Shown here: positions 1 to 64,000 of the stretch, piece after piece | How positions within the stretch are numbered: the first letter of the stretch is position 1 | How the letters are laid out: each line of letters opens with the position of its first letter | Source: Geobacter sp. | GTDB taxonomy: Bacteria; Desulfobacterota; Desulfuromonadia; Geobacterales; Geobacteraceae | Direction of reading: 5' to 3' | NCBI GenBank assembly: GCA_003574885.1 | Contig: PJFC01000003.1 | Coordinates: forward strand, 124,001-188,000 | Length of the DNA: 64,000 bases | Notes under the pieces: model-generated | What the model saw: the letters and a program-made list of their open reading frames with translations, nothing else | Told to the model about the DNA's origin: nothing | Databases searched by the model: none | Made by a program: the position numbers and the translations under genes

Positions 1-88
1 GTTTTGCACCTTCATTGAGTTCGCGTCCGGCAAATTCTATTGCTGCATTTTTGAAAGCTACCTGGTCTTCGTTCAATGAAAAGTCCAT
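1..88 (-). CDS. Acyl-CoA dehydrogenase, N-terminal fragment (runs off the window)
   Basis: Only the first 29 codons are inside the window. They begin MDFSLNEDQVAFKNAAIEFA, which matches the start of the first helical domain of acyl-CoA dehydrogenases. Family members are FAD-dependent and desaturate acyl-CoA or acyl-carrier-protein thioesters. An AGGG sequence lies 8 bases before the ATG at 88. It is the last visible gene of a minus-strand run that also contains a free-standing acyl carrier protein, so an acyl-ACP substrate is possible. That is inferred from context. The family call rests on a short N-terminus only. Confidence 0.7.
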   Translation of the reverse strand, partial: MDFSLNEDQVAFKNAAIEFAGRELNEGAK

Positions 89-135
89 AAATGCATCCCT
101 TTGTATCAATTGCTACATGAGCATACCGACCTGAT

Positions 136-1158
136 TTACTTAACCTGCGATTTGCCATCGGGAAAAACCTGTTTCCCTCTTTTTTTTGATGCCAGTCCCG
201 CCAGCACGTGGATCAGCCCCCATGAAGCAAGATGAGAAGAAAATGACATCGGATCCTGCTTGGGATATATCTCCACATAGTCAAGACCGGCTATTCCCTC
301 TTCGCCAAGCCGATACAACGCTGAAAAAAGCTCATACGGGAAAAGACCGTTGAAATCGGCGGGGCCACCGGGGTTGAAGGCAGCATCGATGCAATCACTG
401 CAAATCGAGACAAAGAGGTGTTGTGTATCTTTGCGGGCAATGGAAATTGCCTGCTCAATAATGCTGTCAATTCCTTGTTGCCTGATGTCCCTGATAGTAA
501 AGATCGAAGCACCTATTTTTTTAGCGTAGTCAAACTGCGATGGGGAGTTTCTCGGCCCCCTGATCCCTACATGAACTATGCTTTCGTTTCGGACTTTATC
601 TATCAACGAGGTTCTGTGAATGGGACCGCACCGCGGGAATTCATCGTTCCCGAAACTCCTCGAATTGTCAAAATGGGCATCAAGATGTATGACGCCGATG
701 CTTCCTTCGAAATTTGTACTGTGCGCTTTGATTATCTCTTGGGTAAACGAGTGATCTCCTCCCAACACGATGGGGATGCTGTTATTTTTGTATATTGCGT
801 CCATTGCTTCATATACATTTTTCATCGTTTCTGCGGGATCTGACGTGGCGACTTTTGTGTCACCGATATCGCCAATTTTGAGATAATCGAAGACATCTAT
901 TTCATATTCGGGGAGGAAGCCACCATAACGGGCAGAGGCATGTCTGATAGTACGTGGCGCATGCTCGCAACCGGAAAAAGACCCCCAGGTTACGGTCCCT
1001 TCCCACGGCACCCCGACAACAATAACGTCATATCCTTCCTTAAGTGAACGGGGATCAAGAACATCAACGCCAAGAAAAGACGGAGTATCTCCAAACACTA
1101 CCGGCATTGAAGCTTTTCTATTCGGGACCATCGGAATGTCTTTCCTGTTGTTACGCAT
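136..1158 (-). CDS. Ureohydrolase (arginase/agmatinase) family protein
   Basis: A 340-residue protein with the family blocks GGDHS (residues 133-137) and DAHFD (160-164) and a third block SICSDCIDAAFNPGG (251-265). Characterised members use a two-manganese centre to release urea from guanidino compounds. In the third block the family usually has S-x-D-x-D, both aspartates being metal ligands. Here the first is Cys253 and only Asp255 remains, so activity or metal use may be altered. It lies among polysaccharide-modifying genes, 48 bases before the acyl-CoA dehydrogenase start, so a role on a guanidino or amidino sugar substituent is possible but inferred. The ATG at 1158 has a GGGGG tract upstream. 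Confidence 0.8.
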   Translation of the reverse strand: MRNNRKDIPMVPNRKASMPVVFGDTPSFLGVDVLDPRSLKEGYDVIVVGVPWEGTVTWGSFSGCEHAPRTIRHASARYGGFLPEYEIDVFDYLKIGDIGDTKVATSDPAETMKNVYEAMDAIYKNNSIPIVLGGDHSFTQEIIKAHSTNFEGSIGVIHLDAHFDNSRSFGNDEFPRCGPIHRTSLIDKVRNESIVHVGIRGPRNSPSQFDYAKKIGASIFTIRDIRQQGIDSIIEQAISIARKDTQHLFVSICSDCIDAAFNPGGPADFNGLFPYELFSALYRLGEEGIAGLDYVEIYPKQDPMSFSSHLASWGLIHVLAGLASKKRGKQVFPDGKSQVK

Positions 1159-1213
1159 AGGTGCCCCCTTCTTGTGGAAGACAGGTCATGAGAATCGGCC
1201 TGACAAAAGCTCA

Positions 1214-1843
1214 TCAGGCAACAGCTTGCTTGAAAAACAAAAATCTGTTTACTTTCAACCGTTTGACCTCGCTCCATTTCCCCATTCTGTGTACCCAGAG
1301 CGCCGGTACGTTATCGCTCCAGTAATACCCGTACGCCTTGGTGAATCCCTTTTGGCGGAGTACCTTCAAAGCACTGGTTTGCAATAATGACGCAAAATTG
1401 TTACCACGTTCATCGGGGCTCAAAAACATATCAAACGTGTATACCTGGTCTTCTGCACAACTTATTTGCAGCCATTTGCAGTCGGGGTGATAATAATTCT
1501 CAGCACTCGTATTTGGCGTCGTAAACCAGATATCCCCTACTATCTTTTCATCTTTTATGATTGCACAGCCTCCATATCCTTTTTTTAAATACTGAGTAGC
1601 CTTCAGATATCTGTTTTTCACGGTATAGTTACATTTGTTTTCTGCCAGAAATTCTGGCCGCAGTTCTATCACGTTAATTGGACAATTTTCAGGCTGTTCT
1701 TTATCAGCATCAAATTCAATCAGGCTTTTTTCAACAACAATTGCAGTTCTATTACGATAATTAACTTCATGTAAAAATGATGATAATCCATTATGCTTTA
1801 TGAATTCATATACTTGTATCACTCTCATAACAAACTGTTTCAT
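1214..1843 (-). CDS. GNAT-like N-acyltransferase
   Basis: A 209-residue protein. The C-terminal half has the acetyl-CoA-binding pattern of GNAT enzymes: a beta strand (residues 131-136, VYTFDM), then SPDERGNNFASLLQ, then a long helix and KGFTKAYGYYWSDNVPALW, which resembles motif B. The N-terminal 100 residues are not recognisable. GNAT proteins transfer acyl groups from CoA, or occasionally from acyl carrier protein, to amines. An acyl carrier protein gene lies 42 bases upstream on the same strand, so N-acylation of an amino sugar is a reasonable but unproven role. Confidence 0.6.
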   Translation of the reverse strand: MKQFVMRVIQVYEFIKHNGLSSFLHEVNYRNRTAIVVEKSLIEFDADKEQPENCPINVIELRPEFLAENKCNYTVKNRYLKATQYLKKGYGGCAIIKDEKIVGDIWFTTPNTSAENYYHPDCKWLQISCAEDQVYTFDMFLSPDERGNNFASLLQTSALKVLRQKGFTKAYGYYWSDNVPALWVHRMGKWSEVKRLKVNRFLFFKQAVA

Positions 1844-1885
1844 AAAGGCTATCTCTCTTAATTATTGAACTCAGTTGTTGAATAA

Positions 1886-2131
1886 TTACTGTTCGCCTCT
1901 GGTGACAAAAGCCCATATAGCATCTATGGTTTCGAAATTATCAGGGATCAAATCTTCATCAGCTATAGAAACCGAAAAGTTTTTTTCCAGAAACGAGATA
2001 AGAATCTGTATACCAAGGGAATCAATTACACCCGTCTCAATTAAATTATCAGTAACCTTCAGATCAGAAACATTCTTACCTCGCATGAGTTCACTCATTA
2101 TGAATTGTCTTATAATTTCATTATCTTTCAT
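1886..2131 (-). CDS. Acyl carrier protein (free-standing)
   Basis: An 81-residue protein with the phosphopantetheine attachment motif GVIDSLG around Ser41 in a predicted four-helix fold. A longer frame is open upstream, but the ATG at 2131 is chosen because GGAGGG sits 6 bases before it and the product then has normal carrier-protein length. As it lies in a polysaccharide cluster rather than a fatty-acid cluster, it probably carries an acyl or amino-acyl group used to decorate a sugar, together with the adjacent GNAT and acyl-CoA dehydrogenase. The carrier-protein identity is firm and the pathway is inferred. Confidence 0.88.
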   Translation of the reverse strand: MKDNEIIRQFIMSELMRGKNVSDLKVTDNLIETGVIDSLGIQILISFLEKNFSVSIADEDLIPDNFETIDAIWAFVTRGEQ

Positions 2132-2153
2132 AAGGGCCCTCCTTTCACTAACA

Positions 2154-3080
2154 CTATTCAGGCTTGCAATATTCGCTTTTCCAGAACCTTGCCACGTCCC
2201 TTGGAAGTGCGTTCCAGTATTGTCCCGCATATCTCTCTTTGACATATTCGAGAAATTCTCGATAGAATTGCGCTGGATATCCTTCTTTCGACTTATTCCC
2301 GTTAAAATCCATATAATCGGGATGCGTGTTGATGAGCACCATCCCCCCTCGATCTACAACCCAATCCAGCTTCTGTTTCCAGATATCTATATTTTTCTTT
2401 CTCATAAGGATAAAGAGCGAAAAATCCTGCGGCAGAGTGTACGGTAACTCGACAAACCCCCCTTGCGAATCCGGGTCTTTCACGAAAAAGGGTAATATAC
2501 TGCAAACACCTACAGAGTGTGGCTCAAAGGGGTCGGTATCAAACGTTGAAGCATCATATTCGATTTCGAGGTCATGGAACCACTCCAGCCGGTGATACAT
2601 CGAAGGAGCCCTATAGCCCACCGCCTGCCATTTCCTGAGGTAATCATTTATCCTTGCAGCACGCTTTGAAAAAATATCCCTGGACAGATAGTACAAACCG
2701 TCGTGATACAGCCCGTGCACTCCCACTTCGAAGCCCTGCTCTCTGAGTGTATCGTGAACATAGAGTGACACCGAATATCTGAGAGGAACAAAGTTGAATG
2801 AGGACCGGAAACCTAAATCCGCATCAAGTTTCATGAGATCGAGACATTTACTCTGGCCTCCGTGTGTATCAACATCGTGGGTGAGAACCAGGGCAAATCT
2901 TCTTCCATCAGGCCATCCCCGCCACCCATCCGGTTCCTTGCGCACCTTTTCATCTATAGGCCAGATTTTCCTGTATTTAACAAGTTGGTACTGAACAAAC
3001 AATCTCCGGATATATATCTGCACCCTTCTCGGGATGAGAGGTTTTAAACAGTAATAGATTTCATTACGATAACTGTTCAT
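2154..3080 (-). CDS. Polysaccharide deacetylase (NodB-like) family protein
   Basis: A 308-residue protein with the NodB-type blocks: LTHDVD (near residue 66, catalytic and metal Asp), a VHGLYHD H-x-x-x-H metal site (near residue 121), YRAPSMYH (near residue 156) and INTHPDYM near residue 250. These enzymes remove N- or O-acetyl groups from polysaccharides using a divalent metal. No signal peptide is evident, so it may act on cytoplasmic or lipid-linked intermediates. The stop lies 22 bases before the acyl carrier protein start. The ATG at 3080 lacks a strong ribosome binding site. Confidence 0.85.
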   Translation of the reverse strand: MNSYRNEIYYCLKPLIPRRVQIYIRRLFVQYQLVKYRKIWPIDEKVRKEPDGWRGWPDGRRFALVLTHDVDTHGGQSKCLDLMKLDADLGFRSSFNFVPLRYSVSLYVHDTLREQGFEVGVHGLYHDGLYYLSRDIFSKRAARINDYLRKWQAVGYRAPSMYHRLEWFHDLEIEYDASTFDTDPFEPHSVGVCSILPFFVKDPDSQGGFVELPYTLPQDFSLFILMRKKNIDIWKQKLDWVVDRGGMVLINTHPDYMDFNGNKSKEGYPAQFYREFLEYVKERYAGQYWNALPRDVARFWKSEYCKPE

Positions 3081-3106
3081 AAATATAGTATCCTGGATAT
3101 TCCAGC

Positions 3107-4147
3107 TCAGCCTGCATGTCGGTACAGCACAGATCCAGCTAATTTGAGCAAAGGGAGCGGCATCATGCGAAAAATACAGTTATGCAATCCTGTCGCTTTT
3201 ATGGGGTCCGCGACAAATGCCCTTCGTCTGAAATCATATTTATAGTAATTGATCGGGTATTCACGAGCCCCCCATCCCCTTTTGAATTGCAGAAGACCAT
3301 CATTCCCCTGCTCGGTTCTGCCGAAATCGAAACGGTGATAATCCTGTCCGCAATACCACTGAATCGCTTTCCACATGATCAGATTATTGGCCCTGAGATG
3401 CTGATACTCCCTGTTGGATGCACCGTATTTATAGATCACCCTGTTCCCGAAATGAAAAAAGACAGCCCCGGCGATATTTACCCCATCTTTTGTAGCGATA
3501 GCCACAATTCCGAGTTTTTTCGAGATGATGTGAGAATAAATCTTTTCAAAAAATATATAAGGCTGACAGGGGAGGCCATGTTCTCTTCTCGTCACACAGT
3601 TAAGATCATAGAACTCTTTGACCGAATCCTGCGACTGGGCAATGGTAACTACAACCCCCTCCTTTTCGGCCTTTCTTATGTTTCTCCTTGTGCTGTCGCG
3701 GAAAGCTGAAACAATCGATTTCTCATCTCCTGAAACATCCAGAGTATGGCCATAGAATTGAGAAGATAATGGAATTTTTGCCGACAGTGGATTTTCAGTC
3801 CTGAATTCAAAGGACTTCCATTTTGCTTGATCGCCGTATTCGATCAAACCGTTCATGATGTCCTCGAACACCACGCCATCCGCCAGGATGGGATCGCAAT
3901 AATCAGTAAACGGAAGGGACACCCCTCTTTTCTCTGTCAATGCGGTGTTAATTTCCATGGTCGCAACCAAAGCGGTTGAGTGGCCATTCAGTGTAAGCAT
4001 AAAATAGAGCGGTTTATAGTTGTACGATTCAGAAAGTACTGATGCCCAGTTTGACGAATGAAAAATTGTGCAGCGCGAATCATCAAGAATAGAATCGTTC
4101 CAGGAGGAATGCTTAACAGGGTTTATGATCTCGAATTGTATTTTCAT
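3107..4147 (-). CDS. FemAB-family (GNAT-fold) acyltransferase, polysaccharide-associated
   Basis: A 346-residue protein resembling the FemAB-related proteins found in exopolysaccharide and PEP-CTERM clusters: an N-terminal FHSSNWASVL segment, SFEFRTENPL, a long basic helix (STRRNIRKAEKEGV) and a C-terminal GNAT half with GVNIAGAVFFHFGNRVIYKY and FDFGRTEQGN. Relatives transfer aminoacyl groups or act as N-acyltransferases. The frame is open to a GTG at 4228, but the ATG at 4147 has AAGGG close upstream and places the conserved tryptophans as in relatives. It probably modifies the polymer made by the neighbouring genes. Confidence 0.75.
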   Translation of the reverse strand: MKIQFEIINPVKHSSWNDSILDDSRCTIFHSSNWASVLSESYNYKPLYFMLTLNGHSTALVATMEINTALTEKRGVSLPFTDYCDPILADGVVFEDIMNGLIEYGDQAKWKSFEFRTENPLSAKIPLSSQFYGHTLDVSGDEKSIVSAFRDSTRRNIRKAEKEGVVVTIAQSQDSVKEFYDLNCVTRREHGLPCQPYIFFEKIYSHIISKKLGIVAIATKDGVNIAGAVFFHFGNRVIYKYGASNREYQHLRANNLIMWKAIQWYCGQDYHRFDFGRTEQGNDGLLQFKRGWGAREYPINYYKYDFRRRAFVADPIKATGLHNCIFRMMPLPLLKLAGSVLYRHAG

Positions 4148-4237
4148 AACCCTTGATGAATCCTCCGTTAGAGCCGGATATGACATTAAAACATCTGAAG
4201 CCCCAGGGAACTGTTGTCTGTTAAACACCTTACAACG

Positions 4238-5545
4238 CTAAGCCTGGACGACCTTTGAACTTTCCCGACGGTATACCCCCCGCGTATCCACAATCAACGG
4301 AGCATTGGCATATACTGCTTCATAATCAAACGCATCGTGATTGGTAGCAATCAGGATGCAATCGTAACTTTTCAGGTTCTCTAAGGTGAGATCGACGCTG
4401 GTCAGATCGAAATGGCAACGTCTTATCCGGGGGAAGACCGGTACGTGGGGATCTGAATAGTCGACAATGGCCCCGTGACTGACCAGCTTTTGCATGAGCA
4501 CGACGCTTGGTGACTCTCTCATGTCGTCAATGTTCTTCTTATAGGCGATACCCAGCACCAGGACACGTGCTCCATTCAATGTCTTACCCCGGTCGTTGAG
4601 TGCGTGCATCACCTTGGTGACCACCCATTCCGGCATGGCCGTATTTACTTCGCCCGCCAGCTCGATAAACCGGGTATTGAGCCCGTACTCACGGGCTTTC
4701 CAGGTAAGATAGAACGGGTCGATTGGGATGCAGTGTCCCCCCAGTCCGGGCCCCGGATAATAGGGGGTGAAACCGAACGGTTTTGTCGCTGCCGCATCGA
4801 TCACTTCGCGGATGTCAATGCCCATTGTGTCACAGACCATTTTCAATTCGTTGACCAGCCCGATATTCACCGCCCGGTGGATATTTTCCAGTAGCTTCGT
4901 CATTTCGGCTGTTTTAGTGCAGGAGACCGGTATCACACGATCAATGACCGCACCATAGAGCGCCTTTCCCACATCAAGGCAGTCGGGAGTAACGCCGCCG
5001 CAGACCTTGGGAATGGTGCGTGTACTGTAGTGCTCATTGCCCGGATCTTCGCGCTCGGGGGAGAACAGCAGAAAAAAGTCTTTCCCTACCCTGAACCCAC
5101 TTGATTCAAGCCTCGGCAGCAACTCCTCATCTGTGGTCCCCGGATAAGTGGTACTCTCAAGACTTACCACCTGGCCCGGTCTGATGTAGGGTAAAACTGT
5201 ATCAACCGAGTTGATGACAAAACTCAGGTCTGGCTCACGGTGACCGGTGAGAGGTGTCGGCACGCAGATTATCAAGGCATCGGCTTCACCTGCCCTGCTG
5301 AAATCGCTTGTTACGCCGAGCATGCCGGTTGTCACAGCCATAGCGATAGGCTCAGCAGGGATGTGTTTGATATAACTCTGGCCGGCGGCAAGTTTTTCAA
5401 CTTTGTCCTTATCCGTATCAAAACCGAGCACACGATAGCCTGCTTTTATAAAGCAGAGCAGCAGGGGCAATCCCACGTACCCGAGGCCTATGATACCGAT
5501 AACAGCCGTCTTGTTTTCCAATCGTGAAATAAGTTGCCGTTTCAT
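4238..5545 (-). CDS. UDP-N-acetylglucosamine-type nucleotide-sugar 6-dehydrogenase (WbpA-like)
   Basis: A 435-residue NAD-dependent nucleotide-sugar dehydrogenase. The N-terminus has the Rossmann motif [12 protein letters not shown]; later come [11 protein letters not shown], a [18 protein letters not shown] helix, the catalytic-cysteine block [13 protein letters not shown] and the C-terminal [18 protein letters not shown]. These mark enzymes that oxidise C6 of UDP-HexNAc to the uronic acid. The ATG at 5545 (AGGA and GGAG just upstream) is preferred over an in-frame start at 5599. With the three genes before it, it completes a WbpA/B/D/E set, which supports UDP-GlcNAc as substrate. Confidence 0.9.
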
Positions 5546-5605
5546 CTTCCTGGCTCCATGACATACATTGTTTGGTCGTCTCTCCTTGCATGAGTACACA
5601 ACCGC

Positions 5606-6712
5606 CTACGCGGAGCAAAAACGCCGTATTTCACCTACAACAAAGTTAATCTGATCATCAGCCAGTTCAGGAAACATGGGGAGAGAGACGATTTCATCCG
5701 CGCAGCTTTCCGCCACGGGGAAACTTCCTTTCCCCGCTCCCATATACTTATAGGCATTCTGCAGGTGAATCGGCACAGGATAGTGAATGCCGCAGCTTAT
5801 GCCCTGTTCTGCCAGTGCCGCCATGAGAGGATCACGGTTCCTGGCCTTTACCGCATAGACATGGTAGATATGCCGCGCATAATCCATTTCCCGGGGAGGA
5901 GTAACGCCATCAATGGTACTCAGGAGGCTGGTATATACCTGGGCATTTTTACGGCGTGCATCATTCCAGCCGGCAAGATACTTGAGTTTCACACTGAGAA
6001 TGGCTCCCTGAATACCGTCCATCCTTCCATTCCAGCCGATCATGGCATGAAGATATTTCCTCGACTGGCCATGATCCCGAATCATCTTTATCTTCTCACT
6101 CATTTCATCACTGTTTGTCACGACCCCCCCGGCCTCACCGTATGCGCCGAGGTTCTTGCCGGGATAAAAGCTGAAACAGCCGAAATTGCCTATGGAGCCG
6201 GCTGGTCGACCGTTATACTCCGCCCCGTGGGCCTGGCAGGCATCCTCTATAACAAACAGGTTATGGCGACGTGCAATCTCCATGATCGGCGCCATGTCTG
6301 CCATCTGGCCAAACAGGTGGACCGGGATGATAGCCTTGGTGCGTTCCGTGATCGCTGCTTCGATAAGGGAGGGATCCATGGTCTGACTTTCCCTGTTCAC
6401 ATCGACAAAGACCGGTGTAGCGCCGCAAAAACTGATGGCTTCGGCAGTGGCGATGAAAGAGTTGGGAACGGTAATGACCTCATCCCCTGGCCCCACATCA
6501 AGCGCGGCAAGGGCAAGCCAGAGAGCTTCGGTGCCGCTTCCGACGCCGATGGCATGCTTGCACTTGCAGAATGCAGCGAACTGTTCTTCGAATGCACTCA
6601 CAAAAGGGCCTCCCGAAAAAGCGGTGCGATCGATGACCTGCCGTATGGCGGCGTCGACTTCTCCGGCAATGGCAACATACTGGGCTTTCAAATCGAGAAA
6701 CGGAACGTTCAT
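5606..6712 (-). CDS. DegT/DnrJ/EryC1 sugar aminotransferase (WbpE-like)
   Basis: A 368-residue PLP-dependent aminotransferase: GVGSGTEALWLAL binds the cofactor phosphate, VIEDACQAHGAEYNG carries the cofactor aspartate, and the Schiff-base lysine lies in CFSFYPGKNLGAYGEAG. In the Wbp pathway this enzyme aminates C3 of a UDP-3-keto-GlcNAc uronic acid. It sits directly between the N-acetyltransferase and the dehydrogenase genes, 18 bases after the former, which fits that step. The substrate is inferred from gene order. Confidence 0.9.
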   Translation of the reverse strand: MNVPFLDLKAQYVAIAGEVDAAIRQVIDRTAFSGGPFVSAFEEQFAAFCKCKHAIGVGSGTEALWLALAALDVGPGDEVITVPNSFIATAEAISFCGATPVFVDVNRESQTMDPSLIEAAITERTKAIIPVHLFGQMADMAPIMEIARRHNLFVIEDACQAHGAEYNGRPAGSIGNFGCFSFYPGKNLGAYGEAGGVVTNSDEMSEKIKMIRDHGQSRKYLHAMIGWNGRMDGIQGAILSVKLKYLAGWNDARRKNAQVYTSLLSTIDGVTPPREMDYARHIYHVYAVKARNRDPLMAALAEQGISCGIHYPVPIHLQNAYKYMGAGKGSFPVAESCADEIVSLPMFPELADDQINFVVGEIRRFCSA

Positions 6713-6730
6713 TGCTCTTCCTCCAGGTAT

Positions 6731-7204
6731 CTACAGTTTTTTCAGGATGCGGGCAGGGTTTCCCGCCACAACGGTATTGGGGGGGACATCCTTGGTCACC
6801 ACACTCCCCGCCCCTACAATGGAGTTTTCACCAATGGTTACCCCGCACAGAAGGGTAGAACTTGAACCGACCGATGCACCCTTCTTTATGAGGGTTGTGC
6901 CGCACACCCAGTCCGCTTCGGTCTGAAGCTGACCACTCTCCGACGTCGACCGGGGATAGAGGTCATTGATGAACGTTACATTGTGCCCGATAAAGACGTC
7001 GTCTTCGATGGTCACCCCTTCGCATATGAAGGTGTGGCTTGAAATCTTGCAGTTCTTGCCGATGAAGGCGTTCTTCTGGATTTCCACGAATGCGCCGATC
7101 TTGCTGTTATCGCCGATCGTACAACCGTAGAGGTTGATGAACTTGGTGAGCTTGACATTAGCCCCCAGCTTCACGTCGTCGGATATACAGATATACTCTC
7201 CCAT
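6731..7204 (-). CDS. Left-handed beta-helix sugar N-acetyltransferase (WbpD-like)
   Basis: A 157-residue protein made almost wholly of hexapeptide repeats: [41 protein letters not shown], then [20 protein letters not shown] with the CoA-loop [21 protein letters not shown] at the end. Such trimeric enzymes transfer acetyl from acetyl-CoA to amino sugars. In the Wbp pathway WbpD acetylates the C3 amine made by WbpE, whose homologue follows directly. Confidence 0.9.
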
Positions 7205-7242
7205 TCCACTCTCCTGTCATCTTGATCTGTAATGATATGCAT

Positions 7243-8247
7243 TTAAAGATAGACGAGCTCGCCACCCTTTTTGATGGAGCGCTCGGTCGCTTCAAGCATC
7301 TTTATTACGCGCAACCCCGAATATCCGTCATTGAACGGTTTTTTGTCGTTGGATATGCAATCGATGAAATATGCTGCCTCTTCTTTCAGAGCCTCTGTCT
7401 GATCAACCCTGGGTGCCCACATATCACCGGAACGATAGTTGACTCGCAGAGGATAGGCGCTCACCTTGTCTTCAGGTTCGACTCCCCGATCATAGACACG
7501 CAGTTTTTCATCGGAAACCAGGTCATTCCAGACCACCATTTTCTTGCACCCTCCAATCATGGTCATCCGGATCTTGACCGGCGACAGCCAGTTCACATTG
7601 ATATGAGCAATGAGGTTTCCGGAGAGATAGACCGTTATGTACGCCACATTTTCCAAGTCGTTGTCGAAGTGGGCCATACCGGTAGCAGCGACAGCAACGG
7701 CATTCTTTTGAAAGAGGTGGTCCATGATGGAGAGGTCGTGGGGAGCAAGGTCCCATACCACGTTCACATCCTTCTGGAACAGTCCGAGATTTACCCTGGT
7801 GGAATCGAAGTAATAGAGATCGCCGATGGTCCCGTCGTCGATGAGCTGCTTGATCTTCTTGACCGCGCCAGTAAAGAGAAAGGTATGGTCAACCATGATC
7901 TTCAGGTTCTTTTTATCCGCCAGTTCGATGAGTTTTTCGGCCTGGTCTACCGACGAGGTAAACGGTTTCTCGATAAATATGTGCTTGCCGTTCTCCAGTG
8001 CCTGCCGGGCAATGTCGTAATGGGTGGAAACGGGTGTGACGATAGCCACCGCGTCGATGCGAGGTGAAAAGAGTATCTCCCTGCAGTCGCTGATGATGTT
8101 TGTATTCGGATAGATATTCTTTGCCCGTTTCAGGGCATTTTGCTGATAATCGCAGATTGAAACGACTTCTGCATCGGGGATGCCGTTGAAGTTTCTTACG
8201 ACGTTTGGTCCCCAGTAGCCGTATCCGATAACACCAACGTTTATCAT
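7243..8247 (-). CDS. Gfo/Idh/MocA-family sugar oxidoreductase (WbpB-like)
   Basis: A 334-residue NAD-dependent oxidoreductase. The N-terminal Rossmann segment is VGVIGYGYWGPNVVRNF, followed by the family motif GKHIFIEKPFTSS (EKP) near residue 92 and a C-terminal alpha/beta domain. In the UDP-diacetamido-uronate pathway WbpB oxidises C3 to a ketone before transamination. It is first of the four-gene cassette WbpB-D-E-A in transcription order. Confidence 0.9.
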   Translation of the reverse strand: MINVGVIGYGYWGPNVVRNFNGIPDAEVVSICDYQQNALKRAKNIYPNTNIISDCREILFSPRIDAVAIVTPVSTHYDIARQALENGKHIFIEKPFTSSVDQAEKLIELADKKNLKIMVDHTFLFTGAVKKIKQLIDDGTIGDLYYFDSTRVNLGLFQKDVNVVWDLAPHDLSIMDHLFQKNAVAVAATGMAHFDNDLENVAYITVYLSGNLIAHINVNWLSPVKIRMTMIGGCKKMVVWNDLVSDEKLRVYDRGVEPEDKVSAYPLRVNYRSGDMWAPRVDQTEALKEEAAYFIDCISNDKKPFNDGYSGLRVIKMLEATERSIKKGGELVYL

Positions 8248-8293
8248 TTTATCCCCCTTGGTTCTTATCCAGTCACGTTGTCAGGAAAACCGT

Positions 8294-9463
8294 TTAGTAT
8301 GCTCCCCTGCACTTGAACACCGCAAACGGCGTCAGGCAGAGTATCTTGATATCCAGCCAGAGCGACCAGTTTTTGATGTAGTTGATATCCAGCCTTACCA
8401 TAGAATCGAAGGTTGTCGTGCTCCGGCCTGTGACCTGCCAGAGCCCGGTTATACCCGGTTTCATTTTCAGCAGGCGGTAGCGGTGCCATATGTCGTAATC
8501 CTCAAACTCGTAGGGAATTGGTGGACGCGGCCCCACCAGAGACATATCACCCTTGAGCACGTTTATAAACTGGGGCAGCTCGTCCAGGCTGCTCTTGCGG
8601 ATGAATCGTCCAAACGAAGTAATACGGGGATCGTTTGTGATTTTGAAAACAGGTGCGGCGTCACCATCCTCTGCCGTAGTCACTTTGCCACCACTGATAA
8701 ACTGTTTAAGAAATTCACGGTGGATTCGGTCGTCGTTGTTCATATGCATCGACCTGAATTTTAAAAATGTGAATCTGCGGCCGAACTGACCGACACGCTC
8801 CTGTCGGAACAGCACCGGTCCTGGGGACGTGATTTTTATGATGAGAGGAATGGTAATAAAGAAGGGAGAAAAGAGAATTAGGCCGACAATACTCCCCACC
8901 ACATCCATTACCCTTTTCATGACAGTGGCCATGTTCGTCTCAGTGGCAAGCTTCGCCATATCCGGATAGAATGTTGGATTGAGATAGTTTTTGGGTTTCT
9001 GCTTATCGAATTTCTCCGGGAAGACATGAAACATGATTTCAAGTTTACTAACAACTGCAGGCGGCAGGTTTCTTGCAATATTCACCTTTACCTTGCTTGC
9101 AATGGCCTCTATGGCATCCCATACAGGATCTTCACTGAACACGGTGAACATTACGCCGATAACAGCACCTCTCTCATACCAGCCGCACAGGTCAACTTCC
9201 CGAATGGACGAAGTAAGCGACTTGACAATATCCCGTATCGTCCTTTCCGACCCATTTTCAGCCGCAATTTTCTCTATATTAAGCAACATAAGAAGTATTG
9301 GTTTATGGGTACGTTCAGACCTTTTACGTTCAAGACAGAGAATTTTGTTGAAATAATCCTCAATATACAGATCGTAATTTTTATCTATAAGCTCATAGAA
9401 AATATTGTCAGATTTTTTGTATATATCATTTTCTGATTTTTCCTGTACATTTACCGTTTTCAT
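8294..9463 (-). CDS. Polyprenyl-phosphate sugar-1-phosphate transferase (initiating glycosyltransferase) with N-terminal cytoplasmic domain
   Basis: A 389-residue protein. The C-terminal half is a bacterial sugar transferase: one hydrophobic hairpin (MKRVMDVVGSIVGLILFSPF), PGPVLFRQERVGQFGRRFTF, TSFGRFIRKSSLDELPQFIN and GDMSLVGPRPPIPYE with KPGITGLWQVTGRS. Family members start repeat-unit synthesis by moving sugar-1-phosphate to undecaprenyl phosphate. The first 170 residues lack the usual multi-helix membrane domain and instead look soluble, with a degenerate GGDEF-like pattern. GGGAGG lies 6 bases before the ATG. Confidence 0.9.
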   Translation of the reverse strand: MKTVNVQEKSENDIYKKSDNIFYELIDKNYDLYIEDYFNKILCLERKRSERTHKPILLMLLNIEKIAAENGSERTIRDIVKSLTSSIREVDLCGWYERGAVIGVMFTVFSEDPVWDAIEAIASKVKVNIARNLPPAVVSKLEIMFHVFPEKFDKQKPKNYLNPTFYPDMAKLATETNMATVMKRVMDVVGSIVGLILFSPFFITIPLIIKITSPGPVLFRQERVGQFGRRFTFLKFRSMHMNNDDRIHREFLKQFISGGKVTTAEDGDAAPVFKITNDPRITSFGRFIRKSSLDELPQFINVLKGDMSLVGPRPPIPYEFEDYDIWHRYRLLKMKPGITGLWQVTGRSTTTFDSMVRLDINYIKNWSLWLDIKILCLTPFAVFKCRGAY

Positions 9464-9533
9464 AGCTGCCTCCCTACAAAAATACTATCATGCTCGACGC
9501 CATTATATTATTTGCAACATCTCTACAATAACA

Positions 9534-10319
9534 TTACAGCCATTTATAGACAGAATCAGGAATGTGGAATCGTCTTTTATTGAGAACTACACCGAGGATA
9601 TTCCCACCACTCTTGATTATTTTGTCTCTCACAGCTTCTACTACCTGCCAGCGGGTCTTCTCTGCCTCTACGACGAGGATTACGCCATCAGAGCTGCGGC
9701 TCAGGGCGATACAGTCAGGCGAGGAAGTGGCAGAAGATGAATCGATGAGAATCAGATCAAAGGTTTTCTTTAAATCCGACAGAAGCTTACCTGTTGCCGC
9801 AAAATCGTAGACGTAGGGTGACAGAGTCGTATGTGGGACAAGCGGAGAAAGATACAGATTTGAGTTTCCCGCTTTGAAAATTGCATTTTCTACCGGTTCT
9901 CCATTTTTCAACGCGTCTTTCCATCCGTAATCGGCAGGTATGTTGAAAAAGATATGCTGGCTGGGGTTCCGGTGGGCCGCATCAACGATAAGAACTGATT
10001 TACCCATGACAACAGCCGCTTGACGGGCAAATTCCCGGACAACGGTTGAAACCCCTTCTCCCTCGTGGGAACTGATAAACTGAATAGCCCGCTGCGGAGA
10101 GTCCGGGAGGACGAAATCAATGTTCTGGTAAAGGGCTATCATCTCCGCCTCGATAGTGGATCCAACATTCTGCAAGGGGTACTTGTCGGCCCGTACTGGT
10201 CTTTTCTCTTTCGTTTTCGGCGGAATGGGTATTCCCTCAGGCAATGTGACGGCATGCCGCTCGTGAGCGTTTTCCCGCTCTTTTTCTGCCAGTTGCAATG
10301 CCTCAAATATATTGCTCAT
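9534..10319 (-). CDS. CpsD/CapB-like P-loop protein with altered Walker A
   Basis: A 261-residue protein resembling the cytoplasmic tyrosine autokinases that partner chain-length proteins: an N-terminal MSNIFEALQLAEKERE helix, FISSHEGEGVSTV in the Walker A place (residues 81-93), VLIVDAAHRNPS in the Walker A' place and FDLILIDSSSA in the Walker B place. The Walker A lysine is replaced by Val90 and the second Asp of A' by Ala115, and there is no C-terminal tyrosine cluster. It may be a regulatory pseudo-kinase. The ATG at 10319 with GGGAGG upstream is preferred to an in-frame start at 10343. The chain-length partner is two genes upstream. Confidence 0.8.
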   Translation of the reverse strand: MSNIFEALQLAEKERENAHERHAVTLPEGIPIPPKTKEKRPVRADKYPLQNVGSTIEAEMIALYQNIDFVLPDSPQRAIQFISSHEGEGVSTVVREFARQAAVVMGKSVLIVDAAHRNPSQHIFFNIPADYGWKDALKNGEPVENAIFKAGNSNLYLSPLVPHTTLSPYVYDFAATGKLLSDLKKTFDLILIDSSSATSSPDCIALSRSSDGVILVVEAEKTRWQVVEAVRDKIIKSGGNILGVVLNKRRFHIPDSVYKWL

Positions 10320-10398
10320 GGAATGCCTCCCTTCTATACACAATCAATGATGATAAAATTCGATCTCCTAAACTTACTCCCCGATTAATCTTGTTGAT

Positions 10399-11634
10399 TT
10401 ATTGCCGGGGAGGAAAAATAATCCTTTCACCTTCTACAATTTTATTAACGTTCCTGATCCAGGGGTTGCTTTGTCTAACCTGCTCGATCAATTGATAATC
10501 AACTGTTCCATAATGGTCCTTAACCAGATTGGCAAGGGTATCACCCCTGCGGATCAGTTTCTTCCGTAATGGTTTTCCTTTATCGTCTACTGAGATCTCA
10601 GACTCAACGGCTTCCGGCAATTCACTGTTCTTGCGCGGATGCAAGGCTGAAGATGAACTGCTTTCTGCTTTTGCTATTCCAGAATTTACGTACATGTCAC
10701 TTTGAACATCAGATTGTGTTCCGTTCCTTCCGGCACGCTGCTGATTGTTGACATAAATCATTATGCAAAGTATCCCGATGATAAGCAGCATAAGAGATAC
10801 GAAGAAGGCATCTCTTCTCGTCGACTTTGCTATGCCGAGATCGGAACTTATTTCGTTCAGTACTGAGAGTTTTACTTTTTTCTGTTTGTTCCCGAACGAC
10901 GTAATAAGACAATTGTCGCAGAGAATGTTTATGGTGCGTGGGATGCCTCTAGCCTTCCGGACCAGCTGTTTGAGTACTTTTTCGGGAAAAACCGATCCAA
11001 CGTTAACTGATGCTTTGCCAAGTCTGTGCTTGACGTAATCCATACCTTCATCCATGGTCAGGGGCCGGATAGTGGATTTTACGGCAATTCGCTGATGCAG
11101 CTGTCTCAGTTCGTAACTGTCAAGATTCTTTTCGAATTCGGGCTGCCCGCTGAAAATGATCTGGATGAGCTTGTCGGTTGAAGTTTCAAGATTGGAAAGC
11201 ATCCGGAGATTTTCCAGGGTCTGCCGCGACATGTTCTGTGCCTCATCAATTATGAGCACCACATTGCACCCATTTTTGTATTCTTGTATCAGCACATGGT
11301 ACAGTTGATTCAACATTTCATAGACATCGTCCGTCTCTACAGTTCTGCCCAACCCTTCGTAAATGGTGTGGAGTAAGGCGTTGAACGAAACATCAGCGTT
11401 GAAAACGTAAATTACTTTCACATGCTCTTGATCGACTGTTTTCAGGAATGAGCGGAGAATGGTGGTTTTGCCCACTCCCACCTCGCCTACTATGGCGATA
11501 AATCCCTTTCTCTGTCTGACTCCGTAGACTATCGAAGCCAAGGCTTCTTTATGGCTGGGACTCAGATACAGAAACTCCGGGTCCGGAGTCATCCGGAAAG
11601 GCTCCCTTTGCATATGGAAATAGCCTGTGTACAT
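10399..11634 (-). CDS. ExeA-like AAA ATPase with transmembrane helix and LysM domain
   Basis: A 411-residue protein. Residues 1-270 form an AAA ATPase of the ExeA/GspA type (MYTGYFHMQREPFRMTPDPE start, Walker A GEVGVGKTT at 50-58, Walker B VLIIDEAQ at 126-133). One membrane helix follows at about 276-296, then a low-complexity periplasmic linker, and a LysM-type domain at about 357-411 (IRRGDTLANLVKDHYG). Such ATPases occur in exopolysaccharide clusters, and LysM suggests a peptidoglycan contact. It starts 8 bases after the chain-length gene and may couple export to the wall. Confidence 0.88.
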   Translation of the reverse strand: MYTGYFHMQREPFRMTPDPEFLYLSPSHKEALASIVYGVRQRKGFIAIVGEVGVGKTTILRSFLKTVDQEHVKVIYVFNADVSFNALLHTIYEGLGRTVETDDVYEMLNQLYHVLIQEYKNGCNVVLIIDEAQNMSRQTLENLRMLSNLETSTDKLIQIIFSGQPEFEKNLDSYELRQLHQRIAVKSTIRPLTMDEGMDYVKHRLGKASVNVGSVFPEKVLKQLVRKARGIPRTINILCDNCLITSFGNKQKKVKLSVLNEISSDLGIAKSTRRDAFFVSLMLLIIGILCIMIYVNNQQRAGRNGTQSDVQSDMYVNSGIAKAESSSSSALHPRKNSELPEAVESEISVDDKGKPLRKKLIRRGDTLANLVKDHYGTVDYQLIEQVRQSNPWIRNVNKIVEGERIIFPPRQ

Positions 11635-11642
11635 AATGTGCC

Positions 11643-13094
11643 CTATTCGTTGTAAGGCAAGGAAGCAAGCACCGGCAGACAGAGCCGCTTCTCAGCAATT
11701 GCCGGAGTGGAAATGATCGGTGAAAATATTTCGACAAGAAAAGCGCTGCCGATCGCCAATACTGCCCCAGCAAAACATCCGGCTATTATGCCGAATAGCT
11801 TGCTGACTGACGCAGGCGCAGAAGGGGCGACTGCAGGCTGGATAACACTCACATTGGCCAGCTTCAACCGGTTCATATCTTCCGACAAGCGGGCTTCCTC
11901 TGCCTTGTTTTGATATGTCAGATAGTTTTTCTCAGTCGTAGCGACATCACGTTTCAAACTTTGAAACAGTTGGGCATTCCGGTCAAGCGATTGGATCTGT
12001 CCGTCAACCTGGTTCAGTTGACCTCTCACTGTGCCAACTCTCGCTCTCTGGGAATTCAGCTCTGCTTCAGTCTTCATTAAGTCCATACGAACCTGCTGAA
12101 AGATAGAATTGCCAGTTTTCTGTTTAATCTGCAGCTCCTCTTCCTGCCCTTTCAGAAACGCTTTTACTAAATCAATCTCTTTACGAATATTCACAACCAT
12201 ACGACTGTTCTCGTTATATTTTTTCAGAAGCTGCTGTTCTTCCAATTGTAGGGCAAGAAGTTTTGACCTTGTTTCCCCGACCACCCGATCAAAGTCAGAC
12301 GGGCTGTTCAGGTTTTTGTCTTGGGCAACAAGCTTGTTCTGCCTGGAAAGAGTCGCAAGCTTTTTACTTAACTCGTCTACCCTGTTCTGTGCATCCTTCA
12401 GAGTTGTATCAAGAGACATCCGCTGCTGAAGGAGTAAAGTCCGCTGTTCTTCCAGAGAAAACACCTGGTTTTTCTGCTTGAATTCTTCAAAATTCTTCTC
12501 AGATGATTTTAACTGCTGCTGATAGGCGGAAAGCTGTTGATCGAGGAATGAGGATCGGGGGCTGCTGAATACCTGCAGATGTTTCTCGTTGTAAAGTTCA
12601 ACAAGCATGTTTACTGCGCTGGCGGCAATTTGGGGATCAGTATGCCGGAACGATACAGTAATCACGCTGGAGTGTTTGACCTCTTCAACAACGACATTTT
12701 TCTGAAACTGGGCAACAGCTTTTTGCAGAGCATCTTTTTCACCGGCCAGTGATGGGTATAGGCGATCAATCTTTATGTTGGAAACGACTTTTTCCGCAAG
12801 CTCCCTACTTGTCAGTATTTGAATCTCAGTCTTAATTATGTCTAGCATATTGACTGTCATCAGCTTTTTCTCCTGACCAACTTCAGGATCATTCAAATAT
12901 TCACGCCCTATCTTCACCAGAACACTCGATTTCGCCAAGTAAACGGGCGGTGTGAGCAGTACCGCGATGGCCACAAGAGCTGTAACTGACAAAAATAGTG
13001 TCAATATCATGACTTTGTGCTTGAAAAACATTGAGAGACATCCCCGTAGGCATGTTGCTTCTGTTTGCTGCTCAATTGGATATATATCTGACAT
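11643..13094 (-). CDS. Chain-length determinant / GumC-like polysaccharide co-polymerase
   Basis: A 483-residue inner-membrane protein with a Wzz domain: a first membrane helix near residue 30-52 (VMILTLFLSVTALVAIAVLL), a long periplasmic coiled-coil region (residues 180-400, rich in Gln, Glu and Lys) and a second membrane helix near 448-470. It lacks a C-terminal P-loop kinase; the CpsD-like protein is separate. Such proteins control polymer length and bridge the polymerase to the outer-membrane exporter. It lies between the export lipoprotein and the ExeA-like ATPase. Confidence 0.92.
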   Translation of the reverse strand: MSDIYPIEQQTEATCLRGCLSMFFKHKVMILTLFLSVTALVAIAVLLTPPVYLAKSSVLVKIGREYLNDPEVGQEKKLMTVNMLDIIKTEIQILTSRELAEKVVSNIKIDRLYPSLAGEKDALQKAVAQFQKNVVVEEVKHSSVITVSFRHTDPQIAASAVNMLVELYNEKHLQVFSSPRSSFLDQQLSAYQQQLKSSEKNFEEFKQKNQVFSLEEQRTLLLQQRMSLDTTLKDAQNRVDELSKKLATLSRQNKLVAQDKNLNSPSDFDRVVGETRSKLLALQLEEQQLLKKYNENSRMVVNIRKEIDLVKAFLKGQEEELQIKQKTGNSIFQQVRMDLMKTEAELNSQRARVGTVRGQLNQVDGQIQSLDRNAQLFQSLKRDVATTEKNYLTYQNKAEEARLSEDMNRLKLANVSVIQPAVAPSAPASVSKLFGIIAGCFAGAVLAIGSAFLVEIFSPIISTPAIAEKRLCLPVLASLPYNE

Positions 13095-13125
13095 GATTTG
13101 ATCCCTCTATTACCTTAATAATGAT

Positions 13126-13818
13126 TTAGAATCCTATCCCGTAGCTAATCCCAAACGGAACAGGGATATTTTTTCGAATATACTGATCCACCCATACGTT
13201 CACATCAGCTATAGTAGACTTCGGAACATACACAATGTCATTGGGTTGAAGAAGTATGTCCTGACGAATTTCGGTACCATCCAACACTAACTTCAGATTC
13301 ACGACCATCGATGTGACTTTGTTTTCTCCTACACGGCGAATGACGATGACTTCGTCGGCTTTTGCGGTATCTTTCAATCCCCCTCCTTGGGATATTGACT
13401 GGAGGACAGTCAGTGGCCCGATCATAGATACAAGACCGGGCTTATAAACCTCACCGTCCACAAACACCCTTTGAGCGTTAAATGCTTTCACAATGACGGC
13501 AATCGAAGGCTTCTCAAGCTCTGCTGAATAGGCTTTGGTAAGTTTTTCAGTCAATTGTTGGGGGGTCAGTCCAACCACCTTTAATTCCTGCACCAGTTGG
13601 AGTGAAATGCGTCCATCCGGTCGGACCGTCACTGAGTCGTTCAATTCGGGATGATAAAAAAACTTTATGTCGAGCTGATCACCAATCTGAAGGTGGTAGT
13701 CTTCCGCAGGAACGGCAGCGGCCTGCACTCCGGGATAGTCCAGCGGAGTCGGGTTGCGTACCACACTGCATGCACTCAAAAGAAGAAGCGTAATGAGCAT
13801 TTTTACTATTGTTGACAT
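13126..13818 (-). CDS. Outer-membrane polysaccharide export lipoprotein (Wza/OPX family)
   Basis: A 230-residue protein with a lipoprotein signal (lipobox LLSAC, Cys17). It has a Poly_export domain (YHLQIGDQLDIKFFYHPELN, VRPDGRISLQLV) and a SLBB-like domain (RVFVDGEVYKPGLVSM, ILLQPNDIVYVPKS). OPX proteins form the outer-membrane channel for polysaccharide. It is the first gene of the minus-strand polysaccharide operon, preceded by a long A/T-rich leader. GAGGGGG lies before the ATG at 13818. Confidence 0.93.
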   Translation of the reverse strand: MSTIVKMLITLLLLSACSVVRNPTPLDYPGVQAAAVPAEDYHLQIGDQLDIKFFYHPELNDSVTVRPDGRISLQLVQELKVVGLTPQQLTEKLTKAYSAELEKPSIAVIVKAFNAQRVFVDGEVYKPGLVSMIGPLTVLQSISQGGGLKDTAKADEVIVIRRVGENKVTSMVVNLKLVLDGTEIRQDILLQPNDIVYVPKSTIADVNVWVDQYIRKNIPVPFGISYGIGF

Positions 13819-14356
13819 CGTTTCCCCCTCATTGTAACTGCTCTGCAGGTAGACAGAGCGTTAGCTGCCACCGAGTTTTAATTAACTGTTGCCATCCCGA
13901 TGCAATATCTTTGTTCAATTTAATTATATGTTTATAGTTTACTCATAAATATTCTGGTTGGGTGTCGGACCAAATCTCTTTATTTTGTAGGATTAACAGA
14001 AGTATTTATGTAGGAATTATCTTACACGCTAATAATGCAAGGCATTTATCAATCATTTCAATTATGACAATGGTCTCACACTGTATATATAAGCCACACA
14101 ACACATTTATATTATTCACTTTGTTATATCTTATAAAATAACAATGGTCATATGTTCCGGAATACAGATAAGCGGATTATCTTAATGTGAAGGATAGTTT
14201 TGCACATACAAAGGGATTGGTATGCGGGACAAAATCAAATCGGTTAATTAAAACCAGAGGAGGTTATTATTAGCGCAAAGGATTTAGAGGGGTAAGGTCA
14301 GACTCGATAACGGCTGATATTGGGTGGGGGAAGGGTGTGCTTCGAGAAGCCATAAC
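13819..14356 (-). promoter_or_regulatory. A/T-rich upstream region of the polysaccharide operon
   Basis: These 538 bases contain no gene that I can recognise and are much richer in A/T than the flanks. They should hold the promoter for the export operon on the minus strand. A perfect 9-base direct repeat, ACAATGGTC, occurs at 14067-14075 and 14141-14149, 74 bases apart (about seven helical turns), and could bind a regulator such as the adjacent LuxR-type protein. I found no convincing sigma-54 or c-di-GMP riboswitch pattern. The exact start site cannot be fixed by eye. Confidence 0.4.
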
Positions 14357-14989
14357 TCAATCAAGGAGGCCGTGTTTTATTACATAATTTATAATCTCTG
14401 CGTTGTTCTTCATTTGCATTTTTGTGAGAATCCTTTTTCTATAGGTGCTGACCGTCTTGACGCTAAGAGAAAGGCCATCGGATATCTCCGTAACACTCCT
14501 CCCGGCAGCTAGCTGGCACATGACCTGGTATTCCCGGTTGGACAACTCGTCGTGACTCGGTCCCGCGATATTTCTTCCCAACTCCGAAGCAAGCTTCTCT
14601 GATAACGAAGCAGTGACATATTTCCCCCCCCAGTAAACCTTGCGAATGGCCGTAATCAACTCATCCGGAGCACTCACCTTAGTCAGATAACCAGCAGCAC
14701 CCGCCCGCAAGGCTCGGAAGGCATACTGCTCCTCGGGATACATACTGAGAATCAGCACCGGAAGGGTCGGTTTTTCCCTATGCAGCTGCTCGAGAATTTC
14801 CAGACCGTTTCGCCCCGGCATGGAAATATCCAGGAGGATCAGGTTGCACTCCAACGCACCGATTTTTGCAAGAAGTTCGCTTCCGTTGGAACATTCATCC
14901 ACGACAACCATATCGGGTTCTTCGTCGAGGATCTGCTTCAAACCTTTGCGTACGATGGCATGGTCATCGGCAATCAGTATCTTTATCAT
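14357..14989 (-). CDS. NarL/FixJ-type response regulator (REC + LuxR HTH)
   Basis: A 210-residue protein: receiver domain (acidic pair in ILIADDHAIV, phospho-acceptor Asp in LILLDISMPG near residue 54, conserved Lys in GYLTKVSAPDEL) and a C-terminal LuxR helix-turn-helix (LSNREYQVMCQLAAGRSVTEI, VKTVSTYRKRILTKM). It follows the histidine kinase gene by 68 bases on the same strand, so they are probably a pair. Its place directly upstream of the export operon suggests it controls that operon, which is inference. Confidence 0.93.
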   Translation of the reverse strand: MIKILIADDHAIVRKGLKQILDEEPDMVVVDECSNGSELLAKIGALECNLILLDISMPGRNGLEILEQLHREKPTLPVLILSMYPEEQYAFRALRAGAAGYLTKVSAPDELITAIRKVYWGGKYVTASLSEKLASELGRNIAGPSHDELSNREYQVMCQLAAGRSVTEISDGLSLSVKTVSTYRKRILTKMQMKNNAEIINYVIKHGLLD

Positions 14990-15057
14990 TCCGACCTCCT
15001 GGCAGAATTAACCACTGGCGATGGTAAATCACTTGAGTGTGGCATTTCTTCCCTGGG

Positions 15058-17139
15058 TTAACCAATGGGTATGACGACGGTGAGAATGGTCCCTTCATCC
15101 GCTACGCCGCTGATTTGTGTCTCGCCACCCCAGAGATGGGCACGTTCATTGATACCAATCAAACCAACCGATTTCGGGTCGTTGATTTCCGTATCCCGTA
15201 TCCCCCTGCCGTTATCCTTGATCTGGAGCATTATTCCCTTTTTCTTTTTCTTAAGGGAAACGTTCACCCGTGTGGCTCCGGCGTGACGCATGACGTTGGT
15301 GAGCGCTTCTTTATATATCTTGTAAAGCGCGGTCGAACGTGCCGGATCCAGCTTTAATCTACCGATATTAAGCGAGAGATGGCACTCGATGCCGGTTCTT
15401 TTCCGGAATTCATCCGCATGCCATTCCATTGCAGTTGAAAGCCCCAAGTCATACAGAAGTTGTGGTCTCAACTCTGTCGCAATCCTCTGCACCGTTTCGA
15501 CTGTTACATCGATCAGCTCCGCCATAGCCCTGGCCTTTTCAGTGAGAGCAGGTTTATCGGCCGGGAGCCTGTTAGCAAGCCACGATACATCGATTTTCAG
15601 AGCCGCGAGCAGTTGCCCCACATCATCATGAATTTCCCGGGAAATGATCTTTCGTTCCTTTTCCATCAGTGATTCCAGGTGGGATGAAAGGTTGCGAAGG
15701 CTTTCGTGGGATGCCAGCAGTTTCTCCTCCGCCTGTTTTTTCTCGGTGATATCCGTGTGCGAACCAGCAAGGCGGTACGACTTCCTCCTTGTATCCCGGA
15801 AACTGGCCCCCCGTGTCAATATCCAACGGTAACTGCCGTCCTTGTGGCGCATCCGGTACTCCACCTTGAAAAGGGGGCTATCTCCCATCAGGTGAGCGTC
15901 CAATGCTGTCATCACACTATCGAAATCTTCTGGGTGAATCCGTTTTTTCCACTCATCAATCGAATTACTGATTTCGTACTCTTCATACCCGAACATACTC
16001 TTCCAGCGTGCCGAAAAATAGACCTGCCCGCTGGCAATATCCCAGTCCCATATACCATCATTTGCCCCGATCGCCACCAGAGCGTTCCGCTCCTGGCTCT
16101 TCAGCAATTCGTTTTCGGTCTGCCTCCGCTCGGCGATCTCTCCCTGCAGAGTCGCCACCGTCCGGGCAAGCTCCGATGTCCGCTCCCCTACCCTCCTCTC
16201 GAGTTCGTCGCGTCCCGCCTGAAGCGCCTCCCGACCCGCAAGGTTGCGCATCGTCAATGAGGCAACTGCCGCCAGCTGATTCAACAACATCAAATCTTCA
16301 CCCGTAAAATCACCGCCGTCAATTTTGTCGGAAACCATAATGAAGCCGCAGGCGTTATCATCCTCACCGATAAGCCGCACGCCGAGCAGACCCCGCAACC
16401 GGGGATGACCTTCCGGCATCCCTCTCCACTCGTTATGATTACGCAACATATCATCCGTCAGATTCAACACATCGACCTTATTCAGCAACGCAAGATGAAC
16501 TCCCCCTTTTTTAACCGGCAGGGTCCTATCGCCTGTCGGGAGAGGCTCACCCGCTCTTGTTGCGGCAAAGAACCTGAGTGAGTCAGGTCTGTCACCATAG
16601 GCAATCATCCCTATCCTGGCACCGGTCATGAAGCAGGCCGACTTTGTTATGGGGAGAAGGATTCCGTCAAGGGATGTTTCCGAAAGCATTTCCAGGGAAA
16701 CTTCAAGAAGACGGCTCTGCCGCTCCCGATGGATTTTATGTGCCTTCTCGGTTTTGCGGGCGAGGTTGCGTTCAGATGTTTCACGAAGGGCCCGTTCAAT
16801 GGAGGGCACCAGGCGGGCAAGATTTTGTCGGAATATATAATCGGTTGCACCATGTTTGAGGACTTCCACCGCCCGCTCTTCGTTCACATCCCTCGAAATG
16901 AATATAAATGGTGCTTCTGGGCACAACACACGGGCAATCCTCAGGGCCGCAATACCGTTGACGCCAGGCAGTGAATAATCCGCGAGGATCAGATCGGGAG
17001 TAGCATCCCTGCACTCCTTTTCCATATCCTCCGTCGACGCTACCCTTGTCAGGGAGAACCGCAGTCCTTCCTCACGAAGTTGCTGTTCTACCGATCCCGC
17101 ATCGTCGGAAACAGCTTCTATCAACAGAATCTTGATCAT
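15058..17139 (-). CDS. REC-GAF-PAS histidine kinase of the NarX (HisKA_3) type
   Basis: A 693-residue soluble kinase. Domains in order: receiver (residues 1-125, Asp54 in LILADYSLPG, but Arg in place of the conserved Lys in DYIFRQN), coiled coil, GAF (about 170-330), coiled coil, PAS_3 with PAC (about 360-475), HisKA_3 with the likely phospho-acceptor His504 (SREIHDDVGQ) and HATPase_c (NVMRHAGATRV, IKDNGRGI). No membrane segment, so it senses a cytoplasmic signal or takes phosphate from another kinase. The ATG at 17139, with GGAG 5 bases upstream, is chosen over an in-frame start at 17205. Partner: the adjacent response regulator. Confidence 0.9.
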   Translation of the reverse strand: MIKILLIEAVSDDAGSVEQQLREEGLRFSLTRVASTEDMEKECRDATPDLILADYSLPGVNGIAALRIARVLCPEAPFIFISRDVNEERAVEVLKHGATDYIFRQNLARLVPSIERALRETSERNLARKTEKAHKIHRERQSRLLEVSLEMLSETSLDGILLPITKSACFMTGARIGMIAYGDRPDSLRFFAATRAGEPLPTGDRTLPVKKGGVHLALLNKVDVLNLTDDMLRNHNEWRGMPEGHPRLRGLLGVRLIGEDDNACGFIMVSDKIDGGDFTGEDLMLLNQLAAVASLTMRNLAGREALQAGRDELERRVGERTSELARTVATLQGEIAERRQTENELLKSQERNALVAIGANDGIWDWDIASGQVYFSARWKSMFGYEEYEISNSIDEWKKRIHPEDFDSVMTALDAHLMGDSPLFKVEYRMRHKDGSYRWILTRGASFRDTRRKSYRLAGSHTDITEKKQAEEKLLASHESLRNLSSHLESLMEKERKIISREIHDDVGQLLAALKIDVSWLANRLPADKPALTEKARAMAELIDVTVETVQRIATELRPQLLYDLGLSTAMEWHADEFRKRTGIECHLSLNIGRLKLDPARSTALYKIYKEALTNVMRHAGATRVNVSLKKKKKGIMLQIKDNGRGIRDTEINDPKSVGLIGINERAHLWGGETQISGVADEGTILTVVIPIG

Positions 17140-17382
17140 TGTGCTCCAGACACATGCATGGGGACATGGCGCAGAAGTCCGGCCATATAAGATTCGGGAA
17201 TACACCCGTCTGCTACGTTAAGCTTTTGCACGTGGATTAATAATAACATACTTTCCCCGGCACGCTTGTACGGGCCGAAATGGATAAGGAATTTGCTTTT
17301 AAACAGGTAGGGAAAATTCAAAGGGCCTTCCCCAATGTAGCAATTTATGCAGCACACTGAAAAAGGCCCCTTAAATGGGAAA

Positions 17383-17407
17383 TAACCTGAATAATATAAG
17401 CAGGTTA
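17383..17407 (-). terminator. Possible terminator downstream of tmRNA
   Basis: A 7-base inverted repeat (TAACCTG / CAGGTTA) with an 11-base loop lies just past the tmRNA 3' end. Read on the minus strand it is followed by TTTCCC. It would end the tmRNA transcript, but the stem is short and the U-run weak. Confidence 0.4.
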
Positions 17408-17414
17408 CCTCAAA

Positions 17415-17766
17415 TGGTGGAGGTGCCGGGAATCGAACCCGGGTCCGAAGATCTTACACAGAAGGCGTCTACATGCTTATACCAGTTTTTGTTTTAGCTC
17501 CCTGAAGCTCCACTGGCCGGGATATTCAGGGTTCGATCCTGCTAAATTTCGCCTCGGGGCCACAGGCACTCCCCTCAGCTATCCCACTAAAATGACGATC
17601 TGTCCTCCCCCGTGGGAGAGGGCAGGCAGATCGGTAGCAGGGTATTAAGCTGCTACGGCGTAGTTATAATTATCGGCGCTTAATGCGTCCCGGATTGTTT
17701 AACGAGCCACCCGGACCTCGGCATGCAACCTTTGCTTAGTATCCCCGTCGAAACCTTTACACCCCC
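17415..17766 (-). ncRNA. ssrA: Transfer-messenger RNA (tmRNA)
   Basis: About 352 nt on the minus strand. The 5' end GGGGGTGTAAAGG pairs over 7 bases with the 3' end CACCTCC followed by encoded ACCA, and the T-arm GGTTCGATTCCC is intact. The tag frame is GCC GAT AAT TAT AAC TAC GCC GTA GCA GCT TAA, giving A-DNYNYAVAA and stop, typical of proteobacterial degradation tags. With SmpB it rescues stalled ribosomes and tags the nascent chain. smpB lies 65 bases upstream on the same strand. Confidence 0.97.
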
Positions 17767-17815
17767 TTAAAATCGGAGGCTAGGGCCTAGTAGCTAGGGT
17801 CTGGCAAAAGCCCGA

Positions 17816-17840
17816 CCCTAGTCCCTAGTCCCTAGTCCCT
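17816..17840. repeat. 7-base tandem repeat spanning the smpB stop
   Basis: CCCTAGT is repeated three times in direct tandem and followed by a partial unit. It includes the TAG stop of smpB at 17832-17834. Further CTAGGG-type copies lie just downstream (17780-17800), where a CTAGGGTC / GACCCTAG hairpin may act as a terminator between smpB and the tmRNA. Confidence 0.7.
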
Positions 17841-18290
17841 GTTTCTTTCCTTGAGCGCCTGAGCCACGTCGCGGCGCATGTCCTTCTCTTTCATGTCCTC
17901 ACGTTTGTCATGGAGCTTTTTCCCTTTGGCCAACCCCATTTCAACCTTTACCATCCCGTCCTTGAAGTAGAGCCGAAGCGGCACGAGAGAATATCCCTGT
18001 TCACGTATCCTTCCAAAGAGCTTGGTTATTTCATTCTTGTGGAGGAGGAGCTTGCGCATCCGGTCCGGATCGTGATTCGCCCGGTTTCCAAAATCGTAGG
18101 GGGAGATGTGGAGGTTGTGGAGAAAAGCCTCGCCGTTCCTCACCATGGCAAAGGAATCATTCAGGTTGGCCTTGCCCTGGCGGAGGGACTTCACCTCCGT
18201 CCCCTGAAGCACCATCCCCGCCTCGAATTTTTCTTCGATAAAGTAGTCGTGATAGGCTTTTTTGTTGTTACAGATCAGCTTTTCTCCCAT
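17832..18290 (-). CDS. smpB: SsrA-binding protein SmpB
   Basis: A 152-residue protein with the SmpB pattern: [59 protein letters not shown] and a basic C-terminal tail ending KERNRD. SmpB binds tmRNA and delivers it to stalled ribosomes. An upstream in-frame start at 18416 would add a non-conserved extension, so the ATG at 18290 is chosen although no clear ribosome binding site precedes it. Adjacent to ssrA. Confidence 0.95.
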
Positions 18291-18363
18291 GTATTCATAG
18301 TAGCAAAGTGGATAGAATAATGGCAAGGGAAAAGGTCGGATGGAAGGGCAGGCCACAATGGCG

Positions 18364-19608
18364 CTATGATAACTGCTTTCCGGAAACGAATACTTCCAGG
18401 AGTTCGCTTCTCTCAATCAGGGCTTCCGGCAGTTCCAACAGGGGAACACCGTTTCCCGGACGGACAACAAGAAAATCGGCCATTTTGCCTGCAGCAAGTG
18501 AGCCCAGTTCGTCTTCCCGCCGGATCGCCCGCGCCGCCCCGGTGGTCACCATTTCCAGGATTTCGGTTGGGGTGAATACCGCCGGGAACTCCTGCCGCAG
18601 GAAACGCATCTCGTCCCAGAGTGACAGTGAATCGTTGCTCGCCAGGGAATCGGTGCCAAGAGCCAGGGGGATCCCCGACTTTTTCAGCAGCGCTGTCGGT
18701 GCCTTTCCGACGACAAGCCGGTCGTTGCTCCGTGGGCAGAGGATGGCGGCAACCCCGCGACGCTTGAGGATATTCACGTCGTCAGGGGTTACATGGACGC
18801 AGTGCACCACGGCGGTGTCCTGCCGCAGCACCCCGAGGGAATCGAGGTATGCCGTGGGAGTTGTCCGCAAGGGGGGTGGAATATGAGCGTCCCATCCGGC
18901 GAATGGGTAGAGGAGCTCGCCGATCCTGCCGCTGGAATCGTGGAGAAACGTGGTTTCCTCCCTGGATTCAGCCAGATGAACCATGGTCGGCAGGGCACGA
19001 CTCCCGGCCAAGTCAGTTACTTCGGCCATGAAACGGGAGGAAAGTGTGTGGGGAGCATGGGGAGAGAGGCCCGGCTTGAGCCTGCCGAATGGGAAAATTT
19101 CCAGAGCATGACTGATTTCCTTCAGCAATGAGGAACAGCGCCCCTCATCATGGCCGATCGCTTCGAAATAGAGTCGCCCGCCGAGCCCTCCCCTCTCATG
19201 ACAGGACACCAGATTCCGGTCGGTAAGGATATCCCCAACTGCCGTTGTCCCCGATTCCAAGGCAATGCGTATCCCCTCTTTGATGGACAGTTCCAGTTCG
19301 TCCCTGGTCAGGCCCCGCTTGACCTTGATCACCTGGATTACCCAGTCCACATAGGTACGGGGAGAATAATCAATTCCCTTGCGCAGTTTCCACGACGGAA
19401 AATGGGTGAGTTCCAGGTGGGTATGGGCGTTGACAAGCCCCGGCATGATGGCGCAGCCGGGGAAGTCGGTTACCGTGCAGCCGTACGCAGAGCGGAGTTT
19501 TGCCAAAGTGTCAACCGCGACGACACGGCCGTCGGCAACGGCAATCGCCCCACCTTCGATGGCAGGCGATCCCATGGGAACTACGTATGATGCGGCAAAA
19601 ATTTCCAT
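18364..19608 (-). CDS. Amidohydrolase of the TrzN/AtzA/MtaD (cytosine-deaminase-like) family
   Basis: A 414-residue metal-dependent hydrolase: [11 protein letters not shown] (metal-binding HxH, near residue 61), a SPHAPHTL block, [10 protein letters not shown] (metal and catalytic residues), an [11 protein letters not shown] block (metal Asp) and a C-terminal composite beta sandwich ending ADFLVVRPG. Relatives deaminate adenosine derivatives such as methylthioadenosine or S-adenosylhomocysteine, or similar heterocycles. The substrate cannot be told from sequence. It lies between panD and smpB on the same strand, separated from panD by a likely terminator. Confidence 0.85.
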
Positions 19609-19663
19609 CCCCAGTCACTCCCTCCTGCAGCTGAAGTACCAGAATTGTAGCAGGCGAACGCCC

Positions 19664-19712
19664 AAAAGCAAAGGGCCAAGGGGCGGCACTCATACGTGCT
19701 CCCCCTGGCCCT
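19664..19712 (-). terminator. Likely terminator of panBCD
   Basis: A long imperfect inverted repeat (AGGGCCAGGGGGAGCAC paired with the TGCCGCCCCTTGGCCCT arm, minus strand) is followed by TTTGCTTTTG. It lies 35 bases after the panD stop and would separate the pantothenate operon from the amidohydrolase gene. Confidence 0.55.
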
Positions 19713-19747
19713 GAATTTGATTGGATACAGCGAAACCGGGAAGCCGC

Positions 19748-20146
19748 CTACCAGGCTACTTTTTTCAGGTTCCCCTGCCCGGCTTTTTCTTTTCTCGTCT
19801 GCAGCATCCGGTTCTCGTCATCCACGAAAACCAGTTTTGGCTCGTAGTTCATTGCCTCTTCTTCCTTCATGTTGACAAAGCTGGCGATGATGACCAGGTC
19901 ACGGGGGGCAACAAGCCGGGCCGCCGCACCGTTCAGACAGATGACTCCCGACCCGCGCTCACCTTCGATGGCGTAAGTCTCAAGACGGCTGCCGTTGGTC
20001 ACGTTCCAGACAGCAACCGCCTCGTAGGGGATGATATCCGCAGCTTCCATCAGCTCCTTGTCGATGGTCACGCTCCCCTCGTAGTGGAGGTCGGCGCCGG
20101 TCACCGTGGCTCGATGGATCTTGCTCTTCAGCATCTTTCTTTCCAT
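19748..20146 (-). CDS. panD: Aspartate 1-decarboxylase
   Basis: A 132-residue pyruvoyl enzyme that makes beta-alanine from aspartate for pantothenate synthesis. The self-cleavage site HYEGS places Gly24-Ser25 exactly as in the E. coli protein, and [18 protein letters not shown] and the FVNMKEEEA region are typical. The start at 20146 is chosen because GAGGAG lies 7 bases before it and because it gives the same N-terminal spacing as E. coli. Only 3 bases separate it from panC. Confidence 0.97.
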
Positions 20147-20149
20147 GGG

Positions 20150-20998
20150 TCACTCCTCTCCCAACAAACAGTTATCAATCAGTCTCGTCGTGCCGATTTT
20201 GACCGCAAGCGCAAGGAGGGTCCGGTCGTCGGCAACGCCCACCTCCTCCAGGGAATCCCCGTTGCGGAATTCGATATAATCTGCCACTGTTGATGGTTCG
20301 GCAGCGATAATCGCCGTCACACGATCCCGCAACGTTGCAACATCGCGCTCACCGGCACGATAGAGCCCTTTTGCCGTCCGGAGTGAACGGCTGAGACAGA
20401 GGGCCGCCTGTCGCTGTTCAGGCGACAGATAGGCATTGCGGGAACTGAGGGCAAGGCCGTCGTCCTCCCGCACTATGGGCATACCGACCACCTCAACCGG
20501 CATGTTCAGGTCGGCCACCATCCGACGGATCACCGCCAGCTGCTGGTAGTCCTTTGCACCAAACAGGGCAACGTCGGGTTGCACAATATTGAAGAGCTTG
20601 CTCACCACGGTGGTCACCCCGCGGAAATGCCCGGGCCGGTTTGCTCCGCAAAGGGGAAGCGTCAGGCGCTCCACATCTACATAGGTCTGGTAGCTGGCAG
20701 GATACATCTCACCGGCAGGGGGGGCAAAGATAACGTCTACGCTGGCGCTTTCTGCCACCGCACGGTCCCGCACCAGATCACGGGGGTATGCCTCGAAATC
20801 CTCTCCCACTCCAAACTGGGTCGGGTTGACGAAGATACTCAGCACCAACAGGTCACCCCTGCGACGTCCCTCCCGCAGCAGGGAAGCGTGCCCTTCGTGG
20901 AGGTACCCCATGGTCGGAACGAGAGTAATGGTTCGACCGGACCGGTGTGCAGCCCGGGAGAGGTTCTGCATAGCGACTACTGACTCGACTGTCTGCAT
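20150..20998 (-). CDS. panC: Pantothenate synthetase (pantoate--beta-alanine ligase)
   Basis: A 282-residue ATP-dependent ligase: [19 protein letters not shown] (nucleotide-binding HxGH-like), [36 protein letters not shown] and [16 protein letters not shown] are the standard family blocks. It joins pantoate and beta-alanine. The ATG at 20998 directly abuts the panB stop (20999-21001). Confidence 0.97.
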
Positions 20999-21802
20999 CT
21001 AGTTGAACGAGTGCCCCTCGGTGGGGAACTCTCCTCCCTTCACATCGGCAATGTAATGCTCGACCGCGTCGGCAATCAGGGCGCGGGCGTCGGCGTAGCG
21101 TTTGACGAACTTAGGTGAATACTTTTCACAGAGGCCGAGGATGTCATGGATCACCAGCACCTGCCCGTCACAGTGGGGACCGGCGCCGATGCCGATGGTC
21201 GGGATGCTCAGTTCGTCGGTAATGCGCCGCGCCAGCTTGAGAGGTATTCCCTCCAGCACAATGGCAAACGCCCCTGCTGCCTCGACGGCGCGGGCATCGG
21301 CCAGAAGCTGTTCAGCCTGGGCCTCCTGCTTCCCCTGAACCCGATATCCCCCCATGCGGTGGATCGACTGGGGTGTCAGGCCGATATGGCCGACCACCGG
21401 AATGTCCATATCGACGATGGCCCGGATGGTTGGGGCCATATGCTCTCCACCCTCCAGCTTGACTGCAGCCGCCCCCCCCTCCTTCACCAATCTCCCCGCG
21501 TTGAGACGAGCATCCCGCAGGTCCACCTGGTAGGAAAGAAACGGCATGTCCGTCACCACAAGCGCTTTCGGTTCGGCACGCAGCACCGCACTCGTATGAT
21601 AGAGCATCTCTTCCAGCGTGACCGGTAGAGTGTTATCATGCCCGGAAACGACCACACCCACCGAATCCCCCACCAGGATCATGTCGATACCGCAGCCGTC
21701 CATAATGCGTGCCGTCGGATAGTCATAACAGGTGAGAACGGTGATCTTGTCACCATCAGACTTCATTTTTTGGATGTCGAGAACTGTTTTCCGTTTGTTC
21801 AT
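20999..21802 (-). CDS. panB: 3-methyl-2-oxobutanoate hydroxymethyltransferase
   Basis: A 267-residue TIM-barrel enzyme that makes ketopantoate from 2-oxoisovalerate and methylene-tetrahydrofolate. Family blocks seen are TCYDYPTARIMD, DMILVGDSVGVVVSGHDNTL, AVKLEGGEHM, VMGHIGLTPQS-like VVGHIGLTPQSIHRMGGY, and IGIGAGPHCDGQVLVIHD. First gene of panB-panC-panD. GGAGGG lies 4-5 bases before the ATG and can pair with a GCCCTC segment in the leader. Confidence 0.97.
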   Translation of the reverse strand: MNKRKTVLDIQKMKSDGDKITVLTCYDYPTARIMDGCGIDMILVGDSVGVVVSGHDNTLPVTLEEMLYHTSAVLRAEPKALVVTDMPFLSYQVDLRDARLNAGRLVKEGGAAAVKLEGGEHMAPTIRAIVDMDIPVVGHIGLTPQSIHRMGGYRVQGKQEAQAEQLLADARAVEAAGAFAIVLEGIPLKLARRITDELSIPTIGIGAGPHCDGQVLVIHDILGLCEKYSPKFVKRYADARALIADAVEHYIADVKGGEFPTEGHSFN

Positions 21803-22042
21803 GTGCCCTCCGGACGCAAAAAACGCCTTCCGGTGACAGAGGGCGTTGCAAGACGACGACAGAGAGGGATTACCCCTCCGGCCTGGTCGGCTATTGCCTT
21901 CCGTCCCGGTTCGGATACCGAATCCAGGCGGTATATTCAGTTGCGCAAGGCATGTTCGGCTCCACTCTTCAGTAGCGTGCCTTACCTTGCAGTACGAGTA
22001 CCCTTTACCACACTCCCCGAAAAAAAGTCCATGAATTTTTTC
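21803..22042 (-). promoter_or_regulatory. Structured 5' leader of panBCD, possible riboswitch or attenuator
   Basis: About 240 bases on the minus strand between the MCP-like gene and panB. A closing stem GCCTGG/CCAGGC (21929-21924 with 21886-21881) encloses two small hairpins, TTCGG-TAT-CCGAA and GGC-AATA-GCC. A further hairpin GAGGG-GTAAT-CCCTC follows (21878-21864), then a terminator-like hairpin. This looks like an aptamer plus expression platform. I do not recognise a known class; the published pan RNA motif found upstream of pantothenate genes is one candidate to test. Structure was judged by eye. Confidence 0.5.
21818..21847 (-). terminator. Terminator-like hairpin in the panB leader
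   Basis: AACGCC pairs with GGCGTT and runs into six Ts, 16 bases before the panB start. The left arm overlaps GCCCTC (21844-21839), which can instead pair with GAGGGC (21810-21805) covering the ribosome binding site, so the two folds exclude each other. Confidence 0.5.
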
Positions 22043-22066
22043 GAGAACTTTCTGTTCATGACAAGA

Positions 22067-24058
22067 TTATGCTGCGTTCCCCTTGATCATCTCCAGTTCG
22101 GCCACGACGGCGTGGCTTTCGCCGCGACGTTTTTCCAGGTCCTCAAAAAGCCCGATGACCATCTCGCCGACTTCGTCGACCGCCACCTTTATGGCAGTGC
22201 CGTCCTCAACCTGACGTCCCGTAGCACCAACCATTTCCTCCGCCATATCCTTGATGGAATCGACAGCCCTGACGATGCTCTTGGTCGCGTTGGCCTGCTC
22301 CTTGGAAGCATTGAATATCTGGGACGTCATGGTACTGACATCTTCCATTGACTGGGTAACGAGGCGAACGCTCTTCGCCTGCTCTTCAGTGGCGACTTTG
22401 ATCTCTTCGGTCATATCCATTGACCGTGAGGAACTCTCCAGAATCACCTGCAGTGCTTCACCCGTCTGGTGACCGAGGGTGACCCCTTTCTGCACGAGTT
22501 CCCTGGTGACGCTCACACTGTCGGCTGCAGAGCGGGATTCGTTCATTATTTCTTCGATTATGTCGGTAATTTCTCCCGTTGATTGACCGGTCTGGAGCGA
22601 AAGGTTGCGGATTTCGTCGGCGACCACGCCGAAGCTCTTGCCGTACTCGCCTGCCTGGGCAGCAATGATGGAGGCGTTGAGGGCAAGCAGATTGGTACGC
22701 TTGGTGATGTCATTGATGACATTGACGATGCTGTCGATACGGTTGCTCTTCTCGCTCAAGCGCATGATACTGCTGTACGAGAGATCCACGGACGTCTGGA
22801 TATCGGCCAGAGCAGTGATGGTTTCGTGAACCACCACCCTGCCCCTGTCTGCCTGCTCCTTTACCTGACTGGCCATCTGGTGGGATACGGCTGTCGTCGT
22901 CTCGACATTTTTCAGGGTAGCGCTGATCTCCTCCATGGCGGAAACCGACTTGTCCACCACATCCGAAAGGGAATCGAGATTCCGGCTGACCTGCTCAATG
23001 GCCACCGATATCTCCCCGACCGCAGAACTGGTCTCATCAACTGAAGAGAGTACGCTCTCCGAAGCCGACGCAATATTGGCGGTAGTTTCCGACAATGAGG
23101 TGACGGCGCCTTTCAGGTTCAGTATGTTGCGGGAGAAAACTTCGCGGTTTTTCAGGAGGCTGGCAAAAGTGTTTCCCAACTCCACCGTCAGAGTGTCGAT
23201 CGCCCCGAGCAGGTTGATGCGGGTAATGGCGGATGCAGCCTGGTCGGCGAACAGTTTGATGGTGTCCACATCCGTATCGTTGAGGGAACGGTGGCTGAAC
23301 TTGTTGTCGATACCGAAAACGCCGACGGATTCACCTTTCACGACAATCGGGCAAATGACGAAATTACGGGAGCGGAGCGGACGGATGCCGTCGAAGGGGG
23401 GGTGAAGCTGGTACTCCTTCGGATAGGTACTGATGTCCTCCACTAAATAGAGACGCCGTTCATTGAAACATTTGAAAATGATCCCGCTCCGTTCATCGAG
23501 GGGGAGAGTCACCCCGGCGGTGTCGAATCCTTCGGAAGCGGTAGCAGCGACAAAATGGAGCAGGGACCGCCCATCGTCCGCCATGAGGATATTGACCCGC
23601 TCGTAACCGAGGACCTCATGCAACCCCTCGGCACAGAGGGATAACACTTCTTCCACATCAATCGATTTCTGTATCCGGCTGCTGATCTGATGGAAGTTTT
23701 TGATATTGTTGTCCAGAACTTTATAGCGGTTTTCGAACACCTCTTTCTGGGAAGCCACCTCGCGATGGAGGCCATCGAGTTCGCCGGCACGTACATGGAG
23801 TTGATCAGAGGCGCGGCCGATGTAAAAACCGAGAACCGACATGACACAGGCCGTTCCTACCCCCATATACGTATAGAGAGCTATCTGGTAAGAGTCCTTG
23901 GTGATATCGGAGAATATCTGATGCCAAAGCGTCTGGGTCGAATCGGGAAACAGGATGAGCCGGATTACGGTCCACGCAAACGGGGCTCCGATACCGAGGA
24001 TGAATCCGAGCACAGCATAGATGATGCTTCTGTTCTTTGAGGTTGTGTACGGTTGCAT
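22067..24058 (-). CDS. Membrane-anchored GAF / methyl-accepting-type signalling protein
   Basis: A 663-residue protein. Two N-terminal membrane helices (about residues 13-34 and 61-82) enclose a short periplasmic loop of about 26 residues. A coiled coil follows, then a GAF domain (about 120-280), then a chemoreceptor signalling domain (about 320-640). Its hairpin tip carries [25 protein letters not shown]-type sequence and [15 protein letters not shown]. Receptors of this kind signal to CheA/CheW. The GAF domain suggests a cytoplasmic ligand or redox signal. No che gene is nearby. It stands alone between pfkA and the panB leader. Confidence 0.88.
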
Positions 24059-24180
24059 GCGGTAACATTCCTCCTCGGCCGATGTGAACGGATTGTTCTA
24101 GCGCTTACCCCTGATAAAATCCGCCCTTACGGGCATTGGCGCAGTCTATGCCAGGCATGGGGCAATGTCAACATGAACCT

Positions 24181-25266
24181 TCAGCGCCCCAGCATGATTC
24201 CCAGTTCTTCCGCAGCCCGAACCATGTCACCGGAAGGGTTGACCAGCTTCAGTTTTCTGACCGCCTTTTCTATCGGCACCGAATGGATGTCTCTCCCCTT
24301 GAGGCAGACCATCTGGCCAAATGCTCCCTTTTCAACCAGTTCAAGCGCCTTTATGCCGAATCGGCTGCCAAGCCCACGGTCGAACGTGGTTGGAGAACCT
24401 CCCCGCTGAAGATGTCCCAGCACCGTCACACGGGTGTCCATATCGAGACAGGTACCGATCTCCCGAGCCACATACTCACCGATGCCTCCGAGACGTTCGA
24501 TCTCGTGGGCGGCTTCAGCCTTTTTCCTGACCACCCGTTCCCCTCCCTTGGGGAACGCACCTTCGGCGACCACGATGATGCTGAAGCGCCGACCCCGTCG
24601 ACGACGCTCGTCCACAGCACGACAGATTCTCTTGGTTTCGAAGGGGATCTCAGGGATCAGAATCACGTCTGCGCCGCCGGCAATGCCGGACTCCAGGGCG
24701 ATCCATCCTGCATAACGTCCCATCACTTCCAGAATCATGACCCGATGGTGACTCTCCGCCGTGGAATGGAGCTTGTCGATTGCATCGGTAGCAGTCTCCA
24801 ATGCCGTGTTGTACCCGAAAGTAACATCGGTCTCCATGAGATCATTGTCGATGGTTTTGGGAACCGCGACAAGGGGAACCCCTTTAAGCATGAGCTCCTG
24901 GGCAATCTTCAGCGAACCGTCCCCCCCGACGACCACCAGTGCCTCGATGCCAAGTTCCTTCAGGGTGGCGACAACCTGGTCAGAGATATCTACGAACACC
25001 GTTGTGCCGTTCTTTTCCATCGGAAAGGAGAAGGGATTTCCCCGGTTTGTCGTTCCGAGAATAGTCCCCCCGCGGGGGAGAATGCCGCGCACATCATCAA
25101 GGGTCAGGAGACGGCACTTGCTCTTGTCGAGAAGGCCGTCGAAACCATCCTCAATGCCGATGACCTCCCATCCGCGCCGTATCACCGCGCCCTTGACCAC
25201 TCCCCGAATCACCGCGTTCAAGCCGGGGCAATCTCCACCGCCGGTAAGTATCCCTATCCGCTTCAT
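24181..25266 (-). CDS. Phosphofructokinase (PfkA family, mixed donor signature)
   Basis: A 361-residue phosphofructokinase: GILTGGGDCPGLNAVIRG, LGTTNRGNPF, VVVGGDGSLKIAQEL (residues 112-126), VPKTIDNDL (135-143), EVMGRYAGWIAL and LGHLQRGGSPTTFDR. It phosphorylates fructose 6-phosphate. Gly117, equivalent to E. coli Gly104, is the ATP-type residue, while Lys137, equivalent to E. coli Gly124, is the pyrophosphate-type residue. The phosphoryl donor therefore cannot be called with confidence. It follows the HIT gene by 15 bases. Confidence 0.9.
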   Translation of the reverse strand: MKRIGILTGGGDCPGLNAVIRGVVKGAVIRRGWEVIGIEDGFDGLLDKSKCRLLTLDDVRGILPRGGTILGTTNRGNPFSFPMEKNGTTVFVDISDQVVATLKELGIEALVVVGGDGSLKIAQELMLKGVPLVAVPKTIDNDLMETDVTFGYNTALETATDAIDKLHSTAESHHRVMILEVMGRYAGWIALESGIAGGADVILIPEIPFETKRICRAVDERRRRGRRFSIIVVAEGAFPKGGERVVRKKAEAAHEIERLGGIGEYVAREIGTCLDMDTRVTVLGHLQRGGSPTTFDRGLGSRFGIKALELVEKGAFGQMVCLKGRDIHSVPIEKAVRKLKLVNPSGDMVRAAEELGIMLGR

Positions 25267-25281
25267 GCAATTCTCCTCCAG

Positions 25282-25794
25282 CTAAAGTGGCCGCGAAATG
25301 TTATCAGTTCCCCGAATCGCCGCAAAAACGGGTTCCAGACGTTCGTAAGTGGTAATGAGGTTTTCAGGCATGACCCGCACGTCATCGAGAACCGACATAA
25401 AATTGGTGTCACCGTTCCAGCGGGGAACTATGTGCAGATGGAGGTGCTCGTCAACCCCGGCACCGGCAGCACGCCCCAGGTTGATGCCGATATTGAACCC
25501 CTGCGGCGACGCGGTCGATTGAAGGGCATTACGACACAGGCGAACGGTCGCGAACAGGTCAAGCATTTCCGCCTCATCCAGTTCGTTCAAATCAGCAGTA
25601 TGACGGTAGGGGGCGACCAGGAGGTGACCGTTCGTATAAGGATAGCGGTTCATCATGACGAAACTGAGGGGGGTCCTGTGGAGGATAAGACGCTCCCGGT
25701 CCCTCTCCGACGTTTCGGCACTGCAAAAGATGCAGCCGGAAGGTTTATCGTTTATAATGTATTCCATTCGCCAGGGTGCCCACAAACGTTCCAT
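25282..25794 (-). CDS. HIT-family nucleotide hydrolase / Ap4A phosphorylase-like protein
   Basis: A 170-residue protein with the histidine triad HLHLHIVPRW and the N-terminal block MERLWAPWRMEYI followed by GCIFCSA, typical of the Ap4A phosphorylase-like branch with a CxxC metal site. Relatives cleave dinucleoside polyphosphates or nucleoside phosphoramidates. The ATG at 25794 is chosen because the MERLWAPWRM start is conserved; longer in-frame extensions are not. First gene of a likely two-gene unit with phosphofructokinase. Confidence 0.88.
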   Translation of the reverse strand: MERLWAPWRMEYIINDKPSGCIFCSAETSERDRERLILHRTPLSFVMMNRYPYTNGHLLVAPYRHTADLNELDEAEMLDLFATVRLCRNALQSTASPQGFNIGINLGRAAGAGVDEHLHLHIVPRWNGDTNFMSVLDDVRVMPENLITTYERLEPVFAAIRGTDNISRPL

Positions 25795-26039
25795 ACTTCC
25801 GCCCCTATCAATTTTCGGCAAAGCCCGCACTCCACAGACGCCCCCTCCCCTGGAAGGGATTACCGCCTGAGGCACTCCCAAAGAACGAGGGAAAAGAGCA
25901 TCCCAGCAAGCACAGACAAAGCGCTCGTTGCACGTTTTTGGATTATTCACGAAAAAGCCGGGTTTTTCAATGTATTAAAATAAGCAAAATGCCCCATGCA
26001 AATAATAAAATGATTTTATATTTTACCAATAATAAATAC

Positions 26040-26068
26040 TTGACAACAACCGGCCAAAGGCATAGGGT
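26040..26068 (+). promoter_or_regulatory. Putative sigma-70 promoter for the malic enzyme gene
   Basis: TTGACA (26040-26045), a 17-base spacer, and TAGGGT (26063-26068) in an A/T-rich stretch about 100 bases before the coding region. The -35 is perfect and the -10 is poor. Confidence 0.45.
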
Positions 26069-26171
26069 GGTCCAACATGCAGTTATATAAGCCATTTAGA
26101 CACAGGAACTGTTGTTTTAATCGAATATTTTTTTAACCTAAATAAAACATCAACAAAGGAGAAGATCGATT

Positions 26172-28433
<2,262 letters not shown>

Positions 28434-28457
28434 CTGGCAATTTTTACGTGGTAACAG

Positions 28458-28496
28458 AAAGGGGACTGACTCGAAAGTCAGCCCCCTTTTTCTTTT
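28458..28496 (+). terminator. Rho-independent terminator of maeB
   Basis: GGGG-A-CTGACT, loop CGAA, AGTCAG-CCCC, followed by CTTTTTC, 25 bases after the maeB stop. A strong GC stem with a T-run. Confidence 0.85.
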
Positions 28497-28667
28497 GTTG
28501 CCCCGACATCGTACAATTTGCTACTATCTATTCTGTTCATTTCTGCTCCGGCGGATAACCATCTGAACGGCAGGGGATTCCGTTAAAGCTAAGTGGCTTG
28601 TTCAATCACCGGATCAATCTAATTAATCCTCGACACCCCGACACACCCTATTTCAGGAGTCCGTACA

Positions 28668-29336
28668 ATGGACGCAGTACCGCAATTGCAGCCGAAAAAA
28701 AACTTCTTCCCCCTCATGATTGCAACGTCATTTCTGTGCCACGCCCTCTTCTCACTCCTCCTGCTGCAGCCCCATCGGGGACGGGACATGACACCCTCCA
28801 TACCGGTTTTCGACCTGCAGATGACCAACCCGGGCATCCCTTCACCGGCAGTGAAATCCAGGGCGGCACTCCCGGCAGCGACCGCAGAACCGGAAGTCCC
28901 CGCACCGGCAGTGAACGAAGAACAGGCCACGCAGAACACTGCCGCAACCACTCCGGAGGAACTCCGGAAAAACAGCATTGGACTCGGCCTGACGAACGGC
29001 TATTTCAGCGGAATTGGAGAAGGGGAAACCCTGAGGGATGATGTACGGGAGTACTACTTCACCATGCTGCAGCAGATAAACGAAAAGTGGTGGCTCCAAC
29101 CGGGAAGCCGGCAGGGAGCAGCGGGGAACGCCGTTGTTAACCTGCTCATCGCCAGGGACGGCGTGATCGTGCGGAGCTTTCTGGTTCAAGGGTCGGGCAA
29201 TCCCGTTTTCGACCGACAGATCCTTCAGGCAGTCGCAGCAGCAAACCCCCTCCCCCCGTTGCCGGAGTCATACCAAGGTGATCTGTTCGTTGCACCGCTC
29301 CGGTTCAAGGCGCCTCTGAGCCTTATGTCGTCGTAA
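28668..29336 (+). CDS. TonB-like energy-transducer family protein
   Basis: A 222-residue protein: one N-terminal membrane helix (residues 13-33, FFPLMIATSFLCHALFSLLLL), a Pro/Ala-rich spacer (45-100) and a TonB C-terminal domain (about 125-215, with GNAVVNLLIARDGVIVRSFLVQ and NPLPPLPESYQGD). Family members pass proton-motive energy to outer-membrane receptors. No exbB/exbD or receptor gene is adjacent, and relatives without these may have structural roles. AGGAG lies 8 bases before the ATG. It stands alone on the plus strand, convergent with the TPR gene. Confidence 0.8.
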   Translation: MDAVPQLQPKKNFFPLMIATSFLCHALFSLLLLQPHRGRDMTPSIPVFDLQMTNPGIPSPAVKSRAALPAATAEPEVPAPAVNEEQATQNTAATTPEELRKNSIGLGLTNGYFSGIGEGETLRDDVREYYFTMLQQINEKWWLQPGSRQGAAGNAVVNLLIARDGVIVRSFLVQGSGNPVFDRQILQAVAAANPLPPLPESYQGDLFVAPLRFKAPLSLMSS

Positions 29337-29356
29337 CGGCGGGATTCTCCTGGTAA

Positions 29357-31933
29357 TCAGTCACCATCGAGGTCAAGAATATTGAATCTCTTGAGCTCTG
29401 AATCATCTCCCCCGCCGAGAGCGGCAATCCGGTCTAACGTATCGCGGAACCCGGGGCTCATGGCCCGGACCTCCAGATAATAGGAAAGCGCCTCGTCGGG
29501 GCGGTCAGTGGTTTCCAGTAGAAGAGCAAGCTCATAGGCAAGACTTTGTCTCTCATCCTTTCGCAGCCCGTTCAGGGCCACGCCATCGCGCAGAAGTTCC
29601 TCAGCCTTCGCCCCATCCCCCTTCTCCCGATAGCACATAGCCTGCAGAGTGATGCTATCAACCTTCCGCTGAGGGTCGTGCACCGCCTGCTCGAACTCGC
29701 CGATCGCGTCGTCGTAGAGCCCCATTTCCTTATAGGCAATACCCAGGTTGAAATGGGTTTCCGTGTCGCCGCTCTCCACCTGCTGGTCGAGCCCCTTCTT
29801 GAATGCCGAGAAAAGGCTGTCCATGCTGTACTTGCCAGCCGAGTCAGTACCAGTACCAGCACCTGCACCGGCGCCTGCAGAGCCACCATCGGCTAAAAGC
29901 TCTTCGCCCAGGGTGTCAAGGTCCAGGTCTTCACCCCAGAAGCCGGACAATTCCTCCGTTACCTCGGGGGATGTCTCCCCGAGTACCTCCGTGAGGTCCA
30001 ATTCCGCAATCGCCTCCAGCTCAATGCCAGCAACACCGGTCGAAACTTCATCCACCGCTTCCCCAACAGTCGGCTCACCAATTCCCTCCCGGGCCAGCCA
30101 GTCGTTTTCGGAGTCGATATGCAGAACGAGCGGAACAGTGCCTTCCTCGTCAAACGGTGCAATACCGCCAGCCAACGATTCAGGAACGGTCAGCTCAAGC
30201 TCCTGGGGCAGGAATGATACATCTTCCACGACATCGAGCTGAAGCTCTTCAAGCTCCTCACCATCGGTGACATGGCCTTCCCTTTCACCATAATCGGAGG
30301 CGAGAAGTTCGCCAGCGTCAATCTCAAGCTCTTCAAGTGACACGGCACCCAGTTCCAGCTCGAGGGGATACTCTTCCTCCATTTCTTCTTCCGGAAGTTC
30401 AACTTCGGGCTCACGTGACTCGGCAACCAACGGGGCAGGGAAATCTTCCGGCATAGCGGATACAATCTCCTCAGTCTCCGCCTCCAGGATCTCTTCCAGC
30501 TCTTCTTCAGCCTCCAGCTCCGGCTCAAGCTCCGGCTCAAGTTCCGGCTCAAGCTCCTCAACATCCTCAACATCCTCAACGTAGTCGTCCAGAACAGAGA
30601 CTTCGTCGGCGAATTCACCCAGGTCGACAGACGGAGGGAGTTCAACCTCCGGAAAAGGGGGCGGGATTTCAGGTTCCCCGGCGGAGTCCCCATATTCTCC
30701 AGCCGTTTCCGTCATATCTTCGGGAAGTGACAGCTCGATATCTTCTTCCCAATCCGGTACTGCAGCCTTGGCGGATGCAGGCGTTACCTGCGGTTTTTCC
30801 TCAACTACACCCTTTTTGACAGCAGGTGGTGCCTCGACGGTTTTCCGCGGCGGAGCGTGTGAAGCCTGGGGAGCTGTCTCGGAAGCAATTCGAGCCGTCA
30901 GAGCCGCCAGCTTCCCCTTGTCACCCGCCGCTTCATAGAGTGTCCGCAGCCCGGCGTATACCCTCTCGTCCTTCGGCAGAAGTCTTTCGATTTCCGTGTA
31001 GAGAGGCTCCAGCCGGTCGAACTCACCCGCGTCAACACACGCCTGCTCGGAGCCTGCAAGAAGTTCGAGGGCTGCCGAAGCGTTCTGGTCACCCAGGTGC
31101 AGTCGCGCGAGATCCGTACGGAGCGACACCTGATCCGGAAAGGCCTTAAGAATCTGCTGCAGTACCCCTTTAAGCTTTTCGGTTTCCCCCAGTTTGCGAC
31201 AGACATCAACCAGGAGCAACCATGCGCGCAAATTGCCGACATCGGTGCGGATGAGTTGCTGCAACAGGGGAATAACCCCCAATGTTTCTCCCTTGTCCAG
31301 GAGGGCAGCGATGAAATCGAGCTGGAATTCCTTCTGCTCGGGGAAGAGCGTCTGGATTCTGATGCATACCTGATTAAAGGCTTCGAGGTTTTCCTGTTTC
31401 CAGAGTAAGAGCGCCAGTTGGGTGAATTCCTGGTAGGATTTATCAGGCTGGCCCGCGGCGAAATGGAGTTCGGCAAACTGGAACTGGGTATTGAGGTTTT
31501 CCGGCTCAAGGTTGATCATCCCCTCAAGCACCTTGAGGGCTTTATCGAGCCTGCCGGCACGCTGGTAATGATTGAGCACGATGCCGTACTCGGTAAGGGC
31601 ATTGCCGGTCAACCCCTGTTTCTCGTTGAGAGTGGCAAGGGTGAGCGTTATGTCGATGTCGTCGGGGGTAAGTTTCTGAATCTGCTTATAGACCGCAATG
31701 GCTTTGAGGTAATAGGTATTGTCAGCATAGTACTTGCCGATTGCCTTGTACTCGGCTACAGCACCATCCTTGCGATTGACCTTTATCAACAGTTCGGCAA
31801 GACGCTGCCGATTGCGCATATCACTGGGATCGAGGGCGACAACCTGCTCGTAATCCTTTATTGCACGGTCGAGTTGACCTTTGGCAATGAATTTCTGGGC
31901 GGTTGCCAGATATTTTTCTTTAGGTGTACTCAA
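29357..31933 (-). CDS. Large TPR protein with acidic low-complexity middle
   Basis: An 858-residue protein. Residues 1-350 are tandem TPR-like helices (LDRAIKDYEQVVALDPSDMR and similar). Residues 380-690 are extremely acidic and Glu/Leu/Pro-rich, with a short EPEL repeat. Residues 720-830 return to TPR (LFSAFKKGLDQQVESGDTET, YKEMGLYDDAIGEFEQAVHD). No signal peptide or membrane helix. Proteins of this build act as scaffolds; a specific role cannot be read from sequence. It follows the transglutaminase gene by 68 bases on the same strand, so it may belong to the moxR unit. Confidence 0.8.
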   Translation of the reverse strand: MSTPKEKYLATAQKFIAKGQLDRAIKDYEQVVALDPSDMRNRQRLAELLIKVNRKDGAVAEYKAIGKYYADNTYYLKAIAVYKQIQKLTPDDIDITLTLATLNEKQGLTGNALTEYGIVLNHYQRAGRLDKALKVLEGMINLEPENLNTQFQFAELHFAAGQPDKSYQEFTQLALLLWKQENLEAFNQVCIRIQTLFPEQKEFQLDFIAALLDKGETLGVIPLLQQLIRTDVGNLRAWLLLVDVCRKLGETEKLKGVLQQILKAFPDQVSLRTDLARLHLGDQNASAALELLAGSEQACVDAGEFDRLEPLYTEIERLLPKDERVYAGLRTLYEAAGDKGKLAALTARIASETAPQASHAPPRKTVEAPPAVKKGVVEEKPQVTPASAKAAVPDWEEDIELSLPEDMTETAGEYGDSAGEPEIPPPFPEVELPPSVDLGEFADEVSVLDDYVEDVEDVEELEPELEPELEPELEAEEELEEILEAETEEIVSAMPEDFPAPLVAESREPEVELPEEEMEEEYPLELELGAVSLEELEIDAGELLASDYGEREGHVTDGEELEELQLDVVEDVSFLPQELELTVPESLAGGIAPFDEEGTVPLVLHIDSENDWLAREGIGEPTVGEAVDEVSTGVAGIELEAIAELDLTEVLGETSPEVTEELSGFWGEDLDLDTLGEELLADGGSAGAGAGAGTGTDSAGKYSMDSLFSAFKKGLDQQVESGDTETHFNLGIAYKEMGLYDDAIGEFEQAVHDPQRKVDSITLQAMCYREKGDGAKAEELLRDGVALNGLRKDERQSLAYELALLLETTDRPDEALSYYLEVRAMSPGFRDTLDRIAALGGGDDSELKRFNILDLDGD
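30505..30562. repeat. 12-base tandem repeat coding EPEL units
   Basis: A run of near-identical CCGGCTCAAGCT-type 12-base units (plus-strand view) encodes Leu-Glu-Pro-Glu repeats in the TPR protein. A CTCAACATC-type 9-base repeat (about 30560-30580) lies beside it. Such repeats can change length by slippage without breaking the frame. Confidence 0.75.
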
Positions 31934-32001
31934 GGATATCTCTGTGAAATTTCAGTGTTTTATCGCCGTTAGACTAATGGAATCGGAACGTCATGTCAAG
32001 C

Positions 32002-33912
32002 CTAATGAGGTGCTGCGCGCAGTTCCGCCAGGAGTGACCGAAGCTGGACATACTCGTCGCGGGAGAGTTTCAGGTCCCGGTACACCGTCTCCCCGTAAAT
32101 ACCAACGAACTGCGTTATCCGTGGCTCGTTGAGCTTCCCGGCCAAATCGTACAATCCCCTGTCCGGCGGCCATTCAATCCCGTAACGACGTTTCACCAGA
32201 GAGAAGAGTGCCTTCATCAGCCGCTCCTCCCTGCTGACTCTTCGCCAGGCACGGAATTGCCAGAACAAAACGGCTGCCAGGAGCGGCAGGACAGAAAAAA
32301 GTACCGGCCGGAGGGACACATGGCCCGACAACGACAGATGGCGAAGGCCGGCTGCCCGGTTAAAGAGGGTCATCTGTCGTTCAAGATCGTAATTGATGAC
32401 CGTCAGATTCCAGAAATAACTGAGGGAATCCAGGTACATCCGGAGCCGATGGGCGATCCCCCGCTCCCCTGCCTCCCCCACCCCGGCAAAGTTTATTGCC
32501 CAGGCACTCGGATCAACCGTGACCCACCCCTTCCCGTCGAGATAGGCTTCCACCCAGACGTGGGCACGGTCTTCAGTTACCACATAATAGCCCCCGACCT
32601 CATTATAGTCACCACCGTAATAGCCACCCACCAGCCGTGCAGGGACGTCGGCAGCTCGGAGAAGGACCGCCAGGGTCGAGGCAAAAAACTCACAGTTGCC
32701 GGGCTTCCCGTCGAACAGAAACTGCCCGAGGGGATCGGTACCGGTCGGCAGATCCTTCGTCGAATAGCGGAGCTTGCGTTCGAGGAAATGCCTTTCCAGA
32801 AGAGCCAGTCGATCGGCATCCGTCATCGCCCGCCGGGCAATCTGCCGTCCCAGAGAGATGAGACGGGGCGACAGATCGGGAGAAAGCTGCCGGTAGAACG
32901 TCAGATCAACACCGCGACTGGTACGGATAACCGCGCCGGGAACGGACTGAGTACCGTACCTGATCCTCCGCCCGATCAGCATAACGGAATTCACGATGTC
33001 GGGAGAAGTGGCAACACGAATGCCGGTCAGTTGGCGAGGAACGTTAAGGGCCAGCAAGTAGCGCGAACGGCCAGGTTCAGGAAAGATTGTCTGAACAACC
33101 ACGTTCCCCGGCCCCGGAAAGTCCCTTTCGCCGGCGGGGATCGGGCTTCGCACCCAGCTTCCCCCCTCTAGCGTGTTGAGCACGACGCCACGCCAGTAAA
33201 GCTGGTTTTTTGCCAGGGGTGGAGAATCAGCGCGAAATACGACATTCTTGACATCGGCCACGGCAAGAGCCGAACCGGGCTGAACCTTGTCGCTCAGGCC
33301 TGTTGCAGTGGCGCCGGACGCAACGTTCAGCACGTTCCAGAGCGGAAACTGGGTCCGGGGGAGAATCACGAAAAAAAGGAGAATGAGCGGCAGGGCCGCC
33401 ACCGGCATGCTCCCTGCAACCGTTATAACCTTGGCCATGCCGGCCCGGTCCATAACGGTATCGCCGTCCCGATCGTAAAAGGTCAGAAGCACGAGGGAGA
33501 CTGCAATAAGCACGAGCAGAAGGAGGAGGTAGAAGAGGAAGACGGCACTCAGGCTGAGAAGGGATGAGCCGGCCAGTGCGAACAGGGACAGGGCATAGAT
33601 CTGAAGATAGTTCCGGCTCCCTTTCTCGCTCGCGAGGCGGACCGCCAGAAGGATGACGAGGAAGTTGACCGCCGGTCCCACAAGATTGTCACGGGATAAC
33701 TGGATGACGTAATAGATGAAGAACAGGATGGATACGACCGTCGGCAGATGGCCGCGGAGCAGCCTGCCGCGCCGATCGGCTGCAATTGCGAACAGAAACA
33801 CTGCCGGAAAGAGGAACCGGGGAATCATGTCCAGGTAGGCAACGAGCGGGACAAAGCCGAGAAGGGCTATGCCGTACGCAAGTATGTCCAGTACCGATTT
33901 AATTCTTACCAT
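32002..33912 (-). CDS. Membrane transglutaminase-like protein (TgpA / DUF3488 family)
   Basis: A 636-residue protein with about six N-terminal membrane helices (residues 10-190), a periplasmic region containing the transglutaminase core, a further membrane helix near 545-565 and a C-terminal DUF4129-like tail. The catalytic triad is visible: Cys in GNCEFFASTLAVLL, His in DRAHVWVEAYL and Asp in WVTVDPSAWA. TgpA proteins are thought to act on periplasmic proteins or peptidoglycan and are usually encoded beside MoxR and DUF58, as here. The start overlaps the DUF58 gene by 14 bases. Confidence 0.93.
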   Translation of the reverse strand: MVRIKSVLDILAYGIALLGFVPLVAYLDMIPRFLFPAVFLFAIAADRRGRLLRGHLPTVVSILFFIYYVIQLSRDNLVGPAVNFLVILLAVRLASEKGSRNYLQIYALSLFALAGSSLLSLSAVFLFYLLLLLVLIAVSLVLLTFYDRDGDTVMDRAGMAKVITVAGSMPVAALPLILLFFVILPRTQFPLWNVLNVASGATATGLSDKVQPGSALAVADVKNVVFRADSPPLAKNQLYWRGVVLNTLEGGSWVRSPIPAGERDFPGPGNVVVQTIFPEPGRSRYLLALNVPRQLTGIRVATSPDIVNSVMLIGRRIRYGTQSVPGAVIRTSRGVDLTFYRQLSPDLSPRLISLGRQIARRAMTDADRLALLERHFLERKLRYSTKDLPTGTDPLGQFLFDGKPGNCEFFASTLAVLLRAADVPARLVGGYYGGDYNEVGGYYVVTEDRAHVWVEAYLDGKGWVTVDPSAWAINFAGVGEAGERGIAHRLRMYLDSLSYFWNLTVINYDLERQMTLFNRAAGLRHLSLSGHVSLRPVLFSVLPLLAAVLFWQFRAWRRVSREERLMKALFSLVKRRYGIEWPPDRGLYDLAGKLNEPRITQFVGIYGETVYRDLKLSRDEYVQLRSLLAELRAAPH

Positions 33913-34801
33913 ACAACGCCAGTTCCGTCAGGAGCCGCAACCGGTGTCCCCGGGAATCGGATGGTTTGAGCAGCCGCCTGCGCAGCTTGAGCCCCACCGG
34001 GCGCCCCTCCCGCATCAGGCGGTTCACGAGGTAGGTCGCGCAGGAAAGCTTCTCTTCCAGGTTACCCACCGGCAGCCGGTCAATGTCGATCACGAGGGGT
34101 TCATTCGCCGTGGCACTCAGTTTTTTGACCCTCAGCTCATCATGGCGAGCCGACAGGCGCCAGTGGATCATCTTGAGGGGATCACCGCCGCTGTAGGCAA
34201 CGATCCGGTGGAGATCCCCCTCGTACCCTTCCCCCTGCGAGGACAGGGAACCACTCTTGCCATAGGAGCGTGAATCGGCCCCATGTTGGCAGCCAAGGGG
34301 CGCGGGGAAAACAACGGCCCGCAGGTCGAGGGGAAGCGTGCGACAGCGGACAAAAAAATTGATGGGAAAGGGGGAACAGACCGTCACCCCGTCGACGGTA
34401 TGGGTGCCGCGCCCTGTGAACGCGGTCATGAATGATGACGTGGCCGTCCCCTTGCGGTCAACCAGCTGAAAATCGGCAGTCGCGCCGTTCCAGTGGATCC
34501 GGAGAAGAAACGACGGCAGGAGACGCTTGCGGTTGGTGAGGCGCAGTGTAAACAGGGTGGAAACACCGCTGTACAACTCTTCGGGATGGGCCAGGTCGGC
34601 ATCGAGGCCATGGATGTTGAGCCAGCCGAGGACTCCCGATACCGCCATGAAACCGAGCAGGGACGAAACGATAAAGAAGAGCAGGTTATTTCCCGTATTT
34701 ACCGCAGCGAAGCCGACCAACAGGGTTATGGCTATGTAAAACGCACCGGCCCTGGTAAGAGTCAGACCAGCGGTACCGGTATGCTTCCGAGAATGGCGGA
34801 T
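33899..34801 (-). CDS. DUF58 family membrane-anchored protein with non-canonical start
   Basis: The conserved DUF58 domain is clear (RLTNRKRLLPSF region, GTHTVDGVTVCSPFPINFF, and DLHRIVAYSGGDPLKMIHWRLSARH at 180-215 of the short form). A start at TTG 34720 would remove half of the first membrane helix. The frame stays open upstream and encodes the family sequence LTLTRAGAFYIAITLLVGFA, but has no ATG, GTG or TTG there. Two candidates exist: ATC at 34801, with AGGAGG 7 bases upstream (300 residues), or CTG at 34765, overlapping the moxR stop as CTGA (288 residues). I give the longer form. Partner of MoxR and TgpA. Confidence 0.75.
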   Translation of the reverse strand: MRHSRKHTGTAGLTLTRAGAFYIAITLLVGFAAVNTGNNLLFFIVSSLLGFMAVSGVLGWLNIHGLDADLAHPEELYSGVSTLFTLRLTNRKRLLPSFLLRIHWNGATADFQLVDRKGTATSSFMTAFTGRGTHTVDGVTVCSPFPINFFVRCRTLPLDLRAVVFPAPLGCQHGADSRSYGKSGSLSSQGEGYEGDLHRIVAYSGGDPLKMIHWRLSARHDELRVKKLSATANEPLVIDIDRLPVGNLEEKLSCATYLVNRLMREGRPVGLKLRRRLLKPSDSRGHRLRLLTELALYGKN

Positions 34802-35703
34802 AGGAGTTCCTCCTTATTGACACTCTCCTGTTCGGGGCGACAGATGAGGCGGTGTGAACCGACCGCTACCGCAACCTCCCTCACGTCCTCGGGCACCACA
34901 TGTTCACGCCCCTCCAGGTAGGCATTGGCACGGGCGGCCTCGGCCATATTGATCCCCCCCCGGGTAGAGATTCCGGAAAGGAGCAGAGGATGGTTTCTTG
35001 TCGCCGCTATGATCGCAAATATGTAGTTCGTCACCTTGTCCGACAGGAACACACTCTCCTTCACCGCCCGCCGGGCAGTCAGGATGTCGTCGGAGTTCAC
35101 CAGCGGCTCGATGTGCTGGATGTCGTCCCTGATGCTGCCGTAGGCGATGATCGACTTTTCCAGCTCTTCGGGCGGATAGCCGATGCCGGTCCGTATGGTG
35201 AAGCGGTCCAGCTGGGATTCGGGCAGGGGATAGGTACCGACCTGCTCAAGGGGGTTCTGGGTAGCAATAACGAGAAACGGTTCGGAAAGAGTATAGGTCA
35301 CCCCCTCCACCGTCACCCGGCGCTCTTCCATCGCTTCCAGCATGGCGCTCTGGGTCTTGGGCATGGCCCGGTTCACCTCGTCCACCAGGACGATACTGTT
35401 GAAGATCGGCCCCCGGATGAACTTGAATGAGCTCTCCTCCCGGCTGAAGACGGAGAGGCCGGTGATGTCCGACGGCAGCAGGTCGCTTGTGCACTGGATC
35501 CGGCCAAACGACAGGCCGAGCACGTTGGCCAGGGCAAGGGCCAGGGTCGTCTTGCCAAGGCCAGGAATATCCTCCAGAAGGATGTGCCCCCCCGTCAACA
35601 GGGCGATCAGCGACAGCCGGACCGCCTTGTCCTTCCCTTTCAGGTGGCGGCCGGTGAGTGTTTCCATGACGGTGAGGATTTCGGCACGTTTGGCAAGGCT
35701 CAT
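34762..35703 (-). CDS. MoxR-family AAA ATPase
   Basis: A 313-residue AAA protein: Walker A LLEDIPGLGKTTLALALANV (GLGKTT), Walker B SIVLVDEVNRA, sensor region ATQNPLEQVGTYPLPESQLDRF and the sensor 2 part STRGGINMAEAARANAYLEG. MoxR ATPases act as chaperone-like partners of DUF58/VWA proteins. First gene of moxR - DUF58 - tgpA. Its 3' end overlaps the DUF58 frame. Confidence 0.95.
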   Translation of the reverse strand: MSLAKRAEILTVMETLTGRHLKGKDKAVRLSLIALLTGGHILLEDIPGLGKTTLALALANVLGLSFGRIQCTSDLLPSDITGLSVFSREESSFKFIRGPIFNSIVLVDEVNRAMPKTQSAMLEAMEERRVTVEGVTYTLSEPFLVIATQNPLEQVGTYPLPESQLDRFTIRTGIGYPPEELEKSIIAYGSIRDDIQHIEPLVNSDDILTARRAVKESVFLSDKVTNYIFAIIAATRNHPLLLSGISTRGGINMAEAARANAYLEGREHVVPEDVREVAVAVGSHRLICRPEQESVNKEELLSAILGSIPVPLV

Positions 35704-35816
35704 GGTGGAGTCGATTCCTTCGTTGTGGGATGTAAAAAGTGTACCACAGGATCGGTGGATTGCGTAAGAGAGAGCCGTTGAAGGCGTGCAGACAGGGATG
35801 ATTCAGGGGATGATGA

Positions 35817-35850
35817 CATGATGGCGACAGGGGCAGCTGTCGCCATCATG
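35817..35850. repeat. Perfect 14-base inverted repeat between moxR and ychJ-like gene
   Basis: CATGATGGCGACAG and CTGTCGCCATCATG flank a 6-base loop (GGGCAG), 6 bases after the ychJ-like stop. It can form a strong hairpin and may protect or end the ychJ-like transcript, but no T-run follows on either strand. Confidence 0.8.
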
Positions 35851-35856
35851 ATATAC

Positions 35857-36351
35857 TTACTTACCGCAGCATTTCTTGTACTTGGCACCGCTACCGCAGG
35901 GGCAGGGGTCGTTGCGCCCCACCTTCGGCTCGCTCCGTACAAGCGGTTTGGGTGCCACCAGATTCCCATCCGAGAAATACCAGCGGCCGCCATCCTTCTC
36001 AAAGGAAGCCAGTTCATGGTGGACCTTCCGTCCCCCTTTGTCACGGTAGGTAGCCTTGAACTCCACCTCGCCGGCGGTATCGTCCGCTCCGCCGGCGTTG
36101 ATGGCAACAATTTCCAGCTTCTCCCACTCCGCACTCTCAGCCCACTCCCGGGTCCCCTTGTGGTCATACCCCTCGCGATGCTTAGGATGGGTGGTTTCAA
36201 AGATATAATCAGTATCGACCGTCACATAGGCGCTGTAACGGGAACGCATCAGCTGTTCAGCGGTCTGGGCCGGCTGTTTCCCCTTAATGACAGGTTCACA
36301 GCAGTCGGCAAAGAGAAGGTTCGAACCGCAGGGACAATTGGACATGTACAT
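35857..36351 (-). CDS. YchJ-like SEC-C motif protein
   Basis: A 164-residue protein with a SEC-C zinc-binding motif at each end: [13 protein letters not shown] near the N-terminus and [17 protein letters not shown] at the C-terminus. The YchJ (UPF0225) middle domain lies between them ([30 protein letters not shown]). Function is unknown in the family. SEC-C motifs bind zinc and often contact SecB or ribosome-associated partners. It appears monocistronic. Confidence 0.92.
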
Positions 36352-36485
36352 ACTCCTTGAAAGAAAATGGGAAGAAACCTTGGCTACCGCGTGGAAACGG
36401 TTGCCGAAAATACGACACCCGCTGTATAAACTTTTCCCGCCCCGATTGTCAAGTAATGCATTTTAAATGAAATGAAGGTACGGAA

Positions 36486-37448
36486 CTAGGGGATGAGTAC
36501 GATCTTGCCGAGCGTGCTCCCCTCCAGTACCGCATGGTGGGCCGCCACTGCTTCGGCCAGGGGTAATTCCCGGCTCACCAGCGGCCTCAGGGTGCCATTG
36601 GCAAGACCTGCCGAAAAGGCAGCATGCATACTGGCCAGCTCTTTTTCCGAGGCATTGAAGAGGGTCATGCCGAGGATAGCTGCCTCCCGTCCCATGGCAC
36701 TGCGAGGGTCAATCTCCACCCTGCCCCGGCTGCCGATGACCACGACCCGGCCGTCTTTCGCCAGCGCGGCCAGATCATGGTCCAGATTCACGTTGGCCAG
36801 CATCTCGACGATAACTTCGACCCCCTTGCCACAGGTCAGTTCCGTCAGCTGCTCCATATACCCTGCGGTATGGTGATTGAGGACGTGCCGGGCACCCTGA
36901 GCCAGCACCAGTTCCATCCCCTTCTCAGAACCTGCGGTCCCTATCACGATGAGGCCGGCTGCAACGGCCAGTTGAAGGGCGGCGATCCCCACCCCGCCGC
37001 TGGCACCATGAACCAGCACAGTCTCTCCCGCCAGGGCGTGCGCCCGCTGAAAGAGAGCACGATAGGCGGCTCCGTACGGGACCCCGATGGCTGCTCCCTG
37101 GCCAAACCCAATCCCTTCCGGCAGCGGATGGGTCTGGAACTCCCGGCAGAGGAGCTCTTCGGCATAGGTACCCGAGAGCGAACCGGCGACATAGACCCGC
37201 TCCCCCACCCGTCGATGGTGCACATCCGGACCGACGGCACTGATGACCCCGGCCGCGTCGAGGCCGGGGGTATAGGGAAGCTTCAAGTCCGGCCGGTACA
37301 GGCCGGAACGGATATAGGTATCCACCGGGTTTACCCCGATGGCGGAGACCTTGACGACCACCTGGCCTGGACCGGGGGTCAGACCGGGCACCTCCTCAAG
37401 GCGCATGGTTTCGGGAGGACCAAACTCATGGACACGTATCGCTTTCAT
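36486..37448 (-). CDS. Zinc-independent quinone oxidoreductase (zeta-crystallin-like MDR family)
   Basis: A 320-residue protein: MKAIRVHEFGPPETMRLEEV start, GVNPVDTYIRSGLY, PYTPGLDAAGVI, and the NADPH-binding VLVHGASGGVGIAALQLA. The zinc ligands of alcohol dehydrogenases are absent, as in NADPH:quinone reductases. A much longer frame is open upstream to 37901, but the ATG at 37448 has AGGAGAGG just before it and the family start. Monocistronic, divergent from the PNPOx-like gene. Confidence 0.93.
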   Translation of the reverse strand: MKAIRVHEFGPPETMRLEEVPGLTPGPGQVVVKVSAIGVNPVDTYIRSGLYRPDLKLPYTPGLDAAGVISAVGPDVHHRRVGERVYVAGSLSGTYAEELLCREFQTHPLPEGIGFGQGAAIGVPYGAAYRALFQRAHALAGETVLVHGASGGVGIAALQLAVAAGLIVIGTAGSEKGMELVLAQGARHVLNHHTAGYMEQLTELTCGKGVEVIVEMLANVNLDHDLAALAKDGRVVVIGSRGRVEIDPRSAMGREAAILGMTLFNASEKELASMHAAFSAGLANGTLRPLVSRELPLAEAVAAHHAVLEGSTLGKIVLIP

Positions 37449-37649
37449 GGATTCCTCTCCTTTCAGTAGGGTTTCGTCTATCTGCCGGAAATTCGGCACA
37501 TTTCGATACAGTATAGCACCCTTACCCCGGAGGGCCACCTTCTCCACCGGGATAGAATTCCCGCGCGGGTTGACCACCGGGGAAATGCACCTAAACTTGA
37601 GAGTAGGTGTTTTCATGGAACAGACCATATCGACAGGAGAGATGACGCC

Positions 37650-38048
37650 ATGCTCACGGAGGAAATCAGACGTTTCATTGCGGGGAACCCCCTTGCGTTC
37701 GTGGCCTCCACGGACAGCACCGGCAATCCCCACCTGGCAACCGGATGCGAAGTCAGGGTCCTGGATGCCGAGCACCTTGCGTTCGAGAACTGGTTCTGCC
37801 AGACCACCCTGCGCAATCTTGGCGACAATCCTCAGGTGGCGGTTGCGGTGATGGCGCTGGATTCGAGAACCGGCTACCAGTTCATCGGCAAGGTGGCCCA
37901 CGCCTTCGATGCTGCCATCCTGGACGGCTACGCACCGGGAGCCGAACCGCCGGATATTCCCCAGACACTGACCCGCTTCGTGATCCGGGTGGAAAAGGTC
38001 CTAGCCTTCTGCAGCGGCATACACACCGACCTTCCTTTGCCTGAATGA
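37650..38048 (+). CDS. Pyridoxamine 5'-phosphate oxidase-like flavin-binding protein
   Basis: A 132-residue split-barrel protein: MLTEEIRRFIAGNPLAFVAS, TGNPHLATGCEVRVLDAEHLAF and NLGDNPQVAVAVMALDSRTGYQFIG-like sequence match small PNPOx-like FMN-binding proteins. Substrate unknown. The ATG at 37650 has AGGAGA about 9 bases upstream. It is the last core-type gene before the A/T-richer segment. Confidence 0.8.
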   Translation: MLTEEIRRFIAGNPLAFVASTDSTGNPHLATGCEVRVLDAEHLAFENWFCQTTLRNLGDNPQVAVAVMALDSRTGYQFIGKVAHAFDAAILDGYAPGAEPPDIPQTLTRFVIRVEKVLAFCSGIHTDLPLPE

Positions 38049-38077
38049 TTGTGGGAACCTTGAATGGCAGGACGTTG

Positions 38078-38101
38078 AAAGCCCGCTAGTGCGGGCTTTT
38101 T
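38078..38101 (+). terminator. Rho-independent terminator
   Basis: AAAGCCCGC, loop TAGT, GCGGGCTTT, then TT. It ends the PNPOx-like gene and, because arms are flanked by A and T runs, can also stop transcription coming from the opposite strand. Confidence 0.85.
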
Positions 38102-38124
38102 GCTGTGTGGCGCAGAAGAATAAA

Positions 38125-38588
38125 TTCTTCTCAATCCTCGCGGAGATATGGCTTGTATACTTTTCCAAACAGCCGTTTTTAGCCGCTCCTTGTCCAGCAC
38201 ATAGCCGCGAATGGCAAAGTCGCGCAAAACCCCCGTCGCCCACTGGCGGAACTGCTCGGCGCGCGGAGTTCACCCGAAAGCCCACAGCAATGATGGCGTC
38301 GAGGTTGTAGAAATCGACATTCCTCGCCACATCACGGTTGCCCTCTTTTTGAACTATCCGGAATTTCCGGATAGTTGCCTCCCGGTGCTGCTCACCGTTT
38401 TCATAGATATTCCCCAAGTGCTCATTGATCGTGCGCACATCCACTTCAAACAGCACTGCCATCAGCTTTTGCGTCAGCCAGACCGTTTCATCCTCAACGC
38501 GCACCTCAATGGTGTTTTCACCCGCCTGTGTGGTAAAGATCAGGAACTCGACTGTGCTGTTGCGGATTTGGAGTTTTTTTCTTTCCAT
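38125..38588 (-). pseudogene. RhuM-family gene remnant, frameshifted and truncated
   Basis: The first 110 codons read as an intact RhuM N-terminus: VRVEDETVWLTQKLMAVLFE, DVRTINEHLGNIYENGE, and VARNVDFYNLDAIIAVGFRV. Near 38255-38265 the frame shifts by one base. The family sequence FRQWATGVLRDFAIRGYVLD then continues in another frame for about 30 codons before homology fades. The usual protein exceeds 300 residues, so this copy is dead. RhuM genes are common passengers of restriction-modification and mobile islands. It lies 34 bases past the nuclease stop on the same strand. Confidence 0.8.
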
Positions 38589-38621
38589 AGGAGACCTGCT
38601 CGAATTCATGCAATTGTAAAA

Positions 38622-39317
38622 TTAGGTCTGAAGCCAGAGGTGAGTTACTGATATAGTGCATGCAGGTCCGTGATTTTCCAGCCAATCAAATTCCCTCTTA
38701 TGGCTCGAGCGGTAAATGGAGTGTTCAATGATTTCGGAATGACTTTTCGTTTTCAGGCTAGCACTCAGTTTGTCGTCATTAAGAACTGCTGCGAGCTTGT
38801 TGAAGGTATATCTACCAGTTACATATCCTACCATCATGCTGTCCTGCATAGCCCAGGCATAGTCTCCGTTTACGAATCGAATCAGGCCCTTTTGACAGTA
38901 GCATGATGATAAGGGATGATCACTGTCAACGGGCTTGCATTCAACAAAGAGCCCATCCTGATCGCTATAGACGGGGTATTTCTCCCGTTTAAGATCAAAG
39001 AAGATATCCGGTTTTTTGTCCGGGTGATTCTTGTCAAAGTTTGTAATTTCCGGCCCGCGAAACACCTTACCGAAAAAAACGTGGTTGAATCCCTCAACTT
39101 CTCCGTTTTTCCGCAAACGGTTTTCGATGATCTCCACCAGAATCTGGGTAATAACGTCTTCATTCGCTGATTGTAGATGAAAGTTTGCAGGTGGATTGTC
39201 AGCGAGCAGTTGCCAGGCGCGTCTGATTACATTGCAGAAAAGCAGAATAGTTCGCTGGGGGATGGGTGGATGTGGCAAGGTAAACTCAATGCCCTGTGTA
39301 AAGAAGCCTACGGCCAT
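38622..39317 (-). CDS. Putative PD-(D/E)xK nuclease, partner of the upstream methyltransferase
   Basis: A 231-residue protein not recognised as a named enzyme. The core matches a PD-(D/E)xK nuclease: a helix with Glu53 (ANEDVITQILVEIIE), KKPDIFFDL (Asp104), then DGLFVECKPV with Glu126-x-Lys128, and a following YCQKGLIRFVNGDYAWAMQD helix. These are the metal and catalytic residues of restriction-type nucleases. The ATG overlaps the methyltransferase stop as ATGA, so the two are translated together. A restriction role is inferred from the motif plus this coupling. Confidence 0.65.
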   Translation of the reverse strand: MAVGFFTQGIEFTLPHPPIPQRTILLFCNVIRRAWQLLADNPPANFHLQSANEDVITQILVEIIENRLRKNGEVEGFNHVFFGKVFRGPEITNFDKNHPDKKPDIFFDLKREKYPVYSDQDGLFVECKPVDSDHPLSSCYCQKGLIRFVNGDYAWAMQDSMMVGYVTGRYTFNKLAAVLNDDKLSASLKTKSHSEIIEHSIYRSSHKREFDWLENHGPACTISVTHLWLQT

Positions 39318-42300
39318 CAGCTTCTCCCTACAGGGAAAACGTCAAGGTGATTACGCTGTATCTCCAGGGCGCATAGGCGGGCGCGGCTCAAAGTCCAGTA
39401 TCGGTATTGGCCGATAATTCCCACAAGCAACGTGCCGTCTTCATGAACAATCACCCGGCTGCATCCTGTTTCATTGACTGCTTGGGCAATGTGGGCAATT
39501 AATTTTTTCTGAGTTGCTTGCGAAAAGACCGCGGGAGAATTGGACGCCGAAACGGCGAAGAAGTGCCAAGGGGCAAGAATATCCGAGCTCTCGGCTACTA
39601 CTTCACCAACCTTTACCGTTTCATTGGTGATAGCAAAAGAAGGCGCAAGCAGCCGCTGCAGTTCGGCATAAAACACCTCGCGTTCTTTACTGGCCGGGGC
39701 GCTATTGGCCCGGTCTCGTGCCTCTTTATAAGGTGGCGCGACTTCAAGGGTGTCTTTCACAACCTGACGGTCATATTTATCAAGACCGTAAAGGTCGAAG
39801 ATGAAGTCGTTGATCTCCTGCCAGGGCTTGTCGGGAGAGGTTTCAAGATGTTTGGATAATTCTATGGCACGTTGGCGCTGATTATCTGAATACAGATTGA
39901 GCGCCGGGAAAGGGAATTTATCAATACTTTCTTTTAGAAAAGTTCTTCGTTCCGCCCCCATTCTCGAACTCGTCATCAATAAATAATATCTGAACAGTTC
40001 AGAGTTGGTAATTAGATGAAGAAGTGCAATGGTACAATCTGCTTCCTTGCTACCATTAGCTGAAAAACCGTAATAGCTTTTACTGAAAACAACAGGGGCC
40101 AACACCACCCATGATTTTGGAGAATTAAGCAAACTTCCGGGTGATTCGGGAACGATGAGTAGTGGTGGGGCATACAGTTCAGGGTTTCTAGATCTATGAA
40201 CCGTGATGTGCCTGAATTTTATAAGTACGGACGTATCAACAAAAAAACCATCATTCTCAGGAGGGATAAAATCTAGCAGTTCGCGCATGAACGAAACCTT
40301 GTTTTTATCCATCTGAGGCTGGTCGGGTGATAGGTCGTAACCTCTTTTTGAGTGTAATTTATGATTTTTCCAAAAAGAACCAACTGTCGGCCAATTCAGT
40401 TCATGAAATTTTCGAAATACTTCAGCATCAAGCGCAGTTCCCACTGCCAATGTCTTCAAGAGCCAAGGGTCATTTGTGACTGCTGATGCGGCAATCGGTT
40501 GGGCTGATTGGTAATCTATACGCAATCGCCCCTTGTCGTTCAAACGCTTTTCATAATGAGGAGTAACAAAATAAAAATGATGATTCTCAGCAGGTACTTT
40601 ATTCCTTGCAAAAAAGAGCATGAACGGCTGATTCATACGCGGCCACACAGCGGTGTCCGACAGGTTTGAGCCATTCAGAATGCCGGTAATCTCAAGCCCC
40701 TTGAGAATAGCGTTAAACGCACGGGTGCCTGGAGGTGTCTGCTTCAAAAAAATCCTTCCGTGCAGTGCCATGGCGATAATGCCGCCCGGCTTCGTCCATT
40801 GCGTTGATTTCCATAAGAACGGCAGATCCGGGTTGTTGTCGGGATTACTGTATGTCCTTGCAATATCCCCAAGCCCGCGACCTTCCAGAATACGACGGGT
40901 CAATGCGGTAAATTCCGCAACATGGGTTTTATTTTCTTTCTTTGCTTCGTCGTCTTCTCCCTTAAGCTTGCTCCATGGCGGATTCCCTATGACCAGATCA
41001 AACCGGCCATTGAACTCTTCGGAAAGGTCAGGACGCAGGCTCCCCAAAACAAACCCACGGCTGTCATGCTCCTCGGGCTTTCTTTGATTATGAAGAACAA
41101 CGCCCTGAAGCGGCTCGAAAAACTTCAATTTTTTCGGGGGGCGTGGTGAATCATTCAGTTCGATGGCGGTAATGTAAAGCGACAACGCCGCCAGGCGTAG
41201 TGCCGACTCACTGACGTCGAATCCGCACAGTTGTTTATACAAGATATCCTGAATAACCTTGGTATTCGGTCGTTTCCCATCATGAGCCCAACGGGCGGCG
41301 ACAAGCTTCCGGAACGCAAGAACCAGAAAGATCCCCGCACCACAACTGGGGTCAAGGACATGAGCGTCTTTCTTGTTGGCAACCCCTTCAAAAGCATCAT
41401 CCACCAGATAACGGGCAATGTTTTTGGGTGTGTAGTAGACGCTGGTATTTTCCGAGCGCTGGGCATCCCATGCCCTGCTGAAACTTTCGTAAACCTGACT
41501 GAGCACTCCAATGGGTATATGAGCAAAGTCCAGATCACCCCAATCTAATTTGCCTTGATATTGCCCGTTTCCTACATAGACCCATCCTTCAAGTATGGCC
41601 CGTAAATGATCAAATATTTTGCTGCCGGTACTCCTGTCAGCTTGAGTGAAGACATCTTCAAATGAGCTGGAAAACGGCAGTAAATCGCCATTGAAAGTGT
41701 CATCAAGCCACTGGCAGGTAGCTACGGAATTGGCAACATTACGGAAACAGTCACCGTGGGATTTCGCCTGAGGGCAAATGGTGGCCAGTTCATCCGGCCT
41801 GATGATCTGGCGGTCCCACAGGAAACGAAAAAAGAGTGCCCGGCCAAGAAACGAAAGAACATCCAGAGGATTAATACTATCAATGAGGTCCTCGGATGAG
41901 CGGCGCATCAAAGTGTGAATTTCTTCAAAAACATAGTCAGGGGCTTTTGGCTGCCCTTTCAATTCGAACAAATCGTTAACAATATTCTGAAAGAAGAGCG
42001 GCGCTGCCGCAGAATCCGGTCTGATGGTCTCCTTATAACCGCGCGCCAGGACGGCGCGGTCCAGATTGATGGGATAGACATTCAACTCACCCGGACTCAA
42101 GACACCCAGGTAAGCCCGCTCCCCCCTGTTGGCCAGAAGGTGCTGCAATTCGATAATCTTTTCTTTATCAAGCTGTTTTGCCCGGTTTTCCGATACGATG
42201 TAGAGCAGAGGTCTGGCCTGGAATTCGGCAACAGCGTCAACTTTCAAAGTGCTGTTACCGGAAGTTTTCAAAAGATCGAGGTAGTCCAAATGTCTTGGAG

Positions 42301-42364
42301 TAGTGCCGTCCAGCAAAACAACATCATTACATCCATACTCTTTGATAGAAGCCAGAAGATTCAT
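39317..42364 (-). CDS. Eco57I-like adenine-specific DNA methyltransferase (restriction-modification type)
   Basis: A 1015-residue protein. An N-terminal region (1-290) has no nuclease motif that I can identify. Next come SVYYTPKNIARYLVD, motif I HVLDPSCGAGIFLVLA (near 336-350), FDVSESALRLAALSL, and motif IV FDLVIGNPPWSKLKG (near 455-470), together marking a gamma-class N6-adenine methyltransferase. The C-terminal 500 residues would recognise DNA. The start ATG (42364-42362) overlaps the LexA-like stop as ATGA, which decides the start. Its own stop overlaps the nuclease start. Probably acquired; the segment is richer in A/T than its neighbours. Confidence 0.85.
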   Translation of the reverse strand: MNLLASIKEYGCNDVVLLDGTTPRHLDYLDLLKTSGNSTLKVDAVAEFQARPLLYIVSENRAKQLDKEKIIELQHLLANRGERAYLGVLSPGELNVYPINLDRAVLARGYKETIRPDSAAAPLFFQNIVNDLFELKGQPKAPDYVFEEIHTLMRRSSEDLIDSINPLDVLSFLGRALFFRFLWDRQIIRPDELATICPQAKSHGDCFRNVANSVATCQWLDDTFNGDLLPFSSSFEDVFTQADRSTGSKIFDHLRAILEGWVYVGNGQYQGKLDWGDLDFAHIPIGVLSQVYESFSRAWDAQRSENTSVYYTPKNIARYLVDDAFEGVANKKDAHVLDPSCGAGIFLVLAFRKLVAARWAHDGKRPNTKVIQDILYKQLCGFDVSESALRLAALSLYITAIELNDSPRPPKKLKFFEPLQGVVLHNQRKPEEHDSRGFVLGSLRPDLSEEFNGRFDLVIGNPPWSKLKGEDDEAKKENKTHVAEFTALTRRILEGRGLGDIARTYSNPDNNPDLPFLWKSTQWTKPGGIIAMALHGRIFLKQTPPGTRAFNAILKGLEITGILNGSNLSDTAVWPRMNQPFMLFFARNKVPAENHHFYFVTPHYEKRLNDKGRLRIDYQSAQPIAASAVTNDPWLLKTLAVGTALDAEVFRKFHELNWPTVGSFWKNHKLHSKRGYDLSPDQPQMDKNKVSFMRELLDFIPPENDGFFVDTSVLIKFRHITVHRSRNPELYAPPLLIVPESPGSLLNSPKSWVVLAPVVFSKSYYGFSANGSKEADCTIALLHLITNSELFRYYLLMTSSRMGAERRTFLKESIDKFPFPALNLYSDNQRQRAIELSKHLETSPDKPWQEINDFIFDLYGLDKYDRQVVKDTLEVAPPYKEARDRANSAPASKEREVFYAELQRLLAPSFAITNETVKVGEVVAESSDILAPWHFFAVSASNSPAVFSQATQKKLIAHIAQAVNETGCSRVIVHEDGTLLVGIIGQYRYWTLSRARLCALEIQRNHLDVFPVGRS

Positions 42365-43005
42365 GGGCAGCACCGATTATCTGCGGTTCGAACGATTCCC
42401 TGGTAGCGTCCAAGGATACGGACAGAGTCGCCCTTGTCCATGTCGTAAGTAAGGTCTTTAAATGCGGGGTTTTCCGATTTCAGAACCAAGGCTGCCGATG
42501 AAAAGAATACCCGCTTCAACGTGGCTTCCTGTTCTACCAGCACAGCAGCGATTTCTCCATTTTCAACCCGATCCATCCTTTTGATTATGGCGATATCCCC
42601 ACTATTGATACCGGCACCGATCATACTATCGCCAAGAACATGAAGAGCGAATATTTCCCCGCCGCCAAACAAGGCTGGAGGCACAGGTAGATGACCTTCC
42701 AGGTTTTGCTCCGCCCAAATGGGTAAACCTGCTGCAATTCTGCCGAGTAAGGGGATTGAATTGTCCGACTGTTCAATGACCGGCGTTGGCAACGATAACA
42801 ACTGAATCCCGCGGGCTTTTCTGGAGTTCAGTTGGATATGACCTTTTTTTTCGATAAGCTGCAGGTGGTTCCGCACAGCATTCTGACTACCGAAACCAAA
42901 GTGTTCACGAATTTCCGCCTGAGTAGGGGGGAAGCCACTGTTTTTTTGGCTTTCGCCGACAAAATCCAAGATTTCAGACTGTTTTTTAGTCAGTCCTTTC
43001 ATCAA
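42361..43005 (-). CDS. LexA-type repressor (S24 self-cleaving), first gene of the methyltransferase/nuclease operon
   Basis: A 214-residue protein with a winged helix N-terminus (LTKKQSEILDFVGESQ, TQAEIREHFGFGSQNAVRNH) and an S24 protease domain. The cleavage site is Ala92-Gly93 (GRIAAGLPI), the nucleophile Ser127 (LGDSMIGAG) and the base Lys164 (ATLKRV), with the same spacings as E. coli LexA (34 and 37 residues). All parts needed for RecA-stimulated self-cleavage are present. The gene starts the three-gene operon and is preceded by a promoter with repeats. It may be a genomic LexA paralogue recruited as controller. A second lexA elsewhere cannot be excluded. Confidence 0.9.
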   Translation of the reverse strand: MMKGLTKKQSEILDFVGESQKNSGFPPTQAEIREHFGFGSQNAVRNHLQLIEKKGHIQLNSRKARGIQLLSLPTPVIEQSDNSIPLLGRIAAGLPIWAEQNLEGHLPVPPALFGGGEIFALHVLGDSMIGAGINSGDIAIIKRMDRVENGEIAAVLVEQEATLKRVFFSSAALVLKSENPAFKDLTYDMDKGDSVRILGRYQGIVRTADNRCCP

Positions 43006-43023
43006 ATCCTCACACGCTACAAA

Positions 43024-43072
43024 ATAGTGTTACTATAAACAGTGTTATAATGCACAGTGGCAATAAAAGCAA
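43024..43072 (-). promoter_or_regulatory. Promoter and likely operator of the LexA-like operon
   Basis: On the minus strand TTGCTT (43072-43067), a 17-base spacer and TATAAC (43049-43044) form a fair promoter. Overlapping the -10 and start region are a palindrome ATAGT-GTT-ACTAT (43024-43036) and two direct copies of AGTGTTA (43026-43032 and 43041-43047, 15 bases apart). Such an arrangement suits self-repression. It differs from the GGTT-N2-C-N4-G-N3-ACC box described for Geobacter LexA. Confidence 0.6.
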
Positions 43073-43171
43073 TGGCGATTTTCAAGCAGCTAATGACGAT
43101 AATAGGCTATCAATCCGACCGGCAATCTTCTTTTACTTTGTGACTCGGGTGACACGATCCGCATTTTTTGC

Positions 43172-43276
43172 TTAAATATCACTCTCCAACTTTCTCCCGC
43201 CCCTTCCAATCAACCCATTGAAATTCTCCCTCATCACCACCTGCTTGCCCGGCTGCTTATAGATGTACGATTTCAT
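43172..43276 (-). other. Short open frame carrying copy A of a duplicated sequence
   Basis: Thirty-four codons, starting MKSYIYKQPGKQVVMRENFN and ending in LESDI. The part at 43181-43247 resembles copy B at 43534-43605 at the DNA level (shared TTCTCCCGCCCCTTCC and CACCACC segments). It looks like the 3' end of a lost gene rather than a real gene. I do not recognise the family. Confidence 0.35.
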
Positions 43277-43348
43277 CGTATAACTCAGGATAGTCCTTTT
43301 TGAAGAGTTCCATTTGACATTACACCAATAAAGCTTCGGAATCCATGC

Positions 43349-43501
43349 TTATCCCGGTCTTTTCCTCGTCACAAGCCTCGCCCTGGTCATCCGCTCCCGC
43401 AGACCACCTTCTTTCAAAAGCGTCTGTTCCAGCGCTTTCAACTGTTTATCCAGCAGAAAACTGGCGACCCTGATCAGGCCGATAATCATTGGCAGCAATC
43501 G
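43349..43501 (-). pseudogene. Remnant of a four-helix-bundle suffix-domain gene
   Basis: An open stretch of 50 codons ending in TAA encodes RVASFLLDKQLKALEQTLLK then EGGLRERMTRARLVTRKRPG. This matches the C-terminal helical segment of proteins annotated as four helix bundle suffix domain, related to ribosomal S23 intervening-sequence proteins. No upstream part of the gene is present. It lies between the two duplicated fragments, so the area is a graveyard of gene ends. Confidence 0.6.
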
Positions 43502-43534
43502 CTGAACGAAAACCGGGATACTCCCCGTTTTTTC

Positions 43535-43675
43535 TCACTCCCCACCTTCTCCCGCCCCTTCCCGATCAATCCCTCGGAATTCTCCCCCCGTCACCACCAA
43601 CTTGCACAACCGCTTTTTGATATCCCGGTGGGTGTCGCCATCAACGGGAAAAAACAAAGGAACCGGGTTATGCAT
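43535..43675 (-). other. Short open frame carrying copy B of a duplicated sequence
   Basis: Forty-six codons from an ATG at 43675. They include FFPVDGDTHRDIKKRLCKLV and end GAGEGGE. The segment at 43534-43605 is the diverged partner of copy A. No ribosome binding site is evident and the family is unknown to me. Probably a gene remnant. Confidence 0.35.
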
Positions 43676-44259
43676 GCAATAAAGGAATTTAGGAAAAAAC
43701 CGCTTCATCAGCTATCACACTGACAAAGCGGCGCTATGAACCTGCATTCCCGCGTCCCATCCGTCCCTCCAAGGGTTTTACATAAATAATTCCTCACCTA
43801 CATACACCCGTGAAGACGGGAGTGCCAAGGTTAAAGGCGGGCTAAGGGCAATGGTCTCCAGGCACTGTGGAAAATATGAAAGTAAACCTAAAACAGTTAA
43901 TAACTAAATGGTTAGCTAGCAACCCATCAACCTTAACATAAAATATTTACCCTGCATCGCCCCCGCGCTCCTGCCCACCTTATTTTCGGAGACATCAGAA
44001 GCCGTAATGTCAGCATAACATTAGATCAAACAATTACGTCTCCACGCTAACTCGACATTTTTAAACAACTAAATTGACCGCACAATACACGCATCGACTT
44101 ACCACCATACCTGCTTACCTACACACAATCCTTCATTTCTTCAGCTATACGACGTTGCGCCACTCTGTACCCCCCTTACGTGCAAAGACTTCCCATTTCG
44201 GCAATTTCCTGCTAGACTGCGATCACTTGCTGTGCCTACTCCATTTACAGGATGAACCG
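43676..44259. other. A/T-rich stretch without a recognisable gene
   Basis: Between the gene fragments and thrC. I see no supported gene, RNA or mobile-element end. The thrC promoter should lie near its right end. The reading frame of thrC is open upstream to 44074, but its codons there do not resemble threonine synthase. This stretch marks the right border of the probable island. Confidence 0.5.
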
Positions 44260-45645
44260 ATGAAATACATAAGCACCCGTGGCCAGATCGAACCGGTCGG
44301 CTTCAAAGATGCCGTCATGATGGGACTCGCAACCGACGGGGGACTTCTCCTCCCCGAGCGGATACCGACCCTTTCTCCGGCGACCCTGGACGCATGGCGC
44401 GAACTCTCCTACCAGCAGCTCGCCTTCGAACTCATTTCCCTCTATGCCACCGATATTCCGGCGGATGACCTGAAGGAGCTCATCGACCGCTCCTACGCCA
44501 CCTTCGATAACCGTGAGATCACACCAGTGGTACATGAGGACGGTGTCTACATTCTGGAGCTGTTCCACGGCCCGACCCTCGCATTCAAGGACGTGGCTCT
44601 GCAACTCCTGGGAAACCTGTTTGCCTACCTGCTCAAGGAGCGGGGGGAGAAGATGAACATCGTCGGCGCCACCTCCGGCGACACGGGAAGCGCCGCCATC
44701 TATGGCGTACGGGGGAAGGAGAACATCAATATCTTCATCCTCCACCCCCACCAGAAGACCTCCCCCATCCAGGCGCTGCAGATGACCACGGTCACCGACG
44801 CCAACGTTCACAACATCGCCGCCAAAGGGACCTTCGACGACTGCCAGAATATCGTCAAGAGCCTCTTCAACGACCTCCCCTTCAAGGAGAAATACTCCCT
44901 CGGGGCGGTCAATTCCATCAACTGGGCGCGGGTCCTGGCCCAGGTGGTCTATTATTTCTATGCCTGGTTCAGGGTGACCGACAACGGCGGCGCCAATGTT
45001 GCCTTCTCCGTCCCGACGGGTAACTTCGGCGACATCTTCGCCGGCTATCTTGCAAAGCGGATGGGGCTCCCGGTCAGCAAGCTCCTCCTCGCCACCAACG
45101 AGAACAACATCCTCACCCGCTTCATAAACGACGGTGATTACTCTCTGGGAGAGGTGGTACAGACCGTCTCTCCTTCCATGGACATCCAGCTGGCATCAAA
45201 CTTCGAGCGTTACCTCTACTACCTGTTCAATGAAGACCCGGCACGGGTGCGGGAAGCCTTCGTCGAGCTTGCGAAATCGCGGCGGATTGCGTTCAGCGAA
45301 ACGGAACTGGCCAGAGTTCGCGAGGAGTTTCTCTCCCGCTCCGTCAACCAGGAAGAGACCCTGGAGACCATCGCCGCCTTCCACAAGGCCACCGGCTATC
45401 TCCTCGATCCTCACACTGCCGTCGGTGTCTGCGCCGCAAAAAAACTGTTGCCGGCAGACGCCACACCGGTTTGTCTCGCCACGGCCCACCCGGCAAAATT
45501 CGGCGATGCGGTGGAACAGGCAACCGGCATAGCGCCGCCTTTCCCCGCAGCCTTGGCAGGTATCGACAAACTCCCGAGCCGCTGTACGGTGCTGGATGCG
45601 GACCGGGCAGCAATCAAGGCATTCATAGAAGAAAAGGCCCTGTGA
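44260..45645 (+). CDS. thrC: Threonine synthase
   Basis: A 461-residue PLP enzyme converting O-phosphohomoserine to threonine: MKYISTRGQIEPVGFKDAVM start, HGPTLAFKDVALQLLGN with the PLP lysine, GATSGDTGSAAIYG, INWARVLAQVVYYFYAW and SVPTGNFGDIFAGYLAKRMG. The ATG at 44260 has AGGAT upstream and the family N-terminus; the longer open frame is not conserved. hom, the earlier step of the pathway, lies 1 kb downstream on the other strand. Confidence 0.96.
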   Translation: MKYISTRGQIEPVGFKDAVMMGLATDGGLLLPERIPTLSPATLDAWRELSYQQLAFELISLYATDIPADDLKELIDRSYATFDNREITPVVHEDGVYILELFHGPTLAFKDVALQLLGNLFAYLLKERGEKMNIVGATSGDTGSAAIYGVRGKENINIFILHPHQKTSPIQALQMTTVTDANVHNIAAKGTFDDCQNIVKSLFNDLPFKEKYSLGAVNSINWARVLAQVVYYFYAWFRVTDNGGANVAFSVPTGNFGDIFAGYLAKRMGLPVSKLLLATNENNILTRFINDGDYSLGEVVQTVSPSMDIQLASNFERYLYYLFNEDPARVREAFVELAKSRRIAFSETELARVREEFLSRSVNQEETLETIAAFHKATGYLLDPHTAVGVCAAKKLLPADATPVCLATAHPAKFGDAVEQATGIAPPFPAALAGIDKLPSRCTVLDADRAAIKAFIEEKAL

Positions 45646-45812
45646 CGTGCCTTTTTCTTGAACATTCACCAAGCACTTACCCTACACAGGTAAACATATG
45701 TACTGCGACAACATACCGATTGCATGAGCTAATTGTTATGGCGATGCAGATATCAATGACCTGGAGCGTTCATCCTGCTTATCCTGAATATCCCTGTTAA
45801 TTCAGATTTCCC

Positions 45813-46493
45813 ATGCTCGTAAACTGGAACGACATCGACACCGTCCTCCTCGACATGGACGGCACCCTGCTGGACCGCCACTTCGACGACCACTTCTGGC
45901 TGGAGCACGTCCCCCACACCTACGCACGGAAACACTCCCTCTCCGTGCAGGAGGCGAAGGAGATCCTCATTCCCCTGTTCCGCTCCCAGGAGAAGACCCT
46001 CAACTGGACCGACCTGGATTACTGGTCCGACCGGCTTGGTCTCGATATCCCCCTCCTGAAGCAGGAGGTAGACCACCTGATCGCCGTCCATCCGGGGGTG
46101 ATTGAGTTCCTCCTCTTTCTCAAACAGCACGGAAAGCGCATCTACCTGGTGACCAACGCCCACAGCAAGACGTTGGAACTGAAGATGCGGAAAACCCGCG
46201 TCGGGCAGTACTTCACCGACATCATTTCGGCCCACGAACTGGGACTTCCCAAAGAAGAACCTGCCTTCTGGGGAAAACTCAGGGAGAGAATCCCCTATGA
46301 CCCGGCACGCACGCTTCTGGGAGAGGACAGCGAGACCAACCTCTCCACCGCCGCCGCGTACGATATCGCCTACCTCATCTACGTGAGCCGGTTCAGCTCC
46401 ACCGTAACGCCGGTCCCCTCCTCCCGCTTCACCTCCATCCACTACTTCAGCCAGCTCATTCCGCCGACGGGCTCCCTGTCGGTCCGACTGTAA
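45813..46493 (+). CDS. HAD-superfamily phosphatase (GMP/IMP nucleotidase YrfG-like)
   Basis: A 226-residue HAD hydrolase: motif I VLLDMDGTLLDRHFDDHFW (nucleophile Asp), motif II LVTNAHSKTLELK, motif III Lys in LGLPKEEPAFW and motif IV LLGEDSETNLSTAAAYDI. The DMDGTLLDxxFD pattern and length fit the YrfG / GMP-IMP nucleotidase group, but the substrate is inferred. It follows thrC by 167 bases on the same strand. Confidence 0.85.
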   Translation: MLVNWNDIDTVLLDMDGTLLDRHFDDHFWLEHVPHTYARKHSLSVQEAKEILIPLFRSQEKTLNWTDLDYWSDRLGLDIPLLKQEVDHLIAVHPGVIEFLLFLKQHGKRIYLVTNAHSKTLELKMRKTRVGQYFTDIISAHELGLPKEEPAFWGKLRERIPYDPARTLLGEDSETNLSTAAAYDIAYLIYVSRFSSTVTPVPSSRFTSIHYFSQLIPPTGSLSVRL

Positions 46494-46634
46494 TATCTCC
46501 TCACCCATGGATACATGGTCTTCCCCCATTTCAAGGGGCTTCCGTCGTGGTCCCGGGTGTGGAGGAAAAGTCCGGGCTGCAGGCGGACGAGACTGCAACG
46601 GTTGTCCCTCGTTCCCGGAATTACCAGATACTAC
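46494..46634. other. Intergenic stretch with an RNase-P-like core motif
   Basis: Between the HAD gene and the hom terminator. It contains GGAGGAAAAGTCCGGGCT (about 46559-46576, plus strand), one base longer than the GGAGGAAAGTCCGGGCT conserved region I of bacterial RNase P RNA. The rest of an rnpB gene is not present within the available space, so this is not a functional rnpB. No other feature seen. Confidence 0.3.
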
Positions 46635-46668
46635 GCAAAAACGGGGCGCCCCTGTGGGGGTGCCCCGT
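46635..46668 (-). terminator. Rho-independent terminator of hom
   Basis: On the minus strand ACGGGGC-A-CCCC, loop CACA, GGGG-C-GCCCCGT, then TTTTGC, 27 bases after the hom stop. A very stable stem. Confidence 0.85.
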
Positions 46669-46694
46669 CATAAGAAATCGCTGAAACGTGAAAA

Positions 46695-48005
46695 TTACTC
46701 CAGGTTGTCTTCGATGCGGATCAGATTGCTCTTCTCCCTGATGAAATCAAGCTCGTCGATCTCCGCCAGCGAAGCACGCACATCCTTTTCCTGAGCCTCG
46801 TGGGTCATGATGACAATGGGGACCGTTTCGCCAGCGCTCCGCCCCTTCTGGATCATTGACTCGATGCTGATGCCATGCTGACCCAGCGCCCCGGAAATTT
46901 TGGCCAGCACCCCCGGCTTGTCCAGGGTGCTGAAACGCAGGCAGTACTTGCTGACGATCTCTCCCATCGGCTTGATGCCGAGCTTTTTCACCCGGCCGTC
47001 AAGGTAGCCGAGGGGGGCAGTTCGCCGCCCGATTCCGGCCACGATGTTGCGGGCGATGTCCATAAGATCGCCGACAATGGCGCTGGCAGTCGGGTCCATG
47101 CCGGCCCCGCGGCCATAAAACATGACCGGGCCGACGAAATCACCTGACAGACGGATGGCATTGAAGACGCCATCCACATCGGCCAGGGGGTAATTGACCG
47201 GGATCATGGTCGGGTGGACCCGTGCCTCGATCCGGTCGCCGTCCCGCTTGCCGATAGCAAGAAGCTTGATCTTGTAACCGAAATCACGGGCGAAATTGAC
47301 GTCGATGGCGGATATGGCGCTGATCCCCTCGGTATGGATAGCTTTGAAATCGACACGGGTTCCGAAGCAGAGGGAGAGGAGGAGGCTCAGCTTGTGGGCG
47401 GTATCGACCCCTTCGATGTCGAAGGTCGGATCCGCCTCGGCATATCCCAGTTCCTGGGCATTCTTCAGCACTTCACCGAAATCCGCGCCCTCCTGGGTCA
47501 TCCGGGTAAGAATGTAATTGCAGGTTCCATTCAGGATGCCGAACACCGTTGTGAAGTTGTTCGCCGCCATGTTCCCCTTGATGGCAGAGAGAACAGGGAT
47601 TCCTCCTCCAACCGCCGCCTCGAAGAGAACCTCTACACCCTTTTGGGCAGCCGCCTCGTATATCTCTTCCCCGTGTATCGCCAGAAGCGCCTTGTTGGCG
47701 GTAACCACATGCTTGCCGTGCTCTATGGCCCTGAGAACGAACCGTTTGGCAGGTTCATAGCCGCCGATCAACTCGATGACGATAGCTATCTCCGGGTCGG
47801 CCAACACCTCGTCCACGTTGGTGGTAAGCATTCCCGCCGGCAGTGAAATGCCCCGGTCAGTGGTTATGTCAAGGTCGGCGATCCGTTTCAGGACGAGCCG
47901 GACGCCGAGTTTCTCTTCAATTAAGGTACTGTTGTTCATGAGCAGCTTGGCCACACCGGTACCGATGGTTCCGAAACCAAGCAGGCCAATCTTTATTTCC
48001 TGCAT
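46695..48005 (-). CDS. hom: Homoserine dehydrogenase with C-terminal ACT domain
   Basis: A 436-residue NAD(P)-dependent enzyme of the aspartate pathway. It has the Rossmann start IKIGLLGFGTIGTGVAKLL, GKHVVTANKALLA, the catalytic region ILNGTCNYILTRM with EADPTFDIEGVDTAHKLSLL, and a C-terminal ACT domain (RFSTLDKPGVLAKISGALGQ, about residues 350-430) that usually mediates threonine feedback. Monocistronic with a clear terminator. Confidence 0.97.
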   Translation of the reverse strand: MQEIKIGLLGFGTIGTGVAKLLMNNSTLIEEKLGVRLVLKRIADLDITTDRGISLPAGMLTTNVDEVLADPEIAIVIELIGGYEPAKRFVLRAIEHGKHVVTANKALLAIHGEEIYEAAAQKGVEVLFEAAVGGGIPVLSAIKGNMAANNFTTVFGILNGTCNYILTRMTQEGADFGEVLKNAQELGYAEADPTFDIEGVDTAHKLSLLLSLCFGTRVDFKAIHTEGISAISAIDVNFARDFGYKIKLLAIGKRDGDRIEARVHPTMIPVNYPLADVDGVFNAIRLSGDFVGPVMFYGRGAGMDPTASAIVGDLMDIARNIVAGIGRRTAPLGYLDGRVKKLGIKPMGEIVSKYCLRFSTLDKPGVLAKISGALGQHGISIESMIQKGRSAGETVPIVIMTHEAQEKDVRASLAEIDELDFIREKSNLIRIEDNLE

Positions 48006-48059
48006 AACCCCTCGCTTAGATAAGAAATAAATGAGGCAGAAGCAATCGCGAAATCGCCC

Positions 48060-48470
48060 CTACTTGTCCGGCACGTGGGAAGCAACTTCATCGATAATGC
48101 CGTTGATAAAGGCGGCGGAATCTTCGGTGCCGAACTTCTTTGCGACCTCGATCGCCTCGTTTATGGTCACGTTTTTCGGTATGTCGGGCCGATAAAGGAG
48201 CTCATAGACAGCGATCCGGAGGATGTTCAGGTCGATTCTGGCCATGCGGCCGAGACTCCAGTTCTTTGATTTCTCCTCGATCTTCCGGTCCAGTTCTTCA
48301 CGGTGTTCGGCCACGCCAACCACAATCTGCTCGGCAAAATCCCGGACCGACGGCGTTGCCAGGTTGTGCTCCCAGAACGACACGATCGACTGCCTGAGCT
48401 CCATCGGATTGAGGTCAATAGAATAAAGAGCCTGCAGCGCCAGTTCGCGCCCTTCACGGCGTGAGCCCAC
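48060..48470 (-). CDS. nusB: Transcription antitermination / ribosomal RNA factor NusB
   Basis: A 136-residue all-helical protein: [52 protein letters not shown] and [20 protein letters not shown] match NusB, which with NusE binds boxA RNA. The start is a GTG whose G overlaps the ribH TAG stop, with AAGGAG 8 bases upstream. Last gene of the riboflavin operon, a common arrangement with ribH. Confidence 0.95.
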
Positions 48471-48937
48471 TATTTAAGCTCCTTCAGTACATTGACGGTC
48501 TCGATGGCGGTCATGGCCGCATCAAACCCCTTGTTCCCTGCCTTGGTGCCGGCCCGCTCCACCGCCTGCTCGATGGTGTCGGTGGTAAGAACGCCAAAGG
48601 CGACCGGCACACCGCTTGAGAGTGAAACCTGGGCGACCCCTTTGGAAACTTCCGACGCAACGTAGTCGAAATGAGGGGTAGAGCCGCGGATAACAGCACC
48701 AAGGCAGATCAGAGCGTCGTACTTGCCCGACTGGGCCATCTTGGCCGTGGCAAGCGGAATCTCGAACGCCCCCGGCACCCGTGCGACATCGATGTTCTTA
48801 TCATCAGCACCGTGGCGGATCAGGGCATCCAGCGCCCCCTCCAGCAAACGCTCGGCAATGAAGCTGTTGAACCTTGCAACCACGATTCCGACCTTGAGCC
48901 CTTTGGCATCCAGCTTACCCTCAAAATATTTAGGCAT
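48470..48937 (-). CDS. ribH: 6,7-dimethyl-8-ribityllumazine synthase
   Basis: A 155-residue enzyme: [55 protein letters not shown] (catalytic His) and [20 protein letters not shown]. It makes ribityllumazine, the substrate of riboflavin synthase. The ATG at 48937 with AGGAGG upstream is preferred to a longer frame reaching 48985. Confidence 0.97.
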
Positions 48938-49029
48938 ATGCCCCTCCTGGCAAATAGTTCGTGTTTTATCCGTTAAGGAACACACCGATTGAGAAAAAAT
49001 TGCGCTCCGAAATAGTTTCCGGGCGAAAA

Positions 49030-50235
49030 CTAAATATTCTCCAGCAGGTGTCCCATTTTTTCCCGTTTGGTCTGCAGGTACTTCAGATTGGCAGCAGTAG
49101 GTTCAATCTCAATGGGGACCCTTTCTACTATGTTGATGCCGTACCCTTCGAGGCCGATAATCTTCTTCGGATTGTTGGTCATAAGCCGGATGTTTTTCAA
49201 CCCCAGGTTGACGAGTATCTGGGCGCCGATCCCGTAATCCCTGAGGTCTGCCTTGAACCCGAGGGCCAGGTTGGCCTCCACGGTGTCCTTCCCCTGGTCC
49301 TGGAGAGCGTAGGCCTTCAGCTTGTTGACGAGGCCGATTCCACGACCTTCCTGGCGCATGTAGAGAATTGCCCCCTTCCCTTCCCGCTCAATCATCGCCA
49401 TGGCGGCATGGAGCTGATCAGCGCAGTCGCACCGTCTGCTGCCGAACACGTCGCCGGTCAGACATTCGGAATGGACCCTCACGAGGATCGGCTCGTCCCC
49501 CTTGATTTCGCCTTTCACCAGAGCCAGATGCTCCATCTTGTCCACGTCATTCTCATAGGCAATGGCACGGAAATCACCACCATAGCTGGTAGGAAGGACA
49601 ACATCGGTCACCCGGCGCACCAGCGATTCGTGCTTCAGACGGTAGGCTACCAGGTCCGCAATGGTGCAGATCTTTAGCCCGTGCTCCTTGGCGAACTTCT
49701 TCAGCTCGGGCATCCTGGCCATTGTCCCGTCTTCGTTCATGATCTCGCAGATGACGCCGGACTGTTTGAGCCCGGCCAGGCGCGCCATATCCACGGAACC
49801 TTCGGTCTGGCCGGCACGTACGAGCACCCCCCCCGGCTTGGCGCGGAGCGGAAATACATGGCCTGGGCGGCACAGATCATCGGGGAGCGCATCGTCAGCC
49901 ACGGCAGTAAGGATGGTGTGTGCCCGATCGGCTGCGGAAATGCCGGTGGTAACCCCCCGCCGCGCCTCAATGGAAACGGTGAAGGCCGTCCCGAAGGAGG
50001 AGGTATTGTCGGTTACCATGGGGGGGAGATTAAGCTCGTCGCACTTCTCGGCGGTCATGGTAAGACAGATGAGTCCGCGGCCAAAACGAGCCATGAAGTT
50101 GATCGCTTCCGGCGTGACCTTCTCCGCGGCCATGGTCAGGTCACCTTCGTTCTCGCGGTCCTCGTCATCCACGAGAATGACCATCTTCCCCTGGCGAATA
50201 TCTTCTATAGCGTCTTCTATCCTGGCTACCGTCAT
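49030..50235 (-). CDS. ribBA: Bifunctional DHBP synthase / GTP cyclohydrolase II
   Basis: A 401-residue two-domain enzyme. The N-terminal RibB domain has [20 protein letters not shown], the [15 protein letters not shown]-like block and [20 protein letters not shown]. The C-terminal RibA domain has the zinc cysteines in [16 protein letters not shown] and the [13 protein letters not shown] block. It makes the first intermediates of both riboflavin branches. The ATG at 50235 gives the normal N-terminus [20 protein letters not shown]; an upstream in-frame start is not conserved. Confidence 0.96.
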
Positions 50236-50334
50236 ATTTACGAACCCCGATACTAGTGTGAATTGGTACAACAAGCTTCGCTGCATAGTGAAAAACAAGC
50301 CGCAATTCAGACGATTGCGGCATCATCTTTTATG

Positions 50335-50979
50335 TCATAGAAAGCCGTTTTTGGCAAGGAGTTCCAGCGTCAGGCCGGTTCCACCTTCCTTCTTTCCCGT
50401 GAAGAGGCGTTCCACATATTTCCCCAGGATGTCGGTTTCGATGTTAACCTCATCCCCCGGCTTCCGGAACTGCAACGTGGTGCTGACCGCGGTATGGGGA
50501 ATGATGTTGACGCTGAACCCATCACTGGTGGCAGTGTTGACCGTCAGGCTGATGCCATCGATGGTTATGGAGCCTTTTGCCACCACATAACGTGCGGCAT
50601 CACGGGGAAGCCGGAAGGTGAAGACCGTATTGCCCGACTGCTCGCGCCGCTCGGCGACAGTCGCCACGCAATCCACGTGTCCGGTAACGATATGGCCGCC
50701 GAGGCGGTCGGAGAGACGGAGTGCCCGTTCCAGGTTCACCGGCGTGCCGGTCTTGACCCCCCGGAAAGCGGTTCGTTCCAGGGTCTCGGGAGAGACGTCG
50801 AAGACGAACGTGCCCCCTTCCATGGAGACAACGGTGAGGCAGACGCCGTTGATGGCGATGGAATCTCCCAGCCGCACGGCATCGCCGGGAAACGCGGCGG
50901 CCACCGCAAGGCGGGCGGCACTCCCCGCACGGTCAAGCTGGACCACCTTCCCCACCACTTCGATCAGACCTGTGAACAT
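50335..50979 (-). CDS. ribE: Riboflavin synthase alpha subunit
   Basis: A 214-residue protein of two tandem lumazine-binding barrels: [12 protein letters not shown] start, [13 protein letters not shown] in the first repeat and [23 protein letters not shown] in the second. It dismutates ribityllumazine to riboflavin. The start overlaps the ribD stop by 16 bases. Confidence 0.96.
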
Positions 50980-52070
50980 GAAACCTCCGGATACCCTTCC
51001 ACCAGGATGTCATCGCCGAACCGCCGAATGGCGATGCGCGTCAGCCGCAGTGCATCCTCGATTCGCCCCGCTCCCGGCCCGGCAAAGGGATCGACGCCGT
51101 CCCCGCCGATGATCTTCGGCGCATAGAAGAGGAGAAACCTGTCGATGAGCCCTCGTTGGAGCGCTCCCCCTGCCAGCTCACGACCCCCCTCCAGGAGCAC
51201 CGACTGTACCCCTTTCTCTCCCAGTTGCCGGAGCAGGTCCGCCAGGTCCACATGGCCATTGAATGCAGCGCAGTGAAGCACCTCCGCCCCTGCCGCCTCC
51301 AGCTTCCCTATTTTTGCCACGTCAGTGGAGGTGGTCGCTATTATGGTATTCGCAGGAGAGTCGAGATGAAGCAACCGGGCATGGAGCGGAATGCGGAGGG
51401 TACTGTCCACCACCACCCGAAGCGGGTCTTTCCCTCCCGGCAGGCGGGCAGTCAACTGGGGGTCGTCGGCCAGGACGGTCCCGGCCCCCACCATGACCGC
51501 ATCCATCTCGCTTCGCAGTCTGTGGACGTACCGCCGCGAGCGGTCGTTGGTTATCCAGCGGGAATCCCCCGTCGCCGTGGCGATCTTGCCGTCCAGGGTC
51601 AACGCGCTCTTCAAGGTGACGAAGGGTCGGCCGGTGATGACATGCTTGATGAACGGCTCGTTGATGCGGCGGCATTCCTCTTCCAGGATACCTGGTTCAA
51701 CCGGAATACCGGCGGTCAGAAGCTTTGCCATCCCCCCGCCATTGACCTTGGGATTGGGATCGACCATACCGGCGAAAACCCGTCCCACCCTGGCTTTTAT
51801 GAGCGCCTCGGCACAGGGAGGGGTCTTGCCGTGGTGGGCGCACGGCTCCAGGGTCACGTAGACATCGGCTCCCCGCGCAGCATCCCCAGCCTGGGCAAGG
51901 GCATGCACCTCTGCGTGAGGAGTTCCCGCCTTCCGGTGCCACCCCTCCCCCACGATCACGCCGTTCCTGGCGATGACGCACCCCACCGCAGGATTGGGAG
52001 AGGTCTTCCCCACCCCCCTGCGCGCCAGCACAAGAGCCCGCCTCATAAACTTTTCGTGAACATCATGCAT
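50964..52070 (-). CDS. ribD: Bifunctional pyrimidine deaminase / reductase
   Basis: A 368-residue enzyme. The N-terminal deaminase has the zinc site HAEVHALAQAG and LEPCAHHGKTPPCAEALI. The C-terminal reductase has ATGDSRWITNDRSRRYVHRLR and VLLEGGRELAGGAL. It carries out the second and third steps of riboflavin synthesis. First gene of the rib operon. I looked for an FMN riboswitch upstream and did not find one. Confidence 0.96.
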   Translation of the reverse strand: MHDVHEKFMRRALVLARRGVGKTSPNPAVGCVIARNGVIVGEGWHRKAGTPHAEVHALAQAGDAARGADVYVTLEPCAHHGKTPPCAEALIKARVGRVFAGMVDPNPKVNGGGMAKLLTAGIPVEPGILEEECRRINEPFIKHVITGRPFVTLKSALTLDGKIATATGDSRWITNDRSRRYVHRLRSEMDAVMVGAGTVLADDPQLTARLPGGKDPLRVVVDSTLRIPLHARLLHLDSPANTIIATTSTDVAKIGKLEAAGAEVLHCAAFNGHVDLADLLRQLGEKGVQSVLLEGGRELAGGALQRGLIDRFLLFYAPKIIGGDGVDPFAGPGAGRIEDALRLTRIAIRRFGDDILVEGYPEVSCSQV

Positions 52071-52097
52071 GTTAGGATCGATTACCGCCGGGTCAAG

Positions 52098-52210
52098 GCT
52101 TCGAGAAAGGCTCCAGATGCAAGGCGCGTGAGGCGTGAGGAGCGAGGCGGGAGGTACGTTGAGCGACGAAGGCCTAACGCAACGCCGCAGATGGACCTTT
52201 ATCGAAGCCG
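52098..52210. repeat. Repeat-like element with imperfect inverted ends
   Basis: The intergenic DNA between ribD and nrdR has matching ends, GGCTTCGAGAAAGG and CCTTTATCGAAGCC, around a G-rich core of GAGGCG/GAGCGA-type words. The arrangement resembles dispersed intergenic elements that I recall from Geobacter genomes, with AGATGCAAGGCG and ACGCAACGCCGCAGATGGA near the two ends. Copy number needs a genome search. It would fold into a long imperfect hairpin. Confidence 0.5.
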
Positions 52211-52663
52211 CTATTTTTTGAGCAGGTCCTGCAGTTCCGACATAAACTCGTTAATATCCTTGAATGACCGGTAGACCGAGGCAAAGCGGACGTACGCCAC
52301 CTGGTCCAGAGCGTGAAGCTCATTCATCACCCATTCGCCGATGGTGGTGCTCGGCACTTCCTTTTCACTGCTCTCCTGAAGCCGCGTCTCCAGACGGTCT
52401 ACCATGCGCTCGATCGCCTCTGCCGAGACCGGCCGCTTCTCGCACGCCTTCTGAATGCCGGCAATAAGCTTGAGCCGGTCGAACGGTTCCCGACGACCGT
52501 CCTTCTTGACGACCAGGGGAAGGATATCCTCAACCCGCTCGTGGGTAGTGAAGCGCTTCCCGCACGATTCGCATTCGCGGCGACGGCGGATGTCGGCCCC
52601 CCCTTTGTCGGGGCGTGAATCGACCACCTTGCTGTCAGCAAAGGAGCAGAACGGACATTTCAT
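52211..52663 (-). CDS. nrdR: Transcriptional repressor NrdR
   Basis: A 150-residue protein: an N-terminal zinc ribbon ([18 protein letters not shown] and [15 protein letters not shown]) and an ATP-cone ([21 protein letters not shown]). NrdR senses ATP/dATP and represses ribonucleotide reductase genes. The start overlaps the deaminase stop as ATGA. Confidence 0.96.
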
Positions 52664-53121
52664 GGAGAGACTCCCTGTGTGGGGAATTTTTCGACAATCA
52701 CCCCCGACTCGCGGATCATCTCCTCCGCAAGCTGGTCCGAATACCCTATTTCGTAGACGATGCGCCGGATACCGGCATTGATGATCATCTTGGAGCAGAT
52801 GATGCAGGGCATGGTAGTGCAGTAGAGCGTGGCGCCGTCGATGTTGGTGCCGTGCTTGGCTGCCTGGATGATGGCATTCTGCTCGGCATGGAGGCCGCGA
52901 CAGAGTTCGTGGCGCTCACCTGAGGGGATCTGCAGTTTTTCCCGCAGGCACCCCGCCTCAAGACAGTGGGCCACGCCTGACGGGGCACCGTTGTAACCGG
53001 TAGTAAGGATATTCTTGTCCTTCACCACCACCGCACCTACCTGCCTGCGCAGGCAGGTGGAACGCTTGGCGACGAGATGGGTGATCTCCATGAAGTATTC
53101 ATCCCAGCTGGGGCGGGGCAT
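52660..53121 (-). CDS. dCMP deaminase / ComEB-like cytidine deaminase
   Basis: A 153-residue protein of the deoxycytidylate deaminase family: [40 protein letters not shown], the zinc site [17 protein letters not shown] and [20 protein letters not shown]. It converts dCMP to dUMP. The ATG at 53121 with GGAG 7 bases upstream is chosen over a longer open frame. It is coupled to nrdR, a nucleotide-pool regulator, by an ATGA overlap. Confidence 0.92.
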
Positions 53122-53206
53122 AGGGCGCTCCTCTACGGTTAATCGGCATAAAATACCCCATTGAGGGCGGATGGTCAAGAAATTAGGGGGTTTACAAAAA
53201 CGCCGG

Positions 53207-53533
53207 TCACTCGTCCCCCACCTTACGATGCTGGCGGCGTGCGGCGTTGCGTTTCTTTTCCACAAGCCGCCGCTCCTTTTCCCCCTTGGGGATCCGGGTC
53301 GCAACCCGTTTTTTCACCTTCCGTTCCCTCTGGCGGAGAGCCCGTTCAAGTCTCTCCAGAGCCACTTCCCGGTTGCGAAGTTGGGAACGGTTCTCCGTTG
53401 CCTGAACCACTATACCGGTCGGGAGGTGACGGATGCGCACCGCCGAATCCGTAGTATTGCGGTGCTGGCCACCGGGACCGGAGGCGCGGAAAAATTCTAT
53501 CTTAAGGTCCGACTCTTTGATCTCCACCGGCAT
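53207..53533 (-). CDS. Short GGQ-domain protein (class I release-factor-like)
   Basis: A 108-residue protein with the peptidyl-tRNA hydrolysis loop [20 protein letters not shown] (GGQ near residues 20-22) and a very basic C-terminal tail ([20 protein letters not shown]). It resembles the ArfB/YaeJ and PrfH branches that rescue stalled ribosomes without codon reading, but is shorter than E. coli ArfB (140). The ATG at 53533 with GGGGAG upstream is chosen; the longer frame to 53983 is antisense to the next gene. Divergent from the HD gene, 87 bases apart. Confidence 0.82.
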
Positions 53534-53620
53534 ACATCTCCCCGTACGGCAAATCTCCCGGGCGTTGACAGCAGACCCAGGACTGTTCCATAATACCCGC
53601 AATCTACGCCGAGGTAAACA

Positions 53621-54181
53621 ATGGATGCCGTAGCGCTTCTTCAAAAGTATTTCGTCGATGCACCCGATGCCGGCAGAATCGTACTTGATCACAGCCGTCT
53701 GGTGGCGGCCAAGGCTCTGCAGATCGCCCGCAATTGCGGCATGACAGGACTCGATCTCACGTTCATCGAAGAGGCCGCACTCCTCCACGACATAGGCGTC
53801 TGTCGCGTCCATGCTGCGGGGATGGGGCTCACGGGGAAGCAGCCCTACATATGCCATGGCATTCTGGGAAGGGAAATCCTGGAGAAAGAAGGGTTGCCGC
53901 TTCACGCTCTCGTCTGCGAGCGGCATATCGGGGTGGGACTGACCATCGACGACATCCTGGCGCAGCAGCTCCCCCTCCCCCATCGGGATATGGTCCCGGT
54001 CAGCCGCGAGGAACGGATCATCTGCTGCGCCGACCTGTTCTATTCAAAACATCCGGGCCGTCACCTCAGGGAAAAGTCCCTGGGGGAGATAGGCAGGGGT
54101 CTGGAGAAATTCGGCAGCCACAAACTGGCCATCTTCACCGAGTGGGTCAGCGACCTGGGCATCTCCGCCCTCGCTCCCTGA
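53621..54181 (+). CDS. HD-domain phosphohydrolase
   Basis: A 186-residue protein with an HD fold: an upstream [18 protein letters not shown] helix, [16 protein letters not shown] (HD pair), and [20 protein letters not shown] proteins hydrolyse phosphoester bonds of nucleotides or tRNA ends using divalent metal. Substrate unknown; relatives are annotated simply as HD-domain proteins. It is convergent with the muramidase gene. Confidence 0.85.
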
Positions 54182-54187
54182 CAAACC

Positions 54188-55135
54188 CTAAACCTGAAAC
54201 GTTGCGCCATACTGCTTGAGCGACCCGATGACTTTCATGGCCCTGTCCAGCTTGCCGGAGTAGCCATCCACGTTCGCCGGCCCGTTGTAGCGCCTGGCGA
54301 AGGAACGCCAGTCCCTGTCGATGATGTAGCGCTCCAGTTTGTTCTTCGTCACGAATCCGAAAAAGCCCGCCACCTGCTCCGTGCAGGAATCCTGGAACGC
54401 CAGCACCATCTCCCGGGCATTCTTGAAACGGGTGACCCAACTGTTGAACCCCATGAGCTGGGGGAGACCGAAACTCGTTGCAAGGAGCGCCGCCTCCGGA
54501 TTGACTCCGAAGGCTGTCTCGAAATTCCGCCATTCCGTTTTCTGTCCCCCGCGCGCCCACGCAACCTCCTTGCCTGCGTGTTTCCGGAAAATGTGGGGTT
54601 CGAAACGGATGATGACCAGTCCGGTGGCCGGATCATACGCAGTTCCCGACTCCACGCAGAAGACCGCAAGGGCCGATTCCAGGGGAATCCCGTGCTGTCC
54701 GGCCTGCCCGCCGATGGCCGCGCCGTACCTGTTCCAGAGTGAGCATATCCGCCGTTCCTCATCGTTTCTCCCCGCCAGTTCCGACCCCGGAGGCGGAGCG
54801 ACCGGCTCCCGTGACTTTTTAAGTACAAGATCACCAATAGTCTTCAAGACAGTGCCGGGCGACGGTTTCTCGCCGTACTTTTTCCGCAGCAGCTTCAGGG
54901 TGTTGGGCCCCAGCTTGGAGTCGGGATCCTTCACCCCCACATCTTCCTGCACATCCCCCACCGCCTCGGAGAAAGCAATCCAGTCGATCCCTTCCAATTC
55001 CTCAGGCTCGATGGCCAGATCGTTATCAAGGTCGCCCCTAAGCAGGATTGCGTACCCTGACCACTCGGCGGGGAGGTCGCGCAGGTTCCAAAGTGTGCCG
55101 ATAGCGTTCCGGTTGTACGTAGCTGGTGATGACAT
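54188..55135 (-). CDS. N-acetylmuramidase-domain protein with EF-hand-like loop
   Basis: A 315-residue protein. An EF-hand-like calcium loop (GDLDNDLAIEPEELEG, near 34-49) is followed by a peptidoglycan-binding-like helical stretch and a C-terminal endolysin-type N-acetylmuramidase domain (about 120-310): ALAVFCVESGTAYDP, RFEPHIFRKHAG, FGLPQLMGFN and RRYNGPANVDGYSGKLD. Such domains occur mostly in phage lysins. No signal peptide, holin or other phage gene is nearby. AGGAGG lies 5 bases before the ATG. The peptidoglycan substrate is inferred from the domain. Confidence 0.8.
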   Translation of the reverse strand: MSSPATYNRNAIGTLWNLRDLPAEWSGYAILLRGDLDNDLAIEPEELEGIDWIAFSEAVGDVQEDVGVKDPDSKLGPNTLKLLRKKYGEKPSPGTVLKTIGDLVLKKSREPVAPPPGSELAGRNDEERRICSLWNRYGAAIGGQAGQHGIPLESALAVFCVESGTAYDPATGLVIIRFEPHIFRKHAGKEVAWARGGQKTEWRNFETAFGVNPEAALLATSFGLPQLMGFNSWVTRFKNAREMVLAFQDSCTEQVAGFFGFVTKNKLERYIIDRDWRSFARRYNGPANVDGYSGKLDRAMKVIGSLKQYGATFQV

Positions 55136-55408
55136 GGTACCTCCTGTGGCGTCGTTCTTGCCACTGATTGATTTGTTTTTTTTAATTTTAAATATCTTAT
55201 TTATCTTTGCATGTAAAATACAATTTGCGCATAATTATCACAGCGTCGAGCCGACCCCGTCGGACCAGATGCGATTGATGACAAGACAGATCGCCAATTA
55301 GCGGTTATACGAGAGATGTGATATATTTTAGGATGTCTATGCTTGCCGGCACCATGGCAATGCGGACCTTTTCCCTGCATCATGTCCCTACACGGCGGAG
55401 AATCAGCC

Positions 55409-56866
55409 ATGGCCGTTCCGAGCGCACTCAGAAACATCTCCCCCACAGTGTGGGAGCTCCCCGTCGGTTACAAACCGGGGATGCACGTGCCGGCTCGGAT
55501 CTTCGCGACGGAGAAGCTGCTGCACGCCATGGATGCCGGCGTGTTCGAACAGGTGTCCAACGTCGCCTGTCTCCCCGGCATCATCAATCACGCCTACTGT
55601 ATGCCCGACGGCCACTGGGGATACGGCTTCCCCATCGGCGGCCTGGCCGCCATGGACCCGGAATCGGGGGTCATCTCCCCCGGCGGCATCGGTTTCGACA
55701 TCAACTGCGGTATGCGGCTCGTACTGACCAACCTCACCTACGAAGAAGTAAAGCCCCAACTGCGCCACCTGGTGGATCAGCTCTTCTACCGTGTCCCGGC
55801 CGGCGTCGGTGGACACGGTTTCGTCAAACTCTCCCACGATGAGTTCTGCCGGGTGGTGGAACAGGGATCACGCTGGTGCCTGAAAAACGGCTATGCCTGG
55901 CCCGAGGATCTGGAGATGACCGAGGAAAGTGGTTGCTTCCCCGGCGCCGACGCCACCAAGGTAAGCGCCAGGGCCATCGACCGGGGATACAACCAGATCG
56001 GCACCCTCGGCTCAGGGAACCACTACCTGGAGATCCAGGTGGCCCGGCAGGAGAACATCTTCGACCCGGAGACCGCCCGCGCCTTCGGCATCTCCCTCCC
56101 CGACCAGGTAGTCATCATGTTCCACTGCGGCAGCCGTGGCTTCGGCCACCAGGTGGCGACTGACTACCTCCAGACTTTTCTCGCTGTGATGGAGAAGAAG
56201 TACGGCATCCAGGTCAGCGACCGGGAACTGGCATGCGCCCCCTTCCGCTCCCGGGAAGGGCAGGACTACTTCGCCGCCATGAAATGCGCCGTCAACATGG
56301 CCTTCGCCAACCGGCAGGTGATCCTTCACCGGATCAGGGAGGTGTTCGCCGACGTCTTCCACCGCGACCCCCTCGACATGGGGATGAACATGGTCTACGA
56401 CGTTGCCCACAACACCGCCAAACTGGAACGGCACATGGTGAAGGGGAAAATGAAAGAGGTGCTGGTCCACCGGAAGGGGGCGACCCGCGCCTTCGGCCCG
56501 GGGATGGAGGGACTCCCCGACTGTTATCGGGAGACCGGCCAGCCGGTCATTATCGGCGGGAGCATGGAGACCGGCTCGTACCTGCTGGCCGGCATGAGCA
56601 GCGGGGACCAGGCCTTTTACACCACCGCCCACGGCAGCGGCCGGACCATGAGCCGCCATCAGGCTAAAAAGCTCTTCAAGGGGCAGAAGCTCCAGCGGGA
56701 CATGGAAGCACGGGGAATCTACGTGCAGACCGCTTCCTACGGCGGATTGGCCGAAGAGGCGGGTGCCGCCTACAAAGACATCGACGACGTGGCGGAAGCC
56801 ACCGAACTGGCAGGGCTGAGCCGCCGAATCGTCAAACTGACCCCGGTCGGCAACGTAAAAGGGTAG
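55409..56866 (+). CDS. rtcB: RNA-splicing ligase RtcB
   Basis: A 485-residue ligase that joins RNA 2',3'-cyclic phosphate and 5'-OH ends via a guanylylated histidine. Diagnostic blocks: PGIINHAYCMPDGHWGYGFP, SPGGIGFDINCGMRLV (metal Cys), GTLGSGNHYLEIQ, FHCGSRGFGHQVATDYL and AHGSGRTMSRHQAKKLFKGQ. The ATG at 55409 with GGAG 8 bases upstream is chosen. It is the first gene of a plus-strand cluster that ends with archease, its activator. Confidence 0.96.
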   Translation: MAVPSALRNISPTVWELPVGYKPGMHVPARIFATEKLLHAMDAGVFEQVSNVACLPGIINHAYCMPDGHWGYGFPIGGLAAMDPESGVISPGGIGFDINCGMRLVLTNLTYEEVKPQLRHLVDQLFYRVPAGVGGHGFVKLSHDEFCRVVEQGSRWCLKNGYAWPEDLEMTEESGCFPGADATKVSARAIDRGYNQIGTLGSGNHYLEIQVARQENIFDPETARAFGISLPDQVVIMFHCGSRGFGHQVATDYLQTFLAVMEKKYGIQVSDRELACAPFRSREGQDYFAAMKCAVNMAFANRQVILHRIREVFADVFHRDPLDMGMNMVYDVAHNTAKLERHMVKGKMKEVLVHRKGATRAFGPGMEGLPDCYRETGQPVIIGGSMETGSYLLAGMSSGDQAFYTTAHGSGRTMSRHQAKKLFKGQKLQRDMEARGIYVQTASYGGLAEEAGAAYKDIDDVAEATELAGLSRRIVKLTPVGNVKG

Positions 56867-56937
56867 ACGTTGGAGTCCCCCTTTGCTCTAGGGGGTAACA
56901 CCAATACAATGTTTATTTTATTTTCGCGGGGGAATTC

Positions 56938-58029
56938 ATGGCAAAGAAAGTCTTCATCGGTGCAACGGGTCAGAACTGCGGCAAAACCACCATCAGCGTC
57001 TCACTCATGCACCTGGCGCGGAAAAAATACGATCGTGTCGGTTTCATCAAGCCGATCGGTCCGAAGATAGAATACTACGACGATTTAATGGTGGACATGG
57101 ATGCGGTGCTCATGGCGAAGGCCTTCGGGCTCGAAGAGGACATCGCCCTCATGTCGCCGGTGGCGCTCCACCAGAACTTCACCAGGGACTACCTCGCCGG
57201 CCGCCTGGCCGACCTGGACCTGGGGAAAAAAATCCTGGATGCCGTCGAGGAACTGGACGCCAAGTACGATCTTCTCATCATCGAAGGTGCCGGCCACGGT
57301 GGCGTCGGATCGGTCATCAACCTGAACAACGCCCGGGTGGCCAAAATGCTCGACGCGCCGGTAGTCATCGTCACCGAGAGCGGCATCGGCCGAGCCATCG
57401 ACGCCATCAACCTGAACTTAGCCCTCTACCGCCAGGAAGGTGCCGACGTCCGCTCCGTCATCATGAACAAGCTCCTCCCCGCCAAGCGGAACGATATCCT
57501 CGGGTACCTGCGCACCGCCTTCGACGGCAAGGGAATCCACGTGGCCGGCGGCTTCAACTACTCACCCATCCTGGCCAACCCCACCCTCTCCCACATCGGC
57601 AAGCTCCTCAAATTGCCGGTGCATGGCGCTCCCGACAAGCGGAGCAGGATCATCCACCATATCCAGCTGGGGGCCGCCTCGTCCCAGCGGGTCGTGGATG
57701 CCCTCCTGGAATCGACCCTCGTGGTGGTGACCGGTTCCCGGGACGAACTGCTCGTCACCCTCGCCTCCCTCTACCATATCCCCGATTACCACGACAAACT
57801 GGCCGGAATGGTCATCACCGGTCACGCACCGGTCTCCAAGATCAGCCAGCAGATCCTGGACGACAGCACCATCCCCTACATCCGCGTCAAGGAAACCACC
57901 TCCATCGTATTCACCACCCTCCTGGATGACGTGGCCAAAATCACTGCGGAAGACCAGGAAAAGCTCAACTGGATCAAGGCAAACGCCGAGCAGGATATCA
58001 ACTTCGCCGCCCTGGACGCACTTCTCTAG
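56938..58029 (+). CDS. P-loop NTPase with DRTGG-type domain (phosphotransacetylase N-terminal-like)
   Basis: A 363-residue protein. Residues 1-210 are a BioD/cobyric-acid-type P-loop ATPase (KKVFIGATGQNCGKTTISVS; LLIIEGAGHGGVGSV). Residues 215-320 form a DRTGG-like domain, and the rest is a short C-terminal alpha/beta part. The same pair occurs at the N-terminus of long phosphotransacetylases, but no transacetylase domain follows. Function unknown. It is sandwiched between rtcB and archease, 71 and 16 bases from each, suggesting a link to RNA repair. Confidence 0.8.
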   Translation: MAKKVFIGATGQNCGKTTISVSLMHLARKKYDRVGFIKPIGPKIEYYDDLMVDMDAVLMAKAFGLEEDIALMSPVALHQNFTRDYLAGRLADLDLGKKILDAVEELDAKYDLLIIEGAGHGGVGSVINLNNARVAKMLDAPVVIVTESGIGRAIDAINLNLALYRQEGADVRSVIMNKLLPAKRNDILGYLRTAFDGKGIHVAGGFNYSPILANPTLSHIGKLLKLPVHGAPDKRSRIIHHIQLGAASSQRVVDALLESTLVVVTGSRDELLVTLASLYHIPDYHDKLAGMVITGHAPVSKISQQILDDSTIPYIRVKETTSIVFTTLLDDVAKITAEDQEKLNWIKANAEQDINFAALDALL

Positions 58030-58045
58030 TATCAGGGTAATCACT

Positions 58046-58477
58046 ATGCCCTACCGCTGTATTGAAGACATCGCCACCGCCGACGTCGCCTTCGCCCTCT
58101 GGGGAGAAAGCAGGGAAGAACTTTTCCGGGCCGCAGCCGAAGCGCTCCTGTGCGAGATGATGGAAAATCCCGCCGCTGTCCATTCCCGTGAGACCCTGGA
58201 ATTCCGCCTGGTAAACCGCGAGCTCGACCTGCTCCTTCTGGACTTTCTCAACGAGCTGATCTACCTGAAAGATGCCCGTCAACTCCTGCTCGGGGTTGAC
58301 GTGCTCACCATCGCAGACGGTCCGGACGGTTTTACGCTGAAATCCCGCTGTTCCGGCGAGAAGATCGATCCGGCGCGCCACCGTCTCATGGCGGACGTAA
58401 AGGCGGCAACACTCTACAGGCTGAGAGTCGAGAAGGTGGATGGACAGTGGGAGGGGACGGTAGTACTGGATATTTAA
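58046..58477 (+). CDS. Archease (RtcB cofactor)
   Basis: A 143-residue protein matching archease: DIATADVAFALWGESREELF, AAAEALLCEMM, LDLLLLDFLNELIYLKDARQ and the C-terminal GEKIDPARHRLMADVKAATL. Archease speeds guanylylation of RtcB and lets it use ATP and metal flexibly. The histidine usual in the first HTADxG block is replaced here (ATADVA). The gene starts 16 bases after the DRTGG protein. Confidence 0.88.
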   Translation: MPYRCIEDIATADVAFALWGESREELFRAAAEALLCEMMENPAAVHSRETLEFRLVNRELDLLLLDFLNELIYLKDARQLLLGVDVLTIADGPDGFTLKSRCSGEKIDPARHRLMADVKAATLYRLRVEKVDGQWEGTVVLDI

Positions 58478-58568
58478 CCAACCCTATTCGTTGAAAAAAT
58501 ATTTTTAAAATGATATAGCTTAATTAATTGACAATAATCTATGTGTTTATGCAGTCACTGGGGGCCCA

Positions 58569-60791
58569 TTGAAGATCGGGGCAAAGATAACGGGAATAGC
58601 AATACTGCCTATTGTTCTTACCGTGGCCGTCGCCCTTGGCGTTGCACTGTATCAGGCGGATGTGCTCAAAACGTTCTTCGGCAGGGAAATTGAAGAACAG
58701 GCAAAGAGCGAGTCGCAAAAGATCGCCCAGGACGTTTACCTCATGTGCCGCTCGGCCCAGGAATCGGTTCAACTGACGATGAACCACAACCTTTCAGTGG
58801 CGGCAGACGTGCTGAAACATTCCGGACCCGTTTCTTTCGGGAGCGAAAGAGTCGCCTGGACAGCCGTCAACCAGCTGGACCATAAGGCAGAGACGATTAC
58901 ACTCCCGAAGATGATGGTGGGTGCAAAGTGGCTGGGACAGAACCGGAGCCCGCGTGTAGTCTCACCCGTCGTGGACGAAGTGAAACGACTGGTGGGTGGT
59001 AGTGTCACCATTTTCCAGCGGATGGACGACAAAGGGGACATGCTCCGGGTCTGCACCAACGTGGGAAATGCCGACGGCAGCCGCGCCATCGGCACCTACA
59101 TTCCCGCTGTCAACCCCGACGGCAAGCCGAACCCGGTAATTTCGGCCTTGCTCCGTGGCAACAGCTATCAGGGACGGGCCTATGTCGTCAATGCCTGGTA
59201 CGTCACCGCCTACGAACCGATCTGGAACACCGGTCGGAAAAAGGTCGTGGGCGCCCTCTACGTAGGCGTCAAGGAAGAAAACCTGGAAAGCCTCCGCAAG
59301 GGGATAATGGATATTGTCGTGGGAAAGAGCGGGTACGTGTACGTCCTGGGGGGGACGGGGGAGCAACAGGGCCGGTACATAATCTCCAAGGATGGCAAAC
59401 GTGACGGAGAGAATATCTGGAACTCCCTCGACGCCGACGGGCACCCATTTATCCAGACCATCATTAAAAAAGCTCTGGCGCTCAAGAAGGGGCCGACAGA
59501 CACGATACCGGTGGATTTCATGCGCTATGCATGGGAAAACCCCGGCGAAACGTCACCCCGTTACAAATCGGTCGCCATCACCTACTTCGAGCCATGGGAC
59601 TGGGTCATCGGCGCCGGCTACTATGAAAACGACCTTGCGGACTCCCAAAAACGCATGGCTGCTGCCCTGAACAGGATGGCCACCTGGATCATGACAACAG
59701 CATTTATCATGGTGCTCCTGTCCGTACCGGCCGGCTATCTGGTCGCCCGTGGGATAAGAACCCGCGTGGACAGCATCCTCAAATCCGTCACTGACATCCT
59801 CATTGTCACCGACATCCATCAACGGATCATTCTCCTCAGCCTATCGGCCGAGAAAATCTTCGGTATCCCGCTGAAAAAAGTTGCCCACCACCCCATCGAT
59901 GCCCTTATCGGCACCAACAAACTTCCGGAGGAGATCAAGTCGGTCCTCGCGCAACAGAAGAGCGGCATGCGGTTCGAATTTGAGATTGCGCCGGCCGGCT
60001 CGGAGCAACGGCACATCATGCAGGGAAGGACTTCGGTCATCCAGGCCAGGGGGGGACGTACCCTCGGCATGATTACCATCATCCATGACATCACCAGCGA
60101 AAAGGAAATAGACCGGATGAAGAGTGAATTCATTTCCACCGCTGCCCATGAGCTCAGCACCCCCCTCGCCTCCATCATCGGCTATTCGGAACTCCTGTTG
60201 TCGGATGGAACCAATTCACCCGACGTGCAGAAAGATGCCCTTTCCTATATCAACAGGAAGTCGTGGGCGCTGTCCAAGATCGTCGACGACCTGCTGGACC
60301 TGAGCAGGATCGAAGCGGGACGCTCCATTCCTGTGGACAAGAAACCGTGTGACATCAACGAAATTATCCGCCAGGCAGTTGTGTACGGGCAGAAGATATC
60401 CATACGGCACACCTTTGACCTGGAACTGTCCGACCAGCCCGGCACACTGGTCGCCGACAGCGGCAAACTCGAGCAGGTGATGGAGAACCTCCTCAGCAAT
60501 GCGGTGAAATACTATCCTGACGGAGGGCCGGTCCGCATCAGCAGTACCAGACTAGTAGACGCCTGGCAAGTCTGCGTGGAGGACAGGGGACTCGGAATCG
60601 CGCCCGAACATGTGGAAAGGATATTCGACAAATTCTACCGGGTTGACGCCTCCAACACGGCCATTGAAGGGACCGGCCTCGGCATGTGCATCGTCAAGAG
60701 CATCCTGGAGGCCCATGGGGGAAATATCTGGGTGGAAAGCACACCCGGAGTCGGCACGAAGGTTTTCTTCACGGTTCCCCTGGGGACATGA
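58569..60791 (+). CDS. Membrane histidine kinase with Cache sensor and PAS domain
   Basis: A 740-residue kinase. A first membrane helix (8-28), a periplasmic Cache_3/Cache_2-type sensor (about 35-365, including GKSGYVYVLGGTG and YFEPWDWVIGAGYY), a second helix (377-397), a PAS-like domain (about 405-510), HisKA with the phospho-acceptor His in FISTAAHELSTPLASIIGYS and HATPase_c (NLLSNAVKYY, GTGLGMCIVKSIL). The start appears to be TTG at 58569. No response regulator is adjacent. Ligands of such Cache domains are often organic acids, but the ligand here is unknown. Confidence 0.9.
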   Translation: MKIGAKITGIAILPIVLTVAVALGVALYQADVLKTFFGREIEEQAKSESQKIAQDVYLMCRSAQESVQLTMNHNLSVAADVLKHSGPVSFGSERVAWTAVNQLDHKAETITLPKMMVGAKWLGQNRSPRVVSPVVDEVKRLVGGSVTIFQRMDDKGDMLRVCTNVGNADGSRAIGTYIPAVNPDGKPNPVISALLRGNSYQGRAYVVNAWYVTAYEPIWNTGRKKVVGALYVGVKEENLESLRKGIMDIVVGKSGYVYVLGGTGEQQGRYIISKDGKRDGENIWNSLDADGHPFIQTIIKKALALKKGPTDTIPVDFMRYAWENPGETSPRYKSVAITYFEPWDWVIGAGYYENDLADSQKRMAAALNRMATWIMTTAFIMVLLSVPAGYLVARGIRTRVDSILKSVTDILIVTDIHQRIILLSLSAEKIFGIPLKKVAHHPIDALIGTNKLPEEIKSVLAQQKSGMRFEFEIAPAGSEQRHIMQGRTSVIQARGGRTLGMITIIHDITSEKEIDRMKSEFISTAAHELSTPLASIIGYSELLLSDGTNSPDVQKDALSYINRKSWALSKIVDDLLDLSRIEAGRSIPVDKKPCDINEIIRQAVVYGQKISIRHTFDLELSDQPGTLVADSGKLEQVMENLLSNAVKYYPDGGPVRISSTRLVDAWQVCVEDRGLGIAPEHVERIFDKFYRVDASNTAIEGTGLGMCIVKSILEAHGGNIWVESTPGVGTKVFFTVPLGT

Positions 60792-60824
60792 TGGACGTCC
60801 CGACGGGTTGCATAGATTTACGAA

Positions 60825-60853
60825 TTGACGTACGACGACAAATACGGTACTAA
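60825..60853 (+). promoter_or_regulatory. Promoter of selC
   Basis: TTGACG (60825-60830), a 17-base spacer and TACTAA (60848-60853), ending 11 bases before the tRNA. Position and spacing suit a tRNA promoter. Confidence 0.65.
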
Positions 60854-60864
60854 AAGAGCTCTAC

Positions 60865-60962
60865 GGAGGTACGTCCGTCGCTGGTGGGCGGCCTAGTCTT
60901 CAAAACTAGTGGGGGGGATGAGAAATCTCCCCGGTGGGTTCGATTCCCATGTGCCTCCGCCA
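60865..60962 (+). tRNA. selC: tRNA-Sec (anticodon UCA)
   Basis: A 98-base tRNA with an 8-base acceptor stem (GGAGGTAC with GTGCCTCC), an anticodon stem CTAGT/ACTAG enclosing the loop CTTCAAA (anticodon TCA at 60900-60902), a long variable arm (GGGGG...CTCCCC), the T-loop GGTTCGATTCC and encoded GCCA end. These are the special features of selenocysteine tRNA. The organism should therefore make selenoproteins. None is recognised in this window. Confidence 0.97.
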
Positions 60963-60977
60963 TAAATATCCAGTTAT

Positions 60978-61438
60978 TCAATCCATGAAATAACCATTAA
61001 ACTGGACGTAGTCCCGGGTATTTGCGCTGGTGAAGACCGCATCGGGGATGGTGCCGAAATTCGCCCACTTGTCCCGGTACATGTAATCCAGGTCGAATCC
61101 GGCCGCCATGCCCGTATGAGGAAGTTCCAGCAGATTTCGGCGCATCCCGTCATAACGGCCCCGCAGTTTCACGCCGTACATCATTGTATCGGGCGGCAGC
61201 ACCAGATTTGGTCCCGTATCGCTTGTCCGCTTGGCATAAAAGTACCTGACCTTGCCGAGCAGTTGGAGCCTCAGGTCGTTGTCGACCTGGAAGGGGGCCA
61301 CCTTGTAGCGAAGTCCGGGACCCAGCGAGGCGGTCACCGTTCCCCATTCCGCGTCGGACGACTTGATCTCCTGGTTGTTAACCACTTCCCTCCGGCCACC
61401 CGGAATTCCCTCATCCTTCCCTGCAAAGTTATCGGAGA
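60978..61438 (-). pseudogene. 3' remnant of an outer-membrane protein gene
   Basis: A minus-strand frame open from about 61438 down to its stop at 60978 but with no plausible start codon near its upstream end, where a TAG lies. The peptide has porin-like alternating strands (WGTVTASLGPGLRYKV, LRLQLLGKVRYFYAKR, MMYGVKLRGRYDGMRR, GMAAGFDLDYMYRDKW). About 150 residues remain, probably of a longer beta-barrel protein. Its stop lies 16 bases from the 3' end of selC, a common integration site, so truncation by past recombination is plausible. Confidence 0.55.
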
Positions 61439-61539
61439 TCTTCTTCCGTCGCTATTTTACCATGATTAAACCCTCCCACAATTCCGTCTGTTTCAGGTCA
61501 TGCCTTTTGAATCCTTTAAAAGCCTATTCCTCTTATGAT

Positions 61540-61567
61540 TTGACAAACATTATTAATTATTTACAAT
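61540..61567 (+). promoter_or_regulatory. Promoter of the double-OmpA-domain gene
   Basis: TTGACA (61540-61545), a 16-base spacer and TACAAT (61562-61567): a near-consensus sigma-70 promoter. It leaves a leader of about 165 bases before the ATG, in which I saw no clear riboswitch. Confidence 0.6.
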
Positions 61568-61735
61568 TTTCAAGGGCAGCTGTCATCGAGTTACCAGGCA
61601 CGCTGAAAGAATCCGCCGCACTGGCCCCCCAATATTGCTCAACAGCAGGCGTTGCCCTCAGTGCACGTCCCATCCTGAATCGGCACAGGGGTGCAATTTC
61701 ACGGCTGGGATGCTTTTTCGCCAAGGAGGTATCAC

Positions 61736-63121
61736 ATGAAGAAAATCGTTACCAGCATGATCATTTTCATGGCACTTTCCACCACTGGGTTTGCCGGAGA
61801 AAGGCCCCAGGCTCTTTCCGTTTCCCCGTTCCTGGGCGGGTACACCTATGACGGAACCCAGCACATGTTGACAAGGCCGGTTTACGGCCTGCGGCTCGGT
61901 TATGACATCACTGAAAATTGGGCGACTGAGGGTGTATTTGACTATGTGGCCGGCGAAACAACCGGCAAGTACCCGGATGTAACCCGGAGACACCAGGATT
62001 TAAACGCATATTCTTACCGATTGGATCTGCTCTATAATTTCATGCCGAGGGAAACATTGGTTCCTTACCTTGCCGTAGGTGGCGGGGTGACCACCATTGA
62101 ATATCGGGATGACCATGAAAACACCGACGCCACTTTCAATTTTGGTGGCGGTCTGAAGTATTTTATTGCCGACTCGATTGCCTTGAGAGGGGATGTTCGC
62201 CATGTGCTCGCTTTTGATACCCATACCCTGAATAACTGGGAATACACCGTGGGTTTGAGCTTTCTGTTCGGCGGCGAAAAACCTGAGACACCCATCGCGA
62301 AGACGCCAGAACCTCCGGCGCCGGCAGTAGAGGCGGCACCCGAAGCCCCGCTCGAACCGATCCCGGCCGCTGAACCGACACCGGAGAGAATGAAATACTG
62401 CGTTTCCCTGGATATCGAGTTTGACATCAATAAGGCTGACATCCGTCCCCAGTATCACGATGAAGTGGCTAAGGTCGGCAACTTCATGAAAAAATACCCG
62501 ACGACCACCGCCGTCATCGAAGGATATACCGACGAGGTCGGCAGCGATGATTACAACATGCAACTCTCTCAGCGGCGCGCAGAGAGCGTGGTAAAATTCC
62601 TGGTGGAAAGTTTCGGTATCGACCCCTCCCGCCTCTCCGCCAAGGGGTACGGTAAAACAAAGCCAGTCGCCGATAATTCAACTGACGCAGGGAGGCAGAA
62701 AAACAGGCGCATCAATGCCATCATCGACTGCGCCCTCGACGTCAAGGAACTCGCCCCGCCCCCCGAGAGGCTCTGCATGACACTGAAAATGGAATTCGAT
62801 ACGGATAGCGCCGAGATCAAGCCCCGCTATTACGACGAAGTCAACAAGGTCGGCGAGTACATGAAGAACTACCCGACGACCACCGCCGTTATCGAAGGGC
62901 ATACCGACAACATCGGCAGTTCTGAACACAATAGGAAGCTCTCACTGCAGCGTGCCGAAAACGTGGTGAAGTATCTGGAGGGGAAATTCGGGATCGAACC
63001 TTCCCGCCTCTCCGCCAAGGGGTACGGTTCCACCCGGCGTATTGCCTATAACAACACACCCGAGGGGAGGCAGAAAAACCGCAGAATTAACGCCGTTATC
63101 GATTGTGTAATCAAGAAGTAA
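61736..63121 (+). CDS. Outer-membrane protein with eight-strand barrel and two OmpA C-terminal domains
   Basis: A 461-residue protein: signal peptide (MKKIVTSMIIFMALSTTGFA), an OmpA-like beta barrel (about 25-190), a Pro/Ala/Glu linker (about 195-220) and two consecutive OmpA peptidoglycan-binding domains (about 222-340 and 345-461). Each has the pattern AVIEGxTDxxGSxxxN followed by SRLSAKGYG and GRQKNRRINAxIDC. Single domains are usual, so this is a tandem duplication. It should anchor the outer membrane to the wall. AAGGAGG lies 6 bases before the ATG. Confidence 0.92.
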   Translation: MKKIVTSMIIFMALSTTGFAGERPQALSVSPFLGGYTYDGTQHMLTRPVYGLRLGYDITENWATEGVFDYVAGETTGKYPDVTRRHQDLNAYSYRLDLLYNFMPRETLVPYLAVGGGVTTIEYRDDHENTDATFNFGGGLKYFIADSIALRGDVRHVLAFDTHTLNNWEYTVGLSFLFGGEKPETPIAKTPEPPAPAVEAAPEAPLEPIPAAEPTPERMKYCVSLDIEFDINKADIRPQYHDEVAKVGNFMKKYPTTTAVIEGYTDEVGSDDYNMQLSQRRAESVVKFLVESFGIDPSRLSAKGYGKTKPVADNSTDAGRQKNRRINAIIDCALDVKELAPPPERLCMTLKMEFDTDSAEIKPRYYDEVNKVGEYMKNYPTTTAVIEGHTDNIGSSEHNRKLSLQRAENVVKYLEGKFGIEPSRLSAKGYGSTRRIAYNNTPEGRQKNRRINAVIDCVIKK

Positions 63122-63135
63122 CAAGAAGAATCTTA

Positions 63136-63169
63136 CGAACAAGGGCGCATCTCGGTGCGCCCTTGTTCG
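63136..63169 (+). terminator. Strong hairpin terminator after the OmpA-type gene
   Basis: CGAACAAGGGCGCA, loop TCTCGG, TGCGCCCTTGTTCG: a perfect 14-base stem 14 bases after the stop. The T-run after it is weak (TTGAAC). It may serve both converging transcripts. Confidence 0.75.
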
Positions 63170-63242
63170 TTGAACTTAAATTGTTCCATGCCGGGATTTC
63201 GTGGCCTGAAGGAACTTCCACATTTGGATGCGCGTACCAATG

Positions 63243-63977
63243 TTAATTGTTGCCCCGGCCTCGGTCCTCATCTTTCATCTGCCCTTGCCCCTGGCCACGA
63301 TTGGGCTCCTTCGACTCCACCCTATCCTGCACTCTTGGCGCTCGTTGCTGCTTCGGCTGCTGCACAGCCGGTGCCTGTTGCTGGGGCGGCGTTACACGCT
63401 TGATATCCTGCTGCTTAGGGCTTCTCACCGGAGCCTCTTTCTGCTTTTCCCGCTGAGCAGGTGCGGGCGCTTTTTGTGTTTGCTGCGGCTGGAAGTGTTG
63501 GCGAACTATCGCGTCATGCGGCTGATAACGATAATTCTGGCTGCGAATCGTCTGCTGCTGCTCCACCTGCCGTGGATACCGGTCTCCTGAATATTGACGC
63601 TGGTAGACAGGCAGCGGAGCGGGCGCCGGAGCAAAGCCGCGATTCCATCTGTCCCATCCACTGCGACGTTGCTCCCATCCATGGCCCCAGTGCTCGCCCC
63701 AGCGGGGCGGCGCATTCGACAGCCACCCACGGAAGTACACAGGTGGCTGCCGGTAGTAGCGCACGGGAACACGCAGTACGAACAGCGGCACATCCTCTGG
63801 CTGCACAAGTACGCTGATGTGGCAGAGGCTCATGTCGGCGATCACTACAAGTTCCTGTTGACCACGGTGACGGGCGAGTTCAAGCGCATCGCTCCGTACG
63901 CCCGCGAGGTGACCAGTTCGGTCGGTAACGCCATCGTTCACGATCCGAACTCTTTTCGCAATGATCGGCGAAACCAC
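63243..63977 (-). CDS. Pro/Gln/Arg-rich protein, N-terminally incomplete or start uncertain
   Basis: Up to 244 residues from a GTG at 63977. The first 75 residues (KRVRIVNDGVTDRTGHLAG, ELVVIADM) form a small domain. Then come aromatic PPVYFRGWLSNAPPRW and HWGHGWEQRRSGWDRWNRGF, resembling extracellular proteins seen in Geobacter-type genomes, and a Gln/Pro/Lys-rich tail. Relatives, as I recall them, have a signal peptide and further sequence before PFVVSP. Here TAA lies 12 bases upstream of the GTG, so the gene may be 5'-truncated. Function unknown. Confidence 0.5.
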   Translation of the reverse strand: MVSPIIAKRVRIVNDGVTDRTGHLAGVRSDALELARHRGQQELVVIADMSLCHISVLVQPEDVPLFVLRVPVRYYRQPPVYFRGWLSNAPPRWGEHWGHGWEQRRSGWDRWNRGFAPAPAPLPVYQRQYSGDRYPRQVEQQQTIRSQNYRYQPHDAIVRQHFQPQQTQKAPAPAQREKQKEAPVRSPKQQDIKRVTPPQQQAPAVQQPKQQRAPRVQDRVESKEPNRGQGQGQMKDEDRGRGNN

Positions 63978-63991
63978 AAATGGAGGTTACT

Positions 63992-64000
63992 ATGAAGTAC
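63992..64000 (+). CDS. Possible start of a gene running off the right edge
   Basis: ATG AAG TAC at the last bases, preceded by GGAGG with 5-6 bases spacing. Only three codons are visible, so no product can be named. Confidence 0.35.

Follow-up and report, generated by a model that had tools for sequence, protein, structure and literature searches.

Why should a locus that resembles a bacterial DNA-restriction defence carry its own copy of LexA, the DNA-damage switch, translationally coupled to its enzymes? This question arose from a three-gene unit on the minus strand of a 64,000-nucleotide stretch of Geobacter sp. DNA (assembly GCA_003574885.1, contig PJFC01000003.1; hereafter the window, meaning this whole stretch). 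The initial annotation had described a self-cleaving-type LexA, an Eco57I-like adenine methyltransferase (MTase) and a PD-(D/E)xK nuclease joined by two ATGA overlaps, and had suggested that DNA damage could induce the operon. We confirmed that observation, with small corrections. The features of the locus are as follows.

42361–43002, minus strand: cassette LexA, 213 aa from the ATG at 43002 (a TTG at 43005 is also possible), with cleavage site A91-G92 and predicted catalytic residues S126 and K163.
39317–42364, minus strand: predicted N6-adenine DNA methyltransferase, 1015 aa from an ATG overlapping the lexA stop (ATGA), with helical, MTase and target-recognition regions like those of CamA, BrxX, MmeI and DrdV (model residues 142–872, numbered without the start Met).
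38622–39317, minus strand: predicted PD-(D/E)xK nuclease, 231 aa, with invariant E53, D104, E126 and K128, its start overlapping the MTase stop (TGATG).
43025–43059, minus strand: putative operator of two overlapping LexA-type boxes (CACTG-N10-CACTG at 43040–43059 and CACTG-N10-CACTA at 43025–43044), LexA binding being inferred.
43044–43072, minus strand: predicted sigma70-like promoter (-35 TTGCTT at 43067–43072, 17-base spacer, -10 TATAAC at 43044–43049), overlapped by the operator; consensus score 8, without a control.
37597–44032, no strand assigned: island holding the cassette, absent from three same-genus genomes.

The LexA product matched the TIGR00498 lexA equivalog model over its full length at 167.5 bits against a cut-off of 110.95, exceeded the Pfam cut-offs for Peptidase_S24 and LexA_DNA_bind, and aligned over its full length to E. 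coli LexA chains (E 1.7e-36). The initial annotation had placed the self-cleavage residues at Ala92-Gly93, Ser127 and Lys164, counting from the upstream TTG; from the likelier ATG they are Ala91-Gly92, Ser126 and Lys163, and they are invariant in 16 of 16 aligned cassette LexAs, the window included. The MTase exceeded the N6_Mtase and Eco57I cut-offs and retains intact DPSCGAG and NPPW motifs. The nuclease residues D104, E126 and K128 were correctly assigned and are invariant in 35 of 35 aligned sequences, as are E53 and P103. The lexA/MTase overlap is ATGA (42361–42364) as stated, whereas the MTase/nuclease overlap is TGATG, a 1-base overlap (39315–39319), rather than a second ATGA.

Is the arrangement more than a chance association? 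Uniqueness of the gene order and lack of support for the nuclease fold had been named beforehand as grounds for rejection, and neither was observed. Of 34 loci found with the nuclease, 14 have the same order with intact lexA, in several phyla, and named strains, Malonomonas rubra DSM 5091 and Bradyrhizobium pachyrhizi PAC 48, are among the carriers; a second complete cassette is present in the Geobacter sp. UBA6151 genome. At the lexA/MTase junction, nine of the 14 have ATGA, two GTGA, two TGATG or TAATG, and one abuts. At the MTase/nuclease junction, stop and start overlap in all 14 relatives displayed, a set that includes loci L013 and L014 and leaves out L022 and L023. dN/dS was about 0.14 for all three genes against the related locus L005, consistent with purifying selection. 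However, 13 of the 34 loci have room for lexA but none was found, indicating that LexA is not essential to the MTase–nuclease pair; two further loci, L014 and L006, carry lexA remnants, and the MTase frame of L006 is split.

Structural comparison supports the nuclease assignment, although sequence searches alone did not. PADLOC, Pfam and NCBIfam gave no match for the window's nuclease, a PDB sequence search returned nothing below E 0.07, and a Pfam search of 35 members gave nine families, each matched by one member (best E 0.0022). The predicted structure (pLDDT 90.9) displays the helix-strand-strand-strand-helix-strand core of the PD-(D/E)xK superfamily (helix 53–71, strands 82–86, 105–109 and 122–131, helix 136–149, strand 159–166), with best matches to OkrAI (Z 7.8), BglII (7.6) and BamHI (6.8). 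Most of the 50 listed structural rows are restriction-like nucleases, the two Rep15 rows being clear exceptions; nevertheless, Z values under 8 can reflect a common arrangement, and Foldseek gave no significant match. Nuclease activity is inferred from the intact active site and a consistent fold.

The predicted MTase fold aligned with CamA (Z 28.9), BrxX (25.4), DrdV (23.6) and MmeI (23.1), and 31 of 31 aligned MTases matched a PADLOC IIG model. Residues about 641–720 fall to 46–55% identity between the window and L005 against 82% overall, as expected of a target-recognition region. The locus does not fulfil the type IIG criterion of nuclease and MTase in one polypeptide, since the nuclease is a separate gene; MTase residues 1–141 did not resolve the restriction type, and a degenerate nuclease domain there is not excluded. 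The similarity to BrxX/PglX, together with a weak match to mad2 (43.1 bits), raises the alternative of a BREX-like or MADS-like methylation-guided exclusion, with the MTase as a PglX- or MAD2-type subunit and the nuclease as an accessory. We regard this as very unlikely, because BREX MTase models score at most 36.8 bits against cut-offs of 400–900 and MAD2 28.9 against 720, no other BREX or MADS gene, including the pglZ/brxC-type core genes that accompany PglX, was seen among the island's ORFs (the only part of the genome examined for them), and no recurrent fourth gene was seen by eye in up to four downstream ORFs per locus at 29 loci. A RhuM-family gene downstream was likewise rejected as a fourth member, since among these 29 loci it was found only in L005, besides the window.

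Does the LexA belong to the cassette or to the host? Cassette LexAs form one clade (support 99/98) apart from 12 other LexAs of carrier genomes. Fifteen non-cassette LexA loci had been retained, excluding hits without a locus and fragments, and the tree further left out L062, L073 and L074 (partial or unusual) and the internally deleted L006. LexA and MTase diverge in step (r=0.963), as do MTase and nuclease (r=0.982), across 14 loci with the window. E. coli-type LexA boxes scoring 8/10 or more precede 16 of 17 cassette lexA genes, and 13 of 17 score 9/10 or more, compared with 0 of 15 other lexA promoters at 9 or more (3 at 8) and 0 of 17 MTase genes without intact lexA at 8 or more; 100 bases were scanned before lexA genes but 210 bases around MTase starts. 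In one further analysis, L006 and L022 (MTase in two ORFs), L025 (partial) and L017 (no MTase) were left out, and L027, L035 and L036 were not scored because of too little upstream sequence. The LexA-type operator in the window lies where the initial annotation had proposed a repressor footprint (43024–43050), but its boxes are weak (8/10, shuffle p 0.061). The box consensus and search patterns were written after inspection of these promoters, although they agree with the E. coli box, and the shuffle values are therefore descriptive.

In two pattern scans (14 genomes), which did not extend to weaker sites, 12 of 17 sites were cassette promoters and five lay elsewhere; the reversed control of the second scan found seven sites against eight. 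The resident lexA of the window's genome has another box, TAGTGT-N8-ACACTA. These observations suggest a dedicated LexA. However, in five of the 14 carrier genomes (designated G143, G146, G148, G151, which is Malonomonas rubra, and G152) no second LexA passes the cut-off, so that there the cassette LexA could also be the host's; several of these are draft assemblies from metagenomes, although Malonomonas rubra is not. The alternative that this LexA is a displaced or second host SOS repressor adjacent to a restriction-modification (R-M) system, governing ordinary SOS genes, draws on these genomes, on the lexA equivalog match and on the reported existence of a Geobacter with two autoregulated lexA genes. 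It is considered unlikely given the separate clade, the co-divergence with the MTase, the concentration of boxes at cassettes and the different resident box in the window's genome; in Malonomonas rubra the second pattern found no site at all.

The cassette appears mobile and patchily distributed. Three congeners lack the island and the nuclease; the island limits derive from the congener genome G025, whose flanks lie about 190 bases apart, while the gap is wider, from 36462, in the other two, G024 and G026. A phage or plasmid origin was rejected on the phage and plasmid records and viral contigs searched. No phage record holds the nuclease at E 0.01, and a viral-contig scan, which finds close relatives only, gave one contig, with MTase and no LexA found. 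Five plasmid records hold a relative, three over 80% of its length. No cassette-type LexA was seen on plasmids or phages in the rows listed, the best full-length identity being 39% (30 of 91 plasmid records listed) and 37% (20 of 27 phage records listed), with shorter phage matches up to about 42%.

Taken together, the data are best explained, with a probability of roughly 0.67, by a horizontally transferred, self-contained type II/IIG-like R-M cassette with its own autoregulatory, damage-cleavable LexA. In this view, the large type IIG-like MTase, carrying its own target-recognition region, would mark host DNA, and the separate small nuclease, translated from the same message, would cut DNA lacking the mark, an assumption taken from R-M logic. 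The dedicated LexA would bind one or two E. coli-type boxes over its own promoter and so repress the whole operon, itself included. When DNA breaks (from phage infection, transfer into a naive host, or the nuclease cutting under-methylated host DNA) activate RecA, which is encoded, this LexA would cleave itself, and MTase and nuclease would rise together, then fall as new LexA accumulates. What the sequence itself establishes is the gene order, the overlaps, the catalytic residues of LexA and nuclease, the MTase motifs, the separate LexA clade, the LexA-type boxes found mostly at cassettes, the island and purifying selection; repression, RecA-dependent self-cleavage and induction, methylation and cleavage specificity, restriction itself and the defence role remain inferences, in the absence of expression, methylome or restriction data. 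The interpretation in the initial annotation is supported to this extent, although it did not include the separate clade, the boxes found mostly at cassettes, the absence of the island from congeners, or the existence of the MTase–nuclease pair without LexA.

Other purposes can be assigned to the same components. LexA may act as a controller (C protein-like) timer and safety loop rather than as a phage-damage sensor: on entry into a naive cell there would be no repressor and the enzymes would be made in bulk, LexA would then damp expression, and self-cutting from under-methylation would trigger SOS and restore MTase. This tentative reading shares every component with the preferred one and differs only in purpose. 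It is consistent with lexA as the first gene with boxes over its own promoter, with the mobile, patchy cassette, and with the 13 loci without LexA, and L014, which keep MTase and nuclease ORFs, so that expression without LexA seems tolerated. However, MTase and nuclease overlap, so no delay of the nuclease behind the MTase is built in. The same loci make an ungated toxin unlikely, as in a toxin–antitoxin-like or abortive module in which the nuclease kills the damaged cell irrespective of methylation and the MTase has an epigenetic role; L006, with its broken MTase frame, does not bear on this point. That alternative rests on the placement of both enzymes under an SOS-type repressor, as with some SOS-controlled toxins such as LexA-repressed SymE (PMC3874152). 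A more speculative possibility, judged improbable but compatible with the data, is that the system is normally silent, MTase included, leaving the host genome largely unmethylated at its sites, and that damage-induced cleavage of the private LexA arms nuclease and MTase together, giving a damage-triggered, population-protecting restriction response rather than standing immunity.

R-M systems are regulated by small C proteins, by the MTase itself and by alleviation of restriction after DNA damage. A dedicated self-cleaving LexA with its own operator would be an unusual form of control, coupling an R-M-type defence directly to DNA breaks, opposite in sign to the damage-induced restriction alleviation of type I enzymes (PMC12707154), and would show that LexA can be recruited as the private switch of a mobile defence unit. 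Literature searches, which reached few subscription papers and in which PMC3874152, PMC12707154, PMC9122589, PMC11341690, PMC3789691 and PMC5261740 were consulted, listed no described LexA-controlled R-M system.

The regulatory logic itself is known from the lexA2-imuA-imuB-imuC(dnaE2) cassette of Pseudomonas putida, in which a second lexA is co-transcribed with an operon and mediates its damage-induced regulation (PMC5261740); the payload there is translesion synthesis, and here an adenine MTase and a nuclease. Type IIG/IIL enzymes (DrdV, MmeI, BpuSI) share the MTase plus target-recognition architecture, but here the nuclease is a separate protein rather than the MTase's N-terminal domain, and a regulator is added. 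C protein-controlled type II systems, such as PvuII and Esp1396I, also have a regulator gene in the R-M operon, with autoregulation of the kind inferred here and a small HTH controller of about 80 aa, in place of which this cassette encodes a full-length, 213-aa LexA of self-cleavable type with a potential link to DNA damage. BREX PglX/BrxX with BrxR (PMC9122589) likewise combines a large PglX-like adenine MTase with a dedicated regulator in a defence locus, whereas no other BREX genes were seen among the island's ORFs, a predicted nuclease is present, and LexA is encoded instead of the WYL protein BrxR.

The following genes lie in tandem within the window.
42361–43002, minus strand: a lexA-type gene.
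39317–42364, minus strand: a large adenine-methyltransferase (MTase) gene.
38622–39317, minus strand: a small gene of no named family, with a predicted PD-(D/E)xK nuclease product.

The first product passes the NCBIfam lexA equivalog model at 167.5 bits, against a cut-off of 110.95, and aligns end to end with solved E. coli LexA; its cleavage site and Ser/Lys dyad are invariant in 16 of 16 aligned cassette LexAs. The second product has N6_Mtase and Eco57I matches over cut-off, and its best match in PADLOC is a type IIG enzyme. The third carries E53, P103-D104 and E126-C-K128, which are invariant in 35 of 35 aligned sequences. The lexA and MTase genes overlap by ATGA and the MTase and nuclease genes by TGATG. 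The arrangement reported in the initial annotation is real, conserved and unusual, except that its second overlap, given there as ATGA, is a TGATG. Just after the nuclease, 38001–38609 holds a remnant of a RhuM-family gene (Pfam Virulence_RhuM; PADLOC PDC-S05/S23 candidate models), which, among the loci searched, is shared only with locus L005, the nearest relative elsewhere.

A scan of 84,980 species genomes with the nuclease, using peptide patterns and hence yielding a lower bound, identified 34 loci. Of these, 14 have an intact LexA directly before the MTase and the MTase before the nuclease (L005, L007–L012, L015, L016, L018–L020, L022 and L023), although in L022 the MTase reads as two ORFs and L010 ends with its contig inside or at the end of the nuclease. 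Two loci retain only a lexA remnant with its middle deleted: L014 (before position 4966), in which the MTase ORF is intact, and L006 (1050–1265), in which the MTase reads as two ORFs. In 13 loci there is room for lexA but no LexA was found, and the remaining five lack the upstream sequence or the MTase on which to judge. Carriers of the full cassette are labelled Thermodesulfobacteriota, Nitrospinota, Kiritimatiellota, Pseudomonadota and Acidobacteriota, with one Myxococcota. The unit is rare and patchy, occurring in 2 of 395 genomes of a phylum sample, the window's own included, and in 5 of 141 genomes of an order sample, again including its own and with two of the five weak. Geobacter sp. 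UBA6151 (genome G141) has two complete cassettes. The protein encoded upstream of the lexA of its second cassette (locus L111, contig C28, 125000–131000) begins with a sequence that looks like the C-terminal part of another Eco57I/TaqI-like restriction enzyme, so this cassette may sit in a defence island.

The unit is mobile. Three same-genus genomes (G024, G025 and G026) lack both the nuclease and the island: in G025, the sequences corresponding to window positions 28646–37596 and 44033 onward lie about 190 bases apart, whereas in G024 and G026 the missing stretch is wider, running from 36462 to 44081 and 44177. L005 shares only 38260–43084 of the compared 28000–52000, at 83% DNA identity.

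Several lines of evidence suggest that the LexA is dedicated to the cassette. In a tree with 12 other LexAs of carrier genomes, the 16 cassette LexAs form one clade (99/98). Identities of the three proteins correlate across 14 loci (LexA–MTase r=0.963, LexA–nuclease r=0.967 and MTase–nuclease r=0.982, each p=0.0002 by permutation), and the LexA–MTase correlation is 0.907 within the ten closer loci. Of the 14 genomes with an intact cassette lexA identified in the nuclease scan, nine have another LexA over the family cut-off and five do not (G143, G146, G148, G151 and G152). The five include Malonomonas rubra (G151), in which the cassette LexA is the only LexA-model hit over the cut-off and two weaker S24-type hits exist, one with a stop inside, so there the cassette LexA could serve the host too. 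The window's genome has one other LexA and, besides the two LexAs, two more S24-peptidase proteins (L003 and L004, at contig C10, 330330–330665, and contig C1, 792617–792844). On the MTase tree, built by a quick method with 28 rows scored, lexA presence requires at least four changes when the remnant of L014 is counted as presence, so losses, and perhaps gains, have recurred. In a gammaproteobacterial branch, comprising L037 (4523–4972) and plasmid locus L079 (2466–2921) with a partial match in L038, an unrelated protein of about 150 residues occupies the lexA slot before the MTase, with a 4-base overlap in L079 and a sub-threshold HTH match in L037; the regulator slot thus seems exchangeable.

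In the 100 bases before cassette lexA genes, TACTG-N10-CAGTA is matched at 8/10 or better in 16 of 17, the exception being the deleted lexA of L006, and at 9/10 or better in 13 of 17. In contrast, other lexA promoters reach 9 in 0 of 15 and 8 in 3 of 15, and MTase genes without intact lexA reach 8 in 0 of 17. The window's own boxes are weak (8/10; shuffle p 0.061). A palindrome pattern allowing up to one mismatch occurred once in four of five genomes and five times in the fifth (G158), and all five cassette promoters are among these nine sites (reversed-pattern control: 1, 0, 9, 0 and 0 sites). A second pattern, allowing up to two mismatches, found eight sites in nine genomes, seven of them cassette lexA promoters and one elsewhere in G143, with none in G141 or G151; here the reversed control found seven sites in all. 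Together, 12 of 17 sites are cassette promoters, the other five being near-matches away from the cassettes (L095–L098 in G158 and L106 in G143). In the window's genome the resident lexA has a different palindrome, TAGTGTACAAATATACACTA. A perfect copy of the pattern TAGTGT-N8-ACACTA lies before the resident lexA of the congener G026, one-mismatch sites occur once in G024 and once more in the window's genome, and G025 has none. The promoter of the second UBA6151 cassette (L067) has a symmetric variant box, TACCG-N10-CGGTA, which may insulate the two copies, although this is one case only; its LexA has SITTVRDH where the co-resident copy has SQNAVRNH, a possible co-variation of repressor and operator. 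The best-scoring predicted promoter overlaps the box in 11 of 17 cassette promoters, the window's included, but many of these predictions score low and lack a control.

The nuclease model (pLDDT 90.9) has the order helix–strand–strand–strand–helix–strand, with the invariant residues at the expected places. Structural alignment with VIA-align was led by OkrAI (Z 7.8), BglII (7.6) and BamHI (6.8), followed by McrC, Card1, Can2, NucC and Shedu, with Rep15 as an outsider. No row is strong alone and Foldseek gave nothing significant; the claim rests on the agreement between fold class and invariant residues. The MTase model (pLDDT 84.1) aligns over residues 142–872 with CamA, BrxX, DrdV and MmeI, leaving residues 1–141 unresolved. 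Between the window and L005, identity drops to 46–55% around residues 641–720, with a lesser dip (57%) at 801–840, in the part that aligns with target-recognition domains, as expected if specificities diverge. All three genes are under purifying selection against L005, with dN/dS of 0.075/0.54, 0.114/0.83 and 0.042/0.29 for LexA, MTase and nuclease, respectively.

In the most likely mechanism, to which we assign a probability of about 0.67, LexA would repress the operon from its own boxes, RecA, which is encoded in the genome, would stimulate LexA self-cleavage when bound to single-stranded DNA, and MTase and nuclease would rise together. Confidence is tempered by the split MTase of L006 and by the five carrier genomes that show no second LexA. 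Gene order, overlaps, conserved residues, boxes and selection are read from the sequences themselves, whereas repressor binding, RecA-dependent cleavage, induction and the activities of both enzymes are inferred by applying established LexA biology and the logic of restriction-modification (R-M). The proposal in the initial annotation that DNA damage could induce the operon is supported to this extent, as an inference. Retention of both enzyme ORFs in loci without LexA (13, plus L014) argues that the nuclease is gated, most simply by methylation. The purpose may be a response to phage, safe establishment in new hosts or damage-triggered arming.

Literature searches, limited to open-licence PMC papers, returned no description of such a combination; the term LexA was not found in the 2025 R-M review PMC12707154 and occurs twice in PMC3874152, both times in connection with toxin–antitoxin systems. 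What appears new is the pairing of two logics that are each already known. The regulatory logic is like that of the lexA2-imuABC operon, where lexA2 mediates damage induction of the operon with which it is co-transcribed (PMC5261740). The enzymatic logic is like that of type IIG/IIL R-M, with the nuclease on a separate gene.
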